Source: Meghimatium bilineatum
Lineage: Eukaryota; Mollusca; Gastropoda; Stylommatophora; Philomycidae
Length of the DNA: 64,000 bases
NCBI GenBank assembly: GCA_034231615.1
Contig: CM067315.1
Span: 11,121,915 to 11,185,914 of the forward strand
Direction of reading: 5' to 3'
This document shows, piece after piece, positions 1 through 64,000 of the stretch (position 1 is the first letter of the stretch; each line of letters starts with the position of its first letter). The position numbers and the translations under genes were made by a program. Below the pieces are notes generated by a model. The model worked only from the letters and a program-made list of their open reading frames with translations. It had not been told where the DNA came from and ran no database searches.

Positions 1-1257
1 GACATTTGGGGTGCAAAGGGAACGCATTGCACTAGGCGGACCCAGGGTTAGCAGATAACCAAGACCCCAAATGTACTTCCTCGCGGTGCACCCTGGAAAC
101 AGAAATACAGCAGCTCGAGCTGATTCTGGCCAAATCATTTGGGGATCGTGTCCGAGAATGTGGAGGCAGCAGATGGAAAGAGATTTGACTGCATAAGAGA
201 CAGACAATATCCCCGACACCACGAGCATCACCACATATAGCGACACTGTCGACATACAGTGAAGTTAGTCAGTCCAGTCCAAACTGCAAATAGAAAGTGA
301 AAAGAACTGCGTGAACTGCAAATAGAAAGTGAAAAGTTTCTAGGAAAGGGGAACTACAAGCTCCGTCAGCTCGAGACGAGCTTCTAGTTACCTGTGCTCC
401 TTACAGGCGGAGACCCAGACCCATTCATAGGCGTACGGAAAAGCAAGAAGACATAACCCAACTCTAATGTCGAGCCTTCCTAAACCAGAAATATGCTCGC
501 GAAGAGAAAGGTTTCCGTACCCGATGGGCTTAGGCAAGAAATGGACACCGATGGATGCCCTGGCCCAACTTTACTGTCAAGTTTTCCTATACCGGAAGTA
601 CACTTGCAGAAAGAAATGGTTCCGTACCCGATGGGCTCAGGCACAAAAGAGGCAACGATTTAGCCCTGGCCAAACTCTACTGTCAGGTTTTCCTACACCA
701 AAACTACACTGGCAGAGAGAAAGGGTTCAGTACCTGATGGGCTCAGGCGATATTGGGACAATGTCGCTCAGCTCGAGAACGCTTTGCTCTCAAACGCGTG
801 GTGTGAGACTCGAACTTGGACAAGGGGTACACGATGTCGGTGAATGACACCTCGGCTAAGAAGGCGAAAGAGTCAGGGTCAAACTCTTCTGTTGAGTTCT
901 TCCCCTTAAGGAGCCAGGCTCACGGATGAGAAACGGTTCAGTACCCGATGGGCACAGGCACAATACGTACAATTACACGAGGCAAGTTCATAGAAAGTGG
1001 AACACCTCGTACGAGTCAGACGAGAGCAAAAATCGTCTTGGCGAAGAGTCACCACATACACGCGTGCCTGGAGACAGATATGGAGGCTGTCACAGGCTAG
1101 GGTAGCCCACCCGAATTGTCAAGGCATGCCAAAATCGGATATGCTAGGCCTACACTGCGCATAACAGTGGCACAACGTAATCACGCTCCCGACGGAAATC
1201 GCACGGATATCCATGCTGGTTACAATGGAGCGAACGCAAAACAAACAAACAAACTAG
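1..1257 (+). repeat. Dispersed repeat with ~107-bp internal subrepeats, ending in an (AAAC)n-type stretch
   Basis: The motif GTACCCGATGGGC recurs at about 517, 624, 730 (as GTACCTGATGGGC) and 942, a period of about 106-107 bp with one slot skipped. The part from about 780 to 1180 matches the reverse complement of about 52,340-52,800 over long stretches, so this is a dispersed family. The block ends at about 1257 in an AAACAAACAAAC stretch, like the 5' region of the LINE near 61,180. It may be the 5' part of a non-LTR element. The 126-codon ORF at 467-847 lies across the subrepeats and I do not regard it as a gene. Confidence 0.5.
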
Positions 1258-2142
1258 ACATTTATGGATCACATTTATGGATTTAGAAGTTATTCATCTG
1301 ACATTGGACTATTTAACAATCTCAAAAGCATTAATCTATTGTTTCTTTTGAACCCTGTGCTCGCTTTTATTGTGGCGTTCTTTGCCAGAGAAACTTCTAC
1401 CATTTATTCATTTTAACACAGGTGGGAGAGTTGTAAGGAATATCATTGTAACACATGTGGGAGAGTTGTAATGAATATAATTTTAACAGTGTGTTGTCTA
1501 GTATTATTATGTATAAGGGTTAGTCATGGTCGCTGTAATTTATTGAGTAATGGATGATAAGTTTGGGTTTTCTGTAACGTGATACACATGACAAATTATC
1601 ACTTTCATTTATTCCAAAGACAGTAAGTGAGAAAAGGAAGCGTGGATGTTAGAGTGTGAGGTCTATGGCACCATCTTTGTCCTTAGGTGGTATGCTAGTC
1701 ATGTTAAGAACCTACGATTCAAAGTACACAAATTGAGTAAACTGTAGATTATAGGGACATCATATATATTGTTAGTTTCTTTGACATTCCTACAATACGA
1801 AAGTTATAAATATATTTCTGAATATATAGTATATTCACAGTTTACTGAAATAATCACCATTCTTCAGTTTTTCTTTTTTTAAAAATAAAGAAAGTATCTT
1901 ATGGCGAGGTATGCGCCTTTCAGCCACACACACAAAAAAAAAGGTTATGTTTCAGATCATCCAGTCACCATGATTCCAATATTAACATTGTGATGACAAA
2001 AACGTATTGAATATATAACTCGGCGGTTATGGTTTTGCAGCACTCCTTGAAATACATACTCTCGAATTCATGGTGGCTGGATTACCCAAGGGTGGCTCTA
2101 TTATTATTTTATGGTTAAAAAAACTATTATATAACCAAATTG
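1258..2142. other. AT-rich sequence without recognised feature
   Basis: I see no exon, repeat family or RNA gene here, only A/T-rich text with short homopolymers. Confidence 0.5.
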
Positions 2143-2410
2143 GTGCCCGTGTGTTGCCAGAGGACAGAAGGGGGGGGGGGTAAAGAATTGCAACATTATT
2201 ACCCGCCAATTATGTTGTAAGAGGGTAGTAAGCAGGTCTTGGGCTCGCGTTGGTTGTTTCATCCCCAAAAAGGTCGAAGTAGTAGGATGTGTCAGACCGA
2301 AAAGCGCAGATATCGCAGCTAAGATATAAGCTATGACACAATGCACTTCGTTCTCCGAACTACATAATACTAATATTCAGGAGTCGGAGAACGAACGCAG
2401 AAGAAGAGGA
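2143..2410 (+). mobile_element. SINE family A copy (diverged)
   Basis: It begins GCCCGTGTGTTGCC, carries the family's central GATGTGTCAG and CGCAGATATCGCAG blocks, and ends GAACGCAGAAGAAGAG. It holds an expanded G run near 2170. Family A is about 280 bp long and recurs throughout the window. Confidence 0.75.
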
Positions 2411-2594
2411 GAGAAATTGGACCATGTACGCGTTTGAAAGAGGTGCGCCTCACCATAAGGTTACTTTAAATAAAATTAATTATAATAATAACATAGTTTG
2501 TAGTACAAACAAGAGTTAGGTAATAACGAAACATGAGGATGACAAACAGAGGTTTATTACATAAACATATTGTGATCAAAAGTATTCCTTGATC

Positions 2595-2607
2595 ACACAC
2601 ACACACA

Positions 2608-2676
<69 letters not shown>

Positions 2677-2714
2677 CTTCTTCGTATATATATGCGTGCG
2701 TGCGTGTGTGTGTA
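2595..2714. repeat. Inverted microsatellite: (CA)n/(CGCA)n then (GCGT)n/(GT)n
   Basis: A run of CA and CGCA units reaches about 2668. After a short ATATAT-TCTTCTTCG-TATATAT spacer come TGCGTGCGTGCG and GTGTGTGTG. The two arms are complementary, so the strand can fold on itself. The 66-codon ORF here is repeat-derived. Confidence 0.85.
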
Positions 2715-2956
2715 TGATGACCATTTTTACATTCACATTTGAAAATTCAGTTAGAATTATGACCATGTCTAATAGTTCGTAGATGGCTAATGAGCCCTAT
2801 TCGAGCTGTAAATATCCGTGCACAGTACGAACATGGAATTACCACTGTAGACGGATTTTGATCTATCCGTGACTTTCTAGTTACTCTCGGCTGTTAGGCT
2901 GCAACATTTCTCCTCTTTTCACAAGATGGTGCGCTTTTTTTGACTGTAGAGCGCCA

Positions 2957-3099
2957 TATATATACATACATACATACATACATACATACATACATACATA
3001 CATACATACATACATACATACATACATACATACATACATACATACATACATACATACATACATACATACATACATACATACATACATACATACATACAT
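2957..3099. repeat. (CATA)n tetranucleotide microsatellite
   Basis: About 35 copies of CATA, nearly without interruption. It reads as Tyr-Val-Cys-Met repeats on one strand and His-Thr-Tyr-Ile on the other; neither is a gene. Confidence 0.95.
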
Positions 3100-4083
3100 T
3101 AAGTGTTTTATTTTCTAGGAAAAAAGAAGGGTATACGGCGTTTACAGAAGTGGATGGTCACGTCATACTTTAACATGAATGGCCACCACCCATTCCCCTA
3201 CCCCCTCCATTTGGCCGTAATAATTTGCATATTGGGAACTTTGAAAAAAAAAAAAAAGCTTACGTATGAAACATTTTGAGTAATCATATAATTTTCTTAT
3301 AGTTCTACTGTCATAATATAAAACGGGCGGCGGTGTGGTTTGTTTTGTATTCTCCGTAACGTTAATTATGAGGTTGCGTTATCTAAAGAGGAAGGGTTCA
3401 ATCATTTCGTGTTTTGACAGTGTCAGAAGGAGGAGCGAAGAATATTAACACTTTGATCTGCCATGCATGTCATAAGAGACTACTAATAGGTTTGAGGTTA
3501 GTGTTGAGTATGTGAACGAGCAACAAAAAGACCCACTCAAACCTTTCCATATATATATGGGCCTCACAACCTCCACCCATACAGACATACATACAAAAAT
3601 ACATTAATATAAGACTTACTGTAGCCAAATTTATCATAATGGCCATAATTTATCCATGCCTTTAGAAAGTTCAATATTTCTATTTCTTTCCTTGCTTTTG
3701 TAATCTGTTGCTGCGTGGTGCCCAAAAAGCAGCCAGTATTCAACACATTTTGTAGGATCAAATTGACAGAAAGTGGAGTCAACTATCTTGATAAACATAA
3801 CTGTTGATATAATCTTAATCAGTAATGACGATTTTAAAGGTGTTGCAATCATGTTCAGCTGTGAGAAACCTCTTGCAAGTTTACCTGAGAAGATCGGAGT
3901 GATGTCAAGATTGTGAATTGAACGTTTGAAAGTATTTTTCCTCCTTTTATTCTAAGATTCTATGTATTATATTTCTGTCGTTCAAACGAAACCGCATTGA
4001 CAAATGTCTAATTGCTTCTTCGTCATATATTACAAAATTGTGTGTTTCTTCAGACCCACTGTTTTTCGTCAAGCACAAAGGGC
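3100..4083. other. Sequence without recognised gene
   Basis: Low-complexity and AT-rich. Short minus-strand ORFs at 3564-3852 show no family resemblance I can name. It may contain more of the hAT-like remnant to its right. Confidence 0.35.
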
Positions 4084-5194
4084 TCACTTGAGTAAATCAA
4101 CTTCTTTATATTTGAGCTGTCGTTGTTTTAGTGAAGTCTCCAAGTTATCATAAAAGGAAACAGGGCATATTAGTTGGTTATCTTTTCTATCTATTTTATA
4201 AATAAGAATTTCTTGGACTAGAGACTTTGCAGCTTGGGCGGTTTCCTTGTAGTACTGTCCGGGATATGATCGCATATCTACAAACAACTGTATAGTGCGT
4301 TTAATTGCTTTATTGGCACAATTAAAAGTTATGTTTCGTTTTTTGCGATGTCAGGCTCTGTTCAGAGAGCTTTTGAAGTGTATCGCACATCACTCCTAAG
4401 TCTAAAATAAACTAAACAATAGCAATCTTCTTCATCAATCCCTCATATGTGCATCTATCTTTTTTTAATCTCTGGAATTATCATCTTTAGCATTTCTAAA
4501 ATGACAAACTAAGTCTTTCGCACCGAAGACGGATGTGTCGGGCCATTGGCGCAAATAAAACTGCGACACAACGCATTTCCATTCTCTGGAAGACATCCTT
4601 CTGGAAATCTAATAGAGCCATGGTCCTGATACAAGAGATATCCAGTGGGAGTTTGAGAATGAACGAAGAAGAAGAAGAAACTAAGTCTTTATAATCCTAC
4701 TAAACTGCAGATACTGAGCGAAAGCTGGATTCTACCCAACGAATGCTTAATATTCGTTGAATTTTCAACAACTTCGCTTCCAGTGAACTGGCACATACAT
4801 GGAGTTCACAATTATTCTTTTTGCGATGCGTGATAAAAACGTATCATTTGTCAATAAATTATTTGAATCTATTAATTCCAGAAACATTCTTACCAGCATC
4901 GTGGACAGATAATTCCAGATTATGCTTAGCACAGTGTCAAACAATTAATGATGGACATTTATCTTTTAATAACATTTTTGTTCTACGAGAGCCCAACATT
5001 ACCGCTGTACCATCACAAAAAACAGAAATTAAACATTCATTCAAGCATTCCTCTGTCAATCCAATAGAATGAAGACATCTGATCAAAGCGGAGAAGATTC
5101 CGACGGATGATATATCCTCTAGTTCAGCTAAGTCAATAAATAAATTAACTATTCTGATCATTTCACAACCTGAAATTATTACATAAAATGACAA
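4084..5194 (-). pseudogene. hAT-like (KIAA1586/ZBED-type) transposase remnant
   Basis: Read on the minus strand from 5194, the protein contains FIDLAELEDISSVGIFSAL, then FCDGTAVMLGSRRTKMLLK and a segment ending SLIV, a stop where Trp is expected, and HCAKHNLELSVHDAGKN. The pattern D-G-(A/T)-A-V-M-L-G ... HC..H.LEL is typical of domesticated or decaying hAT-type transposases of the KIAA1586/ZMYM kind. A further minus-strand piece lies at 4084-4287. The reading frame is broken by the stop and by a SINE B copy at 4519-4677. The superfamily call rests on motif memory. The copy is clearly non-functional. Confidence 0.5.
4519..4677 (+). mobile_element. SINE family B copy with 13-bp target-site duplication
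   Basis: It starts near GAAGACGGATGTGTCGGG, holds GCGCAAATAAAACTGCGACAC and the block CATTCTCTGGAAGACATCC, and ends GAATGAACGAAGAAGAAGAA. AAACTAAGTCTTT occurs at 4506-4518 and again at 4678-4690; the leading A's could belong to the tail. It interrupts the hAT-like remnant. Confidence 0.85.
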
Positions 5195-6229
5195 CAGATT
5201 AAGTGGTTTTTACATGCTTCCAGACTACCATCAGACAGCCTTCCTTGAAAAGAATTACTATACAGGAGTGAAGACTGATGGTTACAAATCCAGGCGCTGA
5301 CCATGCAAACGATGAATTACAGAAATAAATGAGTCAACGAAAATAAACATATGAAGCGCACAAAAAGCCACCTCCAGAGAACTATTCTACCTCTGACGCT
5401 GCAATGCACAAAGGGGTATACAACGAAAAGAAAAAAAAACTTATATTGTCGAGTGTCACGAACAAATACATTTTGTCTGGGCTTTTTGTATTTGTATTGT
5501 TTAGAGAACATAGTCACAACAGACAAAATTTAAGGCAACAGAGCCACATCCAGAGAAAATATTAGAAGTTTGACAACCTGGCACGACAAGGAAACAACAA
5601 CGACTTTGATGCAGCAAGGCACCTGATGATGATTTGTCTTCTGAACAAGTTCTTGTCTAAAATATTGAGTGGTAACCTTGGACAGGAAGAAGAGTTCCGG
5701 TTGTTGATATAGCGCGAAGTTTGCCTACTTTCTGTATAATTCCATTTGCATTTGTTTGTTAGATATTCTGCAGTTTCTAAATAAAATTGCATTGCATATC
5801 TTCGTTCGCCATGCCCGGGTCAATTGTGCGGTTGTCTTCTGCCACAGAAGTTATTATTGATGCAGATTGTATGCAGGCAAGTCTGATAAAAATGTGAAGA
5901 TTGGCATAAAAATAACATTTGATTTGATTTAATAATAATTATAATATTTATTAATTATAATGATTATTATTAGGCATTAGGACAAAATTTTCAAAATGGG
6001 TGTACAGCATTATACCACAATTAGATAGCCCTTGAAAATTGCAATCCAACGATACCTCAACCAAGTCTCTACGTCAATTCTGAAAAAAGTTAAGAATTTT
6101 TTTCCTATTAATTTTTGCCTCAAGATAATTACATGGAACATATAAGGAAATATAAAATGACAGTTGTCAAAAAGTTGCGGCCCTGCCTTAGAACCGAGCC
6201 ACTAATTTATGAATATCGTAGTTATTTGC
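5195..6229. other. AT-rich sequence without recognised gene
   Basis: No recognisable coding or repeat family. Long A/T-only tracts occur near 5940 and short minus-strand ORFs do not resemble known proteins. Confidence 0.4.
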
Positions 6230-6387
6230 ATAAAAAAATATGACAAATTATACATTTTCTTGTTCGGGAAGACAAGACGCACCTCTTGATTACATTATGC
6301 TAATTTTCCGACGCATGCAGAGTTAATAAATAATTAACAATTGCGTCTAATTAGCATAATTGCAATTGAATGTATCATATACATTTT

Positions 6388-7373
6388 GGTATAATCTTCG
6401 TATCTACGGTCACCGCGCTAAAAATAGAACACTGTTGACATTTTTAAACAAGCGACGTCATTGAGTTCCGCTAGAAAATCCGGCAACCAATCAAATCCCG
6501 CGTGCAATGACGTCACACACCCAACGAACGCCAAGCGATTTTGTGCGTGGCGGACATTTTTGTTTTTAAAGATTTGATCGATTTGAGCAGAGATTTCACT
6601 AGCGGAAATCTGCAGTCGCCCAATTAAAAATATAAACAGTGTGAAATGGGTAAAATGAAGCACTTACCTTATTCACCGGATAAATTCTCCGCAAACCATG
6701 CATTAATTATAATATAAATCTCAAATCATAAGAATAACACAAACCATGAGCACCGATCCACTTTGTTGAAATGTGCGGGCTTTTGCTGGTTTCTGATCAC
6801 ACCTCGCCCAGTGTTGCCAACTCTTTTCATCATAAAGCACCAGATTTGAGGGCTTTCTTTCGTGTTTTTTTTTCAATAATTTTATAATTTGAAATAAAAA
6901 CTGGACATTCAAATGCCATGAGGGGGGAGACCCCCCTCAACCCCCCCCCCTTTTTGGACTTTCAAATGTCATGAGGGGGGAGACCCCCCTCAACCCCCCC
7001 TTTTTGGACTTTCAAATGTGATGAGGGGGGAGACCCCCCTTCCCCCTTTTTTGGGCTTTCATATGTCATGAGGGGGGAGACCCCCCTCAACCCCCCCATT
7101 TAAAACTTTCATATGCCATGTATTCCCCCCCCCCCTTTTTTTATACCACCCCTCCCTCTCCTTTTTTATTATTTTTTATCTCCTTTATTTTACTTAAAAC
7201 CACACACAACCTAACTAACTCGAAAACGATTCCCGCGCGAACCGTGATATCATAACCTCTCGCACGCCGTGGCACATTTCCGCGCGAACAGTGGATCCGC
7301 GAAACTACAGCTTTGGGGAATACCTCAAAACTAGGTCAAATTCCACCATGACCGTAGATACGTGGATTGCGCC
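6388..7373. mobile_element. Non-autonomous DNA transposon with ~25-bp imperfect inverted ends and 8-bp TSD
   Basis: The left end GGTATAATCTTCGTATCTAC (then GGTCA) and the reverse complement of the right end GGCGCAATCCACGTATCTAC (then GGTCA) agree at about 20 of 25 positions, including a 14-bp exact core. TACATTTT lies at 6380-6387 and again at 7374-7381. Undisturbed tandem copies nearby (about 7720-7750) read through the same site without the insert. No transposase is visible. An 8-bp duplication would fit hAT, P or Merlin-like elements, but the GG ends are not diagnostic. Confidence 0.7.
6903..7135. repeat. ~54-bp tandem repeat with G6/C6 hairpins and long C runs
   Basis: Four degenerate units contain ATGAGGGGGGAGACCCCCCT, a perfect hairpin with AGGGGGG paired to CCCCCCT around an AGA loop. 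Most are followed by CAACCCCCC and T runs. The G runs and C runs could also form G-quadruplex or i-motif structures. It lies inside the inverted-end element. Confidence 0.85.
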
Positions 7374-7890
7374 TACATTTTCCACATTTTTTAATTATTT
7401 AGGATAAAATATATAGCAAACTGTATGTTTTTGTGTTTATGAAGACAAGACGCACCTGTTGATTACATTCTGCTAAGTTTCTGATGCAGCCAGAGTTAAT
7501 AAATAATTAATAATGGCGTCTAATTTGCATAATCACATTGTCATATTTAATATATATTTATTACATTTTTTAATTATTTAGGATAAAATATATTGCAAAC
7601 TGTACATTTTTGTGTTTGTGAAGACAAGACGCACCTGTTGATTACATTCTGCTAAGTTTCTGATGCAGCCAGAGTTAATTAATAATTAAAAATGACGTCT
7701 AATTAGCATAATTGAAATTGAATGTATCATAAACATTTTTCACATTTTTTAATTATTTAGGATAAAAAATATAACAAATTATACATTTTCTTGTTCGGTA
7801 AGACAAGACGCACCTGTTTAGTACATTGTGTTAATTTTCCGATGCAACCAGAGCCAATTAATAATTGTGTCTAATTAGCATAATTAAAAT

Positions 7891-8640
7891 CTCTTCTATG
7901 CTTCCCTTTATGGCAACATGCATGTGGCTGGCAATCTGTAACCTCAGCCCTCTTTGTATCTGAAATATAATATTTGATTATTATTATTATTGGCATTTGG
8001 TACACATGTACATAAACAATTCTATGTCAAAGGTATGAATAAATTACCAGGTAGGTATGTGCACCAAATTTGCAAAATTTCCATTTCGTTTTTCCTATTA
8101 TAGTGATACCTAATTAGCCCTATATAATTAAATACTTTATTACATTATTCAGTAGATAGGCTTATGTAGAACATTGAGCAAAATTGATAATGAACAACAA
8201 GAGACAAAGATATCAAAAAGAGTGAGAACGTTTGGAAGATGCTGCAGTTTACGTTGTCTGCATTGATGATTTGATTTATTAGGCCTACTGAAAGGAGAAA
8301 GCATGTCTCAATAAAAAGTGAATTTTACAAAATATTCATGAGAGAATTATAAGAAATTGGACTTCATAAACAATATAAATAATATATATTTAATTTGAAA
8401 TGTGTTTCTTGTAAAATTATCAACATGAAACAGACCGATGTGACTAAGAAAACACTTCAGTCGTCATGGCGACGGACGCATGATAGTACATAAGTACGCG
8501 CACTCGGCATGGTCTTGTACCAATAATTTCAATTATTTTACATATAAATCTTAGATTTTTTACTAGTAGCATTTAAAAATGAATTAAAGTAATTAAAAGA
8601 GGCAGGAATTGTAGTTGTTAAACGTCAATTTCTTTAAATA
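7891..8640. other. AT-rich sequence without recognised gene
   Basis: Nothing recognisable. One GC-richer spot near 8460 reads TCGTCATGGCGACGGACGC, which resembles half of an RFX X-box but is not convincing alone. Confidence 0.35.
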
Positions 8641-8780
8641 AGAGACATTTCAGAATTATCGACGAGGCAGTAAAGATTAGCGGCATTCAAGATGGCGGCT
8701 GAGGAATGCGTGACCGATCTGCAGTGCGTTTGTTTAAAATTCGATAATAATTACAGGCAACTTCCAAAATTAATGAAATT
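8641..8780 (+). promoter_or_regulatory. Candidate promoter / 5' exon with a YY1-type AAGATGGCGGC motif
   Basis: AAGATGGCGGC at 8689-8699 is an exact YY1-type motif of the kind that overlaps start codons in housekeeping promoters. Its ATG opens 33 codons (MAAEECVTDLQ...). CpGs are locally frequent in an AT-rich area. It lies 2 kb upstream of the first DNMT1 exon I recognise and on the same strand, so it could be that gene's start. The short peptide does not match the DNMT1 N-terminus as I know it. Confidence 0.25.
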
Positions 8781-9540
8781 TTGTATATAAAGAGAAAAAT
8801 GGTTGTTTCATTTGTTAGACATGGTTACAACATTGTATTTTATTCAAATTAATGCATATACGTGTGCAAAGAGAAAAATCACTTACCTAGGCTTATTTAA
8901 TTGCTTGGTGAAAAATGTACACAGCGTATTTCCAACTTCTAGTTACGTAATTCGATGCACAAATGAATGAGAAAAATTAAACAGTTGTCTTTTATAAACA
9001 ATAAAGTTGCGTCGCGTTGTCTAAAGACAATTGCTGTGGTCAGTGTTTCACGTGATGCAAAAAATGGATTCTTGGACGCTACCAAAACAAGGGAAGTAAT
9101 TTAAGCCACATTGACTTTCACGTCCCCTTACGATTTCCTAATGCCTATTATTATTATTAATAATACTAATTAATAATATTAATAATTATTATTCTAATTA
9201 TAACAAAACATGCTTAGGAGCCTTGATAAATAAACTACTACTAGGTAATAAATAAATAGGCATGTGTTGGGCATAGATGATAGTAAGACTCAGGCCTAAC
9301 GCTCAAGTTAGTCTATGCATGCCCCGTTGATTCAGATCGACTAAGTAATTAAATTAATTAGGCCCATAATTTAAAAAAAAACTGCAAATATGAATTTAAA
9401 TTATAGTAGGCAAATAAAATGACTTTGGCGAGCACGAAAAGAAGAGCAAAGAGTCAATAATAAATATAAATTGACAATAATCAATAATGTTATTGTTGCC
9501 ACCACCCATGTAACAATATGTTATGTTATTCATCATTAGC
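8781..9540. other. AT-rich sequence without recognised gene
   Basis: Short TAATAAT-type tracts near 9130-9200. No exon or repeat family recognised. Confidence 0.4.
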
Positions 9541-9819
9541 CTCGCCCGTGTGTTCCCAGGGCCCGAATGGGAGCAAAGAATAGCATCACTGTTTACCTTC
9601 CACGCATGTCGTAAAAGGCGACTAAGGAGGTTATGGGATGGAGTTGGCTGTCCCATCCCATATAGGGTCAGTGACCCAAAGCCATGCTGAAGTCGAATGT
9701 GTCAGGCCGAAAGGCGCGGATATCGCAGCAATGCTGTAAACCATGACACAACGCATTCCTTTCTCCGGACTGCATCCTGCTAATCTGCATGAGTTTGAGA
9801 AAGAACGCAGAAGAAGAAT
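9541..9819 (+). mobile_element. SINE family A copy, near full length
   Basis: It runs from CGCCCGTGTGTTCCCAGGGC through GGTTATGGGATGGAGTTGGC to GAACGCAGAAGAAGAA. A diverged second 5' piece of the same family follows at about 9822-9905. Confidence 0.9.
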
Positions 9820-10344
9820 ACTGCCTGTGTGTTATTGGCACCAGAAAGGGAAATAACACTTGTCACATGTCGTAAGAAGGTACTAAGGAGGTATGAGTTA
9901 TTTCATTCAATGATCTTCTCTGAGCTGAAGTCCGCTGAAAACCCATTCCTGTACCTCTGGGAGAAAATTAACCCTTTTATCTGCAGGATGCTTTGAGAGT
10001 GCAAGAAAATCATGACAAAATCTCATCTAGAAATAATATGTCCATTTTGTAGCATTGCAACCCACAGGTACATTGAGTACAGCAGTCATCTGGTGCTTGC
10101 ATAAACTGTGGAAAACCTTAGATAATAACAATAACAATAAGACCCAAAAACATTTAGATCGTAGGGGTGCCACACTGGTGACATCAGTAAAAGAACGCTC
10201 TCCAATTATCTCTATCCATAGCCACTTGGAGGGGTGTAGACAAAATCATGCCCAGACCATTCCTTGATGTTGTCAATCCAGGATTTTCTTTAGTATAAAG
10301 GTACGGCAGATCCCATAACAGTGACCTGCCGTCGGAGATGAAGA

Positions 10345-10590
10345 TAACTTTTCGTTTGCTAAGCTGCAGCAACTACAGTATTAGATGGGATGGCCAGTTT
10401 CCTTCCTTGCTGTGTTTACCTTCCCCAACTCATGCGTCAGGTATCCATTTACAGCTGGGTCAACTGGAGGAGCTGTCAGGAGATAAATCTAGCCCCGATT
10501 GTTTTGTCCAGATGTTGTTTGGAACCCGGCACTGGCACGCTGTAATCCAGTAGGCAAGCTCACTATCAGCTAGGCCACCGCATTTCTCTT
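10345..10590 (-). mobile_element. tRNA-derived SINE (family D), minus strand
   Basis: It matches in reverse the copy at 57,630-57,890, sharing GGCCAGTTTCCTTCCTTGC and the CTCACTATCA(A/G)CTAGGC head. The head at the 57.6-kb copy has a pol III B-box. Confidence 0.7.
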
Positions 10591-10707
10591 TAGTATAACC
10601 TCATAAAGAATGCCAGATAAACACCATCCTAGCAGGTTTTTATCATCTTTGAACTGAATAAACCCAGTTTAAAAGTATTTTTGAAATAATTTTTTTCTTT
10701 TTAATAG

Positions 10708-10989
10708 AGAGGTTTTTACAAGAAGATTGATGCCATCATTGGCGGTTTCCTGTTGGCAAGTATTAACACAAACGGAACTAGCAATGGTACAAGTAGCATC
10801 GACATTGAGCATGCTCACAATGGTGAATTTTCATCAGCGACAGTAGCCAGTGGGCATATCACTAACGGATCCTCTGTTGCTGTGACATTGTCTAAATTTG
10901 CATTGGGCTCTAACATTGAAAATAACGAAAAAAATAAAGAATTTACAAACGAGAATACAGATGGCAGAAGCAAGGTCAACTGCAAAGTG
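10708..10989 (+). CDS. DNMT1: DNMT1 exon: end of DMAP1-binding-like segment and Ser/Asn-rich linker
   Basis: The acceptor TTTTTAATAG precedes frame 0 RGFYKKIDAIIGGFLLASIN; the donor is GTG|GTAAGA. The start resembles the end of the DNMT1 DMAP1-binding region (EEGYLAKVKSLL...NG). The remainder is a low-complexity Asn/Ser/Glu linker. It enters and leaves in phase 0. I did not find the exons that should precede it. Confidence 0.6.
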
Positions 10990-11009
10990 GTAAGATAAAT
11001 GTTTTATTT

Positions 11010-11240
11010 TTCTTCTGCGTTCGTACTCAAACTCCTAAAGTTTAGCAGGATGTAGTTCGGAGAATGGAATGCATTTGGTCATGGTTTACAGCTTAGCTGT
11101 GATGTCTGCGCCTTTCAGCCTAACACATCAGATTTAAGAATGGATTCTGGGTCACTATGACGGGAAGGGACAGCTAACTCCACACCAAAACCTCCTTAGT
11201 TGACTCTTATGACATGATTGGCAGATAACAGTGTTTCTAA
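11010..11240 (-). mobile_element. SINE family A copy, minus strand
   Basis: It opens TCTTCTGCGTTCGTACTCAAACTCC, the reverse of the family tail, and continues through the reversed GATGTCTGCGCC and GGGTCACTATGAC blocks. A second minus copy follows directly. Confidence 0.8.
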
Positions 11241-11249
11241 TAAGGTACA

Positions 11250-11520
11250 TTGCCTTTTCAGCATTCATTCCTAAAGTCCTGCTGGTTAGCAGGACATTGT
11301 CTGGAGAGGCGAATAAATTGTGTGATGGTTTACAGCTAGACTGTATTATCTGCGCCTTCCAGCTCGGCACGTTTGACTTCAGCATGGTTTTTGGGTCACT
11401 ATGGAATGGGACTGCCAACTCTCTCTCACACAGACATGACCCCCTTCCTCCCCTCCATGCATGGAAGATTAGTAATGCTATTCTTTGTTTTCTTTTTGGG
11501 AAAGGCAACACGTGTGTACA
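11250..11520 (-). mobile_element. SINE family A copy, minus strand, tandem to the previous one
   Basis: Reversed family A sequence from CAGCATTCATTCCTAAAGTC to GGGAAAGGCAACACGTGTG. The 109- and 118-codon ORFs over 11,155-11,560 are products of these SINEs. Confidence 0.8.
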
Positions 11521-12001
11521 TTTAACACACTGTGTACAAGATCTAGGAGTATTAGTCTAAAAAATGTACTCAGTGACCACACCAAGAGATTGTGTTCATA
11601 CAGGCCCATATCTGCCCAAACCACTGTCTGGCACATGCAGGTCAGTATCTGCCAAAATCATTGGTTTTTAAATTCAGGTCTGTAGTTGCCCAAACTGTGG
11701 TCTATTTTGCACATACATATCCGTATCTGCCCAAACCGCTGTGGTATGCATATCTATAGCTGCCCACACCACTGTCTGGTTTGCACATGCAGATGCTGAA
11801 CGCAGAAGAAGAAGCTTTTTCAGAGGCTCATAGCTTTCTTCTTGTCTTTACTTACGTACAGTGTGCAGTTCTGTAAAATATGTTTTGTGTTTTCTGGAAC
11901 TTGTCCAAAAGGGTACATATCAGTGACACCAACTCCAAACTTCCCGTACATATGTTAGAGTATTTTCACAATCTAAACATAGTTTGTTCCTTTCTTCCAA
12001 G

Positions 12002-12040
12002 CTTGTAGATAGCATTGTCCTTTTGGCTGCCATGGATGAG
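12002..12040 (+). CDS. DNMT1: Possible 13-codon DNMT1 exon
   Basis: The acceptor CCTTTCTTCCAAG and donor GAG|GTGAGC enclose LVDSIVLLAAMDE in phase 0 at both ends, which fits the exons on either side. It has no recognisable domain. It is accepted on splice signals and phase only. Confidence 0.45.
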
Positions 12041-12189
12041 GTGAGCTCCATTCCATGTTAATGGATCTTTTGATGATGGACTTCATTTTCAGAATTAAAA
12101 ATTGTTTCTTTATAACAATTACTACAAAATATGTAAAAATAATCCGACCTTGAAATTGTTTTATATACTATATTACTTTATGTCATCAG

Positions 12190-12361
12190 GATATCGCGGA
12201 GACACAGAATGGTAACCAACTATTGAACGGCGTAGGGGAAGTTGATCTGATTGAAGCAGAGATTGACACTAACGGAGCAGACAATGTGGATGAAGATGAC
12301 TTCTCACCACCGGTTAAAAAATTAAAAGGAGGTAGAAAATCCGTAGAGACACCCACTCGAA
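12190..12361 (+). CDS. DNMT1: DNMT1 exon: acidic/basic linker with nuclear localisation-like stretch
   Basis: The acceptor TATGTCATCAG and donor CGA A|GTAAGT give 57 codons in phase 0 leaving in phase 1. The peptide includes VDEDDFSPPVKKLKGGRK, a nuclear-signal-like basic patch, as is usual in the unstructured DNMT1 N-terminus. Confidence 0.7.
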
Positions 12362-12429
12362 GTAAGTATAGAGGATTAATTTAATAAACAACAAATTTGT
12401 TCTCATAAGTTGTAGAAGAAATGGTTATC

Positions 12430-12585
12430 GTTTCTTCTTTTTCTGCGTTTATTTTCAAACTCCCACTGGGTCACTCTTATGGCAGGACTAGATTTCCAAC
12501 ACGATGTAGTTCAGAGAATAGAAATAAGCTGTGTCGCCTTTTTATGCGTTCCAATGGCCTGACACATTTGTCTTTGGCAGTTTGT
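12430..12585 (-). mobile_element. SINE family B copy, minus strand, next to a short family A head
   Basis: Reverse tail TCTTTTTCTGCGTTTATTTTC, then reversed B body to GACACATTTGTC. At 12,617-12,664 a + strand family A 5' end (GGGTGTTGCTGGAGCCC...) follows. Confidence 0.75.
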
Positions 12586-12704
12586 TTTGGTTCCAAGAAA
12601 TTTACAGGCCATTGCGCTCGGGTGTTGCTGGAGCCCAAAAGAGGAGCAAAGAATAACAACACTTAAATTGTTGCAGGATGTTTGTACAAAATGTTTGATC
12701 CTAT

Positions 12705-12835
12705 GTACAATGATGTGGTTTCTCTCCTACTTCCTATGTACAATGATGTGGTTTTTTCTCCTACTTCCTGTGTACAGTGATGTGGTTTCTCTTCTACTTC
12801 CTGTGTACAGTGATGTGGTTTCTCTCCTACTTAAT
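12705..12835. repeat. ~33-bp tandem repeat, four copies
   Basis: TGTACA(A/G)TGATGTGGTTTCTC with CTACTTCCTGTG recurs four times. Confidence 0.85.
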
Positions 12836-13028
12836 CACCCCTTTCCCCGGGCGCCTGAGAAAAAAAAATACACAACAACGCTCCACCTTATCTGAGTTAT
12901 TTTGACACAAATACGGCATAAAATTATGTTTTGTTATATCATTAACTTACCTTATGCTGTACGCTGTTCTTGCAAGTCGAAATACCAAAAAATTGGTTTC
13001 TGGGGTAACCATATTTAGTGTAAATCCT

Positions 13029-13125
13029 AAAGTATCGAGCTACTGGGTTCTAAGGGTAAGCATGGCATCTGGGTCACTTTGACCCCCTATGAGATGGGAC
13101 AACCAACTCCTACGTGTTTAATCAC
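13029..13125 (-). mobile_element. Partial SINE family A, minus strand
   Basis: It carries GCATCTGGGTCACTTTGACC and GAGATGGGACAACCAACTCC, the reversed middle of family A. Confidence 0.6.
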
Positions 13126-13129
13126 TTTT

Positions 13130-13759
13130 TTAAAATATTGTTTATTTCCAGACTAATGTAATATGGACTGAACAAACTAATCAAACGTGAAGAAATCACA
13201 TACAATGTCCGCTCGTTTAAGACTATGGACATACAATGTTTTTATTTTAAATGCTGACACGTGGCACCTCTGATACATATTGTTTTTGTGTTTTTCAATG
13301 AATAAACGAACATTCTATAACATAACAACAACTAAAACATAAAAACAGCAATTAAAACATGTAGATATCACTTTCTATGACGATCACTTGCCAATGCTAC
13401 ACTACATTTGATCACTTGCCAATGCTACACTACATTTGATCACTTGCCAATGCTACACTACATTTGATAGTAAAATATGTGGTCGAAAATGGACAAATTC
13501 ATTTAAGAAATTTGTTGTCAAAAATTAGCCGACTTTTTCCTTCTTGCAATCGTAATGTGTTAAGGAATTTGACCTTTAGGCTGTGACATATTTCTTTCTA
13601 GCTTCGTGTGGCGGGAATTCTACATCATATAAGCTTTACTTCGTATGATTCCGTGCTGATGATTTGGGGCATAGCAATGGGGGTGAATGGAGACGCCTAC
13701 CGACCCAAGTTACATAATGACGTCGGGGCTATAACCACCTATAGAGCCTGTAAGGTTAA
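13130..13759. mobile_element. piggyBac-like (TTAA) non-autonomous element, 5'-truncated copy
   Basis: It is homologous along its length to 27,430-28,020, sharing CTAGCTTCGTGTGGCGGGAA and CATATAAGCTTTACTTCGT. It ends TAAGGTTAA, with TTAA at 13,756-13,759, like the other copy's right end. The left end is not found here. It contains a 28-bp triplication at 13,384-13,468. Confidence 0.6.
13384..13468. repeat. 28-bp unit repeated three times
   Basis: GATCACTTGCCAATGCTACA followed by CTACATTT occurs three times in succession without change. Confidence 0.95.
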
Positions 13760-13819
13760 TTAGGTGTAATTGCTTAGTGGCATCAGAAAATATGTATATG
13801 TTTTATCTATACACTACAG

Positions 13820-13901
13820 CACCTGCTCAGACTTCAGGTCGTCTCGCCTCTAAGACTCCTGATGACAAACAGCCCACAATTATGTCATTGTTTTCTGGAA
13901 G
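13820..13901 (+). CDS. DNMT1: DNMT1 exon with PCNA-interacting (PIP) box
   Basis: The acceptor ACACTACAG and donor GGAAG|GTGAGT. In phase it encodes a short linker and KQPTIMSLFSG. QPTIMSLF at 13,870-13,893 fits the PIP box Q-x-x-I-x-x-(hydrophobic/aromatic)-F, and lines up with the human DNMT1 PIP box (QTTITSHF). The PIP box tethers DNMT1 to PCNA at replication forks. It enters in phase 1 and leaves in phase 2. Confidence 0.85.
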
Positions 13902-14087
13902 GTGAGTTACGTGAACGTACATGATTATTATTGACTTTCTTTATTGCCAAAACATGTTTGCATTAGTTTGATTAAAAATATTCAAGTAAATAGAAAACTG
14001 CAGTAAAATTGTGCACCAATTGGTAAGTAAATATATAAAAAAAAAATAAATAGCAATTTATGTGGAACAATCACTGTTTGATTTTGT

Positions 14088-14330
14088 GGTTCCTATTCTG
14101 TGTTTGATTGATTTTGTGGTTCCTATTCTGTGTTTGATTGATTGATTTGGTGGTTCCTATTCTGTTTGTTTGATTGATTTGGTGGTTCCTATTCTTTGAT
14201 TGATTGATTTGGTGGTTCCTATTCTGTGTTTGTTTGATTGATTTGGTGGTTCCTATTCTGTGTTTGTTTGATTGATTTGGTGGTTCCTATTCTGTGTTTG
14301 TTTGATTGATTTGGTAGTTCCTATTCTATC
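14088..14330. repeat. ~34-bp tandem repeat
   Basis: TTGATTGATTTGGTGGTTCC plus TATTCTGTG recurs about seven times with small length changes. Confidence 0.9.
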
Positions 14331-14339
14331 AAATATTTT

Positions 14340-15300
14340 CACTTGATCAAGGTGTACTTTACCCTTTTGTTTGCTTTCAGTAGTTTTTTTTCACAAGGTC
14401 ACAAAAATAGATATAATCAGTAATGAGACAATCAGACGGCAGGTGGGTATAACACGAGTGCGGAACTTCATCAGAAAACAGCAGGTCAAATGGTTCTGAC
14501 ATGCTACTAGTTACTAATACCATCCGAAAAGTGACGCTGTTTAAATACAGTGGGCTTAAAGTTAGAGAGGCACCCATGAAAATATGGACAGCATAAATAG
14601 AAGAGGTTTTTAAAACAACTTGTTTTTAGAAAGCTCACATGTCTGTTCCAGATCTCGTCTGTTCCTGTATATCAGGGCTCCATTGAGGCAGCAAGAAATT
14701 AAGGTTATATGAAAATATAAATGATTGGGATATATTATGAATAGCATTAATTGAGTTACATTCTTCCCAAAATGCAGTATTACTTATGAGCACTAAACTT
14801 CCTCACAATTCTGAGCAAGTTGACATGATGCCGCCATGGGCACCTCTAAAGACTCTGAAATGTCTCTCGTCCGTTGTTATCTTTGCCTTGGTACCAGCGA
14901 CTTTGCCTTCCATTACTAGTTTTCTCATGCTATTACGTCTCTTTATATAACCAAAATAAACTTCAGCTTTCATGTTGTGATGTTGTTCAAGATTCGACCA
15001 TTATCTACATTTAATGTTCTTTACATTGATTTGTCTTTCTCTGTGCATGGACCAAGAAGAAGATGGACCAGCGACATCGAAGAATGTATGCACGTCTCTG
15101 GCCAATGCAGTCCTGCTTGCCCGGGATAGAGAAGCGCTCAGAGTATCCACGATGAACACATCGTTCTGAGAAGAATATCTCACTTGATAAATAATATGCT
15201 TACTCTGTCCAGATGTAATTTAGCTTGACTGCTTTTGCATTGATATTTTATTATTGATATTATTTGTTTGAAACTACTTTCTACGGAAACATTCATAATT
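14340..15300. other. Intron sequence without recognised feature
   Basis: No repeat family or exon recognised. Short ORFs on both strands have no family resemblance. Confidence 0.4.
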
Positions 15301-15309
15301 TCCAAGCAG

Positions 15310-15359
15310 GCCCAAGTTGGAACCAAAGAAAGGTCAAGAAATAGTTGCTAATGATGTTC
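15310..15359 (+). CDS. DNMT1: DNMT1 exon, left part (split by a LINE)
   Basis: The acceptor TTTCCAAGCAG opens an exon in phase 2 reading R-PKLEPKKGQEIVANDV. It is cut after TAATGATGTTC (15,349-15,359), the left copy of the target duplication. Joined to the right part at 19,811 the frame continues with QAKEMTECDKC, so the pre-insertion exon was 162 bp and open. Confidence 0.85.
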
Positions 15360-18300
15360 TTCTTCTTCTTCTTCTGCGATCAGTTTCCTATGCTCATAAG
15401 TCTATACAGGAAGGTGGGCCGCCTCCATGAATTCAGTCGTCAGCAGGAGGTCCTCACGGTTGCCCCACAGCTTCACCTTCAGATCTGTCTCTTGAGGCCA
15501 TATTTTGGTTCTCACGTCATCAAAGAGTGGGCATGTCTGCAGAATATGTTCTGGAGTCTGGGGACCCTTTTGACATGGGCATTGGTCAGTTTGGGCAGCC
15601 TTAATTTTGTGGAGATGTGCTTGTAGTCTGCAGTGTCCTGTGCGAAGTCTAAAAATTGTGGTTTGTTGTGACCTGTTTAGCTTTAGAATAGGGTCCTGTG
15701 GAAAGTTACTGCCTGTTCTCTGACTCCATGTATGTTTGTATATTCCTTTGATGAGGGTTTTTGCTTCAGTCAGTGATATTCTGTGGTGGAATTGTTCCTT
15801 TTTTGCACCTGCTTTTGCCAGTCTGTCAGCTCCTTCATTTCCTGCTATTCCACAGTGTGCAGGGATCCACTGCAGCACAACTTTATTGTTGGCAGATAGT
15901 TGATTTAGAAGTTCTACAGTTGTTTTTGTTAGGAGATCTTTAGGTTCCTTTTGGATGGTTTGGAGTACTGACATGCAGTCACACAAGAAGACTATGTTAG
16001 CTCCTTTGAGCCTCCGTTCCTCTAGAGCCTTTGATGCTTCCAAGATTGCTTGTAGCTCTGCCCTGTAATTTGTTGATAATTTGCCAGTAGCAATTGAGAG
16101 TTCTAGTTTTGGGGTGTTTGGTATGAGTATTAGTATCCCAGCTCCTCCTTTCTTTACTGCACCCTCTGATGATCCATCTGTGAAGACATGAATCCACTGT
16201 GAGGTAGGGTATTGGGTGTCTAGGTGATCAAGTGTTTTTGCCTTAAGGGCAGTAGGGGTTTCCATAGTTTTGCTCTCAATGCCTGGTATTGTAAGTTTTG
16301 CTGTATATATGGGTGAAGTGTTTGTGATGTTGCAATATGCTTCTAGCTGTTCCCATTCATCCGGATTGTTGCTGGTTACTTCTTTATTGGCTTTCATAAG
16401 TTTTTTTGATAGGTGATTGAAGCTTGGTCTTTTCAGTCTGTTTTTTGTTAGTTCTTTTGTTTTTTCATGCATAGGGTGATGTTTCAGACGTCTAAATTTT
16501 TCTGTCATTATTGTGATTTTCTCATCCCTGCGGTCTGTTAGGTTTTGTAATCCTGCTGTTGCTTCCATTGATGTTATAGGTGTGCTCCTTAGTCCTCCTG
16601 TTATGATTCGGAGACCTGCATTTTGAATTTTGTCCAGCTTTTGAAGATTGGTGTTTGCTGCTGTTGCATATGTGGTCAATCCATATTCCAGAGTTGGACG
16701 AATGTGACCTACATAGACTTGTCTTATGGTTTTTATGTTGGCTCCCCAATCTGTCCCAGATAGTTTTTTCATTATTTGTAGTCTGCGTGTGGCTTTATTT
16801 TCTGTCTCTTCAATGTGTGATCCCCAAGTAAGTCTTTTGTCAAATTTTAGCCCCAGGTAGACTGGGGTGTTTTCTTTTGGGAGTGGGGTATTGTCTAGAG
16901 TGAGAGTATAATTTTCAGGTTTTGTGGAGAGGGTGAAAAGTGTAGTGACGGTCTTACTTTTGTTTATTTGAACACCCCAGGTTTTTGCCCACTCTTCAAC
17001 TTTGTTTATTGCCTCCTGCATTCTAACTTTTGCAACTCCAATGTATTCTGATTGGGTCCAGATAGCAAGATCGTCTGCATGGAGAGCTCTATGTACATAT
17101 GGTGTGAATAGTTTTGGCAGATCGTCTATAAAAACTATAAAGAGTGTGGGGGACAGAATTCCTCCCTGTGGGACACCTTCTGTTATGTTGACCATTTTAC
17201 TTTTCATTCCCTGGAGTTTGACTCTTGCATGTCTGCCTCGTAGGAAGCTTTTTATCCACTGAAACATTTTGCCTCTGATTCCTTTCTGGGCAAGTTTTAG
17301 CAATAGCCCCTCTTTCCAGACTTTGTCAAAGGCCTTTGTGAGGTCAAAGAAGGTGGCTAGGAGTTTTGATTTTTTCTGGAAAGCATCTTCTATTTCCTGG
17401 GCAAGGTATGTTGTTTGGTCCTCAGTGCATCTGTGTTTTCTGAAGCCTGATTGGCAGTCATCTAGAAGATTGTTTTCCTCCAGGTAGTTTAAGAGTCTGT
17501 TATTCACCATTTTTTCCATGACCTTTCCTAAGCAACTAAGTAGACTGATAGGGCGGTAACTTGTTTTGTTGGTTTTTGGTTTTCCTTTCTTGGCAATTGG
17601 AATTATTTCTGCCTCTTTCCATTCTTCTGGGAAGATCCCTTGCGCCCATGATTCATTAAAAAGGTCTAGGATTCTGCTTCTACCCACAGGACCTAGGTGT
17701 TGGAGCATTTCATTTGTGATTCCATCGGGTCCAGGGGCTTTCTTCTTTTTTAGATTTTGAATTGCCATGTTAAGTTCTGATTTGTGAAAAGGTGAGGTCA
17801 TTGTGCCTGGGCAAGGTTGATGTTTATTTACAAGGTTTTTTGTCTCTCGTCTTACTTCAGCAGTTCTTGTTCTAGTTATCTTAATTTTGCTTTCTTCAGC
17901 ATAGGAGTCTGCTAGAATATTTGCAGCTTGTGTGCCAGTGTAGGACTTCCCCTTGTCTTCTATGATGATACTACTTTGGGGGTTGTTTTCTTCATTGAGA
18001 CACTTGATAAGTTTCCACATTTTTGTTGAGTCTTTTTCCATGTTGAGTGTTGCTGTTTTTTCTTTCCAGCTGGATCTAATGCTGTTTAGCTTTTCTCTCC
18101 TGAAGATTGCTTGCAGTCTATTGTGTTCAATGATATTGATTTCTGTTGGTCTAGTTTCCATCTTGGATCTTGCAGCAGAGGCTTCATCATGCATAGCCTG
18201 GAGTTTTTTGTTCCAGAAGGGTTTGTAGTTTTGTCTTCTTCCTCTACGTATACTGTTGTTGGCAGCTTCCAGGATTATTCCTGTTATTAATTTTGCATCT

Positions 18301-19799
18301 TTCCGTATATTTCTTGCTGTAAGATGTGTTAGTAGTTTTTCCTCTGTAAGGCGTTGGTAAGTGTCCCAGTTAGCCTTTTTGTAGTTCCAGCTAGCGATTT
18401 TGTGTTGTTGCTTTTCTGTCTTGTGGTTCCCTTTTATTGTTAATATTACGGGCTTGTGGTCACTCCCACCAAGCTGTTGTACCACTACTCTTTCTGTCAC
18501 ACGTTGGATGTCCTCTGTTGCAATGGCCAGATCTGGAGTGCTCTGAGATTTCCATCGTCTGGAGTAAAAGGTTGGCTCTGATAGATGTTCATTTATAAGG
18601 ATTAGTCTATTTTCTATCATCCAGTCTTCTATTTCTTCTCCTCTCAAGTCCATAGTTGGGTAACCCCAGCTTGGGGAATGACTGTTGAAATCTCCAACTA
18701 TAATATGATTTGATGATGTGAGAGGTATTGTCCTGAGGTGTAATTTTTTGTTGTTTGGGCAGTAGAAATTTGTGATAATCAGTGGTTCTGGGGTTGTATG
18801 TAATTTGATGGTGAGATGTTCTGAGTCCTCTGGGTTACGTGCGATTTCTGTAGTAGGTATGTTATTTCGTACCATTGTGATGATCCCTCCTTTGTGGCCT
18901 AATCTATCTAATCTGAAGCATTCAAAGCCTCTGATGGAGAATCTGTTGCTGTCATTAAGATGTGTCTCCTGAATGCACAAGACATCAATCTTTTGCTTTT
19001 GAAGGAAATTCTGCAGTTCGAATTTCTTCTTAGCCACACCCTCACTGTTCCACTGCATAATTTTGATTGTGTTTTTGTTGTCATGATTGGTTTGGCCGGT
19101 TGCTCTACTCTGTTTAATCCCGGGTCCCCGATACACAGAGTCATCATCAGTAGCTTTTGGTGGACCCATTCGAGGCTGGGGGTCCGGAGCTCCTCCTGCC
19201 TGGCGATGAACCACAGGGGCAGCCCCACTTCGTGTAATAAATCCGAGCATAGTCATTAACTGTATATTGCGTACATGTCCCATTTCCATTGCTGGGTACC
19301 CACGCCTATTCAGGCTGACATGTTCCGTCTTCGGTGAGGGAAGTTATGGAGTCTTCCTATCCATGTTCTTGGACATCCTAGCACTGCCCGCAAGACATCG
19401 GAGGTTTGTGGAGTGGTCTTCTCCTATTTTACTGTCAGGGTTGTCTCCCATAGCCTTTCCATCTCCCGATGGTGACTGCAAGGCAGCAATTTTTTTTGGG
19501 GGGGGAAAAAAAAAAAAAAAAAAAAGCGCTCCTGACATGGAGTTGATTACTCCACGCCAGCAGCGTGAGCTTATAGCGGCTCATACTCGCTTGAAGCTGC
19601 CCGTCACTGGACACATGGGGTATTTCAGTGGGGATATCAGCACCGACTGATATCCCGCCCCGTCCTGGTAGGCAACAGCACCGGTTTGGTCCGCGGCTGC
19701 TTAATTGCAGCAAACACTCCATATATGGACATTTATGGAGTGCCCTCCACCATCCGCCACCTGTGGACGCGCCTGGTAGGGGTCGGTAGCCCCCCCAGG
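15360..19799 (-). mobile_element. Non-LTR retrotransposon (APE-RT-RNase H, I/Nimb-like group) inside a DNMT1 exon
   Basis: The element lies antisense to DNMT1. Its 5' end is at 19,799 (CCTGGGGGGGCTACCGACCC on the minus strand) and its 3' end at 15,360, finishing CGCAGAAGAAGAAGAA. TAATGATGTTC flanks it at 15,349-15,359 and 19,800-19,810. The 5' region of ~500 bp has no gag-like ORF1 but contains a G/A homopolymer tract near 19,490-19,523. It carries one long ORF2. RNase H downstream of the RT points to the I superfamily in the wide sense; the exact clade is not decided here. Confidence 0.92.
15402..19289 (-). CDS. LINE ORF2: endonuclease, reverse transcriptase and RNase H (1295 aa, open)
   Basis: Domains in order: APE-type endonuclease about residues 77-286 (IQETH at 107-111, GDFN at 199-202, SDH at 276-278); reverse transcriptase about 500-770 (AFDKVW near 653-658, GVPQGGILSP at 705-714, catalytic HADD at 737-740); RNase H about 1030-1165 (TDGS at 1037-1040, AEL at 1077-1079, CDCMS at 1103-1107, PAHCGIAGNEGAD). 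Near 1240 a C-terminal CPC...H....C cluster (CPCQKGPQTPEHILQTC) follows. The frame is unbroken, so the insertion is likely young. It nicks DNA and copies its RNA at the target. The A-D-D core is present, with His where Tyr or Phe is common. Confidence 0.93.
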   Translation of the reverse strand: MEMGHVRNIQLMTMLGFITRSGAAPVVHRQAGGAPDPQPRMGPPKATDDDSVYRGPGIKQSRATGQTNHDNKNTIKIMQWNSEGVAKKKFELQNFLQKQKIDVLCIQETHLNDSNRFSIRGFECFRLDRLGHKGGIITMVRNNIPTTEIARNPEDSEHLTIKLHTTPEPLIITNFYCPNNKKLHLRTIPLTSSNHIIVGDFNSHSPSWGYPTMDLRGEEIEDWMIENRLILINEHLSEPTFYSRRWKSQSTPDLAIATEDIQRVTERVVVQQLGGSDHKPVILTIKGNHKTEKQQHKIASWNYKKANWDTYQRLTEEKLLTHLTARNIRKDAKLITGIILEAANNSIRRGRRQNYKPFWNKKLQAMHDEASAARSKMETRPTEINIIEHNRLQAIFRREKLNSIRSSWKEKTATLNMEKDSTKMWKLIKCLNEENNPQSSIIIEDKGKSYTGTQAANILADSYAEESKIKITRTRTAEVRRETKNLVNKHQPCPGTMTSPFHKSELNMAIQNLKKKKAPGPDGITNEMLQHLGPVGRSRILDLFNESWAQGIFPEEWKEAEIIPIAKKGKPKTNKTSYRPISLLSCLGKVMEKMVNNRLLNYLEENNLLDDCQSGFRKHRCTEDQTTYLAQEIEDAFQKKSKLLATFFDLTKAFDKVWKEGLLLKLAQKGIRGKMFQWIKSFLRGRHARVKLQGMKSKMVNITEGVPQGGILSPTLFIVFIDDLPKLFTPYVHRALHADDLAIWTQSEYIGVAKVRMQEAINKVEEWAKTWGVQINKSKTVTTLFTLSTKPENYTLTLDNTPLPKENTPVYLGLKFDKRLTWGSHIEETENKATRRLQIMKKLSGTDWGANIKTIRQVYVGHIRPTLEYGLTTYATAANTNLQKLDKIQNAGLRIITGGLRSTPITSMEATAGLQNLTDRRDEKITIMTEKFRRLKHHPMHEKTKELTKNRLKRPSFNHLSKKLMKANKEVTSNNPDEWEQLEAYCNITNTSPIYTAKLTIPGIESKTMETPTALKAKTLDHLDTQYPTSQWIHVFTDGSSEGAVKKGGAGILILIPNTPKLELSIATGKLSTNYRAELQAILEASKALEERRLKGANIVFLCDCMSVLQTIQKEPKDLLTKTTVELLNQLSANNKVVLQWIPAHCGIAGNEGADRLAKAGAKKEQFHHRISLTEAKTLIKGIYKHTWSQRTGSNFPQDPILKLNRSQQTTIFRLRTGHCRLQAHLHKIKAAQTDQCPCQKGPQTPEHILQTCPLFDDVRTKIWPQETDLKVKLWGNREDLLLTTEFMEAAHLPV

Positions 19800-19810
19800 T
19801 AATGATGTTC

Positions 19811-19922
19811 AAGCCAAGGAGATGACTGAATGTGACAAGTGTCCTGATGAGAGCGATGATAAGGAAAACAGTCCCAAGAGGGCCAAACTAGAAGATGAAA
19901 ATAATATCAACCAACAAGAAAG
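19811..19922 (+). CDS. DNMT1: DNMT1 exon, right part (after the LINE)
   Basis: It resumes with QAKEMTECDKCPDESDDK and runs through a charged linker (NSPKRAKLEDENN) to the donor GAAAG|GTAAGC in phase 2. The second copy of the target duplication (19,800-19,810) precedes it. PKRAKLED looks like a nuclear localisation motif. Confidence 0.85.
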
Positions 19923-20228
19923 GTAAGCTGATTTTTAAATTAATTACAATCTGACATATGACTCGGCATAGATTATGTTAACTGCATGTAGAGTGCCTGG
20001 TCTCTCCAGTGACATACCAGAACAACCACCATGCAACAACAAATCCCTAGTAGATAACGTGTATGTCGTGAATAGTATTATTTTTCTCGAATAATAATAA
20101 ATGCTTCCTTTTGGGAAAAACATAAACCTATAAGCCCCCTTAACACAACCATGCTTATACTCACCGGTATCACCTTAGTTGAGGAAGACCTGTACTTTTG
20201 TCAGAAAATCTGTCAATTTATCAGTGGA

Positions 20229-20390
20229 ATGTCGAGCTATCTGCTTGCAGCTAAAGGTATTATTTCATCATCATCATGTGTCAAGAGCTATCTGCTCGCA
20301 GCTATAGGTATTATTTCATCATCATCATGTGTCAAGAGGTATATGCTCGCAGCTAAAGGTATTATTTCATCATCATCATCTGTTTGTTTC
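20229..20390. repeat. ~51-bp unit, three copies
   Basis: GAGCTATCTGCTCGCAGCTA then TAGGTATTATTTCATCATCATC is repeated three times. Confidence 0.9.
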
Positions 20391-20443
20391 CCCTCCCACT
20401 TGTAATCTTTTACTTCATGTTATGAAATGTTTCTTATTTACAG

Positions 20444-20561
20444 AAATCCCACAGTGTTGACTTTAAGTCATACGAAAGCTCTCCCAGAAAGATGTAATGA
20501 ATGTTTGAAGTACATGGACGATCAGGAACTGAAGTTATTTCCTGGTGATTCTGAAGATGCT
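20444..20561 (+). CDS. DNMT1: DNMT1 exon: start of the RFTS domain
   Basis: The acceptor TTATTTACAG and donor GCT|GTAAGT. RCNECLKYMDDQELKLF with PGDSEDA lines up with human PPKCIQCGQYLDDPDLKY at the start of the replication-foci-targeting sequence domain, including the C..C zinc ligands. It enters in phase 2 and leaves in phase 0. Confidence 0.92.
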
Positions 20562-20720
20562 GTAAGTTGTGTTGCTCATTTGTTTGTATCTGTGGTCAGT
20601 TAAGAAAAATTTGTCTCTTCCTTTTTTTCCTTGCATCTTTCCTTGAAGGATCATTGTAGCAAGGTTAGATGGTAATAGTCACGTCCATAAAAGTATTTTT
20701 TTTCCATTGTGCACACATTA

Positions 20721-20934
20721 GGCCTGCTGTCCACTAGAAGCGACTTTTGTGTAAACGAGAGACGGATCTGAATGTAAAGAATGCTACAGAACAGTGTCCT
20801 TTGTAAGTGACTGTGAGCGACCAATTTCTACTTTTCCCAAAGGCCATGGTTTCGTAACACGCTTTGCATTTGGCTCAGTTATGGGTGTACTCTAGTAATT
20901 GCTTGATCTCATTGCTTTCATTAGACGGCAGGCC
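20721..20934. mobile_element. Harbinger-like MITE (214 bp) with TTA duplication
   Basis: The left end GGCCTGCTGTCCACTAG and the reverse complement of the right end GGCCTGCCGTCTAAT share 7 exact and about 12 of 15 bases. TTA lies at 20,718-20,720 and 20,935-20,937. A 3-bp TTA duplication with GGCC... ends is typical of PIF/Harbinger MITEs. It lies in a DNMT1 intron. Confidence 0.6.
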
Positions 20935-20961
20935 TTACTTAAGCTAAAATGATTATTTGTA

Positions 20962-21224
20962 GTCGGGCAAGTGTTGCCGGACTCAAAAGGGGAACAGAGA
21001 GTACCAACACTAAGGCCTGCCATGCATGTTGTAGGAAGTGACTAAGAGGATTTTGTGAGTTGAATTTACTGTTTCATAAACGATCCAATGTTATACTGAA
21101 GTTGGATGTGCTGGGCTGACGGGCACAGATATTGTAGTCAAGCTGCAAACTAGGGTACAACTCATTCCATCCTCTGAACTGCAGCCTGTTATATGCAGGA
21201 GTTTGAGAACAAGCTCAGAAAAAA
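20962..21224 (+). mobile_element. SINE family A copy
   Basis: From CGGGCAAGTGTTGCCGGACT to GCAGGAGTTTGAGAACAAGC, diverged from the other copies by perhaps a fifth. A 3' fragment of the same family lies at 21,481-21,575. Confidence 0.75.
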
Positions 21225-21644
21225 TGTTGTAGTTGTGACATACAGTCTTCTTCTTCTTTCGAACTCTGGTAACCAACACAAAAGTGCATGTGATATCTGC
21301 CGGGAAGTATGACGTACGTTGTAGTACTAATTTACGGCATAACTGAGTTCTTTGCACCTTGGAAGGTCCTGCACATCCGATTTCGGCATGTACCATGCAG
21401 TGAATTTTTCATTTTCTCTCTTAATTAATAATTGCATCCCTAGAATTCCTGAAAACTGTCTCTAATTTTTTACTTGGTATATGCTGAAGTTGGATGTGTC
21501 AGGCCGAAAGGTGCAGTCAATCTGTAAACCATGACAACATTCTTTTCTCCAGAGTACATGCTACTAATCTGCAGTTCACTTGCTATTATATTTCTGTTGG
21601 CCTATGTGTATTTGACGCCAACAGGAACATCTCACGGCAGTGGT

Positions 21645-21915
21645 GAGACATCACAAAACTTGTGTGGTTTGGCCATGAGGCATGATTTCCTTTCCAAAAT
21701 TATCTTGCAGGGAACAGCTGATGGTTGATGAAGAAGAGGTGGTAAGAGGAAAGTATGGATTGATAATATTAAAGACTGGACAAGATTAAGATTCTTCACC
21801 TAAACAAAGAACAGAGAGGCATGGCAAAATTTTTCTGTTGACATTTCAAGAGTGGCACCGCTATATTTCAAGAGTCTCAACTCTACGACCCTGAAGGGTT
21901 ATGGATATGATCATG
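21645..21915 (+). mobile_element. LINE 3' fragment
   Basis: FGHAMRHDFLSKIILQGTA-type text resembles the C-terminal H-x-x-R-H-D-x-L-x-K-x-I-L-Q-G segment of LINE ORF2 proteins. It ends ACGACCCTGAAGGGTTATG, like the fragment at 51.7-52.1 kb. Frames are broken. Confidence 0.65.
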
Positions 21916-21924
21916 ATGTGTATT

Positions 21925-22130
21925 GCCAGGTCTGAAAAAGGGATCAAAGAAATAACACTGCCACTTACCATGCATAGTGTAAGTGGTGACTAAGGATGTT
22001 TTAGTATGGACTGACTTCCTCATTCAATAAGTTGTCTTTGACCAAAAATGTCATGCGGATGTTTGATGTGTTGGGCCAAAAATGCATGGATAGTGTAGCT
22101 TTAAACCATGATGTGATATATTTCATCTAG
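21925..22130 (+). mobile_element. SINE family A copy, diverged
   Basis: GTATTGCCAGGTCTGAAAAA through the TGTTGGGCCAAAAATGC block, ending without a clean tail. Confidence 0.6.
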
Positions 22131-22254
22131 TAATTTAAAAACGAATCCCGAAGATTGATGTTTATAGCTAATTTTGTCTCTCATACACATAATAGATCTA
22201 TTGTAATGTCTGTAGCGGGAAATGTCAGGCTAATGTTGGTTTTACTATTTCTAG

Positions 22255-22364
22255 GTTGAAGAGTTCATTGCCCTCACTGATCCAAAGTTGTCATTGTTTA
22301 CTGGTAACGAAGACTTTGATAAAATAACGGAAGACCGGCCACAACATAAAATCACAAACTTCAG
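22255..22364 (+). CDS. DNMT1: DNMT1 RFTS exon
   Basis: The acceptor ACTATTTCTAG and donor TTCAG|GTAAGT. VEEFIALTDPKLSLFTGNED and DRPQHKITNF match human [20 protein letters not shown]...LPQHKLTCF. It enters in phase 0 and leaves in phase 2. Confidence 0.93.
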
Positions 22365-22449
22365 GTAAGTCTCCCTCTTTTTTTTTTTGAACGTTCAAAA
22401 ATTATTTGTCTCCTTCTTCATTCTCCTATCGGAGTCAGAAGCTGATATC

Positions 22450-22818
22450 TTCTTTTTTCAGCGTTCATTTTAACTCATGCTGGTTCTCTCTTATAGAAGG
22501 ACAATGATCCTACAAGATTTCCAGCAGGGTGTAGTCCGGAAAATGAAAATGCATTGTGTCGCCGTTTTATTTGCGCCAATGGCAGACACATCCCGTCTTC
22601 GGCGGAGGACACACATTAAGAAAGCTAACAGAAAGCATAGCAAACTACCGAAGATGGATATGTTGGGCCATTGGTGCAAATAAAATGGCGACAACACAAT
22701 TATATTCTCCATTTTCATATCCATTCTCTGGACTACATCCTTCTGGAAATCTAGTAGGACCATTGTCCTAACAAGAGAGATTCAATAGGAATTTGAGAAT
22801 GAACGTTGAAGAAGAAAG
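22450..22818. mobile_element. Two SINE family B copies in inverted (head-to-head) orientation
   Basis: A minus copy (about 22,450-22,616, TTTTTTCAGCGTTCATTTTA to CCCGTCTTCGGCGG) faces a plus copy (about 22,650-22,818, ACCGAAGATGGATATGTTGG to GAACGTTGAAGAAGAAAG). Transcribed across, they can form a long hairpin in the DNMT1 intron. Confidence 0.85.
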
Positions 22819-23107
22819 CATAATAATACAGGCATTACTCTAGAACCCACAGGAAACAAGTATTATCTAGAGGAAAGAAATAGATGCAGAGATGCAAAAG
22901 TAGTTTGGTGTGGTAGAGCATCGAAAGAACTGGAAGCAAGCTAAAAATAGGACAAGATAGAGGAGTTTGTTTAAGACCTATATTCCATGAGGTGCAGATA
23001 GTTGTATAGCCAGATAGATAGACATAATAGAGGATTGATTGATTAAGTATTTGATTGATAGATTCATCTGCATGCACTTTAATCTTTAAAACTGTGTTCC
23101 CTTCCAG

Positions 23108-23226
23108 TGTTTATGATAAGAACACACACTTGTGTGCATTTGACACCTGCCTGATTGAACGTAACAAGTATCTGTACTTCAGCGGAATCTTGAAACCCAT
23201 ATTTGAAGAGGATGCCAGCCCAGAAG
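23108..23226 (+). CDS. DNMT1: DNMT1 RFTS exon
   Basis: The acceptor TTCCCTTCCAG; the donor is GAAG|GTATGG. SVYDKNTHLCAFDTCLIERN, then KYLYFSGILKPIFEEDASPEG, lines up closely with human [20 protein letters not shown] and the following FFSGSAKPIYDDDPSLEGG. It leaves in phase 1. Confidence 0.95.
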
Positions 23227-23369
23227 GTATGGAAGTGAAGTTAGGTTGTTTATATAGAGTTTGTGTAAAAGATGCCAGCAGCAAATAACTTCCATATTTT
23301 TTCTGTTATTAGTTCTTCAGTGTAACATTTTTCTTCTATCGATTGTGTTTTCTCTGCTGTTACTGTTAG

Positions 23370-23570
23370 CTGTAGCATGGTTGAATGCTGGTCGGTTTTT
23401 GGGCAATATTACATTTGGTCGCTTGATATGCAGTAATATTGTGAGATCTCAGAGCGTTTGTAACTCCTTTAATCCACTTTCTTCTTGGTCTTCCTTTGCT
23501 GTTTGATGTCTTCATTTATGTTGTATGCTCTGTTGTTGGCCAATACTGGTTCATTCTCATTAAGTGGCGG
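23370..23570 (-). mobile_element. LINE 3' fragment, minus strand
   Basis: On the minus strand it reads KWFRHLMRMN ... GRPRRKWIKGVTNA, the C-terminal RWLGHV..M..GRPR..W motif of LINE ORF2s, in broken frames. Confidence 0.55.
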
Positions 23571-23717
23571 AACCATTTCAGTCTCTGATTTTCAATATAT
23601 TTGACCGCAGATGTTCCAGCAATTTTTTTAATCTTTATATTCCCCATATGATCACTTCTTGTTTTGTTTGCTTTTTTTTCATTAGAAGATTTTCTTTTTC
23701 TATATTCATTTCACATT

Positions 23718-23900
23718 CCAGGATTAACAGTTGGAGGTTGCAATCTGAATAATCTAAGATATGCTGACGATACAATTCTGATTGAAGGGGAGCGAACAAC
23801 AACTTCAAGCCCTGTTGGACATGTTAGTACAAGCAAGTGAAAACAAAGGAATTAGTCTAAACAAGAAGAAAACAATGAATGGCTGTTTCAAAGACATACA
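23718..23900 (+). mobile_element. Reverse transcriptase fragment
   Basis: GLTVGGCNLNNLRYADDTIL contains the YADD catalytic box and flanking residues. After a frame change it continues QASENKGISLNKKKT. It is a decayed piece of a non-LTR element. Confidence 0.75.
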
Positions 23901-24004
23901 TAAAGTTAAAATTCAGATAAACAAACATGCCAGTTTTAGCATGCAGGTTTGACGGTCTCACTAGTGTCCCATTAGACAAACTTGCTATGCAACAGCACAG
24001 ATTC

Positions 24005-24168
24005 CCTAGTAGATCTTCTACAGTGTTCATTCTCAAACTCCTGCTGGATCTCCCTTATAGCAGGACAATAGTCCTACTAGATTTCCAGCAGGATGTAGTC
24101 CAGAGAATGGAAATGCACTGTGTTATTTGTGCCAATGGTCTAACACATCCATCTTCTGCGTGGCCATA
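24005..24168 (-). mobile_element. SINE family B copy, minus strand
   Basis: GTGTTCATTCTCAAACTCCT to ACACATCCATCTTCTGCG, the reversed B consensus. Confidence 0.85.
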
Positions 24169-24399
24169 GTAAATTATATGACTACACAGGAAGCTTTTTA
24201 CCTTCTGAGTGGTACATTTCTTCTCAAAGCATTGCATGCCTATAGGGAGTTGGGAGTCTATCTACATAGTATGAAATACATCTCTGGAGAAACCTCAATT
24301 GCACAAAAAGATGCAAATCCTGTATTGCTCATTATTTCCAGGGATCGAAACAAAAATGGCAACATCTTTTAGTCGTAGTACAGATATGTGTTAAAGCCA

Positions 24400-24710
24400 T
24401 GGTAGCAACTATTAGGTGGTGTGGCCAGTTTCCTTCCTTGCGGTGTTTACCTTCCTCAACACATACTCCTGGTACCCAACTACAACCCCTGAACTGGAGG
24501 AATGACCGTATTAAGTGAGAAATCACGACCATGATTTTTTATCTGGACTTGGTTTCAAACAAATCACATTTTCTGGTGATAGTAAACCTGGCACGCTGTA
24601 ACCTGGTGACAGTAAACAAACTCACTATCAACTAGGCTAGAACCTGGCACCTCTGTAACTCGGTTACAGTAGGCAAGCTCACTATCAACTAGCCTACAAG
24701 GCTTCTCATG
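24400..24710 (-). mobile_element. tRNA-derived SINE (family D), minus strand, with duplicated head
   Basis: It shares GGCCAGTTTCCTTCCTTGCG with the 10.4-kb copy. The tRNA-like head (ACAAACTCACTATCAACTAG / GCAAGCTCACTATCAACTAG) occurs twice in a row. Confidence 0.7.
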
Positions 24711-24779
24711 TGTAGAAGAAAATAAAGTGTTTTCAATGTTTGGTAGTTGTTTTTCTTTAATGTGATTGTTCTATTCCAG

Positions 24780-24872
24780 GTGGAGTACCTTGCCGCAACA
24801 TGGGTCCAATAAATGAATGGTTTGTTGCTGGCTTTGATGGAGGAGAAAATGCCTTGATTGGGTTTTCAACAG
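24780..24872 (+). CDS. DNMT1: DNMT1 RFTS exon
   Basis: The acceptor TCTATTCCAG and a donor at [30 protein letters not shown] and [11 protein letters not shown] match human [20 protein letters not shown] and GGEKALIGFST. It enters and leaves in phase 1. Confidence 0.95.
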
Positions 24873-25449
24873 GTTTGTCATTATTTAAATTAGCCTTTAT
24901 TTGATTGTTTCAAGTAAGGGAAACTCTTATATCTTATGAACACATGCAGAAGAACATAATTTGTATTCAATATTTTAAATAGTGAAAATTGAAATCTGCT
25001 AAGGAACAGAATGTGATTGAATTACTTAAAAACACTTGGTTATATCACAGTTTTATACATTGTATCACTTGCAATTAATCGAATGATTGGTTGGTTGCTA
25101 ATCCATCTTTCCATGGCTCATGCACTTTGACCCAATTGTTTGAACGCATATCTTATTTGTCTTTGGGGAGGGGGGGAGGTTTTGTGTGTAAATAGGTCAA
25201 ATCATAATTCTGCACAAGAAATTTTAAAGGTTGTAGAATTTTGTTCCCTAACCAGTTTGTCCATGAACACACACCCGCATTCTTGCAACAATTTGAGTGT
25301 ATTATTACTGCATACTCATGAATTTACAAGCATAATGCTTCTTGAAATTATGGAGGAGACGTAAAAACCTTGTATGTACATTCATCTGACAAAGTGAAAC
25401 ATTATTTCAAACAAATAATCCGTTTTATTCTGGACGCATGTTTTTCCGG
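24873..25449. other. Intron sequence without recognised feature
   Basis: No exon, repeat family or RNA gene recognised. Confidence 0.4.
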
Positions 25450-25629
25450 TTAACCTTTAGAGCCCAGCCCTCAATTAAAATTACGCAATATCCCCCTGAG
25501 GCCTGATTTCTTTTTTGGAAAATTTGTGTTATTGATGGTGGGTGTTTTGAAAACGCGATAACATTTTTGTTTTAACAGTTATCAAAATAATTTTTGCATA
25601 TCTAAATAAAGGAGTGAATAGTGAATATA

Positions 25630-26965
25630 CGAGGGGGAGTCAATAAGTAAGTCACAAATTGATGTTGGATGGCAGGAAAATGCAGTAGGTGGTTTCTAAA
25701 GCTGTTTATAGTTGATATCATCATAGAACTTTATGTTTATGTTCGCTAGATGGCGCTAGCTGTACCTTGCGCATGCGCAGCACAAAAAACAAAATGGCTA
25801 CTGTACTTACAGAGTGTACAATCAATGAACAACGTGCTGTTGTGCGTTTTTTATGGGCAAAAGGACTGCCTGCAAAAGACATTCATAAAGAAATGCTTCC
25901 TGTTTATGCTGACAATTGTTTGTCCCGTAAAGCGGTGCACAGCTGGGTAAAAAATTTTTCTCAAGGACGCTCTAAAATTGTTGACGAAATCCGATCTGGT
26001 CGTGCTGTTGAAATTGCAACAGACGCATCTGTGCAGCGGGTTGAGGAGATGATTCGAGGTGACAGACGAGTAACGATAGACGCTGTAGCAGCTGCAATAG
26101 GGTGCTCACATGGTTCAGCATACAGCATCATGCATGACCGATTGAAATTTAAGAAGGTGTGTTCAAGGTGGGTGCCCAGACAATTGACGGACGAACACAA
26201 AATGAACCGATTAGGCTTGTCATTGGAGCATCTCTGTCAATACGCAAATGAAGGAGAAGACATGATGAACAGGATTATTACTGGGGACGAATCATGGGTG
26301 CATCACTACCAGCCTGAATCAAAGCGTGCTTCAATGCAATGGAAACATCCTTCTTCGCCTTGTGTCCAAAAATTCAAGGTTACACCATCAGCAGGGAAGG
26401 TTATGCTGACAGTGTTCTGGGATTGTCAAGGAGTGCTTTTAACCAATTTCAAAAAGAAAGGTGACAATGTGAATTCTGAATCATACTGTGAAGTTCTATC
26501 AGTGCTTCGGGATGCAATTCGAAGAAAACGTCCAGGGCTGCTGACTAGAGGAGTGCTACTCCTTCATGACAATGCTAGACCACATACGGCTCGATTAACT
26601 CAGGAGAAAATAAAAAATCTTGGTTGGAAAATTCATGAACATCCTCCTTACAGCCCCGATTTAGCCCCTAGTGATTTTCACCTTTTTGGTCCACTAAAAA
26701 CCCACCTTGGCGGGAAGCATTTTCGCGACTGACGCAGAAGTTGAATGTGAAGTGAAAATGTGGCTTAAAAAGCAGAGCACGCAGTTCTACGCAGCAGGTT
26801 TGGGAGGACTCATAAAACGATGGGATAAATGCATCAATGTTGGTGGAAATTATGTTGAGAAGTAAAGGAATAATGTATGTGTAAAAATAAACAGTTTTCA
26901 GGTTTTTATCGTCTTCAGTTTTTTTCTAAAGAGCCATTTGTGACTTACTTATTGACTCCCCCTCG
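25630..26965 (+). mobile_element. mariner transposon with perfect 29-bp inverted ends
   Basis: The left end CGAGGGGGAGTCAATAAGTA (on to 25,658) is the exact reverse complement of 26,937-26,965. TA flanks it at 25,628-25,629 and 26,966-26,967. The length, about 1.34 kb, and the single transposase ORF are typical of mariner/Tc1. It lies within the piggyBac-like element. Confidence 0.95.
25767..26875 (+). pseudogene. mariner transposase, DD34D type, one frameshift
   Basis: An N-terminal helix-turn-helix region (CSHGSAYSIMHDRLKFKKV) is followed by WVPRQLTDEHKMNR, then GDESWVHHY (first catalytic Asp), HDNARPHTA (second) and YSPDLAPSDFHLFGPL (third). 34 residues separate the second and third Asp, which defines the mariner DD34D class. 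The frame stops after HFRD at about 26,732, but one base later continues as DAEVECEVKMWLKKQ to a stop near 26,864. So the C-terminus is lost by a 1-nt shift and the protein is probably inactive. A likely start is the ATG at 25,794 (MATVLTECT). Confidence 0.93.
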
Positions 26966-27018
26966 TAGTTGTGTTTTTTTGTTGTTGTTGTTGTATGTAT
27001 GATATGACAGTTGTGAGC

Positions 27019-27294
27019 CGCCCGTGTGTTGCCGGGGCCTTAAGGGTAGCAAAGAATAACAACACTGTTTACCTTCCATGCATGTCGTAAAAGGCGACTA
27101 AGGAGGTTATGGGATGGAGTTGGCTGTCCCATCCCATATAGGGTCAGAGACCCAAAGCCATGCTGAAGTCGGATGTGTCAGGTCAAAAGGCGCAGATACC
27201 GCAGCAATGTGTAAACCATGACACAATGCATTCCGTTCTCTGGACTACATCCTGCTAATCTGCAGGAGTTTGAGTAGAAACGCAGAAGAAGAAG
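27019..27294 (+). mobile_element. SINE family A copy with 15-bp duplication (one mismatch)
   Basis: CGCCCGTGTGTTGCCGGGGC to CGCAGAAGAAGAAG. ATGACAGTTGTGAGC at 27,004-27,018 and ATGACAGTGGTGAGC at 27,295-27,309 flank it. One of the best preserved copies. Confidence 0.9.
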
Positions 27295-28185
27295 ATGACA
27301 GTGGTGAGCATGATGTGAAGTTGAAAATTCGTGGAAAAACTGCAAAACGCCATTTTCAAAATCGCACATATAACTTCTTAACGACCCTAATACTTGAGCA
27401 ATGTGTGGAAAAATTGATAAAATCCTCCCTAATACCTATACTTGTTGTATATATATTGTTTCATATACAAACTAATATAATATGGCCTAAAAAACGAATA
27501 AAACGTGAAGAAATCTCATAATGCCCGTCCGGTCAACACTAGGTCTTGGCCGACACACAGCGTAATTATTGTCCATGCACACACGTGGCATCCCTGATAC
27601 ATATTATTTTTGTGTTTTTTAACGAATACACATACATTCTTAACAAATAACAACATATTAAACACAAAAAACAACAATTAGAACATGTAGTCGCGATTAC
27701 TTACCCATGGCAGACGGTACTCAATTTGATAGTAAAATACTGCACAGAAAATAGCTAAAGTCACTCCAGAAATGCGTTACAAAACCAACTGGCTTTCCCC
27801 TTCTTACAATGGTAATGTGTAAAGGAATTTGATCTTTAGACTGACGTATTCCTAGCTTCGTGTGGCGGGAATTTCTACGTCATATAAGCTTTACTTCGTG
27901 AAGTTCTGTACTCGCGATTCGGGCACTATCTGTTAAGTCGCTGCGCAATATTGAGCCAATAGGCAGGATGTGGGGCACACTTTTGTTGCAAAATTGCGCC
28001 TGTAGAGTCCTAAAGGTTAAGTAAAATGTACCTCTTATAGTACATTCTTTCAACCTTAGATGTTAGTCCAATTTGGTTATATAAAAGCTTTACAACCATA
28101 AAAAAAATTGTGGTTCTGGTAATCCAGTTACTACGACCTCTGGTTTGATTACAGTTACACATAATTTATTTTTTTCTGACTGCAG

Positions 28186-28337
28186 GTTTTGTCGAGTACA
28201 TATTGATGCAACCCAGCGAGGCTTACAGTCCTTTCATTGAGCAGATGAGGGTCAAAGTTCATATGTCCAAGATTGTTATTGAATTTCTCATCAACAATCC
28301 AGATGCTAGTTACAAGGATTTGTTGAATAAAATTCAG
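28186..28337 (+). CDS. DNMT1: DNMT1 RFTS exon
   Basis: The acceptor TTCTGACTGCAG and donor ATTCAG|GTATTA. GFVEYILMQPSEAYSPFIEQ then MSKIVIEFLINNPDASYKDL match human [20 protein letters not shown] and the following segment. It leaves in phase 0. Confidence 0.95.
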
Positions 28338-29220
28338 GTATTATGAATAAATTAATTATTGGAAAAATAACAGTTCTTTTCTGTCAGGTATTCGTATTCA
28401 CATAAAACTTCTTGTGCCCCCAGGTATCCTTCTTGTGTATTTTTCATTCCTCTGTGTCCCTTTCATCCCCCCTGTTTAGAACTGCAGCATCGATCCTAGC
28501 TCCAGGGAGACTACAGCCCTTTATCGATCAGCTTGGCACAACCTGATCACTGCCGACATCACTAAATTTGAAAAAAAATGAACACTGCAGGCAATTTACG
28601 AGAGACAGAAGCAAACGGAAAAATCTTAGATCTGTCCAACTCTGGACCCTCTGCACAAACTGCAATAGAACTTTCCTGGCACAAATCGGACATCTGCAAA
28701 CTCACAAACCAAAAACAAATTAGACAATCACAAATTATTTTTTGTTCACACCACATTTTTTGTTTTTCATACCATGCTCATCTTTGCTTGCAAAGGAGGA
28801 ACATTATCAACATCAACCCCCTCCCCTTCGTCTGCCCTGTGTGCCTTTCACATGTGTGCGCTGACACACATACACAGTGGGTTTCATCCCTCTGTGTACC
28901 TTTCATCTTCCTTGTGTACCTTCTGTTCCACTTGTGTACCTTTCATACCCCCTTGTCTTTCATCTCCACAGTCATAAAAGTGTCATTTTGGCTTTTTTTG
29001 TGCACCAAATCAGTGAGGTTAGAAATGGCATGAACCCAATGATTGTGCATTATGAAGTTACGGAAAGTGCCAGTAATCAAATTATCAACAGTGATTGCAA
29101 GAAGCAAGCAGTCACTTCCAGAATTGCATTAATGCTTACATTTGAACATTTTAAAACTTATGAACATTAACATGTGTATTTAGATCTAGACAAATTGATA
29201 CAATTAATGAAAGTCATGTG
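28338..29220. other. Intron with degenerate pyrimidine-rich repeats
   Basis: Between about 28,400 and 28,970, CCTCTGTGT(C/A)CC(T)TTTCAT-like phrases recur. The 151-codon ORF at 28,578 has no family resemblance and lies in repeats. Confidence 0.45.
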
Positions 29221-29221
29221 G

Positions 29222-29378
29222 TTCTTCTTCAGCGTTTATTCTCAAACTCCCGCTGCATCTCTCTTGTAGCAGGATCATTGTCTTACTAGATTTCCAGCAG
29301 GATGTAGTCCAGAGAATGGAAATGTACCTTGGTGCCGTTTTATTTGCGTCAATGGCCCGACACATCCATCTTCAGCTG
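29222..29378 (-). mobile_element. SINE family B copy, minus strand
   Basis: TTCTTCTTCAGCGTTTATTC to CGACACATCCATCTTCAGC. Confidence 0.85.
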
Positions 29379-29531
29379 GATGTGGTTCTAAACAAGGTTT
29401 TAAATATGCACTTCAAGAGAATTTTTGATAGAAAAATTGTGTCAAAATTTGAGCAGATTTTAAAATACCTTATATTTCTATAAATATTCTAGTTTCTATA
29501 TTTACACATGGCATAACTTTATGTTCCTCAG

Positions 29532-29706
29532 ACTACCGTACCTCCAGCTGGGCTGACAAGTTTATCAGAAGATAGCGTGCTCCGACATGCCCAGTTTGTG
29601 GTGGACCAAGTCCAGAGTTTTGATGATGCAGCAGAGGAGGATGAGTCTCTGCTCATTACTACACCTTGCATGAGGGCGCTAATCAAACTGGCTGGCGTTA
29701 CTTTGG
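29532..29706 (+). CDS. DNMT1: DNMT1 exon: end of RFTS / autoinhibitory linker
   Basis: The acceptor TATGTTCCTCAG and a donor at TTGG|[26 protein letters not shown] and TTPCMRALIKLAGVTLG line up with human [20 protein letters not shown] and LTPCMRDLIKLAGVTLG. It leaves in phase 1, which does not fit the next exon found (phase 2); the CXXC exons should come between them. Confidence 0.95.
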
Positions 29707-30046
29707 GTAAAAGATGTGTGAAGCACAATAAATATCCTCGCAGTCATCTGGTGTTGTATCATTTGTTTGTTCGCTTTCTAACTCCCTACTGGATCTTCTT
29801 GATTAGAAACTGGCCTCACAGCACGTGGGGCATTCCCATAAGTGCACTCCCTCTATTCCAGCAGCTATCCGATTTGATGGTGTTTTGAGTCTTATGCCGC
29901 CGAAACTGACGTCGACATTAGGGCACAACTCAGGCCCTTGCGACAGGTTTCTTTGTTCTGCTCACCTACACTGTGCCCGTCCTAGTCCAAGCAAAATGTC
30001 GGCATGTCGAAACAACATGGTAACTGTTATCGAAGGTTACGACTAC

Positions 30047-30175
30047 GGGATCCCCGCTGGATCTCCCTTTTAGCAGGAATATGGTCAGACTAGATTTCCA
30101 GAAGGATGTCCAGAGAACAGATGCGTTATGTCATAATTTTATTTGCTTCAGTTGCTCAGCATGTACGACTTTGGC
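30047..30175 (-). mobile_element. SINE family B fragment, minus strand
   Basis: CCCCGCTGGATCTCCCTTTT to GCTCAGCATGTACGAC, diverged. The preceding 29,740-30,046 holds no recognised exon, including no CXXC pattern. Confidence 0.6.
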
Positions 30176-30370
30176 AGCGTTATATTATTTCACTAGCAGC
30201 ATTTATAACTGACAAATGTTTATATAGCACACTCACTCGAGGCGTGTGTGTAAATGTGTCTCGAGAGTCAGTGAGATACTAAATATGCATGTACTTAAGA
30301 AAGAAGATCATCTCATTTTAAATTAAATTTGGTTTGGGTGTTGTGGAATGGCATTAATTTTAACTTTTAC

Positions 30371-30645
30371 AACGCCCTTGTGTTGCCGGGGTCCGATAGG
30401 GGAACAAAGAATAGCAACACTGTTTACCTTCCACGCATGTCATAAAAGGCGACTAAGGAGGTTATGGGATGGGGTTGGCTGTCCCATCCCATATATGGTC
30501 AGTACAGTAACCCAAAGCCATGCTGAAGTCGGATGTGTCAGGCCAAAAGGCGCAGATATCGCAGCAATGCTGTAAACCATGACACCACATTATGTTCTCA
30601 GGACTACATCCTGCTAATCTGCAGGAGAATGAATGCAAAAGAAGA
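30371..30645 (+). mobile_element. SINE family A copy
   Basis: CGCCCTTGTGTTGCCGGGGT to GAATGAATGCAAAAGAAGA. It fills part of the short gap where the DNMT1 CXXC exons are expected. Confidence 0.9.
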
Positions 30646-30865
30646 TTAATGCAGAAGATACTTTTGAAAATAAAATAAAATATTGTTAGGAATATAAAAA
30701 ACTTTCCTTACTACATGTTTTTCTGTGATGGAGTGCTGGGGGGTTTTCTATGGGAGGTTTTCTTAGGAATATAAAGGGAAAAAAAATTAATAAACTTTAT
30801 CACTTGTTCATGTTTGCCTTGACCTTAAAGTTCACATACTTTTTATTTTTTGTATTTTCCATTAG

Positions 30866-31079
30866 GTGTCCAAATATGGCCATTAAGACGGCAGAAGAAG
30901 ATGATGTTGAAGAGGAATCAGAAATTGAAAAAGAGGATCAAGAAAGCAAAAACTTGGTGGCAGTGACTAAACATAAATCTGCTAAAAATGTCAAGACCAA
31001 AGTAGTTTGGCCTGGTCTACCAACACATGAAGAAAACAAGAGGAAATATTATACAGCAGCCAGGATTAATGACGTCGAG
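30866..31079 (+). CDS. DNMT1: DNMT1 exon: last CXXC cysteine, acidic linker, start of BAH1
   Basis: The acceptor TTTCCATTAG opens in phase 2 and reads (R)CPNMAIKTAEEDDVEEE, like human RRCPNMAMKEADDDEEVDD; that Cys is the last zinc ligand of the CXXC finger in human DNMT1. It continues WPGLPTHEENKRKYYTAARI toward BAH1. The donor GAG|GTCAGT is weaker than the others and leaves in phase 0. Confidence 0.9.
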
Positions 31080-31289
31080 GTCAGTCAGAAAATCATTTAT
31101 GTCGTAGATGTGATCTAATCTGAGATGTCTTAGTCTCTCTCTCTCTATCTCTCTTGTCTGTGGAGGGATGTTTGCATGTTCTAGCTGAGAGCTGTCTCCA
31201 ACCATGATTGTAGATTTGTTAACATGGAAACTAGTTCTCTCACAAGAACTAGTCTAAAAAGAATATCTGAAAGTAAATGAAACATTAGA

Positions 31290-31390
31290 ATACCAAAAAC
31301 TATATGGAGGAGATCTGAAGATTTCACAAACTATATGGAGGAGATCTGAAGTTTTCACAAACTATATGGAGGAGATCTGAAGTTTTCACA
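31290..31390. repeat. 31-bp unit, three copies
   Basis: ACTATATGGAGGAGATCTGA then AGTTTTCACAA is repeated. Confidence 0.9.
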
Positions 31391-31479
31391 TGATGTGAAA
31401 TAATGTAGCCGTGTCTGTAGCATGGTAAGAAAATAACCAATGACATTCTTAACGTCCAGTTATAAAAATGGAAACTGGA

Positions 31480-31770
31480 AGGAATCCCAATCAGAATACT
31501 GTTCTTTGTTCGGTGGCAGGAGAACATTACTAACACAGATGCATTGAAACGAACAGGCAATACCGCAGTATTTTCTATGCTCAGTTTGCATAGACTCAGA
31601 TGGCTGGGACAATCTAAGAGGATGAAAGATGGCAGAATACAGGAGAATCCACTTTATGCAACAATCTGGGGGAAAAATCTGGGAATTATGGGACAATCTG
31701 GGAATTATGAGACAATCTGGAGGAAAAAAAAGGAGTCAACTTCTACTTTGATTCAAAAACGTATGAAAAT
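31480..31770 (+). mobile_element. LINE 3' fragment
   Basis: LHRLRWLGQSKRMKDGRIQE and NPLYATIWG resemble the C-terminal RWLGHV.RM.D.RIP..LYGEL segment of LINE ORF2s. Confidence 0.65.
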
Positions 31771-31779
31771 GTGATATGT

Positions 31780-32670
31780 ATGATACAAGTATTGATACAG
31801 AATCATGGGTAACTAGACAAAATATTCTCAGACAAAATATACCCAAGACAAAATATCCCCAAGACAAAATACAAAGGCAATATATAAAATATTTCATACA
31901 AACTGTAATAAACACTAATGAACAATATAGCTAGTAAATAATTATAATAAAATCTTCAAATGATATGAATTGTCTCATAAATGATAGACATGAAATTAAG
32001 TTCTACACAACATTCATGTTCAAAACACATGCTGTTTTTCAAGAAGTTGATAGGCTCTTCTGGATCTTACCTGTTCAACCATTGTTTTAATAGCATCATT
32101 GACATGTTGGTAAACTTTTCGTTTCTTTGTTGTTGGTTGACCAGTGGCAATCTGACTTCTCAAAAGTGCAGATGTATGTTGTTGTTGCTGTAACTTCCGG
32201 GCAAGTCGTGCTGCTGTTTTAAATGCATTGTGCATTATGATTACTTGTTATAAATAACAATGATTATGTCATGTGTATTGTTATTTGTATGATTTTAGCT
32301 TGTTTTGTGTGTATTATTTCATGTGAGCTTCAGATAATGAAAGTGTGTTAATTGTCGTGCAGTAAAACTTCATCACCTGTTTTGTAAGTACTATTTTCAT
32401 ACAGTTTTACTACAGTATTAACTTTTATTGATTGTCAAGATTTTCTAGTATAACTGGAATAGTTTTAAACCACAAACAACTTCTAGATCAACCCAGCCTA
32501 AGGAAATGGGTACCAGATTTTCTGGGAAAGAAACGCCAAGCATGATTCTGACCACATCCCTATGTACGCAATTTACGGGCAAAAATGTGGGCACAACGTA
32601 AAATTCCCCTAAAATGCCTCAGTGATATGGAATGTTACCTTTGAAAAAATGTTTATGTAATCTTGTCTTT
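31780..32670. other. Intron sequence without recognised feature
   Basis: AT-rich. A short missing BAH1 exon (the GDxVxV strand) is expected between 31,079 and 32,703, but I could not identify it. Confidence 0.4.
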
Positions 32671-32702
32671 CACCAGATAACCAAGGGAGATCTCACCTGC
32701 AG

Positions 32703-32892
32703 ACCCAACTCAGCCGTTCTACATTGCTCAAGTTCAGTACCTGTTTGAAGAAGGTGGCTGCAAGCAGGCACATGTCCACTGGTACTACAGAGGATGTGAA
32801 ACTGTCTTAGGAGAGGCATCTGATCCTCTGGAGCTATTTTTTGTCGACGAGTGCGATGACAATGAGCTTGTTGCAGTACACAGCAAGTGCAG
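32703..32892 (+). CDS. DNMT1: DNMT1 BAH1 exon
   Basis: PTQPFYIAQVQYLFEEGGCK, then HVHWYYRGCETVLGEASDPL and ELFFVDECDDNELVAVHSKC, follow human KPLYLARVTALWED...[25 protein letters not shown]. The acceptor is uncertain. CACCAG at 32,676 would put an in-frame TAA at 32,678, so CTGCAG at 32,702 is preferred. The donor TGCAG|GTATGG leaves in phase 2, although the next exon needs phase 0. Both junctions therefore break the frame. Confidence 0.85.
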
Positions 32893-33199
32893 GTATGGTT
32901 TGTTTTGTCTTGGCAACTGTAGGAATTATGATTCAGTCTTCTCGTGTGTTCATTGTTTTTCAGCATTCATTCGCAACCTCCTGCATGTTAGAGCAACCTC
33001 TTGCATGTTAGAGCAACCTCCTGCATGTTAGCAGAATATAGCCTGGAGAACAGAATATGTTGTAGCATGATTTTCAGGTTGCAAAAGGGAAGTCTGTTCA
33101 AGGATGGGAGCCCCTAGCACCAAATTACCATGCTTAAGTTACAAGTCTCATTCTTCTAGCTGCAAACTAGAATGGAATGTCCATTCTAAAATTTCTTCT

Positions 33200-33345
33200 A
33201 TTTAGTAGTCTTGAGAATGGAATGCATTATGGTACAGTTTATAGTTCAGCTGCAATATCTGCACCTTTCATCGTAACACATTTAACTTCATCTTGATTTT
33301 TGGGTCACCTTGACCTACCATGGAAAGAGAAGAGTTGAGATTGGG
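33200..33345 (-). mobile_element. SINE family A fragment, minus strand
   Basis: GAGAATGGAATGCATTATGG through TTTTGGGTCACCTTGACC. Confidence 0.65.
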
Positions 33346-33389
33346 TTGTGCCATTCTATATCTCAAAGAGATCAACAAACTGTGCTGAG

Positions 33390-33545
33390 GTCTTCTTCTT
33401 CAGAGTTCATTCTCAAACTCCCACTGGATCTCTCTTGTAGCAGGACAATGGTCCAACTAAATTTCCAACAGCATGTTGTCCAGAAAATGGAAATGTGTTG
33501 TCATCATTTGCGCCAATGGTGCGACACATCCGTCTTCAGTGGTAT
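33390..33545 (-). mobile_element. SINE family B copy, minus strand
   Basis: TCTTCTTCTTCAGAGTTCAT to GACACATCCGTCTTCAGTG. Confidence 0.85.
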
Positions 33546-33732
33546 GCTGAGGTCTAATGTGCCAAACTGTAAGCTATGCTGAGGTCTAATGTGCCAAGCT
33601 GTAAGCTATAACGAGGTCTAATGTGTCAAACTGTAAGCTATGCTGAGATCTAATGTGCCAAGCTGTAAGCTATGCTGAGGTCTAATGTGCCAAGCTGTAA
33701 GCTATGTCGAGGTCTAATGTGTCAAGCTGAAA
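33540..33732. repeat. ~32-bp tandem repeat, about six copies
   Basis: TATGCTGAGGTCTAATGTGC then CAAGCTGTAAGC. It looks amplified from the end of a family A SINE, since GTGTCA(G)..CTGAAAGG follows. Confidence 0.9.
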
Positions 33733-33824
33733 GGACTGCATCCATGTAACCAAGAAGAGTGAAAACAATGAATAAACTTTTTTTTGGTTACTTTCTATAA
33801 AAATACATTATTCTTCTGTTCTAG

Positions 33825-34082
33825 GTCATCCAGAAAGTTGTTCCTGAAGACTGGAATATGAAAGGTGGCATTGACAACCCAGATGAAGACAATGTCATTT
33901 CTGAGGATGATGGCAAGACATTCTATTTTCAGAAGTTTTATGAACCCAATTTTGGCAGGATTGAGGATCCTCCTGATATAGAGGTTCTTTCGGACAGTGA
34001 GAACCAGAATTGCTGCATTAGCTGTCAGAGGTTGGAGAAGAAGAGATTGCTAGAGGAGACAGTCCTAGAGGAAGTTACTCGA
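33825..34082 (+). CDS. DNMT1: DNMT1 exon: end of BAH1
   Basis: The acceptor TTCTTCTGTTCTAG and donor ACTCGA|GTAAGT. VIQKVVPEDWNMKGGIDNPD, EDDGKTFYFQKFYEPNFGRI and NCCISCQRLEKKRLLEE match human [35 protein letters not shown] and KFCVSCARLAEMRQKE. It requires phase 0 entry and leaves in phase 0. Confidence 0.95.
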
Positions 34083-34266
34083 GTAAGTAGTGGATAATTT
34101 GACCTTTTCCGACATTATAACAAAAAGTAAAGTTTAAAAATAAACTAAATGTAGATTAGGCTCTATAAGCAAGCATTATTTGTTTATAATCTCATTATGA
34201 TTTTAGTATTCTTGAATACATTTATTTGTAAACTGTGGTTTAATACTTCATTCTTGATTAGGAACC

Positions 34267-34417
34267 CCCGCCGAAGACGGATGTGTCGGGCTATTGGCGC
34301 AAATAAAACGGCGACACAACTCATTTCCATTTTCTGGACTACATCCTGCTGGAAATCTAGCAGGACCATGATCCAGCTAGATCCAGTTGGAGTTTGAGAA
34401 TGAACGCAGAAGAAGAA
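34267..34417 (+). mobile_element. SINE family B copy with exact 11-bp duplication
   Basis: GATTAGGAACC lies at 34,256-34,266 and 34,418-34,428. The body is CCGCCGAAGACGGATGTGTC to GAACGCAGAAGAA. Best example of a B insertion boundary in the window. Confidence 0.92.
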
Positions 34418-34498
34418 GATTAGGAACCAACATCATGCATGTGGGGACATTCCCATAAAGGCTTAGATTGCTGGTTCAATCATTAATGTACTTCTTTG

Positions 34499-34712
34499 TC
34501 AGCGTTCATTCTCAAACTCCCGCTGGTTCTCTCCTCTAGCAGGACCATGGCTCTATTAGATTTCCAGCAGGATGTAGTCCAGAGAATGGTAATGCGCTGT
34601 GTCACCGTTTTATTTGCATCACAAGTAAATTCAAGTAGGAAATTCAATTCCCATCAACTTTAAGAATTATTTGCGTCAGTAACCTGACACATCCATCTTC
34701 AGCGGGATCATC
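34499..34712 (-). mobile_element. SINE family B copy, minus strand, with a ~55-bp internal insert
   Basis: CAGCGTTCATTCTCAAACTC to CATCCATCTTCAGCGGGATC. Around 34,620-34,675 unrelated sequence separates two parts of the B body. Confidence 0.75.
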
Positions 34713-34874
34713 CATCTAAGGGTGTATACGCTGCGTACCAGTCAGTTTGTTGTTGTCAGCGAGAATGTACTATCTTCCCTCTCCCTTTGTCACTCCCGTT
34801 TCTATTATTTTATGGGAGCATGAACAGTCTCTTTGTGTCTAATCACTCATTGTCTAACATTGTTAAAGATTACT

Positions 34875-35085
34875 ACTGTGGTTCACCTAGCCACCAGGAA
34901 ATAGGGTACCAGGACTAATGCTCTGGGGAATCGAGAAATGGCACCATCGCTACTGAGCAAGTGTGGTAGGTGATGCTAGTCAGGTGGTTTCTGATCAACC
35001 AATGATTAGCCTGCTGAGCACTTATGGGAAGCCCCGTCCTATGTTGCTGGTTCATAACTCATGTTACTTTTACGTTTACTTTAGG
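34875..35085 (+). mobile_element. Dispersed repeat C
   Basis: CACCAGGAAATAGGGTACCA through GGTGGTTTCTGATCAACCA to GGTTCATAACTCATGTTAC. Related copies are at 50,960-51,130 and 58,300-58,670. Confidence 0.7.
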
Positions 35086-35179
35086 TTGCAGTTTTAAATC
35101 TGACTATGACATGTTCTTTACAAAGTGAATTTTTATCAAAGATTACTGGTGATTAGCATTTGAGCTACAGAGTTAAGTG

Positions 35180-35835
35180 CTATGAATGGTACTGTCTACA
35201 GATGGTGTTCTACTTCGGTGAACGAAATGACTGAAAGTATATTTATTCAGCAGAAATCGGATAATGGCAACACATTTGTTGAAAGGAATGGAGGGAAATG
35301 TACTGGGAAACCAGTACAAAGGGCTTATCATTGCTCTCATGCAGACCTAGGGGTAACAGATAACCAAAATATGGATTAGAAAGTCATCACATGTAGACGA
35401 GGCAAGTGTGTGAGAAATTAACAGGCCAAATCCCAGATTCTGAAGTTTTTTTGGCAAAGTAGCACCTTGTCTAGGAAGGTATATCAACCCTGAGTCAATT
35501 CAACTGTCACATTGTCCAACACGACTCAAACAGAAATCTAGGTCTAGGCCTAGGGACACAAAGGGAGGTAATGGAATGGTCTTCCTACACAAGGGATAAC
35601 TCGCTGGTTGCGAAGTGCCTAGTCAGAAGAAAGATGCATGTTGGGTGACCCAGGCAAATTATCAGCTCGTCTAGTGACATATACCCCTCTAGGCTCCTTC
35701 AATAGGCACTTGTATTAAGCCGAAAGCTTAAGTCTCCTGGGTATGAAAGAAAGCTAAAAAACCACCCCACTACACATAGGAAGTAGGAGCTAATTGCTCG
35801 CAATTCCTGGGGTTATTGACAAACAAAACAAACAA
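35180..35835 (+). repeat. Possible LINE 5' region
   Basis: It contains GGTAACAGATAACCAAAATA, recalling AGCAGATAACCAAGACC at the window start, and ends AAACAAAACAAACAAACA like the 5' regions near 1,250 and 61,180. No ORF2 follows. Confidence 0.35.
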
Positions 35836-36016
35836 ACATAGGCAGAGTCAGGAGTGTGTTTATTCCGTGATGGGTTAGAACCAGAAGCATACATACTCTA
35901 AGTCATTTGCCAGGGATACTGAGCACATGCATGCATTAAATGCGGAGACGTCTTTCATAACCAATTGTGCGTTGTTGACATCTTAGCATCTATTTTAATT
36001 ATTCTGTTTGTTGCAG

Positions 36017-36172
36017 GCAGACGGTGGATCGTCCAGCTGTCTGTATTACACAAGTGTCAGAACCAATGGTCTAGAATATTCTATAGGTGATTGTTGTTAC
36101 ATTGATCCGGCGGGGTATGGGTTCAAGATAGTACACGAGAAGATCTCAACTGCAAGAAAATCACAGTCCAAA
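36017..36172 (+). CDS. DNMT1: DNMT1 exon: start of BAH2
   Basis: The acceptor TTTGTTGCAG and donor TCCAAA|GTAAGT. SSCLYYTSVRTNGLEYSIGD and CCYIDPAGYGFKI match human RVLYYSATKNGILYRVGD and VYLPPEAFTFNI. Phase 0 at both ends. Confidence 0.95.
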
Positions 36173-36238
36173 GTAAGTCCAGGCATTTACTGGTAGATAC
36201 AATAAATTGTTATTAACACTATCTCTGTAGGTCTCTTT

Positions 36239-36629
36239 ATCTCTAATACCAGCTATTTACACCCACTAACTGCTGATAAATCCTGCCTCTATTATCTGCT
36301 ATTTACACCCACTAACTGCTGATAAATCCTGCCTCTAATACCAGCTATTTACACCCACTAACTGCTGATAAATCCTGCCTCTAATACCAGCTATTTACAC
36401 CCACTAACTGCTGATAAATCCTGCCTCTAATACCAGCTATTTACACCCACTAACTGCTGATAAATCCTGCCTCTAATACCAGCTATTTACACCCACTAAC
36501 TGCTGATAAATCCTGCCTCTAATACCAGCTATTTACACCCACTAACTGCTGATAAATCCTGCCTCTAATATCAGCTATTTACACCCACTAACTGCTGATA
36601 AATCCTGCCTCTATTATCAGCTATTTGGG
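36239..36629. repeat. 46-bp tandem repeat, about 8.5 copies
   Basis: CCTCTAATACCAGCTATTTA then CACCCACTAACTGCTGATAA then ATCCTG. Copies are nearly identical. It starts shortly after the donor of the BAH2 exon. Confidence 0.95.
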
Positions 36630-36689
36630 CCCACATTACATTCTTAATTTTAGTGACTTTGAAAAGTGAGTTGTCAGTGCATAGCCAGG

Positions 36690-36830
36690 GTCTGAGAACG
36701 GAGCAAAGAATAGCTACACTATTGCTTGCCAAGCATGTTATAACAGGCAACTAAGGAAATTTTGAGGTAAAGTTGGCTATCCCATATAAGGTCAAAGTGA
36801 CCCAGAAGCCATGTATCAGGCAGAAAGTGT
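36690..36830 (+). mobile_element. SINE family A fragment
   Basis: GGGTCTGAGAACGGAGCAAA to AGAAGCCATGTATCAGGC. Confidence 0.6.
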
Positions 36831-37039
36831 TTTCCTTATTCTTCTACATATCTACATCTCAAAGACATTAATTCTGTCTTCTAATTGTTTATTGTCCATG
36901 TTTTTGAGCCATACATTTATAGAATAGATGTAACACTTTATAATTCTCTTTTTTAGCTTGTTTGTAATTTGTTTAGATGTTAATATTTTCCTCATTTCAT
37001 TGAAATCACTTTTCTGCTTATTAAGCACATTTTAAAAAT

Positions 37040-37160
37040 TGCAACTTTGATGAAATATGGTTTTATTTTCTGAAATTGTTTCAAATTTGATGAAATATGG
37101 TTTTATTTTCTAAATTATTTTCTAATTTGTTGAAATATGGATTTATTTTCTGAAATTGTT
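37040..37160. repeat. ~38-bp repeat, three copies
   Basis: TTTGATGAAATATGGTTTTA then TTTTCTGAAATTGTT recurs, ending just before the acceptor of the next exon. Confidence 0.85.
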
Positions 37161-37167
37161 GATGCAG

Positions 37168-37347
37168 GTTGATAAAGATGTTTGTTTACCCAGAGGCCTA
37201 TCGCAAGTCGGAATACGTGAAAGGGTCAAATGACAAGTGCCCAGAACCGTTTCTTGTTGCCAGGATTATGGAAATCTTTACCAAAAAAGTCTCAGGAAAA
37301 CAACCTGAACTTTCTGAGGTCACGGTGAAGGTCAATAAATTTTACAG
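37168..37347 (+). CDS. DNMT1: DNMT1 BAH2 exon with 5' frameshift
   Basis: The acceptor TTGATGCAG. In the phase inherited from the previous exon it reads VDKDVCLPRGLSQ and stops. After a 1-nt shift near 37,180 it reads FVYPEAYRKSEYVKGSND, CPEPFLVARIMEIF and VTVKVNKFYR, matching human LYPEHYRKYSDYIKGSN, PEPYRIGRIKEIF and IKIRVNKFYR. The donor TTTACAG|GTCAGT leaves in phase 2. Confidence 0.93.
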
Positions 37348-37918
37348 GTCAGTTTTTTTATGTGGTGTTATTTATATGAGAATTTATATGGCAAATAAAT
37401 AAACAGGATAGTGGCAACATTGGAGACAACAGAGAATATGGAATGCCGAGAGTAATTTGGACAGCTAGAAAAACTAACGAGGATGTTCTAAATGTGAGAT
37501 TAGGGGTTATTTAATAATAGAAAAAGACAATATTTGTTTATTGTGGTTACATTATGAGACAGGGAGGTCTGGAGAAGAGTAACAACAGGCATGATAGAAG
37601 GTCAGATAGATTGACAGAGAAAATATTCATTTGACATCGTGGAGTGGCAAAAAAACAACTACTATCCTGATAAGTTATACTGAATATAAACAGTTGTGGA
37701 GATCTGTGATCACCTATGTCAGTCTGCATGACACTTGATGATGATATGACACAGATTCACATGTAGGTCTCCGGTGTCCTACCAGACAAAAATTCCATCC
37801 AATAACAAACCACTAATAGAGAGATTTTCTCCTTGTGAAAAGAACACACTGGTTTCTTTTTAACAAAGCAAGTCCTAAACTGGAACCAGTTTATGCTTAC
37901 TCACTTCTGACTTAGAGT

Positions 37919-38110
37919 AAACAACTAAGAGTGTGTGTTTTTTTTGACTGAATAGATCCTTCAGGTAGCAACTTTACACATAATTATAAGAGTGGGTGTT
38001 TTTTTTTGACTGAATAGATCCTACACAGACCTGGTAGCAACTTTACGCATAATTATAAGAGTGGGTATTTTTTTTTGACTGAATAGATCCGTAGGTAGAA
38101 ATTATACACA
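37919..38110. repeat. ~67-bp repeat, three copies
   Basis: AAGAGTG(T/G)GTGTTTTTTTTG then ACTGAATAGATCC and a GTAG(C/A)AA-type end. Confidence 0.85.
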
Positions 38111-38195
38111 TAATATTATAAGAATGTTTATAGGGAAATTCATCACTATATTTCTGTTTAACTTTCTAATAAATGTGTAATCATTTGTTCCTCAG

Positions 38196-38461
38196 AATTG
38201 AGAACACACATAAGGGGTCACAGTCTGTCTTATCACACCGACCTCAATGCCTTGTTTTGGAGTGATGAGGAGACCACTCTGGGTTTCTCGCATATCCGTG
38301 GAAAATGTACAGTTGTTTACAGAGAGAACTTGACAGAAGATGTTGACAGTTACTTCATTGGAGGGACTGACCGCTTCTATTTTGCGGAGTCTTACAGTGC
38401 AGACACTCGACAATTTGATGACCCTCCAGCAAAGGCTCGGCTCATGGGCAATACTGGGAAG
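38196..38461 (+). CDS. DNMT1: DNMT1 exon: end of BAH2, internal frameshift
   Basis: The acceptor TTTGTTCCTCAG. The phase from the previous exon gives (R)IENTHKGSQS, as in human RPENTHKST. One base later the homology resumes as SYHTDLNALFWSDEE, GFSHIRGKCTVVYRENL and GGTDRFYFAESYSADTRQFD, so a 1-nt insertion lies near 38,226-38,232. The donor GGGAAG|GTAAGA leaves in phase 0. Confidence 0.94.
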
Positions 38462-38520
38462 GTAAGATGCTCTAAAATTCTTCATATTAAATTAAATTTT
38501 GTCAGATTTTATCTTTCATA

Positions 38521-38783
38521 TCTTCTTCTGTGTTCGTTCTCAAACTCCCTTCAGGTCAGCAGGCTGTAATCTGGAGAACGGAGTGTGTTGCATCATGGTT
38601 TAGAGCTTAGCTGCGATATTTGTACCTTTTGGTCTGGCACATCCAATTTCAGCATGGTTTTTGGGTCACTTTAACCCCATATGGGATGGGACAACCAACT
38701 CCCAAAAGCTCCAACTCTTACTCATGACAGAAAAAGTATTGCTATTCTTTGCTGCCCTTTCAGACCTTGGCAACATGCGGGTA
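38521..38783 (-). mobile_element. SINE family A copy, minus strand
   Basis: TCTTCTTCTGTGTTCGTTCT to CCTTGGCAACATGCGGGT. Confidence 0.85.
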
Positions 38784-38799
38784 AAATATTTCATTTGGC

Positions 38800-39450
38800 T
38801 TATTTCTATTTATACTGCTTGTTAATCCTGGATTACTACAGTCCATGTGTTTCTATTTTGTCAGATTACTTCTGACATCTTGTGAATCTTACTAACTCCA
38901 GAAACAGAAAACCTAGTGCTGATATGAGAACATTTTTTTTATAAACCTGGGGATGTTTACCAAACAGATTCTACATATGTACAAACTGCAGCAAAACTGA
39001 AATCCAGAAAGGAAAAAAAACTTGGAACAGGGCAATGAAGTTTTGTTAGTAACACACATAAGTTAGTTACACAATGACTAGTAACACACATAAATCAACA
39101 TTTTGACAAAAAGGCCTTCATCAAGAACACATTAATAACATAATATAAGTTAGAGCGGCACCATTGAAATTGATGTTATTTTGAACATCAGTGGTGCCGT
39201 TCCTTGCTCGTCATATTATGTTGTGAATGTGTTTTTGTATAAAGATCTTTTATTGATTCATATTGTCAGTTTGTGTTTTATTATGTACGTTACCAGTGAT
39301 TAACAAAACTTCATTAACTTGTTTAAAGTTGCGTCTGTCTGATTCTATATAGAAGAGTCCCTCAATGGATACAGAATATGTGAGAAAGTTGAGAGGTGGC
39401 CTGAAAGAGTTTAAGACTGCAAAATAAATTATCATAATCGCCTGCTACAT
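38800..39450. other. Intron sequence without recognised feature
   Basis: No exon or repeat family recognised. Confidence 0.4.
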
Positions 39451-39454
39451 CCTT

Positions 39455-40778
39455 AGACTATAATGATTGGATCACTGGTAATTCAATGATTGGATCGGTG
39501 GTAATTCAATAATTGGATCACTGGTAATTCAATGATTGGATCGGTGGTAATTCAATGATTGGATCTTTGGTAATTCAATGATTTGATTTGTGGTCATTCA
39601 ATGATTGGATCTGTGGTCATTCAATGATTGGATCTGTGGTCATTCAATGATTGGATCTGTGGTAATTCAATGATTGGATCTGTGGTCATTCAATGATTGG
39701 ATCAGTGGTAATTCATTGATCGGATCAGTGGTAATTCAATGATCGGATCACTGGTAATTCAATGATCGGATCACTGGTAATTCAATGATCGGATCACTGG
39801 TAATTCAATGATTGGATCTGTGGTAATTCAATGATCGGATCACTGGTAATTCAATGATTGGATCTGTGGTAATTCAATGATTGGATCTGTGGTAATTCAA
39901 TGATTGGATCTGTGGTCATTCAATGATTGTATCGGTGGTCATTCAATGATTGGATCACTGGTCATTCAATGATTGGATCTGTGGTCATTCAATGATTGGA
40001 TCTGTGGTCATTCAATGATTGGATCTGTGGTCATTCAATGATTGGATCGGTGGTCATTCAATGATTGGATCACTGGTCATTCAATGATTGGATCGGTGGT
40101 AATTCAATAATTGGATCACTGGTAATTCAATGATTGGATCGGTGGTAATTCAATGATTGGATCTTTGGTAATTCAATGATTTGATTTGTGGTCATTCAAT
40201 GATTGGATCTGTGGTCATTCAATGATTGGATCTGTGGTCATTCAATGATTGGATCTGTGGTAATTCAATGATTGGATCTGTGGTCATTCAATGATTGGAT
40301 CAGTGGTAATTCATTGATCGGATCAGTGGTAATTCAATGATCGGATCACTGGTAATTCAATGATCGGATCACTGTTAATTCAATGATCGGATCACTGGTA
40401 ATTCAATGATTGGATCTGTGGTAATTCAATGATCGGATCACTGGTAATTCAATGATTGGATCTGTGGTAATTCAATGATTGGATCTGTGGTAATTCAATG
40501 ATTGGATCTGTGGTCATTCAATGATTGTATCGGTGGTCATTCAATGATTGGATCACTGGTCATTCAATGATTGGATCTGTGGTCATTCAATGATTGGATC
40601 TGTGGTCATTCAATGATTGGATCTGTGGTCATTCAATGATTGGATCGGTGGTCATTCAATGATTGGATCACTGGTCATTCAATGATTGGATCACTGGCCA
40701 TTCAATGATTGGATCAGTGGTAATTCAATGATTGGATCAGTGGTAATTCAATGATTGGATCAGTGGTAATTCACTGAA
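39455..40778. repeat. 23-bp minisatellite with a 598-bp higher-order duplication
   Basis: The unit is GGTAATTCAATGATTGGATC plus ACT, CGG-, TGT- or AGT-type variants. The pattern of variants from about 39,483 to 40,080 repeats almost exactly from 40,081 to 40,678, an offset of 598 bp (26 units). Confidence 0.95.
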
Positions 40779-40799
40779 TGGAAAGATTGGAGAAGTTGT

Positions 40800-41070
40800 G
40801 CTCCTGTGTGTTCCTGGGCCCAAAAGGGGAGCAAAGAATAGCAACACTATTTATCTTCCATGCATGTCATAAGACAACTAAGGAAGTTATGGAATGGATT
40901 TTACTGTCCTATACTACATATGGTCAAAGTAACCCAGAAACCATACTCAAGCTGGTGTGTCAGGTCGAAAGGTGCAGATATTTGCAGCAAAACTGTAAAT
41001 CATGACACAAAACTATGTTCTCAGGACTGCACCCTGCTAATCTGAAGGAGTTTGAGAATGAACGCAGAAG
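40800..41070 (+). mobile_element. SINE family A copy at the edge of the 23-bp array
   Basis: GCTCCTGTGTGTTCCTGGGC to GAATGAACGCAGAAGAGC. The minisatellite phrase CAGTGGTAATTCA occurs on both sides, so it inserted into the array. A 3' fragment of the family follows at 41,185-41,265. Confidence 0.85.
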
Positions 41071-41365
41071 AGCAGTGGTAATTCAGTGATTGAAAAGATT
41101 TGATTACCTATTAGCGAAAGAAAGGATGAGAGCAGAAATGCCAGTCTCTAGCTGATAACCAAACTCAACTAATCGTCATAAGCTGCAAAACATAATACAA
41201 CGTTCTTCAATCTCCGGACTACATCCTGCTAATCTGTGGGAGCTTGGAAACGAATGCAAAAGACTACTCGTCATCAAGATTAAGAAAGATATTGTCATAA
41301 TTTCTCATGGTCGCAATAAGCAAACATAGTTATTGTTAACATTATTCTCTTTTCTTCTATTGTAG

Positions 41366-41492
41366 GGTAAGGGTAAAGGAAAAGGCAAGGGCAAAGGAAA
41401 GTCTAGTAAAGATGAGTTAGAACAGGAGAATTCTGTGAAACATTTTTCAGTACATCAGCTGCGAACACTGGATGTCTTTGCTGCGTGTGGAG
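41366..41492 (+). CDS. DNMT1: DNMT1 exon: (GK)n linker and catalytic motif I
   Basis: The acceptor TTCTATTGTAG and donor GGAG|GTACGT. GKGKGKGKGKGKSS is the conserved linker before the methyltransferase domain. HQLRTLDVFAACGG then matches human PKLRTLDVFSGCGG, motif I of C5 methyltransferases, which binds S-adenosylmethionine. The first Gly of F-x-G-x-G is Ala here. It enters in phase 0 and leaves in phase 1. No later catalytic motif is found downstream. Confidence 0.95.
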
Positions 41493-41539
41493 GTACGTGT
41501 CTCACGTTTTCAAACATATTCATTACTTTCATATCGCAA

Positions 41540-44500
41540 TATATTTCAACACGTAGTCTTCCATCAATCACAATATCATATGTCAGCACACAGTCTTCCA
41601 TCAATCACAATGTCATATGTCAACACGTAGTCCTCCATCAATCACAATATCATATGTCAGCACATAGTCTTCCATCAATCACAATATCATATGTCAGCAC
41701 GTAGTCTTCCATCAATCACATATGTCAACACGTAGTCTTCCATCAATCACAATATCATATGTCAGCACGTAGTCTTCCATCAATCACAATATCATATGTC
41801 AGCACGTAGTCTTCCATCAATCACAATATCATATGTCAGAACGTAGTCTTCCATCAATCACATATGTCAACACGTAGTCTTCCATCAATCACAATATCAT
41901 ATGTCAACACGTAGTCTTCCATCAATCACAATATCATATGTCAGCACGTAGTCTTCCATCAATCACAATATCATATGTCAGCACGTAGTCTTCCATCAAT
42001 CACAATATCATATGTCAGCACGTAGTCTTCCATCAATCACAATATCATGTCAACACGTAGTCTTCCATCAATCACAATATCATGTCAACACGTAGTCTTC
42101 CATCAATCACAATATCATGTCAACACGTAGTCTTCCATCAATCACATATGTCAACACAGTCTTCCATCAATCACAATATCATGTCAACACATAGTCTTCC
42201 ATCAATCACAATATCATATGTCAACACGTAGTCTTCCATCAATCACAATATCATATGTCAGCACGTAGTCTTCCATCAATCACAATATCATATGTCAGCA
42301 CGTAGTCTTCCATCAATCACAATATCATATGTCAGCACGTAGTCTTCCATCAATCACAATATCATATGTCAGCACGTAGTCTTCCATCAATCACAATATC
42401 ATATGTCAGCACGTAGTCTTCCATCAATCACAATATCATATGTCAGCACGTAGTCTTCCATCAATCACAATATCATATGTCAGCACGTAGTCTTCCATCA
42501 ATCACAATATCATATGTCAACACGTAGTCTTCCATCAATCACAATATCATATATCAACACGTAGTCTTCCATCAATCACAATATCATATGTCAGCACGTA
42601 GTCTTCCATCAATCACAATATCATATGTCAGCACGTAGTCTTCCATCAATCACAATATCATGTCAGCACGTAGTCTTCCATCAATCACAATATCATATGT
42701 CAGCACGTAGTCTTCCATCAATCACAATATCATGTCAACACGTAGTCTTCCATCAATCACATATGTCAACACAGTCTTCCATCAATCACAATATCATATG
42801 TCAGCACGTAGTCTTCCATCAATCACATATGTCAACACGTAGTCTTCCATCAATCACAATATCATGTCAACACGTAGTCTTCCATCAATCACATATGTCA
42901 ACACGTAGTCTTCCATCAATCACATATGTCAGCACGTAGTCTTCCATCAATCACATATGTCAACACGTAGTCTTCCATCAATCACAATATCATGTCAACA
43001 CGTAGTCTTCCATCAATCACATATGTCAACACGTAGTCTTCCATCAATCACAATATCATATGTCAGCACGTAGTCTTCCATCAATCACAATATCATGTCA
43101 ACACGTAGTCTTCCATCAATCACAATATCATATGTCAACACGTAGTCTTCCATCAATCACAATATCATATGTCAACACAGTCTTCCATCAATCACAATAT
43201 CATATGTCAACACGTAGTCTTCCATCAATCACATATGTCAACACAGTCTTCCATCAATCACAATATCATATGTCAACACGTAGTCTTCCATCAATCACAA
43301 TATCATATGTCAACACGTAGTCTTCCATCAATCACAATATCATATGTCAACACAGTCTTCCATCAATCACAATATCATATGTCAACACGTAGTCTTCCAT
43401 CAATCACAATATCATATGTCAACACGTAGTCTTCCATCAATCACAATATCATATGTCAACACAGTCTTCCATCAATCACAATATCATATGTCAACACGTA
43501 GTCTTCCATCAATCACAATATCATATGTCAACACAGTCTTCCATCAATCACAATATCATATGTCAACACGTAGTCTTCCATCAATCACAATATCATATGT
43601 CAACACAGTCTTCCATCAATCACAATATCATATGTCAACACGTAGTCTTCCATCAATCACATATGTCAACACAGTCTTCCATCAATCACAATATCATATG
43701 TCAACACGTAGTCTTCCAACAATCACAATATCATGTCAACACGTAGTCTTCCATCAATCACAATATCATGTCAACACGTAGTCTTCCATCAATCACAATA
43801 TCATGTCAACACAGTCTTCCATCAATCACAATATCATATGTCAACACAGTCTTCCATCAATCACAATATCATGTCAACACGTAGTCTTCCATCAATCACA
43901 ATATCATGTCAACACAGTCTTCCATCAATCACAATATCATGTCAACACGTAGTCTTCCATCAATCACAATATCATGTCAGCACGTAGTCTTCCATCAATC
44001 ACAATATCATGTCAACACGTAGTCTTCCATCAATCACAATATCATGTCAACACGTAGTCTTCCATCAATCACAATATCATGTCAACACGTAGTCTTCCAT
44101 CAATCACAATATCATGTCAACACAGTCTTCCATCAATCACAATATCATGTCAACACGTAGTCTTCCATCAATCACAATATCATGTCAACACGTAGTCTTC
44201 CATCAAGCACAATATCATGTCAACACGTAGTCTTCCATCAATCACAATATCATGTCAACAGTCTTCCATCAATCACAATATCATGTCAACACGTAGTCTT
44301 CCATCAATCACAATATCATGTCAACACGTAGTCTTCCATCAATCACATATGTCAACACGTAGTCTTCCATCAATCACATATGTCAACACAGTCTTCCATC
44401 AATCACAATATCATGTCAACACGTAGTCTTCCATCAATCACAATATCATATGTCAGCACATAGTCTTCCATCAATCACAATATCATGTCAACACGTAGTC

Positions 44501-47500
44501 TTCCATCAATCACATATGTCAACACAGTCTTCCATCAATCACAATATCATATGTCAGCACGTAGTCTTCCATCAATCACAATATCATATGTCAACACGTA
44601 GTCTTCCATCAATCACAATATCATATGTCAGCACGTAGTCTTCCATCAATCACAATATCATATGTCAACACGTAGTCTTCCATCAATCACAATATCGTGT
44701 CAACACGTAGTCTTCCATCAATCACAATATCATGTCAACACGTAGTCTTCCATCAATCACAATATCATGTCAACACGTAGTCTTCCATCAATCACAATAT
44801 CATGTCAACACGTAGTCTTCCATCAATCACAATATCATGTCAACACGTAGTTTTCCATCAATCACAATATCATATGTCAGCACGTAGTCTTCCATCAATC
44901 ACAATATCATATGTCAGCACGTAGTCTTCCATCAATCACAATATCATATGTCAACACGTAGTCTTCCATCAATCACAATATCATATGTCAGCACGTAGTC
45001 TTCCATCAATCACAATATCATGTCAACACGTAGTCTTCCATCAATCACAATATCATATGTCAGCACGTAGTCTTCCATCAATCACAATATCATGTCAGCA
45101 CGTAGTCTTCCATCAATCACAATATCATATGTCAACACGTAGTCTTCCATCAATCACAATATCATATGTCAACACGTAGTCTTCCATCAATCACAATATC
45201 ATATGTCAACACGTAGTCTTCCATCAATCACATATGTCAGCACGTAGTCTTCCATCAATCACAATATCATGTCAACACGTAGTCTTCCATCAATCACAAT
45301 ATCATGTCAGCACGTAGTCTTCCATCAATCACATATGTCAACACGTAGTCTTCCATCAATGACAATGTCTATGTCAGCACGTAGTCTTCCATCAATCACA
45401 ATATCATATGTCAACACGTAGTCTTCCATCAATCACAATATCATATGTCAGCACGTAGTCTTCCATCAATCACAATATCATATGTCAGCACGTAGTCTTC
45501 CATCAATCACATATGTCAACACGTAGTCTTCCATCAATCACAATATCATATGTCAACACGTAGTCTTCCATCAATCACATATGTCAGCACGTAGTCTTCC
45601 ATCAATCACAATATCATGTCAACACATAGTCTTCCATCAATCACATATGTCAACACGTAGTCTTCCATCAATGACAATGTCATATGTCAGCACGTAGTCT
45701 TCCATCCATCACAATATCATATGTCAGCACGTAGTCTTCCATCAATCACAATATCATGTCAACACATAGTCTTCCATCAATCACAATATCATGTCAACAC
45801 GTAGTCTTCCATCAATCACATATGTCAGCACGTAGTCTTCCAGTAATCACATATGTCAACACGTAGTCTTCCATCAATCACAATATCATATGTCAGCACG
45901 TAGTCTTCCATCAATCACAATATCATGTCAACACCTAGTCTTCCATCAATCACAATATCATATGTCAACACGTAGTCTTCCATCAATCACATATGTCAAC
46001 ACGTAGTCTTCCATCAATCACAATATCATATGTCAGCACGTAGTCTTCCATCAATCACAATATCATGTCAACACGTAGTCTTCCATCAATCACATATGTC
46101 AGCACGTAGTCTTCCATCAATCACAATATCATGTCAACACCTAGTCTTCCATCAATCACATATGTCAACACGTAGTCTTCCATCAATCACAATATCATAT
46201 GTCAGCACGTAGTCTTCCATCAATCACAATATCATATGTCAACACGTAGTCTTCCATCAATCACAATATCATATGTCAGCACGTAGTCTTCCATCAATCA
46301 CAATATCATGTCAACACGTAGTCTTCCATCAATCACATATGTCAACACGTAGTCTTCCATCAATCACAATATCATATGTCAACACGTAGTCTTCCATCAA
46401 TCACAATATCATATGTCAACACGTAGTCTTCCATCAATCACAATATCATATGTCAACACGTAGTCTTCCATCAATCACAATATCATATGTCAGCACGTAG
46501 TCTTCCATCAATCACAATATCATGTCGACACGTAGTCTTCCATCAATCACATATGTCAACACGTAGTCTTCCATCAATCACAATATCATATGTCAGCACG
46601 TAGTCTTCCATCAATCACAATATCATGTCAACACCTAGTCTTCCATCAATCACAATATCATATGTCAACACGTAGTCTTCCATCAATCACATATGTCAAC
46701 ACGTAGTCTTCCATCAATCACAATATCATATGTCAGCACGTAGTCTTCCATCAATCACAATATCATGTCAACACGTAGTCTTCCATCAATCACATATGTC
46801 AGCACGTAGTCTTCCATCAATCACAATATCATGTCAACACCTAGTCTTCCATCAATCACATATGTCAACACGTAGTCTTCCATCAATCACAATATCATAT
46901 GTCAGCACGTAGTCTTCCATCAATCACAATATCATATGTCAACACGTAGTCTTCCATCAATCACAATATCATATGTCAGCACGTAGTCTTCCATCAATCA
47001 CAATATCATGTCAACACGTAGTCTTCCATCAATCACATATGTCAGCACGTAGTCTTCCATCAATCACAATATCATGTCAACACATAGTCATCCATCAATC
47101 ACATATGTCAACACGTAGTCTTCCATCAATCACAATATCATATGTCAGCACGTAGTCTTCCATCAATCACAATATCATGTGTCAGCACGTAGTCTTCCAT
47201 CAATCACAATATCATGTCAACACGTAGTCTTCCATCAATCACATATGTCAGCACGTAGTCTTCCATCAATCACAATATCATGTCAACACATAGTCTTCCA
47301 TCAATCACAATATATGTCAACACGTAGTCTTCCATCAATCACAATATCATATGTCAGCACGTAGTCTTCCATCAATCACAATATCATGTCAACACGTAGT
47401 CTTCCATCAATCACAATATCATGTCAACACGTAGTCTTCCATCAATCACAATATCATTTCAACACAGTCTTCCATCAATCACAATATCATATGTCAGCAT

Positions 47501-47935
47501 GTAGTCTTCCATCAATCACAATATCATGTCAGCACGTAGTCTTCCATCAATCACAATATCATATGTCAGCACGTAGTCTTCCATCAATCACAATATCATA
47601 TGTCAACACGTAGTCTTACATTAATGACATATATGTCAACATGTATTCCATCAATCACAATATCATGTCAGCACGTAGTCTTCCATCAATCACAATATCA
47701 TGTCAGCACGTAGTCTTCCATCAATCACAATATCATATGTCAGCACGTAGTCTTCCATCAATCACAATATCATATGTCAACACGTAGTCTTACATTAATG
47801 ACATATATGTCAACATGTATTCCATCAATCACAATATCATGTCAGCACGTAGTCTTCCATCAATCACAATATCATATGTCAACACGTAGTCTTCCATCAA
47901 TCACAATATCACGTCAGCACGTAGTCCTCCAGCAG
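41540..47935. repeat. ~37-bp minisatellite, roughly 180 units
   Basis: The unit is TCATATGTCAGCACGTAGTC followed by TTCCATCAATCACAATA; shorter forms of about 34, 31 and 27 bp lack TAT, GTAG-type or AATATC parts. Identity between units is very high. ORFs of up to 145 codons through it are products of the repeat. It fills the intron after DNMT1 motif I and ends about 430 bp before the first cathepsin D exon. Confidence 0.97.
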
Positions 47936-48360
47936 TTTCTACCTTTGGAGATGCAGACGAGTGTGGAAAGATCTTGATTTTAGGATGGGGTTGTTTTTTT
48001 TTAGTATTTTTTTAGATAGATATTATGGTTTTGGGTTACGATTAGGCTGTATTAGTTGTAGAATAAACTTTTTGGGTTATGGTTAGTATACTTTATTTCT
48101 CTGTAACCATACTGCTAGTAGCACTGCCACGAGAGAGAAAGAGAGATCTGGTTCCCAAGTCACCAACCTCAAAGCTAACCAAAATCACACTTGCTGGACA
48201 TTTTTGTCCTTATCAACATAGCCACAGACTTTCCTTTTATAAAATTGGGTCCAGACACTAAAAAGTTGAGAATCTGTGCTTAGATGTGGTGTACACAGTT
48301 TAAAATATTGAGAAACCCTGATGTTCCATATAATTCCATTTGTTTTGTTTGTTTTCTCAG
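47936..48360. other. Sequence between minisatellite and cathepsin D exon
   Basis: AT-rich with T runs. No further DNMT1 or cathepsin D exon recognised. Confidence 0.45.
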
Positions 48361-48502
48361 TTTGACTGTTAGTACTACAACATATTGCAATGGAGGCTGC
48401 AGGGCCATAGCTGATACTGGCACCTCGTTGCTCGCTGGACCCAGCAGTGAGATAGAAAAGTTGAATGCTCAGATTGGAGCTATCAAGTTTGTAGAAGGAG
48501 AG
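48361..48502 (+). CDS. CTSD: Cathepsin D-like aspartic protease exon with second catalytic DTG
   Basis: The acceptor TTGTTTTCTCAG and donor GGAGAG|GTGGGT. It reads LTVSTTTYCNGGCRAIADTG, then TSLLAGPSSEIEKLNAQIGA and IKFVEGE. The ADTGTSL box is the second active-site aspartate motif of pepsin-family proteases; the segment matches human LTLCKEGCEAIVDTGTSLMV. Cathepsin D degrades proteins in lysosomes. It enters in phase 2 and leaves in phase 0. The first DTG half of the protease is not in this window. No frame damage is seen. Confidence 0.93.
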
Positions 48503-48539
48503 GTGGGTTGATTTGTGTAGCTCATTTTTTATGTTTACC

Positions 48540-48990
48540 TAGAACAAGAAGAGGTATTATGAAATCTACAGGGAAAGGAGGAAAGTGAAAGACAGCACAT
48601 GGGGAAAGAAGGAAAGACCAAGACAACCTACAGGGAAAGAGAAAGATGGTCCACAAGGAGAAGGAAAGATAACAGCCCACAGGGAAAGAAGGAAAGAGAG
48701 AGGCAGCCCACTGGGAAAGAAGGAAAGCAAAAAACAGCCCACATGGAAAGAAGTAAAGAAACAGTTCACAGGGAAAGAAGGATAGCAAAAATCAGCCCAC
48801 ATGGAAAGAAGGAAAGAGAAAGACGGCCCACAAGGAAAAAAAGGAATGAGAAAGACATCCCACAGGAAAAAGAGGGAAAGAAAAAAATAACCCACACGGA
48901 AAAGAAGGAAAGAGAAAGATAACCAACAAAGAAAGAAGGAAACTGCAAAATAACCGGCATGGAAAGAGGAAGATAACATTCATAGAGGAA
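48540..48990. repeat. Purine-rich ~30-bp degenerate tandem repeat
   Basis: CACAGGGAAAGAAGGAAAGA and similar phrases recur about 14 times; the + strand is almost all purine plus CAC. ORFs of 66 to 137 codons on both strands are repeat-derived. Confidence 0.9.
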
Positions 48991-49434
48991 AGAATGACAC
49001 ATTCAAAATGGTAAAACATGGAAAGAAATCAAAGCAATGGATTAAGATAAGCAGATATGGAAGAAATGTGTTAAGATTGTTTATTTCATTTATTTATGCT
49101 TTGTTTTGCCGGCCAATGAAAAGTACAGCAGTAGTCAGATTGGCATTCTTCAGTGATGTAAAGTTAGTGAGCACTCTGGCCTGTTATAATGAAGGTCACG
49201 GTTATATGCTACCCTTTCCTTACCAAATAAGTACCTTTCTGGTATTCACACGTATCAGAGTAATTTTCATCATGGCATACAAGGGACCCATTTTGCCTTT
49301 CCTCTTCAGCCCCAATTCACTTTGCCATACTTCAGCATATAGCCCGTTACCAGGACACATCACATAAACAAAAGTGGATGTGGGGTTTTTCTGGATCATT
49401 TGTGGTTTAGTGATTTTCTGAATAGACTGATGGC

Positions 49435-49590
49435 AGCTGCGAAGGCGGATGTGTCGGGCCATTGACACAAATAACACACAGACAGTGTATTTCCATTCTC
49501 TGGAATACATCCAACTGGAAATCTTGTAGAACTATTGTCCTGTTACAAGAGAAATCCATGAGAGTTTGAGAACGAACGCTGAAGAATAAG
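49435..49590 (+). mobile_element. SINE family B copy
   Basis: GCGAAGGCGGATGTGTCGGG to GAACGAACGCTGAAGAATA. Confidence 0.85.
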
Positions 49591-49709
49591 ACTGATGTGC
49601 ATCACCGTAGGAGTTTCATCTCTTTTATCAGATATGGAAGAGCATGTACGCTGATAGTTCCCATAACTCATTCACTGTATATCGTCCTCATTCTACTTCT
49701 CTGTCTATG

Positions 49710-49980
49710 AGTTGTTCGGTCCGAAAGGGGGGCAAAGAATAGTGACACTCTTTAACTTTTATGCATGTCATAAGAGGCGACTAAGAAAGTTGTAGGGTGG
49801 AGTTGGCTGTCACATCCCATATATGGTCAAAGTGACCCAAGCGCATACTTAAGACAGATGTTTCATGTTGAAAGGCGTAGACATCACAGCAAAGCTGTAA
49901 ACGATGACACAATGCATTCCATTTGCCGGACTATAACCTGCTAATCTACAGGAATGTGAGAAATAATGCAGAAGAAGAAA
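49710..49980 (+). mobile_element. SINE family A copy
   Basis: GTCCGAAAGGGGGGCAAAGA to AATAATGCAGAAGAAGAAA. Confidence 0.85.
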
Positions 49981-50039
49981 AAATCTTTACCCTTTACTGT
50001 AACCCCAAGCAATTTCGAACTCGTTCAATCTCTTAATAA

Positions 50040-50260
50040 TAGTCTCTTCTCTCATGGTGTTCCAACCACCTGGACCTAGACTTCTAGTTCAGAAAAAAAT
50101 CACATTGCAGCAAACAGGATTTGAACCAGATCTGCTCAGATGGCCTCTACTCACCTCGCAACTTGATTCAACATGTTTTCCGTCTTCTGCCACACCACAC
50201 CTACCGAAGTTTTTGCAGGTGTGAAACCACAACATACTTCATCCGCTCATGGGTTAGCTA
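50040..50260 (-). mobile_element. Possible tRNA-derived SINE, minus strand
   Basis: GGATTTGAACCAGATC is the reverse of a B-box-like sequence, followed by a tRNA-like segment ending GCAACTTGATTCAAC. Weakly supported. Confidence 0.3.
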
Positions 50261-50674
50261 GCTATTCTAAATCTTGCGGATCATGGATTGAGAGTCCTAT
50301 ACAGTAACTGACCTAGCCATTTGTCCAAACCAGTTGTTGTCAAGTTGGGCCATTAGGCCCTTCAGGAGACCACAGCATATTGTTGGGACCATAAATAAAA
50401 TATCGGAGATTAGAGACAGTGGATCTTTCTAGTAGGAGAAAGGGCAGAGAAAGATTTCCACAATATTTAATATAATATAATATAAACCTGGAAAAAAGTT
50501 AACAAGCTTTTATTTGAGGTTTCATTCAAACAGAAGCATAATTATACAGAAAGAGTCGACGGGAAAAAAAAGGTTTAAGAATTGCTGGTATAAACTATAA
50601 GCAGTTTGTTATATGTTATTGTTTTCAAAATTTCCGTGAGTTGTAGATCAAATTTTGACACTTTCATCCTGCAG

Positions 50675-50773
50675 TATCTGGTTGTGTGTGCTAACATTCC
50701 AAAAATGCCAAATGTGACCTTTACCATTGGAGGACAGGGATTTGTGCTTACACCTCAACAATATGTTCTCCAG
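50675..50773 (+). CDS. CTSD: Cathepsin D-like exon, penultimate
   Basis: The acceptor CATCCTGCAG and donor CTCCAG|GTTAGT give 33 codons in phase 0: YLVVCANIPKMPNVTFTIGG then QGFVLTPQQYVLQ. It joins in frame to the exon at 48,361 (VEGE|YLVV) and matches human (IQGE)YMIPCEKVSTLPAITLKLGG. The final exon, with the WILGDVFIG segment, was not found in the remaining 13 kb. Confidence 0.93.
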
Positions 50774-50959
50774 GTTAGTTTATTTCAGTTTCATTAGTGG
50801 AAGAGTAGTATGTTGTCAAGTAGCTAATATACCACTCTCTTAAGTTTTGAGGATATTAGTTCAAATTCTCTGTAAGAAATTTTTTATTCAGGGATTAATC
50901 TATAATAAAATCTGCACTGAAATATGCCCCTTGCAAACTGCAATAGTGTAGTGTTAAGT

Positions 50960-51130
50960 CATCTGCCCACCAACCAGCACACCTGGGTTTCAAGTCCATT
51001 TATTATTCATAGGATGAAACAAAATTTACTCTTATGGTTCCCTCAGAAACCAGGAAGTGAGGTACCAGGGCTCATGCTTTGGGAAGGTTGAGAAATTGTA
51101 CCATTACTACTTTAAAAAGTGTGGTAGGAG
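50960..51130 (+). mobile_element. Dispersed repeat C, fragment
   Basis: ACCAGGAAGTGAGGTACCAG and GGGAAGGTTGAGAAATTG match the copies at 34.9 and 58.3 kb. Confidence 0.6.
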
Positions 51131-51690
51131 AATCATAATTTTCCGCCCTTGCGACATAAAAAAAATATGGCAGTGATTGTGAAAGTCTGGAAGAAAATAC
51201 ATTTTTCGCCCTCCCGATGGTGCCGCCTGGGGCGGTCCACAACTCCGCCCCCTCTCGTTACGTTACTGGTTGCGGGGCATCAACTTTGGCATGGCAAAGG
51301 CACTTAAATCCCATTTCAATGTTTTCATAATTTTAAGGGGCATTTTGATGCCCGGTGCGACCACAACCCCCTCAGCACGCCCGTCACTCGGGAAAGAATA
51401 TGCTAACAAAGATGGCGGAAATCCCCCGTGAATTATAGCTTGTATCCTAATATAGCCTAATTGAACTTTGTCCGCTGGTTGAAAGGGCATTAACCTACCT
51501 ACCTATGAATTATAGCAATTTTAGCTTTAAAGCTGCATAATTACGTGCTATGAATGATACTATCGGCTGGCGCGTATCGCTTTGTTGAGAAGGATGGAAT
51601 ACATATGGGATAATCCAACTACAATTAAATAAATCCTCTATGTCTTGTCAACACTTTCCTCTACATAACCACATCACTGTTGCCTCTAAT
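51131..51690. other. Sequence without recognised feature
   Basis: A CpG-richer stretch near 51,210-51,500. The 75-codon minus ORF there has no family resemblance. Confidence 0.35.
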
Positions 51691-51719
51691 TTTTCCACTA
51701 TCCTGTTTATTTATTGCCA

Positions 51720-52140
51720 AACTTAGCATACATATTTTAGAGTCAGTGGTAGGTCCCTATATAGGCCTGAGAAGATTACAGGTTTTCGAGTACAAATGCT
51801 ACAGACAAATTCTACGAATTTCCTATAGGGAACATAAGACCAGTGTGTATGTAAGAAATAAAGTAGAGATGTGTGCAGGAGTTCAGGAACCATTGCTTTC
51901 AATAGTGAAACGACGAAAACTAGCATGGTTCAGACATGTATGCAGACATGATTCCTTGTCAAAAACAATACTACAGGGAACTGTCGAAGGGGGGAGAAAC
52001 AGAGGAGGGAAAATAAAGGCATGGACAGGACAATATATTTCCACACTCATCCGCATCGCTGAGGATATAATTCGCTGGAGGACTCTGTGTGCTGAAGCAA
52101 CCAATGTGACACCCCTACGACCGTGAAGGGTTATGGTTTA
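51720..52140 (+). mobile_element. LINE 3' fragment
   Basis: FEYKCYRQILRISYREHKTS, LLSIVKRRKLAWFRHVCRHD and SLSKTILQGTVEGGRNRGG form the C-terminal region of a LINE ORF2, then CTACGACCGTGAAGGGTTAT as its 3' end. Shared with 21,645-21,915. Confidence 0.8.
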
Positions 52141-52317
52141 TTGATTGATATAGGCCTAGCCATGAAACTCTCTTAAGCGCTTCTAATGACAGTGACATAT
52201 TACATAGCATATTCTTCTCAACATCTTAACTAGAAATCTGTGTACCCATACAAATAGAAAATGTATTTTTTAGATTTATAGGTCTATATTGGTACATATG
52301 GTATGCATGACATATTC

Positions 52318-52800
52318 TTCTTCTTCTGCGTTCATTATCTTATAACCACAACGAATAAATCGTGAGATTTCTGCCGGCGAGAGCGAAGTACGCTGTGCCA
52401 CAAGTTCCACAGTTGAACTGTATTATTTGTACCTCGATTGGCTCACTTTGTGGTCTAGACATCCGAGGCCCAGCACATCCATTTTTGTCATGCCTTTAAT
52501 TCGGGTAGTAGGCTTCCCTAGCCCGTGACAGCCTACCTATCTGTCGACAGTCACGTGGGTGTGTAGTGACTCTTCGCCAAGACGATTGTCGTTCACGTCA
52601 ATCTCGCGCGAGGTGTTCCGCCATCTGTGAACCTGCCTTGTGTAATTCGACGTTCTGTGCCTATGCCCACCGGATGCTGAACCTTTTCTCATCCACGAGA
52701 AGAGTTGGACCATGGCGCTTTCGTCTTCTTAGCCGAGGTGTCGTTCACCGACATCGTGAACCTCTCGCCCAATTCCGAGTCTCACACTACGACATGACCT
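52318..52800 (-). mobile_element. Composite repeat, minus strand, related to 780-1180
   Basis: It opens with the reversed tail CTTCTTCTGCGTTCATTAT and continues as the reverse complement of 780-1180: TCGCCAAGACGATTGTCGTT and GAGGTGTCGTTCACCGACAT. It shows that the window-start repeat can end in the same GAAGAAGAA tail as the SINEs. Confidence 0.7.
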
Positions 52801-52959
52801 ATAATGGTACACATGGCATACAATGGTATCTAGGCGTATCTTCACTGATGTACTTATTCTGCTCTCCCATATGGTATTTAATCTGGGCATTGCAGTCGTG
52901 GCTATTTCAAGTTTAATCTTCAAGCGTTGACTGCAACGGATCTCCATTTTCTATCTCTT

Positions 52960-53885
52960 TCACGGGGGGGTTTCTATCTCTTTCACGAGGTTTCTATCTC
53001 TTCCACAGGGTTTCTATCTCTTCCACAGGGTTTCTATCTCTTCCACAGGGTTTCTATCTCTTCCACAGGGTTTCTATCTCTTCCACAGGGTTTCTATCTC
53101 TTCCACAGGGTTTCTATCTCTTCCACAGGGTTTCTATCTCTTTTATGAGGTTTCTATCTCTTCCACGGGGTTTCTATCTCTTTCACAAGGTTTCTATCTC
53201 TTTCACAGGGTTGTCATCTCTTTCACAGGGTTTCCATCTCTTTCACAGGGTTTCCATCTCTTTCACAGGGTTTCCATCTCTTTCATGTGGTTGCCATCTC
53301 TTTCATAGAGTTGTCATCTCTTTCACAGGGTTTCCATCTCTTTCACGAGGTTTCCATCTCTTTCACGAGGTTTCTATCTCTTTCACGGGTTTCCATCTCT
53401 TCCACAGGGTTTCTATCTCTTCCACAGGGTTTCTATCTCTTCCACAGGGTTTATCTTTCACAAGGTTTCTATCTCTTTCATGAGGTTTCTATCTCTTCCA
53501 CAGGGTTTCTATCTCTTTCACAAGGTTTCTATCTCTTTCACAGGGTTTCCATCTCTTTCACAGGGTTTCCATCTCTTTCACAGGGTTTCCATCTCTTTCA
53601 CGTGGTTTCCATCTCTTTCATGTGGTTGCCATCACTTTCATGTGGTTGCCATCACTTTCATAGAGTTGTCATCTCTTTCACAGGGTTTCCATCTCTTTCA
53701 CGAGGTTTCCATCTCTTTCACGAGGTTTCTATCTCTTTCACGGGTTTCCATCTCTTTCACAGGGTTTCCATCTCTCTCACATGGTTTCTATCTCTTTCAT
53801 GGGTTTCCATCTCTTTCATGGGGTTTCTATCTCTTTCATAGTTTCCATCTCTTTCACAGGGTTTCTATCTCTTTCACAGGGTTGC
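52960..53885 (+). repeat. 20-bp tandem repeat resembling a splice acceptor, about 46 units
   Basis: The unit is TTTCTATCTCTTTCACAGGG with variants TTCCACAGGG, TTTCACGAGG and TTTCCATCTC. Each unit has a pyrimidine tract followed by CAG/G or near it. A block of variants around 53,270-53,400 recurs around 53,640-53,760. The ORFs of up to 184 codons are repeat-derived. Confidence 0.95.
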
Positions 53886-53904
53886 CATTTTAAATATCTG
53901 GCTC

Positions 53905-54030
53905 ATGATTAAGTTGAATATGACAGGCCAAATGGTGTAGATATCTCAACAATGTTCTAGACCATGACACATCCATTCCGTTCTCTAGACTACATTCTAC
54001 CAATTTTGAGAAAGAATACAAAAAATGAAA
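53905..54030 (+). mobile_element. SINE family A fragment
   Basis: TTAAGTTGAATATGACAGGC to TTTGAGAAAGAATACAAAA. Confidence 0.6.
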
Positions 54031-54564
54031 TATTTGGCAATTTTTTGCCTATTTTGAAAGCATATCTACTTTCACATATAATCTTGTTAAATTTATCTAA
54101 AAATGTACTTACGTAAAACACGTTTTTAGAATGGTCCACTTAGACACGACAAACTATCACAAAAACTAGAGTGTTATGATGTAAACAAGAAAACCTACAA
54201 ATTACAATACACAAAACATTTTCAACATTTATATCAAAAGGCTGATAATTTTTTCTTGTTTAAACTATCATTCAAAGCCTCCAAGTAAAAATTGATAAAG
54301 CAGCATCTTAATAAAACTGGCTTGTTTATTTGGGTGGTCTTTGTTCATTTTTTTTGCTTCTTTCATAAGCCTCCATTGAAGCCATATCTCTCCACATCTC
54401 AAGGGGTTCTACATTTGTAGAAACAACTTGTAGAAAACTGGCAACCAAACCACAGAATAAAACAAAAGACAGCCCTGAGCCATGTCGATGAAATAAAAGG
54501 CAGCTATCACCTCCGAGACAAGAACTGCAAAGAGTATAAAAATGTTTATCACAACATGCAGGTT

Positions 54565-55560
54565 TTAAATTGCCAGAAATCAAGACACAATTAAGAAATA
54601 ATGCACCGAAAAGTTCAGACCCAGTAAGTCTTATGAAAGCAACACAGAAAACAATAGACACCTGCCCAGAACAATGGATTCATGTCTATACTGATGGGTC
54701 TGCTTTCAAAACTACCATTAAAACAGGTTATGGTGTCTATATGGAATATCCAGACAAAACATCTGATGAGTTGTTTGATGCCTGTGGGGAGATATGTTCT
54801 AACTATGAAGCCGAAATAACAGCACTAGAAGTTGCATTCTACCACCTGAAGACCATATTTGATGCCTTTCAATCAAAAGTTCAAAACATTGTTATTTTCA
54901 CAGATTCTATGTTCGCTCTTCAAGCACTAGAATGTGGTGGACATTGTAAGCCTGAGCTGGTGGAAATATATCACCATGCCAACCAGCTACTTACATTGTT
55001 ATGCAGTGGATATCTGGCCACTCAAACACACCTGGCAATGACAAGGCAGACAGACTAGTAAAGATGGGAGCTCAACAAGAACAGCCATATACATAAACAA
55101 CCATGCACACAATTAAAATGATACTGAAATCTGTGACTAAAGAAAATTGGGTGAACAGATGGGCTATGGGAAACACTGGGAGGGAAATGTATAAATATAT
55201 GACCAGCCCAAATCCTAAAGATAACATCAACCTCCTGGGAAGAAAAGACCAGAGTATCATCTTCCGACTGCACACCACACAACATGTACAGAATTCAACC
55301 ACGACACACAATCCAGAGTGCAGACTGTGCACTCATCCCTATGAAAATGTTGACCGCAACCTTTTTAAATGCACAGCACTGGATGACATCAGGATAATGC
55401 TTCTCCCTCCAGGGCCAGATAAATGGAACACATTACTGGAACATAAATGGAACAGCTGACAAACACATGCATATATCACACAATAGCATTGGGTCAAAGG
55501 GCATGAGCCCATGGACTGCTGGATCAGCAACTAACCAACCAATAAAACTTGCCTAGGAAA
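54565..55560 (+). pseudogene. 5'-truncated LINE: RNase H and C-terminal region
   Basis: EQWIHVYTDGSAFKTTIKTG and IVIFTDSMFALQALE are RNase H motifs. The frame then slips: in another frame come MQWISGHSNTPGNDKADRLV and a stop. At 55,103-55,459 follow FRLHTTQHVQNSTT and CRLCTHPYENVDRNLFKC, the C-terminal cysteine cluster of LINE ORF2s. It is a different lineage from the 15.4-kb LINE. Confidence 0.85.
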
Positions 55561-55899
55561 GAAATTGTGTGAAACATAGACACTATGCATTTTGGCAATT
55601 TAATTAATTTGAGGGTCTCCTTGTTCATATGAAATTTTGCACTGGCCAGCTTTTCGACCATCTGTAAAGACGCAAAAAGCTATAATTTTGTATGTTTTCT
55701 TCTAACTATATCAAGACCTTGTTTTAATGTATTCGGGTAGAGGGTAACTTTGTTTCGTAAAATGGGGTCGTAGATCAGTTTGTTTCTCTAAAATGGGGTC
55801 ATGACTCCAACAATATAATCTTCAACAATTTTATTTACATTAAATATCTATTCTATTTATAAACCTGCACCCATCAGGGTCATAAGGGTGCCACATTGA

Positions 55900-56000
55900 A
55901 ATCTTTAGCATACAGTACCCCCAAGGGGTGAAAATTTTTGAGACTAATGGGAATCGAACCAGGCCCATTCTAGTGGCACCAAATCACCTTGCAAGGTATG
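55900..56000 (-). mobile_element. Possible tRNA-like SINE head, minus strand
   Basis: GGGAATCGAACCAGGCCC is the reverse of a B-box-bearing TTCGATTCCC. Short and uncertain. Confidence 0.3.
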
Positions 56001-56029
56001 GTTTTAACAATACATTTGCGAGAAATGAG

Positions 56030-56400
56030 ATGTTTGAGAAAAGTTAAAAATATCAAACACTGAGACCAACAGAGAAATGAAGATATCAGAGAAGAAATAA
56101 AAACCATCTCCAGACTATATTGAGAGACAGCAAACAAGGTGGTTTAGTCACATCATTAGAATGGAACCAAAGCAACCAGCACTTTGTGCATACAACAGCT
56201 GAAGATCAGGCTACAGGGAACAAGGAAGACCAAGAATTAGATGGATGGAGACAATCAAAGAAACCTTAAAGAGACACATGCTGACAATAGCCAAAGTCTG
56301 ACAACTCCAACTTCACCCACAACATTTAACAACACAATTGGAGGACCCATGTAATAGGACAGCAAAGTACACCACTAAAACTCCCTCTTTGGCACCCCAA
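56030..56400 (+). mobile_element. LINE 3' fragment, degenerate
   Basis: RQQTRWFSHIIRMEPKQPA and REQGRPRIRWMETIKETLK recall the RWFGHV.RM ... GRPR.RW segment, with stops. Confidence 0.6.
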
Positions 56401-56689
56401 TCATGAAGCCCTGATTGTTTCCATTCATGGACAGTAGGGTTAGTAAAGCTCCATCAAGAGGTTTCTTCAGCTCTAATATTTTTATTTTCCACTCTTCATA
56501 TTCCACTACTGAAGTCATTTGTTGATGCTTATCTGCAGTCTGTTCTACTTTCTGTCTTTTTTATCTCTCATTATCTGAAAATTAGAAAAGTTAAAAAAAG
56601 GGTTCAATAGTTGTAGAGGATTGACTTCACTGTACTCGGTTTCCATATATACTCATCACTCTCAACAAAGTGGCATGCTGCAGGCCAAT

Positions 56690-56860
56690 AGTACCACTCA
56701 TAGCACGTAACTCCATAGCTTCAAGTGATAACCCACAGGGATCTCTGAAAAAATCCACTTTATACACAAAATGACATGAGTCAGATTCGAACTCAAGACT
56801 TCTTGAACTCAAGGCGAACAGCTTAACCCCATTACACTAGGGAGATCCCCCTGAAAATGA
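56690..56860 (-). mobile_element. tRNA-derived SINE head, minus strand
   Basis: On the minus strand it reads TCCCTAGTGTAATGGGGTTA ... GAGTTCGAATCTGACTC, an A-box-like start and TTCGAAT B-box in tRNA spacing. It has an extra GG in the D-arm and no good acceptor stem, so it is not a working tRNA gene. Confidence 0.5.
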
Positions 56861-56959
56861 GAAAGTTGTGACAAATCTTCAAATTAATAATATTGACTTT
56901 AATTAATGTTTATTTGGGTCAGTACACATCACAGCCAGCCCCTGGTCATGGATATGAAG

Positions 56960-57336
56960 ATTTAGTTGCCCCCAGTATGTTGACAGGATCTTAAAGTGTT
57001 GCGCAGAATAGCAAAACTATGACCTGTCATGTATGTTGTTAAAGATGAATAAGGAAATGTGGGGTTGGCTTGACCCATCCTATAGAATACTAAAGTAACC
57101 CAGAAGTCATTCTGAAGATGGAATGTGTCGCAGAAAGATGAGATATCGCAGATAAACTGTAAACCACACATAATGAACTCAGTTCTCTAGACTCATTCTT
57201 TGACATGGCTTTATGGTCACTTTGACCCATGTGATAGGATAGAAAAGTACACCCCTAAAGCTCCTTAGCTGTCTCTTACAACATGCATAGCAGGTCACAA
57301 GGTTGCTATGCTTTGATCCCCTTTTGGGCATCAGCA
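56960..57336. mobile_element. Two SINE family A copies in inverted orientation
   Basis: Plus copy 56,970-57,195 (GTATGTTGACAGGATCTTAA to CTCTAGACTCAT) abuts a minus copy 57,200-57,336 (GACATGGCTTTATGGTCACT to CCCCTTTTGGGCATC). Confidence 0.7.
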
Positions 57337-57629
57337 GATCAATAGAATAATGTCATGTCTGTCCTTGTCTGGAACAGGTGCCTATGTAATAGTTAATCTA
57401 TAAGCAGAAAATAGAATGAACTCAGAAATTATGCACAGGTTCATTGAAAGTTTGTGTACACAGTTTTCATGTAGTCAATAATTTTACATCACTTGCAGAG
57501 CGTGTCGCCACAAATTACAAAAATGGCTAATGTTAGTGAAATTATGCCATGATTTAATGAGAAGGGATAATGCTAGAGTTTGGAGGGGAGAGGTGTTAGG
57601 CGCAGTGTTAAAACTAATTCTGAGGAGCA

Positions 57630-57890
57630 CAGTAGCCTAGTTGATAGTGAGCTTGCTTGCTATCACTGGATTACAGCATACCAGGTTCGAAACCTTGTCC
57701 GGACAAACAAAAATTCCAGTTGTGATTTCTAGCCGGACACGACCACTCCTCGTGTCGACTCAGCTGTAATAGGGTACCTGACACATGAGTTAGGGAAGGT
57801 AAAGACAGTAAGAAAGGGAACTGGCCACCTCAATTAATAGCTGCTGTGGCTTAGTGCATGAAGTTATATTCATCCGTGACATCAGGTGGC
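57630..57890 (+). mobile_element. tRNA-derived SINE (family D) with exact B-box
   Basis: The head TAGCCTAGTTGATAGTGAGC is followed by GGTTCGAAACC at 57,684-57,694, an exact match to the pol III B-box GGTTCGANNCC. The body shares GGGAACTGGCCACCTC with the minus copies at 10.4 and 24.4 kb. Confidence 0.75.
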
Positions 57891-58119
57891 TGCCATGGGG
57901 CCTACCTTTACCTACAACTAATTCTATCCCTACCCCCTCCTGCTGTGTTTCAAAAACTGTGTTCTTCCTATTTTCGTTAATTATTTCCCTGGCTTCAAAC
58001 TACTAAACAATTGTATTCTGCAATGTCACAAACTATTAAAAAATTGTGACCAGATAATTCTTTAAAAACTATGAGCGCTGTAAACATTGGTAGGCACACG
58101 TTCCAGGCATGAACCGTTA

Positions 58120-58280
58120 CTTCTTCTGCATTCATTCTCAAACTCTTGTAAACTAGCAGGATGTATTCTGGAGAACAGAATCTGCCAAATCAAGGTTTAC
58201 AGCTGTCTGAGATATCTGCTCCTTTCAGTACAACAAACCAAATTTAGTACAGCTTTGTGGGTCACTGACGTCACATGGGT
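58120..58280 (-). mobile_element. SINE family A fragment, minus strand
   Basis: CTTCTGCATTCATTCTCAAA to GGGTCACTGACGTCACATGG. Confidence 0.7.
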
Positions 58281-58299
58281 CCATTCATTATTTGTGGTT

Positions 58300-58670
58300 T
58301 AAATAAAAATTACTCCCATGGTTAAACCAGACATGAGAAAATTGGATACCAGGGCTCAAACTCTGGGAAGGTGCCATATTAATTTAGCAAGTGTTGTTGA
58401 GGACCCTCTTCAGGCGGTTTCTGGTCTTTTTCTTCATTCCAAAACTTCCAATGGATATCTCTTGCAGCAGAACAATGGTCCTACTAAATTTCCAGCAGAA
58501 TTTAGTCCAGAGAATGGAAATTCTCTGCGTTGAGTCACCGTTTTATTTACACCAATAATACGACACATCCATCTTCGATGGGGGTTTCTGGTCAACCACT
58601 GACTAGACAGATGAGAACTTATGGGAAACCGTGTGTTATGACACTGGTTCATAACTCATATTACCTTTAC
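58300..58670 (+). mobile_element. Dispersed repeat C, split by a SINE B
   Basis: GACATGAGAAAATTGGATAC to CAGGCGGTTTCTGGTC, then after the SINE GTCAACCACTGACTAGACAG to GGTTCATAACTCATATTAC. Confidence 0.75.
58427..58582 (-). mobile_element. SINE family B copy, minus, nested in repeat C with 11-bp duplication
   Basis: GGTTTCTGGTC occurs at 58,416-58,426 and 58,583-58,593. The insert starts TTTTTCTTCATTCC and ends CATCCATCTTCGATGG. Confidence 0.88.
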
Positions 58671-58714
58671 CTTTTACAGTTGATCCCAAATCGTCATTAT
58701 CGACTATTACGGAC

Positions 58715-58795
58715 GAACATGACAGGATGATCATGCAGTCTCCGGATTGCATCCTGCTAATATGCAGGAGTTTAAGAACGAACACAGAAGAAGAG
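58715..58795 (+). mobile_element. SINE family A 3' fragment
   Basis: GCAGTCTCCGGATTGCATCC to GAACGAACACAGAAGAAGA. Confidence 0.65.
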
Positions 58796-58864
58796 TGCCC
58801 AAAGAGCACTAGAAAACACTTCAAGCGAATGGATTCATCAAACTCTGTGGTCTGTATCAAAAGA

Positions 58865-59040
58865 TGAAAAAAAAACATCTGCCAACTGGGTAAGATGGTC
58901 TGCCAAAATTAATTAACATCTTTCTGTAGATATCCGTCTCTATAGGCCAGCGTTCCTCCTTTAACTGATTTAGTGAAATGCAGTCTTGCAGGATATGTTC
59001 CATTGTCTGCCCACATGGACACAGATGTAATGTTACCAGT
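58865..59040 (-). mobile_element. LINE 3' fragment, minus strand
   Basis: CPCGQTMEHILQDCISLNQL and RWPIETDIYRKMLINFGRPS resemble the C-terminus of the 15.4-kb LINE (CPC....TPEHILQTCP...WPQETDL). Confidence 0.75.
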
Positions 59041-59374
59041 CTTGGATAAATATATAGTATAAGAAATATAACAAAATAGAGGACAACAAATACACTGATA
59101 TTGTTACTACCTTGAATTTGAGCTTCTACGACCTCCAACAAACTCCTCTTTGTACTTTTTACTTGTGGACTTTTGTCTGTGGATTGATGATTTATTCATT
59201 GCAGACATTTAATATTTACTTTCATAATACAAAAAGAGTCATAGAATAGAAGAGATCAAACATTTTTAAAAGATGTAGAGTTTCAGTTTTACTTACATCA
59301 AATATTGACAGACAGTTAATCCGTAGTAATAAATGAATAGGCAAAAAAGATTCTGGCAAGAACCTTCTTCGCCC

Positions 59375-59640
59375 TTGTTGTCCGGCCTGAAAGGGGAGAA
59401 AATAATAGTGAATATTTTACATGTCATGCATGTTGTAAGAGGTGATTCAGGCTTTTAGGGGGTCGAGTTGGCTGTCACATCCCTTACAGGGTCAAATGAC
59501 ACAGAAACTATGCTAAAGTCAAATGTGTCAGGACCAATGGCCAAGATATCACAGCCAAGTTGCAAGCCATGACACAATGCATTTAATTCTCCAGACTACA
59601 TCCTGTTAATCTGAAGGAGTTTGAAAAAGAATGCAGAAGA
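59375..59640 (+). mobile_element. SINE family A copy
   Basis: TTGTTGTCCGGCCTGAAAGG to AAAGAATGCAGAAGAAAAG. Confidence 0.85.
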
Positions 59641-59664
59641 AAAGGGCCTCCTTAATATGACACT

Positions 59665-59870
59665 GGAGAAATTATGATGGTTGCACAGAACAGAGAGTAG
59701 CAGTGCTTGATGATGGTTGCACAGAACAGAGAGTAGCAGTGCTTGATGATGGTTGCACAGAACAGAGAGTAGCAGTGCTTGATGATGGTTGCGCAGAAGA
59801 GAGAGTAGCAGTGCTTGATGATGGTTGCACAGAACAGAGAGTAGAAGTGCTTGATGATGTTCTGCTAAAG
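59665..59870. repeat. 36-bp tandem repeat, five to six copies
   Basis: TGATGATGGTTGCACAGAAC then AGAGAGTAGCAGTGCT. The unit is 12 codons and stays open in one frame (LDDGCTEQRVAV), but no other coding sign is present. Confidence 0.9.
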
Positions 59871-60064
59871 AAATATCACATTAAAGAAGCTATTGGTTAA
59901 TCCATGTTATTATACTTCAAGGCAAACCCACAATTCTAAATCTCCCTGAGAAGATGTCAAAGAATATGCTTGCTGATAGTCCCCATGGCTAGCTAGCTGG
60001 ATAAACACTCTTAATTCTACTCGACGTGTTCTCAGTTCTATTTATACCATAAATAATATTGAAT

Positions 60065-60350
60065 TGCCGCCCATGTGTTACCGAGGTCTGGGAGGAAAGT
60101 AAAGAACAGCAACATTGTTTACCTTCCATGCATGTTGTAAGAGGCGACTAAGGAGGTTATCGGATGGAGTTGGCTGTCCCATTCCATATAGGGTCAACAT
60201 GACTCAAAGCTATGCTAAAGTCATATGTGTCAGACTGAAAGGCGCAGATATTGCATCATTGCTGTAAACCATGACACAACGCATTCCATTCTCCGGACTA
60301 CATCCTGCTAATCTGCAGGAGTTTGAGAATGAATACAGAAGAAGAAGAGC
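60065..60350 (+). mobile_element. SINE family A copy, near full length
   Basis: GCCGCCCATGTGTTACCGAG to GAATACAGAAGAAGAAG. Confidence 0.9.
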
Positions 60351-60599
60351 AATCTATAAAGCACATGTGCAGGTCAGTTGAAAATTCCCTATACTTTTCT
60401 ATGATTAAATCTCATGTTAAGAATGTGATCTCTTGTTCCTCTACCTGATCTGAATCCGGCCTGTGTTTCGTTTTTTTTCCATCTCTAATTTTATTTTGAC
60501 TCATTGCAATTTGATGTTTAGCATTATCTTACTTGCTTGACTTATAAGTTCAGTAATTTGAGCATATCTGAAGGTCACTTTTTTTTAGGGGAGGGGTAT

Positions 60600-60824
60600 T
60601 TATGTTGTTTTTGCCTATTCCTTTGGTCAAGTGTCACTTTCCCATATTTTGCAGTAAGAGTTTGTGGTAGATCTTGATTCCAGCCTTGTCCCCTACGTGT
60701 ATCATTTCTGTTGTTAAACCATTGTTTCCTGGGGCTTTTTCTTTCTTTATACTTTCTATTGCGTATATTACTTCTTTCTTTGTATGTTTAAGCTCTTTCT
60801 CATATTCATTTATTGATCACAACC
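60600..60824 (-). mobile_element. Reverse transcriptase fragment, minus strand
   Basis: EVIYAIESIKKEKAPGNNGL and TTEMIHVGDKAGIKIYHKLL match the start of LINE RT domains (I..lK..KAPG.DGi..E.i). It is interrupted by the 5' end of the next LINE. Confidence 0.7.
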
Positions 60825-63800
60825 CCATCGAGACCAGCACCGTGCAGAGGTGATGGGGCTTAGTTCAGCCATCAGGGGCTGGAAACTAAGACTGGTCGGG
60901 CAGTCCCACTCGAGCAGGACCATAGTCCTGCCCTAGTAAGCAGAGTGCTGAAGACGGAGGCATCCAGCCAAAAGGCGCACAGATAATCAGGATGCCACGC
61001 ACATAACACAATGGAAACATGTCTACATCTAGAAATAGTTATGGTGCCTGCCCTGTGGCGGACGTTCAGGCAGGGACGGTGCCGGGCCCTATACCTCGAA
61101 AGGGCCCAACCTCAGTTACTGGAAGTCCTTCTCAATTGCCCCGAGGAGCCAGGAGGCAAGGGAATAGAGCTACTGGCCAAACAAACAAACAACCAATAAA
61201 AATAATGCACTGGAATGCTGAGGGTGTCAACAGTAAAAGAGATGGATACAGCAAAAAATTGGAACTTGAAAATGTCCTCAGTGAAGAACAAGTTAGTATA
61301 TGCTGTATCCAAGAAACACACCTCAGCAGCGACATAGCCTTCAAAATCAGAGGCTACCAGTGCTACCGGTCTGACAGAAAGGACAGGCGAAAGGGTGGAA
61401 TTCTGACACTTGTTAAAAACAATATCAGCGCATGTCAGCTTGAAGTATATATGGAAGGGGCAGAATACCAGATGCTCCACCTAAAAACAGACAGTGCAGA
61501 ATTCCATCTCCTGAACTACTACTGCCCAAATGATAAACCATTGGCACTAGACACAATTCCAGACAAAGAGAGACTTATGGTGTGTGGTGACTTCAACAGC
61601 CACTCTCAGAGCTGGGGCTACGATCATATCGACAAGAGAGGTGAGGAACTTGAGAGCTGGCAGGATGAAAATAATCTCATCCTTATTAACCAGCCAGCAG
61701 ACTCGCCAACCTTCTACTCGAGAGCATGGCACACCACCTCTACACCAGACCTGGCATTCCACTCACCTGGCTTGGAATGGAACATCACACGTGTTGTTGG
61801 AAAGCAGCTTGGAGGTAGTGACCACAGACCAGTATTTCTGGAAATCCACAATGAATTTTCCAAGGACAGCAGCACGCTCACTAGGTGGAACTATAAAAGG
61901 GCAGACTGGAAAATGTACCAGCATTTAACCAGTGTTCTAGCTAAGGACATGAACTTGGACAAAGACATCAATAGAGCAGTGAGTGAATTTAATAGATGTA
62001 TACTACAAGCTGCTAGTAAAACCATACCCAGGGGGGCACGCAAAAACTACAAACCCTACTGGAATGATGAACTGGAAAAGCTGCAAAATGAGATGGAAAC
62101 ATCTAGACAGCAGGCTGAGAACAGACCTAGCCAAGAACATCACAACAAATATCAGCAAACAAAGGCTAAATTTCAAAGAGCCAAGTTACAAGCCAGGCGG
62201 AGCAGCTGGAAAGAAAAAACAGAGTCGCTGAACCTAGAAAGGGATACTAGGAAATTATGGAAACTTGTAAAACAACTAAATGATGAAGGTACAGGGAGAA
62301 ATAAGAGGATCACACTTTATAAAGATAGAAACATTTTAACAGGTAAACATGCAGCTGATTACTTTGCAGATTCCTTTGCAGAAGACAATAACGTCAAAGT
62401 CAGCCCAGACAAACAACAGGAGGTTCGAGAGAACCAGAAAAATATTGGACAAGGCGAACCTATACCTGACGTCATGGAGGCACCAATCACAATGAGAGAA
62501 CTGGAGCATGCAATATCCAAATTGAAAATGAAAAAGTCCCCTGGAGCTGATGGAGTGTCCAATGAAATGATTAGAAACCTGGGAATTGCAGCAAGAGCAA
62601 AGCTACTGCAGATCTTTAACACAAGCTGGTCCACAGGTAATGTACCACAGGCGTGGAGAGAAGCAATAATGATACCACTCCTCAAATCAGGAAAAGATGG
62701 CAACACAGTCTCCAACTACAGGCCCATCAGCCTCACAAGCTGTCTATGTAAAACAATGGAACGCATTATCAATCTTAGGATGCAGTGGTACCTTGAAAGT
62801 GAAAACCTTCTGGTATCACAGCAAGCAGGTTTCAGACAGTGCTACTCTACTGAAGATCAGGCAACCTACCTCTCCCAAGAGATTGAGGATGCCTTCCAAG
62901 AAAAGAAACTGGTTCTAGCAGCATGGATAGACCTCAGGAAAGCATTTGATAAGGTCTGGAAAGAAGGGCTCCTAAAGAAATTGCGAAATTGCAGGGTTAG
63001 CTCAAGAATGTACAAATGGGTAAAAGCATACCTGCATAATAGAAGAGCCAGGGTACAATTAGATGGTCGCAAGAGCAAGAAAGTTCTACTGCGTCATGGA
63101 GTCCCCCAGGGAGGAGTCCTGTCACCCACACTTTTCTTGGTTTACATCAATGACCTAGTTGCTGAACTACCACACGGGATCAAAGTGGCAATGTATGCTG
63201 ACGACCTGGTGATCTGGTGCACGGAAGAACATGCAACAGTGGCCACTAAACAAATACAAAGAGCTATCGATGCCCTAACCTTATGGGCAAATAGATGGTG
63301 CGTCAGCATTAACACAGATAAGTGCAGCACTACACTCTTTACCCTCTCACCAAAACAAAAAGCTGGTCATATCAAGATAGATGGAGAGCTCTTGAAAGAA
63401 GACAAACAACCCACATACCTCGGAGTTACTTTTGATGATAAGCTGACATGGAAGCAGCACATAAACAAAGCAACAACAAAAGCCAGGAGGAAGCTAGCTA
63501 TCCTGAGAAAACTAAGTGGAACCACATGGGGAGCCAGTGGAAATATACTCAGTAAAGTTTATCAGCAAGGCATAAGACCACACCTGGAATATGGTTCAGC
63601 TGCGTGGTGTCCTGCATCAAACACAACATTACAAGATCTAGATAAAGTGCAAAACCAGGCACTTAGAATAATGTTGGGAGCAATGAAATCAACACCCATA
63701 GCAGAGATGCAGAAAATGGGAAGAATGCAAACACTTGGCGAACGCAGAGACACAAAAGTACTAATTCAGGCAGAAAAGTTTCAGTGTATGCCAAGTCATC

Positions 63801-64000
63801 CAATGAAGGAAAGATTCCAAAATCTAGCAATGGGACGACTGAAAAGAAGCAGCTTTATCCATCAAGCTAAACGACTCCGCAGACAACTTACAGACCTACC
63901 TGAAGTTGACAGCCCCTTAAGGCCTGTACCAGAACAAACCCCGTGGAGTGAAAGGCATGGAATGCCAATATACATTCAGACCCATGTGAAAGGAATACTA
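60825..64000 (+). mobile_element. Second APE-RT non-LTR retrotransposon, runs off the window
   Basis: The 5' region from about 60,825 has no long ORF before ORF2. The protein segment NRATGQTNKQPIKIMHWN resembles SRATGQTNHDNKNTIKIMQW of the 15.4-kb LINE, so the two belong to one broad group but are clearly separate families. The RNase H and 3' end lie beyond the window. Confidence 0.88.
61019..64000 (+). CDS. LINE ORF2, partial: endonuclease and reverse transcriptase, open to the window end
   Basis: Read from the ATG at 61,019 I found no stop over about 990 codons in the parts checked. Domains in order: endonuclease with CCIQETHLSS, VCGDFNSHSQSWG and GGSDHRPVF; RT with KSPGADGVSNEMI, YRPISLTSCLCKTMERII, RKAFDKVW, HGVPQGGVLSPTLFLVYIND and catalytic MYADDLVIW; then YLGVTFDDKLTWKQHI of the thumb region. 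The true start could lie a little upstream. It appears to be a young copy. Confidence 0.88.
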   Translation, partial: MSTSRNSYGACPVADVQAGTVPGPIPRKGPTSVTGSPSQLPRGARRQGNRATGQTNKQPIKIMHWNAEGVNSKRDGYSKKLELENVLSEEQVSICCIQETHLSSDIAFKIRGYQCYRSDRKDRRKGGILTLVKNNISACQLEVYMEGAEYQMLHLKTDSAEFHLLNYYCPNDKPLALDTIPDKERLMVCGDFNSHSQSWGYDHIDKRGEELESWQDENNLILINQPADSPTFYSRAWHTTSTPDLAFHSPGLEWNITRVVGKQLGGSDHRPVFLEIHNEFSKDSSTLTRWNYKRADWKMYQHLTSVLAKDMNLDKDINRAVSEFNRCILQAASKTIPRGARKNYKPYWNDELEKLQNEMETSRQQAENRPSQEHHNKYQQTKAKFQRAKLQARRSSWKEKTESLNLERDTRKLWKLVKQLNDEGTGRNKRITLYKDRNILTGKHAADYFADSFAEDNNVKVSPDKQQEVRENQKNIGQGEPIPDVMEAPITMRELEHAISKLKMKKSPGADGVSNEMIRNLGIAARAKLLQIFNTSWSTGNVPQAWREAIMIPLLKSGKDGNTVSNYRPISLTSCLCKTMERIINLRMQWYLESENLLVSQQAGFRQCYSTEDQATYLSQEIEDAFQEKKLVLAAWIDLRKAFDKVWKEGLLKKLRNCRVSSRMYKWVKAYLHNRRARVQLDGRKSKKVLLRHGVPQGGVLSPTLFLVYINDLVAELPHGIKVAMYADDLVIWCTEEHATVATKQIQRAIDALTLWANRWCVSINTDKCSTTLFTLSPKQKAGHIKIDGELLKEDKQPTYLGVTFDDKLTWKQHINKATTKARRKLAILRKLSGTTWGASGNILSKVYQQGIRPHLEYGSAAWCPASNTTLQDLDKVQNQALRIMLGAMKSTPIAEMQKMGRMQTLGERRDTKVLIQAEKFQCMPSHPMKERFQNLAMGRLKRSSFIHQAKRLRRQLTDLPEVDSPLRPVPEQTPWSERHGMPIYIQTHVKGIL

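Follow-up and report, generated by a model that had tools for sequence, protein, structure and literature searches.

A LINE interrupts a DNMT1-derived coding exon in a 64,000-nucleotide stretch of the Meghimatium bilineatum genome (the window; C18:11121915-11185914 in the genome searched), and it has very probably hit a truncated, non-processed duplicate of the gene that was already dead. The LINE hit itself is ordinary. The surprise, and the finding worth keeping, is the spread of the DNMT1 half-gene through this genome. The apparent paradox of a central gene broken by a LINE is removed, because a dead copy leaves no selective paradox to be explained.

The interrupted exon and the inserted element are arranged as follows. 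The exon labels (E1 and so on) are our own, and E11 is not used.

15310-15359, plus strand: left half of the interrupted exon E1, with the first target duplicate; identified from frame and splice sites; one mismatch to the C10 locus over 220 bp
15349-15359, plus strand: target-site duplicate 1, TAATGATGTTC
15360-19799, minus strand: non-LTR retrotransposon (LINE) of 4,440 bp, full length, with its 5' end at 19799 and a (GAA)n tail at 15360
15402-19343, minus strand: LINE ORF with endonuclease, reverse transcriptase and RNase H
19800-19810, plus strand: target-site duplicate 2
19811-19922, plus strand: right half of the interrupted exon, then the donor GTAAGC

The 11-mer TAATGATGTTC is present twice on the plus strand of the window, and the 4,440 bp between its two copies are the antisense LINE. 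When the insert and one duplicate are removed, the exon is 162 nt long (15310-15359 joined to 19811-19922) and is read in a single open frame as PKLEPKKGQEIVANDV|QAKEMTECDKCPDE..., with an AG acceptor upstream and GTAAGC downstream, so that both splice sites are normal. This exon is coding by origin, because the following exons run on in frame into the RFTS domain of DNMT1. The first-pass annotation of this DNA had described a young antisense LINE of 4,440 bp within a DNMT1 coding exon, with an exact 11-bp duplication and with coding exon halves that share one frame, and all of this is borne out. It had also described an open ORF2 of 1,295 codons. The ORF is open over 1,295 codons from the first Met (1,313 codons stop to stop), but the label ORF2 is probably not apt. 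The single ORF combines endonuclease, reverse transcriptase and RNase H (Pfam PF00078, PF14529, PF03372 and PF00075), and the LINE is treated as a single-ORF element because no ORF1 of at least 150 codons is found within it upstream of the 1,313-codon ORF. No Rfam match (up to E 1) is found near the LINE, at 15200-20600.

Copies of the LINE were searched for over its own genome (1.61 Gb, 32 contigs), and 33 of 6,755 candidates were scored, at 99 or 100% identity. All 20 copies that were fetched from these 33 are full length and share the CCTGGG 5' start and the GAA-type tail, and 17 of them keep the ORF. The target-site duplication is a signature of the family and is variable in length, being 10-14 bp in the 20 fetched copies and 11 bp here. 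Seven of 4,437 aligned bases separate the exonic LINE from its nearest copy, and the other 18 fetched copies are 0.41-0.79% away from it. The signature is that of a genuine insertion, and a recent one, because the duplication and the ends are of the family type and the distance to the nearest copy is only 7/4,437. The family is young and probably active in this genome. Protein relatives of the LINE in gastropods are 42-81% identical among the best 120 of 224 matches. The LINEs of Littorina saxatilis, Batillaria attramentaria and Bradybaena similaris contain the same endonuclease, reverse transcriptase and RNase H domains, and nothing notable sets the exonic LINE apart from them. Its clade is presumably the I group or Ingi-like. 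The antisense LINE 5' end (CCCCCCCAGG) together with the duplicate forms an acceptor-like site (window 19790-19805, with 15329-15338), so that a ready-made 3' splice site may come with antisense exonic insertions of this family.

The remainder of the DNMT1-derived copy in the window extends downstream of the interrupted exon.

9481-9657, no strand: junction at which 8.4 kb of the C2 copy is missing from the window copy
20444-20561, plus strand: DNMT1-derived exon E2
22255-22364, plus strand: exon E3 (RFTS)
23108-23226, plus strand: exon E4 (RFTS)
24780-24872, plus strand: exon E5 (RFTS)
25716-26732, plus strand: mariner-type transposase ORF, inside a stretch at about 25630-26965
28186-28337, plus strand: exon E6 (RFTS), the PF12047 match of the window
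29532-29706, plus strand: exon E7 (last part of RFTS), not in frame with E8
30866-31079, plus strand: exon E8
32690-32892, plus strand: exon E9 (first BAH), acceptor uncertain
33825-34082, plus strand: exon E10 (first BAH)
36017-36172, plus strand: exon E12
37168-37347, plus strand: exon E13 (second BAH); frameshifted by 4 bp inserted here and missing from the C10 and C2 copies
38196-38461, plus strand: exon E14 (second BAH); frameshifted by 1 bp inserted here and missing from the C10 and C2 copies
41366-41492, plus strand: exon E15, start of the methyltransferase domain; motif FAACGG, which is FAGCGG in C10 and C2
41541-47931, no strand: 37-bp minisatellite, 182.6 units

Exons E1 to E7 constitute one frame, the LINE aside. 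The copy as a whole is without one open frame because of the mismatch between E7 and E8, the frameshifts in E13 and E14, and the LINE in E1. CXXC exons between the RFTS and BAH exons are not found in the window copy, the only copy to which this result applies, either by six-frame reading of 29,700-30,865 or as tblastn matches to Lymnaea DNMT1. Catalytic exons are not found by tblastn in window positions 41,494-64,000 and the 20 kb beyond (this search covered the window, these 20 kb and parts of the C2 and C15 loci), and exons for the DMAP-binding part are not found in the window copy. The marks of a working gene, namely catalytic exons, CXXC and an open frame across the exons, are all missing from what was found of this copy. 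It has retained introns, a disabled frame and a candidate parent elsewhere, as a non-processed duplicated pseudogene has. It is not a processed pseudogene, which has no introns, because intron sequence aligns between the copies in blocks of about 91-98%. In a search of proteins of up to about 1,346 aa, the top DNMT1 match is that of Lymnaea, and that of Littorina is also listed; like the LINE relatives, these matches point to a gastropod host.

In the 8.4 kb of the C2 copy that the window copy lacks, the DMAP-binding N-terminus of Littorina DNMT1 is matched by two pieces, at E 5e-5 and, weakly, at E 0.04, and Penelope-like fragments occur there as well. Near the DMAP pieces (L030:1509-4560 of the C2 copy), weak reverse transcriptase and GIY-YIG matches adjoin each other, both below the Pfam cut-off, and we take this pair to be Penelope-like. 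The mariner stretch is missing from five other RFTS copies with alignment across it, of eight compared. At the corresponding position the C10 gene has 4.6 units of the minisatellite and the C2 copy about 1.2 kb of it, such that the array of the window copy is by far the longest.

The catalytic domain (PF00145) is matched at two places in the genome, C10:38917521-38917775 and C8:31184173-31184361, when all four candidates are scored. The C10 locus (38.917-38.944 Mb) is the only locus with DNMT1 exons that is seen to have catalytic exons. Its sequence was read over 221 bp round E1 and over one 8-kb stretch. The 8-kb stretch contains E12 to E15, with the motif FAGCGG, followed by two catalytic exons, GLSEGFHQAG... 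and ...GGPPCQGFSGMNRFN..., which are 91 and 94% identical to DNMT1 of Lymnaea stagnalis. E1 at this locus is without the LINE and is equal to the window flanks at 219 of 220 bases. RFTS exons are also present on C10, as judged from the match lines. Because catalytic exons, RFTS exons and an empty E1 are combined at one locus, C10 is the locus most likely to be the working DNMT1 gene, and we infer that this gene is intact throughout. The earlier argument of strong selection against an insertion in so central a gene is unsupported for this copy, which does not resemble a working gene while the C10 locus has an empty exon. Of the explanations offered with that argument, a dispensable gene is not needed, given a locus on C10 with catalytic exons and an empty exon, and a copy that is already dead fits the missing exons, the frameshifts and the dozens of sister copies. 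The PF00145 match on C8 has a score of 36.6 bits, and no third place is listed. As a guess, the C8 locus may be DNMT2.

The sister copies are numerous. The empty exon E1 is contiguous in all 40 copies scored from 94 candidates (35 over bases 1-162, and five from base 2 or 3), and 17 of the 40 are identical over all 162 nt. Paralogous empty sites are therefore available by the dozen, in sister copies of the same genome. The RFTS domain (PF12047) gives 105 genome matches when 150 of 237 candidates are scored: the third RFTS exon accounts for 76 of them, spread over 20 contigs, and an earlier exon for 29. Most of the 76 third-exon matches have no internal stop. When the RFTS and E1 places are merged, at least 85 distinct loci on 21 contigs are obtained, C10 and the window included. 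At C14:26.28-26.98 Mb, two pairs of copies lie about 41-42 kb apart on one strand.

The amplified unit is larger than the DNMT1-derived part. Two boundaries in the window bear on it.

47981/47982, no strand: breakpoint, with DNMT1-derived DNA on the left and DNA foreign to the C10 gene on the right; identical in 5/5 copies examined
51130/51131, no strand: right edge of the homology of the window to the C2 and C15 copies, which run on together past it

The breakpoint at 47981/47982 is shared by the window and by the copies at C2, C15, C18:5.93 Mb and C5:13.85 Mb, which suggests a single joining event. The C18 copy can be aligned with the C2 copy, block by block at about 91-98%, over a stretch that begins 13.6 kb to the left of the window and ends at window position 51,130; the sequence of C2:37245000-37255999 lies outside this alignment, and the searches place an empty exon and RFTS exons within it. 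The C15 copy, of which 20 kb was compared, aligns with the window over 47,913-51,130. The homology between the C2 and C15 copies goes on, block by block, at least as far as C2:37279766. The unit thus spans at least C2:37216014-37279766, which is about 64 kb or more with private insertions included. It exceeds 1 kb, is more than 90% identical between copies and occurs at more than one place, as segmental duplications do. Examples of the unit are seen at C2:37.22-37.28 Mb, C14:26.28-26.98 Mb and C15:21.2 Mb.

At 23 of 40 scored places, a probe from the left flank has a DNMT1 exon downstream of it on the same strand, the nearest one 19-50 kb away. At the remaining 17 places, none of the scored exons lies within 70 kb. 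This probe gives 2,037 first-look candidates, so that a much commoner repeat may have part of the unit in common with it. The left end of the unit is not reached in seven of eight fetched stretches, and in the eighth the DNA changes immediately to the left of the probe. The right end, too, lies past the stretches read. At C2:37215600-37216050 and in seven sister stretches (L044-L051), an array with a variable number of short units (about 32 bp by eye) adjoins this probe near the far left of the unit. The right-flank probe gives 329 first-look candidates and E1 gives 94, numbers that are not copy numbers and do not compare as such between probes; at 10 of 40 scored right-flank places, the 60 kb upstream contain none of the scored DNMT1 exons in the same orientation. 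The possibility that the foreign right flank is a separate, commoner element was dropped, because the two of these 10 places that were read still have the DNMT1 side and the same breakpoint.

No transposase is found among 10 ORFs scanned from the fetched parts of the unit. When compared with Pfam, five of these ORFs have no match, four match reverse transcriptase or endonuclease and one matches GIY-YIG, some below the curated cut-offs. A virus or a large coding transposon was considered for the unit and rejected, because its parts have few long ORFs and those scanned have either no Pfam match or these matches.

The copies of the unit differ from the window by K2P distances of 0.017-0.033, and one by 0.060 (alignments of at least 1,000 bp, minisatellite excluded). 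This divergence is at least 10 times the distance of the LINE from its nearest copy. Because the unit is about 2-3% diverged and the LINE differs at 7/4,437 positions, the LINE landed much later than the unit was amplified. The most distant copy, at C12:16481666 (L022), is about 6% from the window, which is about twice the distance of the others, and it is possibly an older branch of the unit.

Across E12 to E15, the changes private to the window or the C2 copy are 11 amino-acid-changing and five silent, whereas the changes that separate C10 from both of them are zero amino-acid-changing and seven silent (Fisher p 0.0046). The 11:5 pattern, obtained from two copies, looks like the prediction of neutral decay after amplification. 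At nine compared loci, exon divergence is 47/3,086 = 1.5% and noncoding divergence is 681/24,841 = 2.7%, in comparisons that all share the window's own changes. The lower exon divergence could hint at constraint. The values for the C2 locus alone are 1.9% for exons and 2.1% for noncoding sequence.

These results suggest the following course of events. A genomic segment that carries DNMT1 from its 5' half up to the intron following the motif-I exon would have been joined to foreign DNA at one breakpoint. The unit so formed (about 64 kb or more) was then copied to dozens of places (at least 85 loci), about 2-3% divergence ago. The copies decayed, in the window copy probably before the LINE arrived, and this copy is now without recognisable DMAP, CXXC and catalytic exons and has broken frames. 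Much later than the copying, the LINE was inserted into the window copy, presumably by target-primed reverse transcription, which is the established insertion mechanism of LINEs and is indicated here by the duplication and the tail. The exon was probably under little or no constraint at this place, so that the insertion was tolerated.

The alternative that DNMT1 at the C18 locus is the working gene, disrupted by a damaging LINE allele that is rare or has risen recently, would be in accord with an exon and splice sites that are perfect apart from the insert and with the single frame of E1 to E7. It has next to no probability, however, because the catalytic, CXXC and DMAP exons are not found, two more frameshifts are present, dozens of sister copies exist, and C10 carries catalytic exons together with the empty exon; a working gene in the window was rejected on the lesions and the C10 locus. 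It is likewise extremely unlikely that multi-copy DNMT1 or the insertion is misassembled. The compared copies are 2-6% from the window with private lesions, the left-flank probe keeps its position 19-50 kb upstream on the same strand in 23/40 places, and the duplication and LINE ends match the family. Intronisation of the LINE, in which a donor within the exon (AAAG|GTCAAG) is joined to an acceptor formed by the antisense LINE 5' end (CCCCCCCAG|GTAATG), is very improbable. Both candidate sites exist, and the removal is predicted to be in frame, with five residues lost and a truncated protein made; the exon length is a multiple of three, so that in-frame skipping is possible as well. The downstream frame is broken anyway at E7-E8, E13 and E14, however.

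The copies might instead be functional, producing truncated proteins of the DNMT1 regulatory half, or RNAs, from many loci under selection. The scarcity of internal stops among the 76 RFTS third-exon matches and the lower divergence of exons than of noncoding sequence are consistent with such a role. We consider it improbable, because changing substitutions outnumber silent ones 11:5 after amplification, both copies that were read over E10-E15 (window and C2) have frameshifts, and the 17 identical E1 copies among 40 are close to the neutral expectation at roughly 1% change per copy, which is an estimate and not a test. A bolder reading is that the regulatory half of DNMT1 (RFTS and BAH, without the catalytic domain) was captured by a very large DNA unit able to spread itself and was multiplied by it to dozens of places, that RNA or protein from young copies interfered with DNMT1 and thereby eased the escape of the unit from silencing, and that LINEs now use the decayed copies as landing sites. 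This is improbable. Decay of a duplicated half-gene, followed by the LINE hit, is the explanation that we prefer, and the amplified half-gene raises the testable question of how the unit spread and whether silencing was ever affected.

The window copy resembles an ordinary non-processed pseudogene in that introns are kept, frames are broken and a candidate parent exists elsewhere, but differs from it in the presence of at least 85 loci over 21 contigs. Extra DNMT1 genes that arose by duplication are also on record for marsupials (PMC5886458) and a wasp (PMC9075658). In other animals such extra genes are generally few and functional, whereas dozens of truncated copies are present here. No report of dozens of truncated DNMT1 copies in a mollusc was recognised in the literature searched. 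In segmental-duplication families and gene-capturing transposons (Pack-MULEs, Helitrons and giant elements), a host gene fragment and foreign DNA are amplified as a block, as is the case here. The present block differs from these capture systems, because it is about 64 kb or more and contains half of DNMT1 with introns, and because no transposition protein of its own is found among the 10 ORFs scanned. In part of one published account (PMC6431247), most types of eukaryotic TE, also those that capture genes, are described as much more modest in size. Block amplification of half of the methylation-maintenance gene on this scale, introns included, is unusual. An exon of the DNMT1 5' half taken at random from this genome most likely comes from a duplicate, and gene counts, methylation studies and expression studies that map to DNMT1 could be misled.

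Another LINE is present at the right end of the window. At 60830-64000 and over about 5 kb beyond, two blocks of it (about 4 kb each) lie head to tail, and it is also found inverted in the C15 copy. By eye, the start of its ORF resembles that of the exonic LINE.
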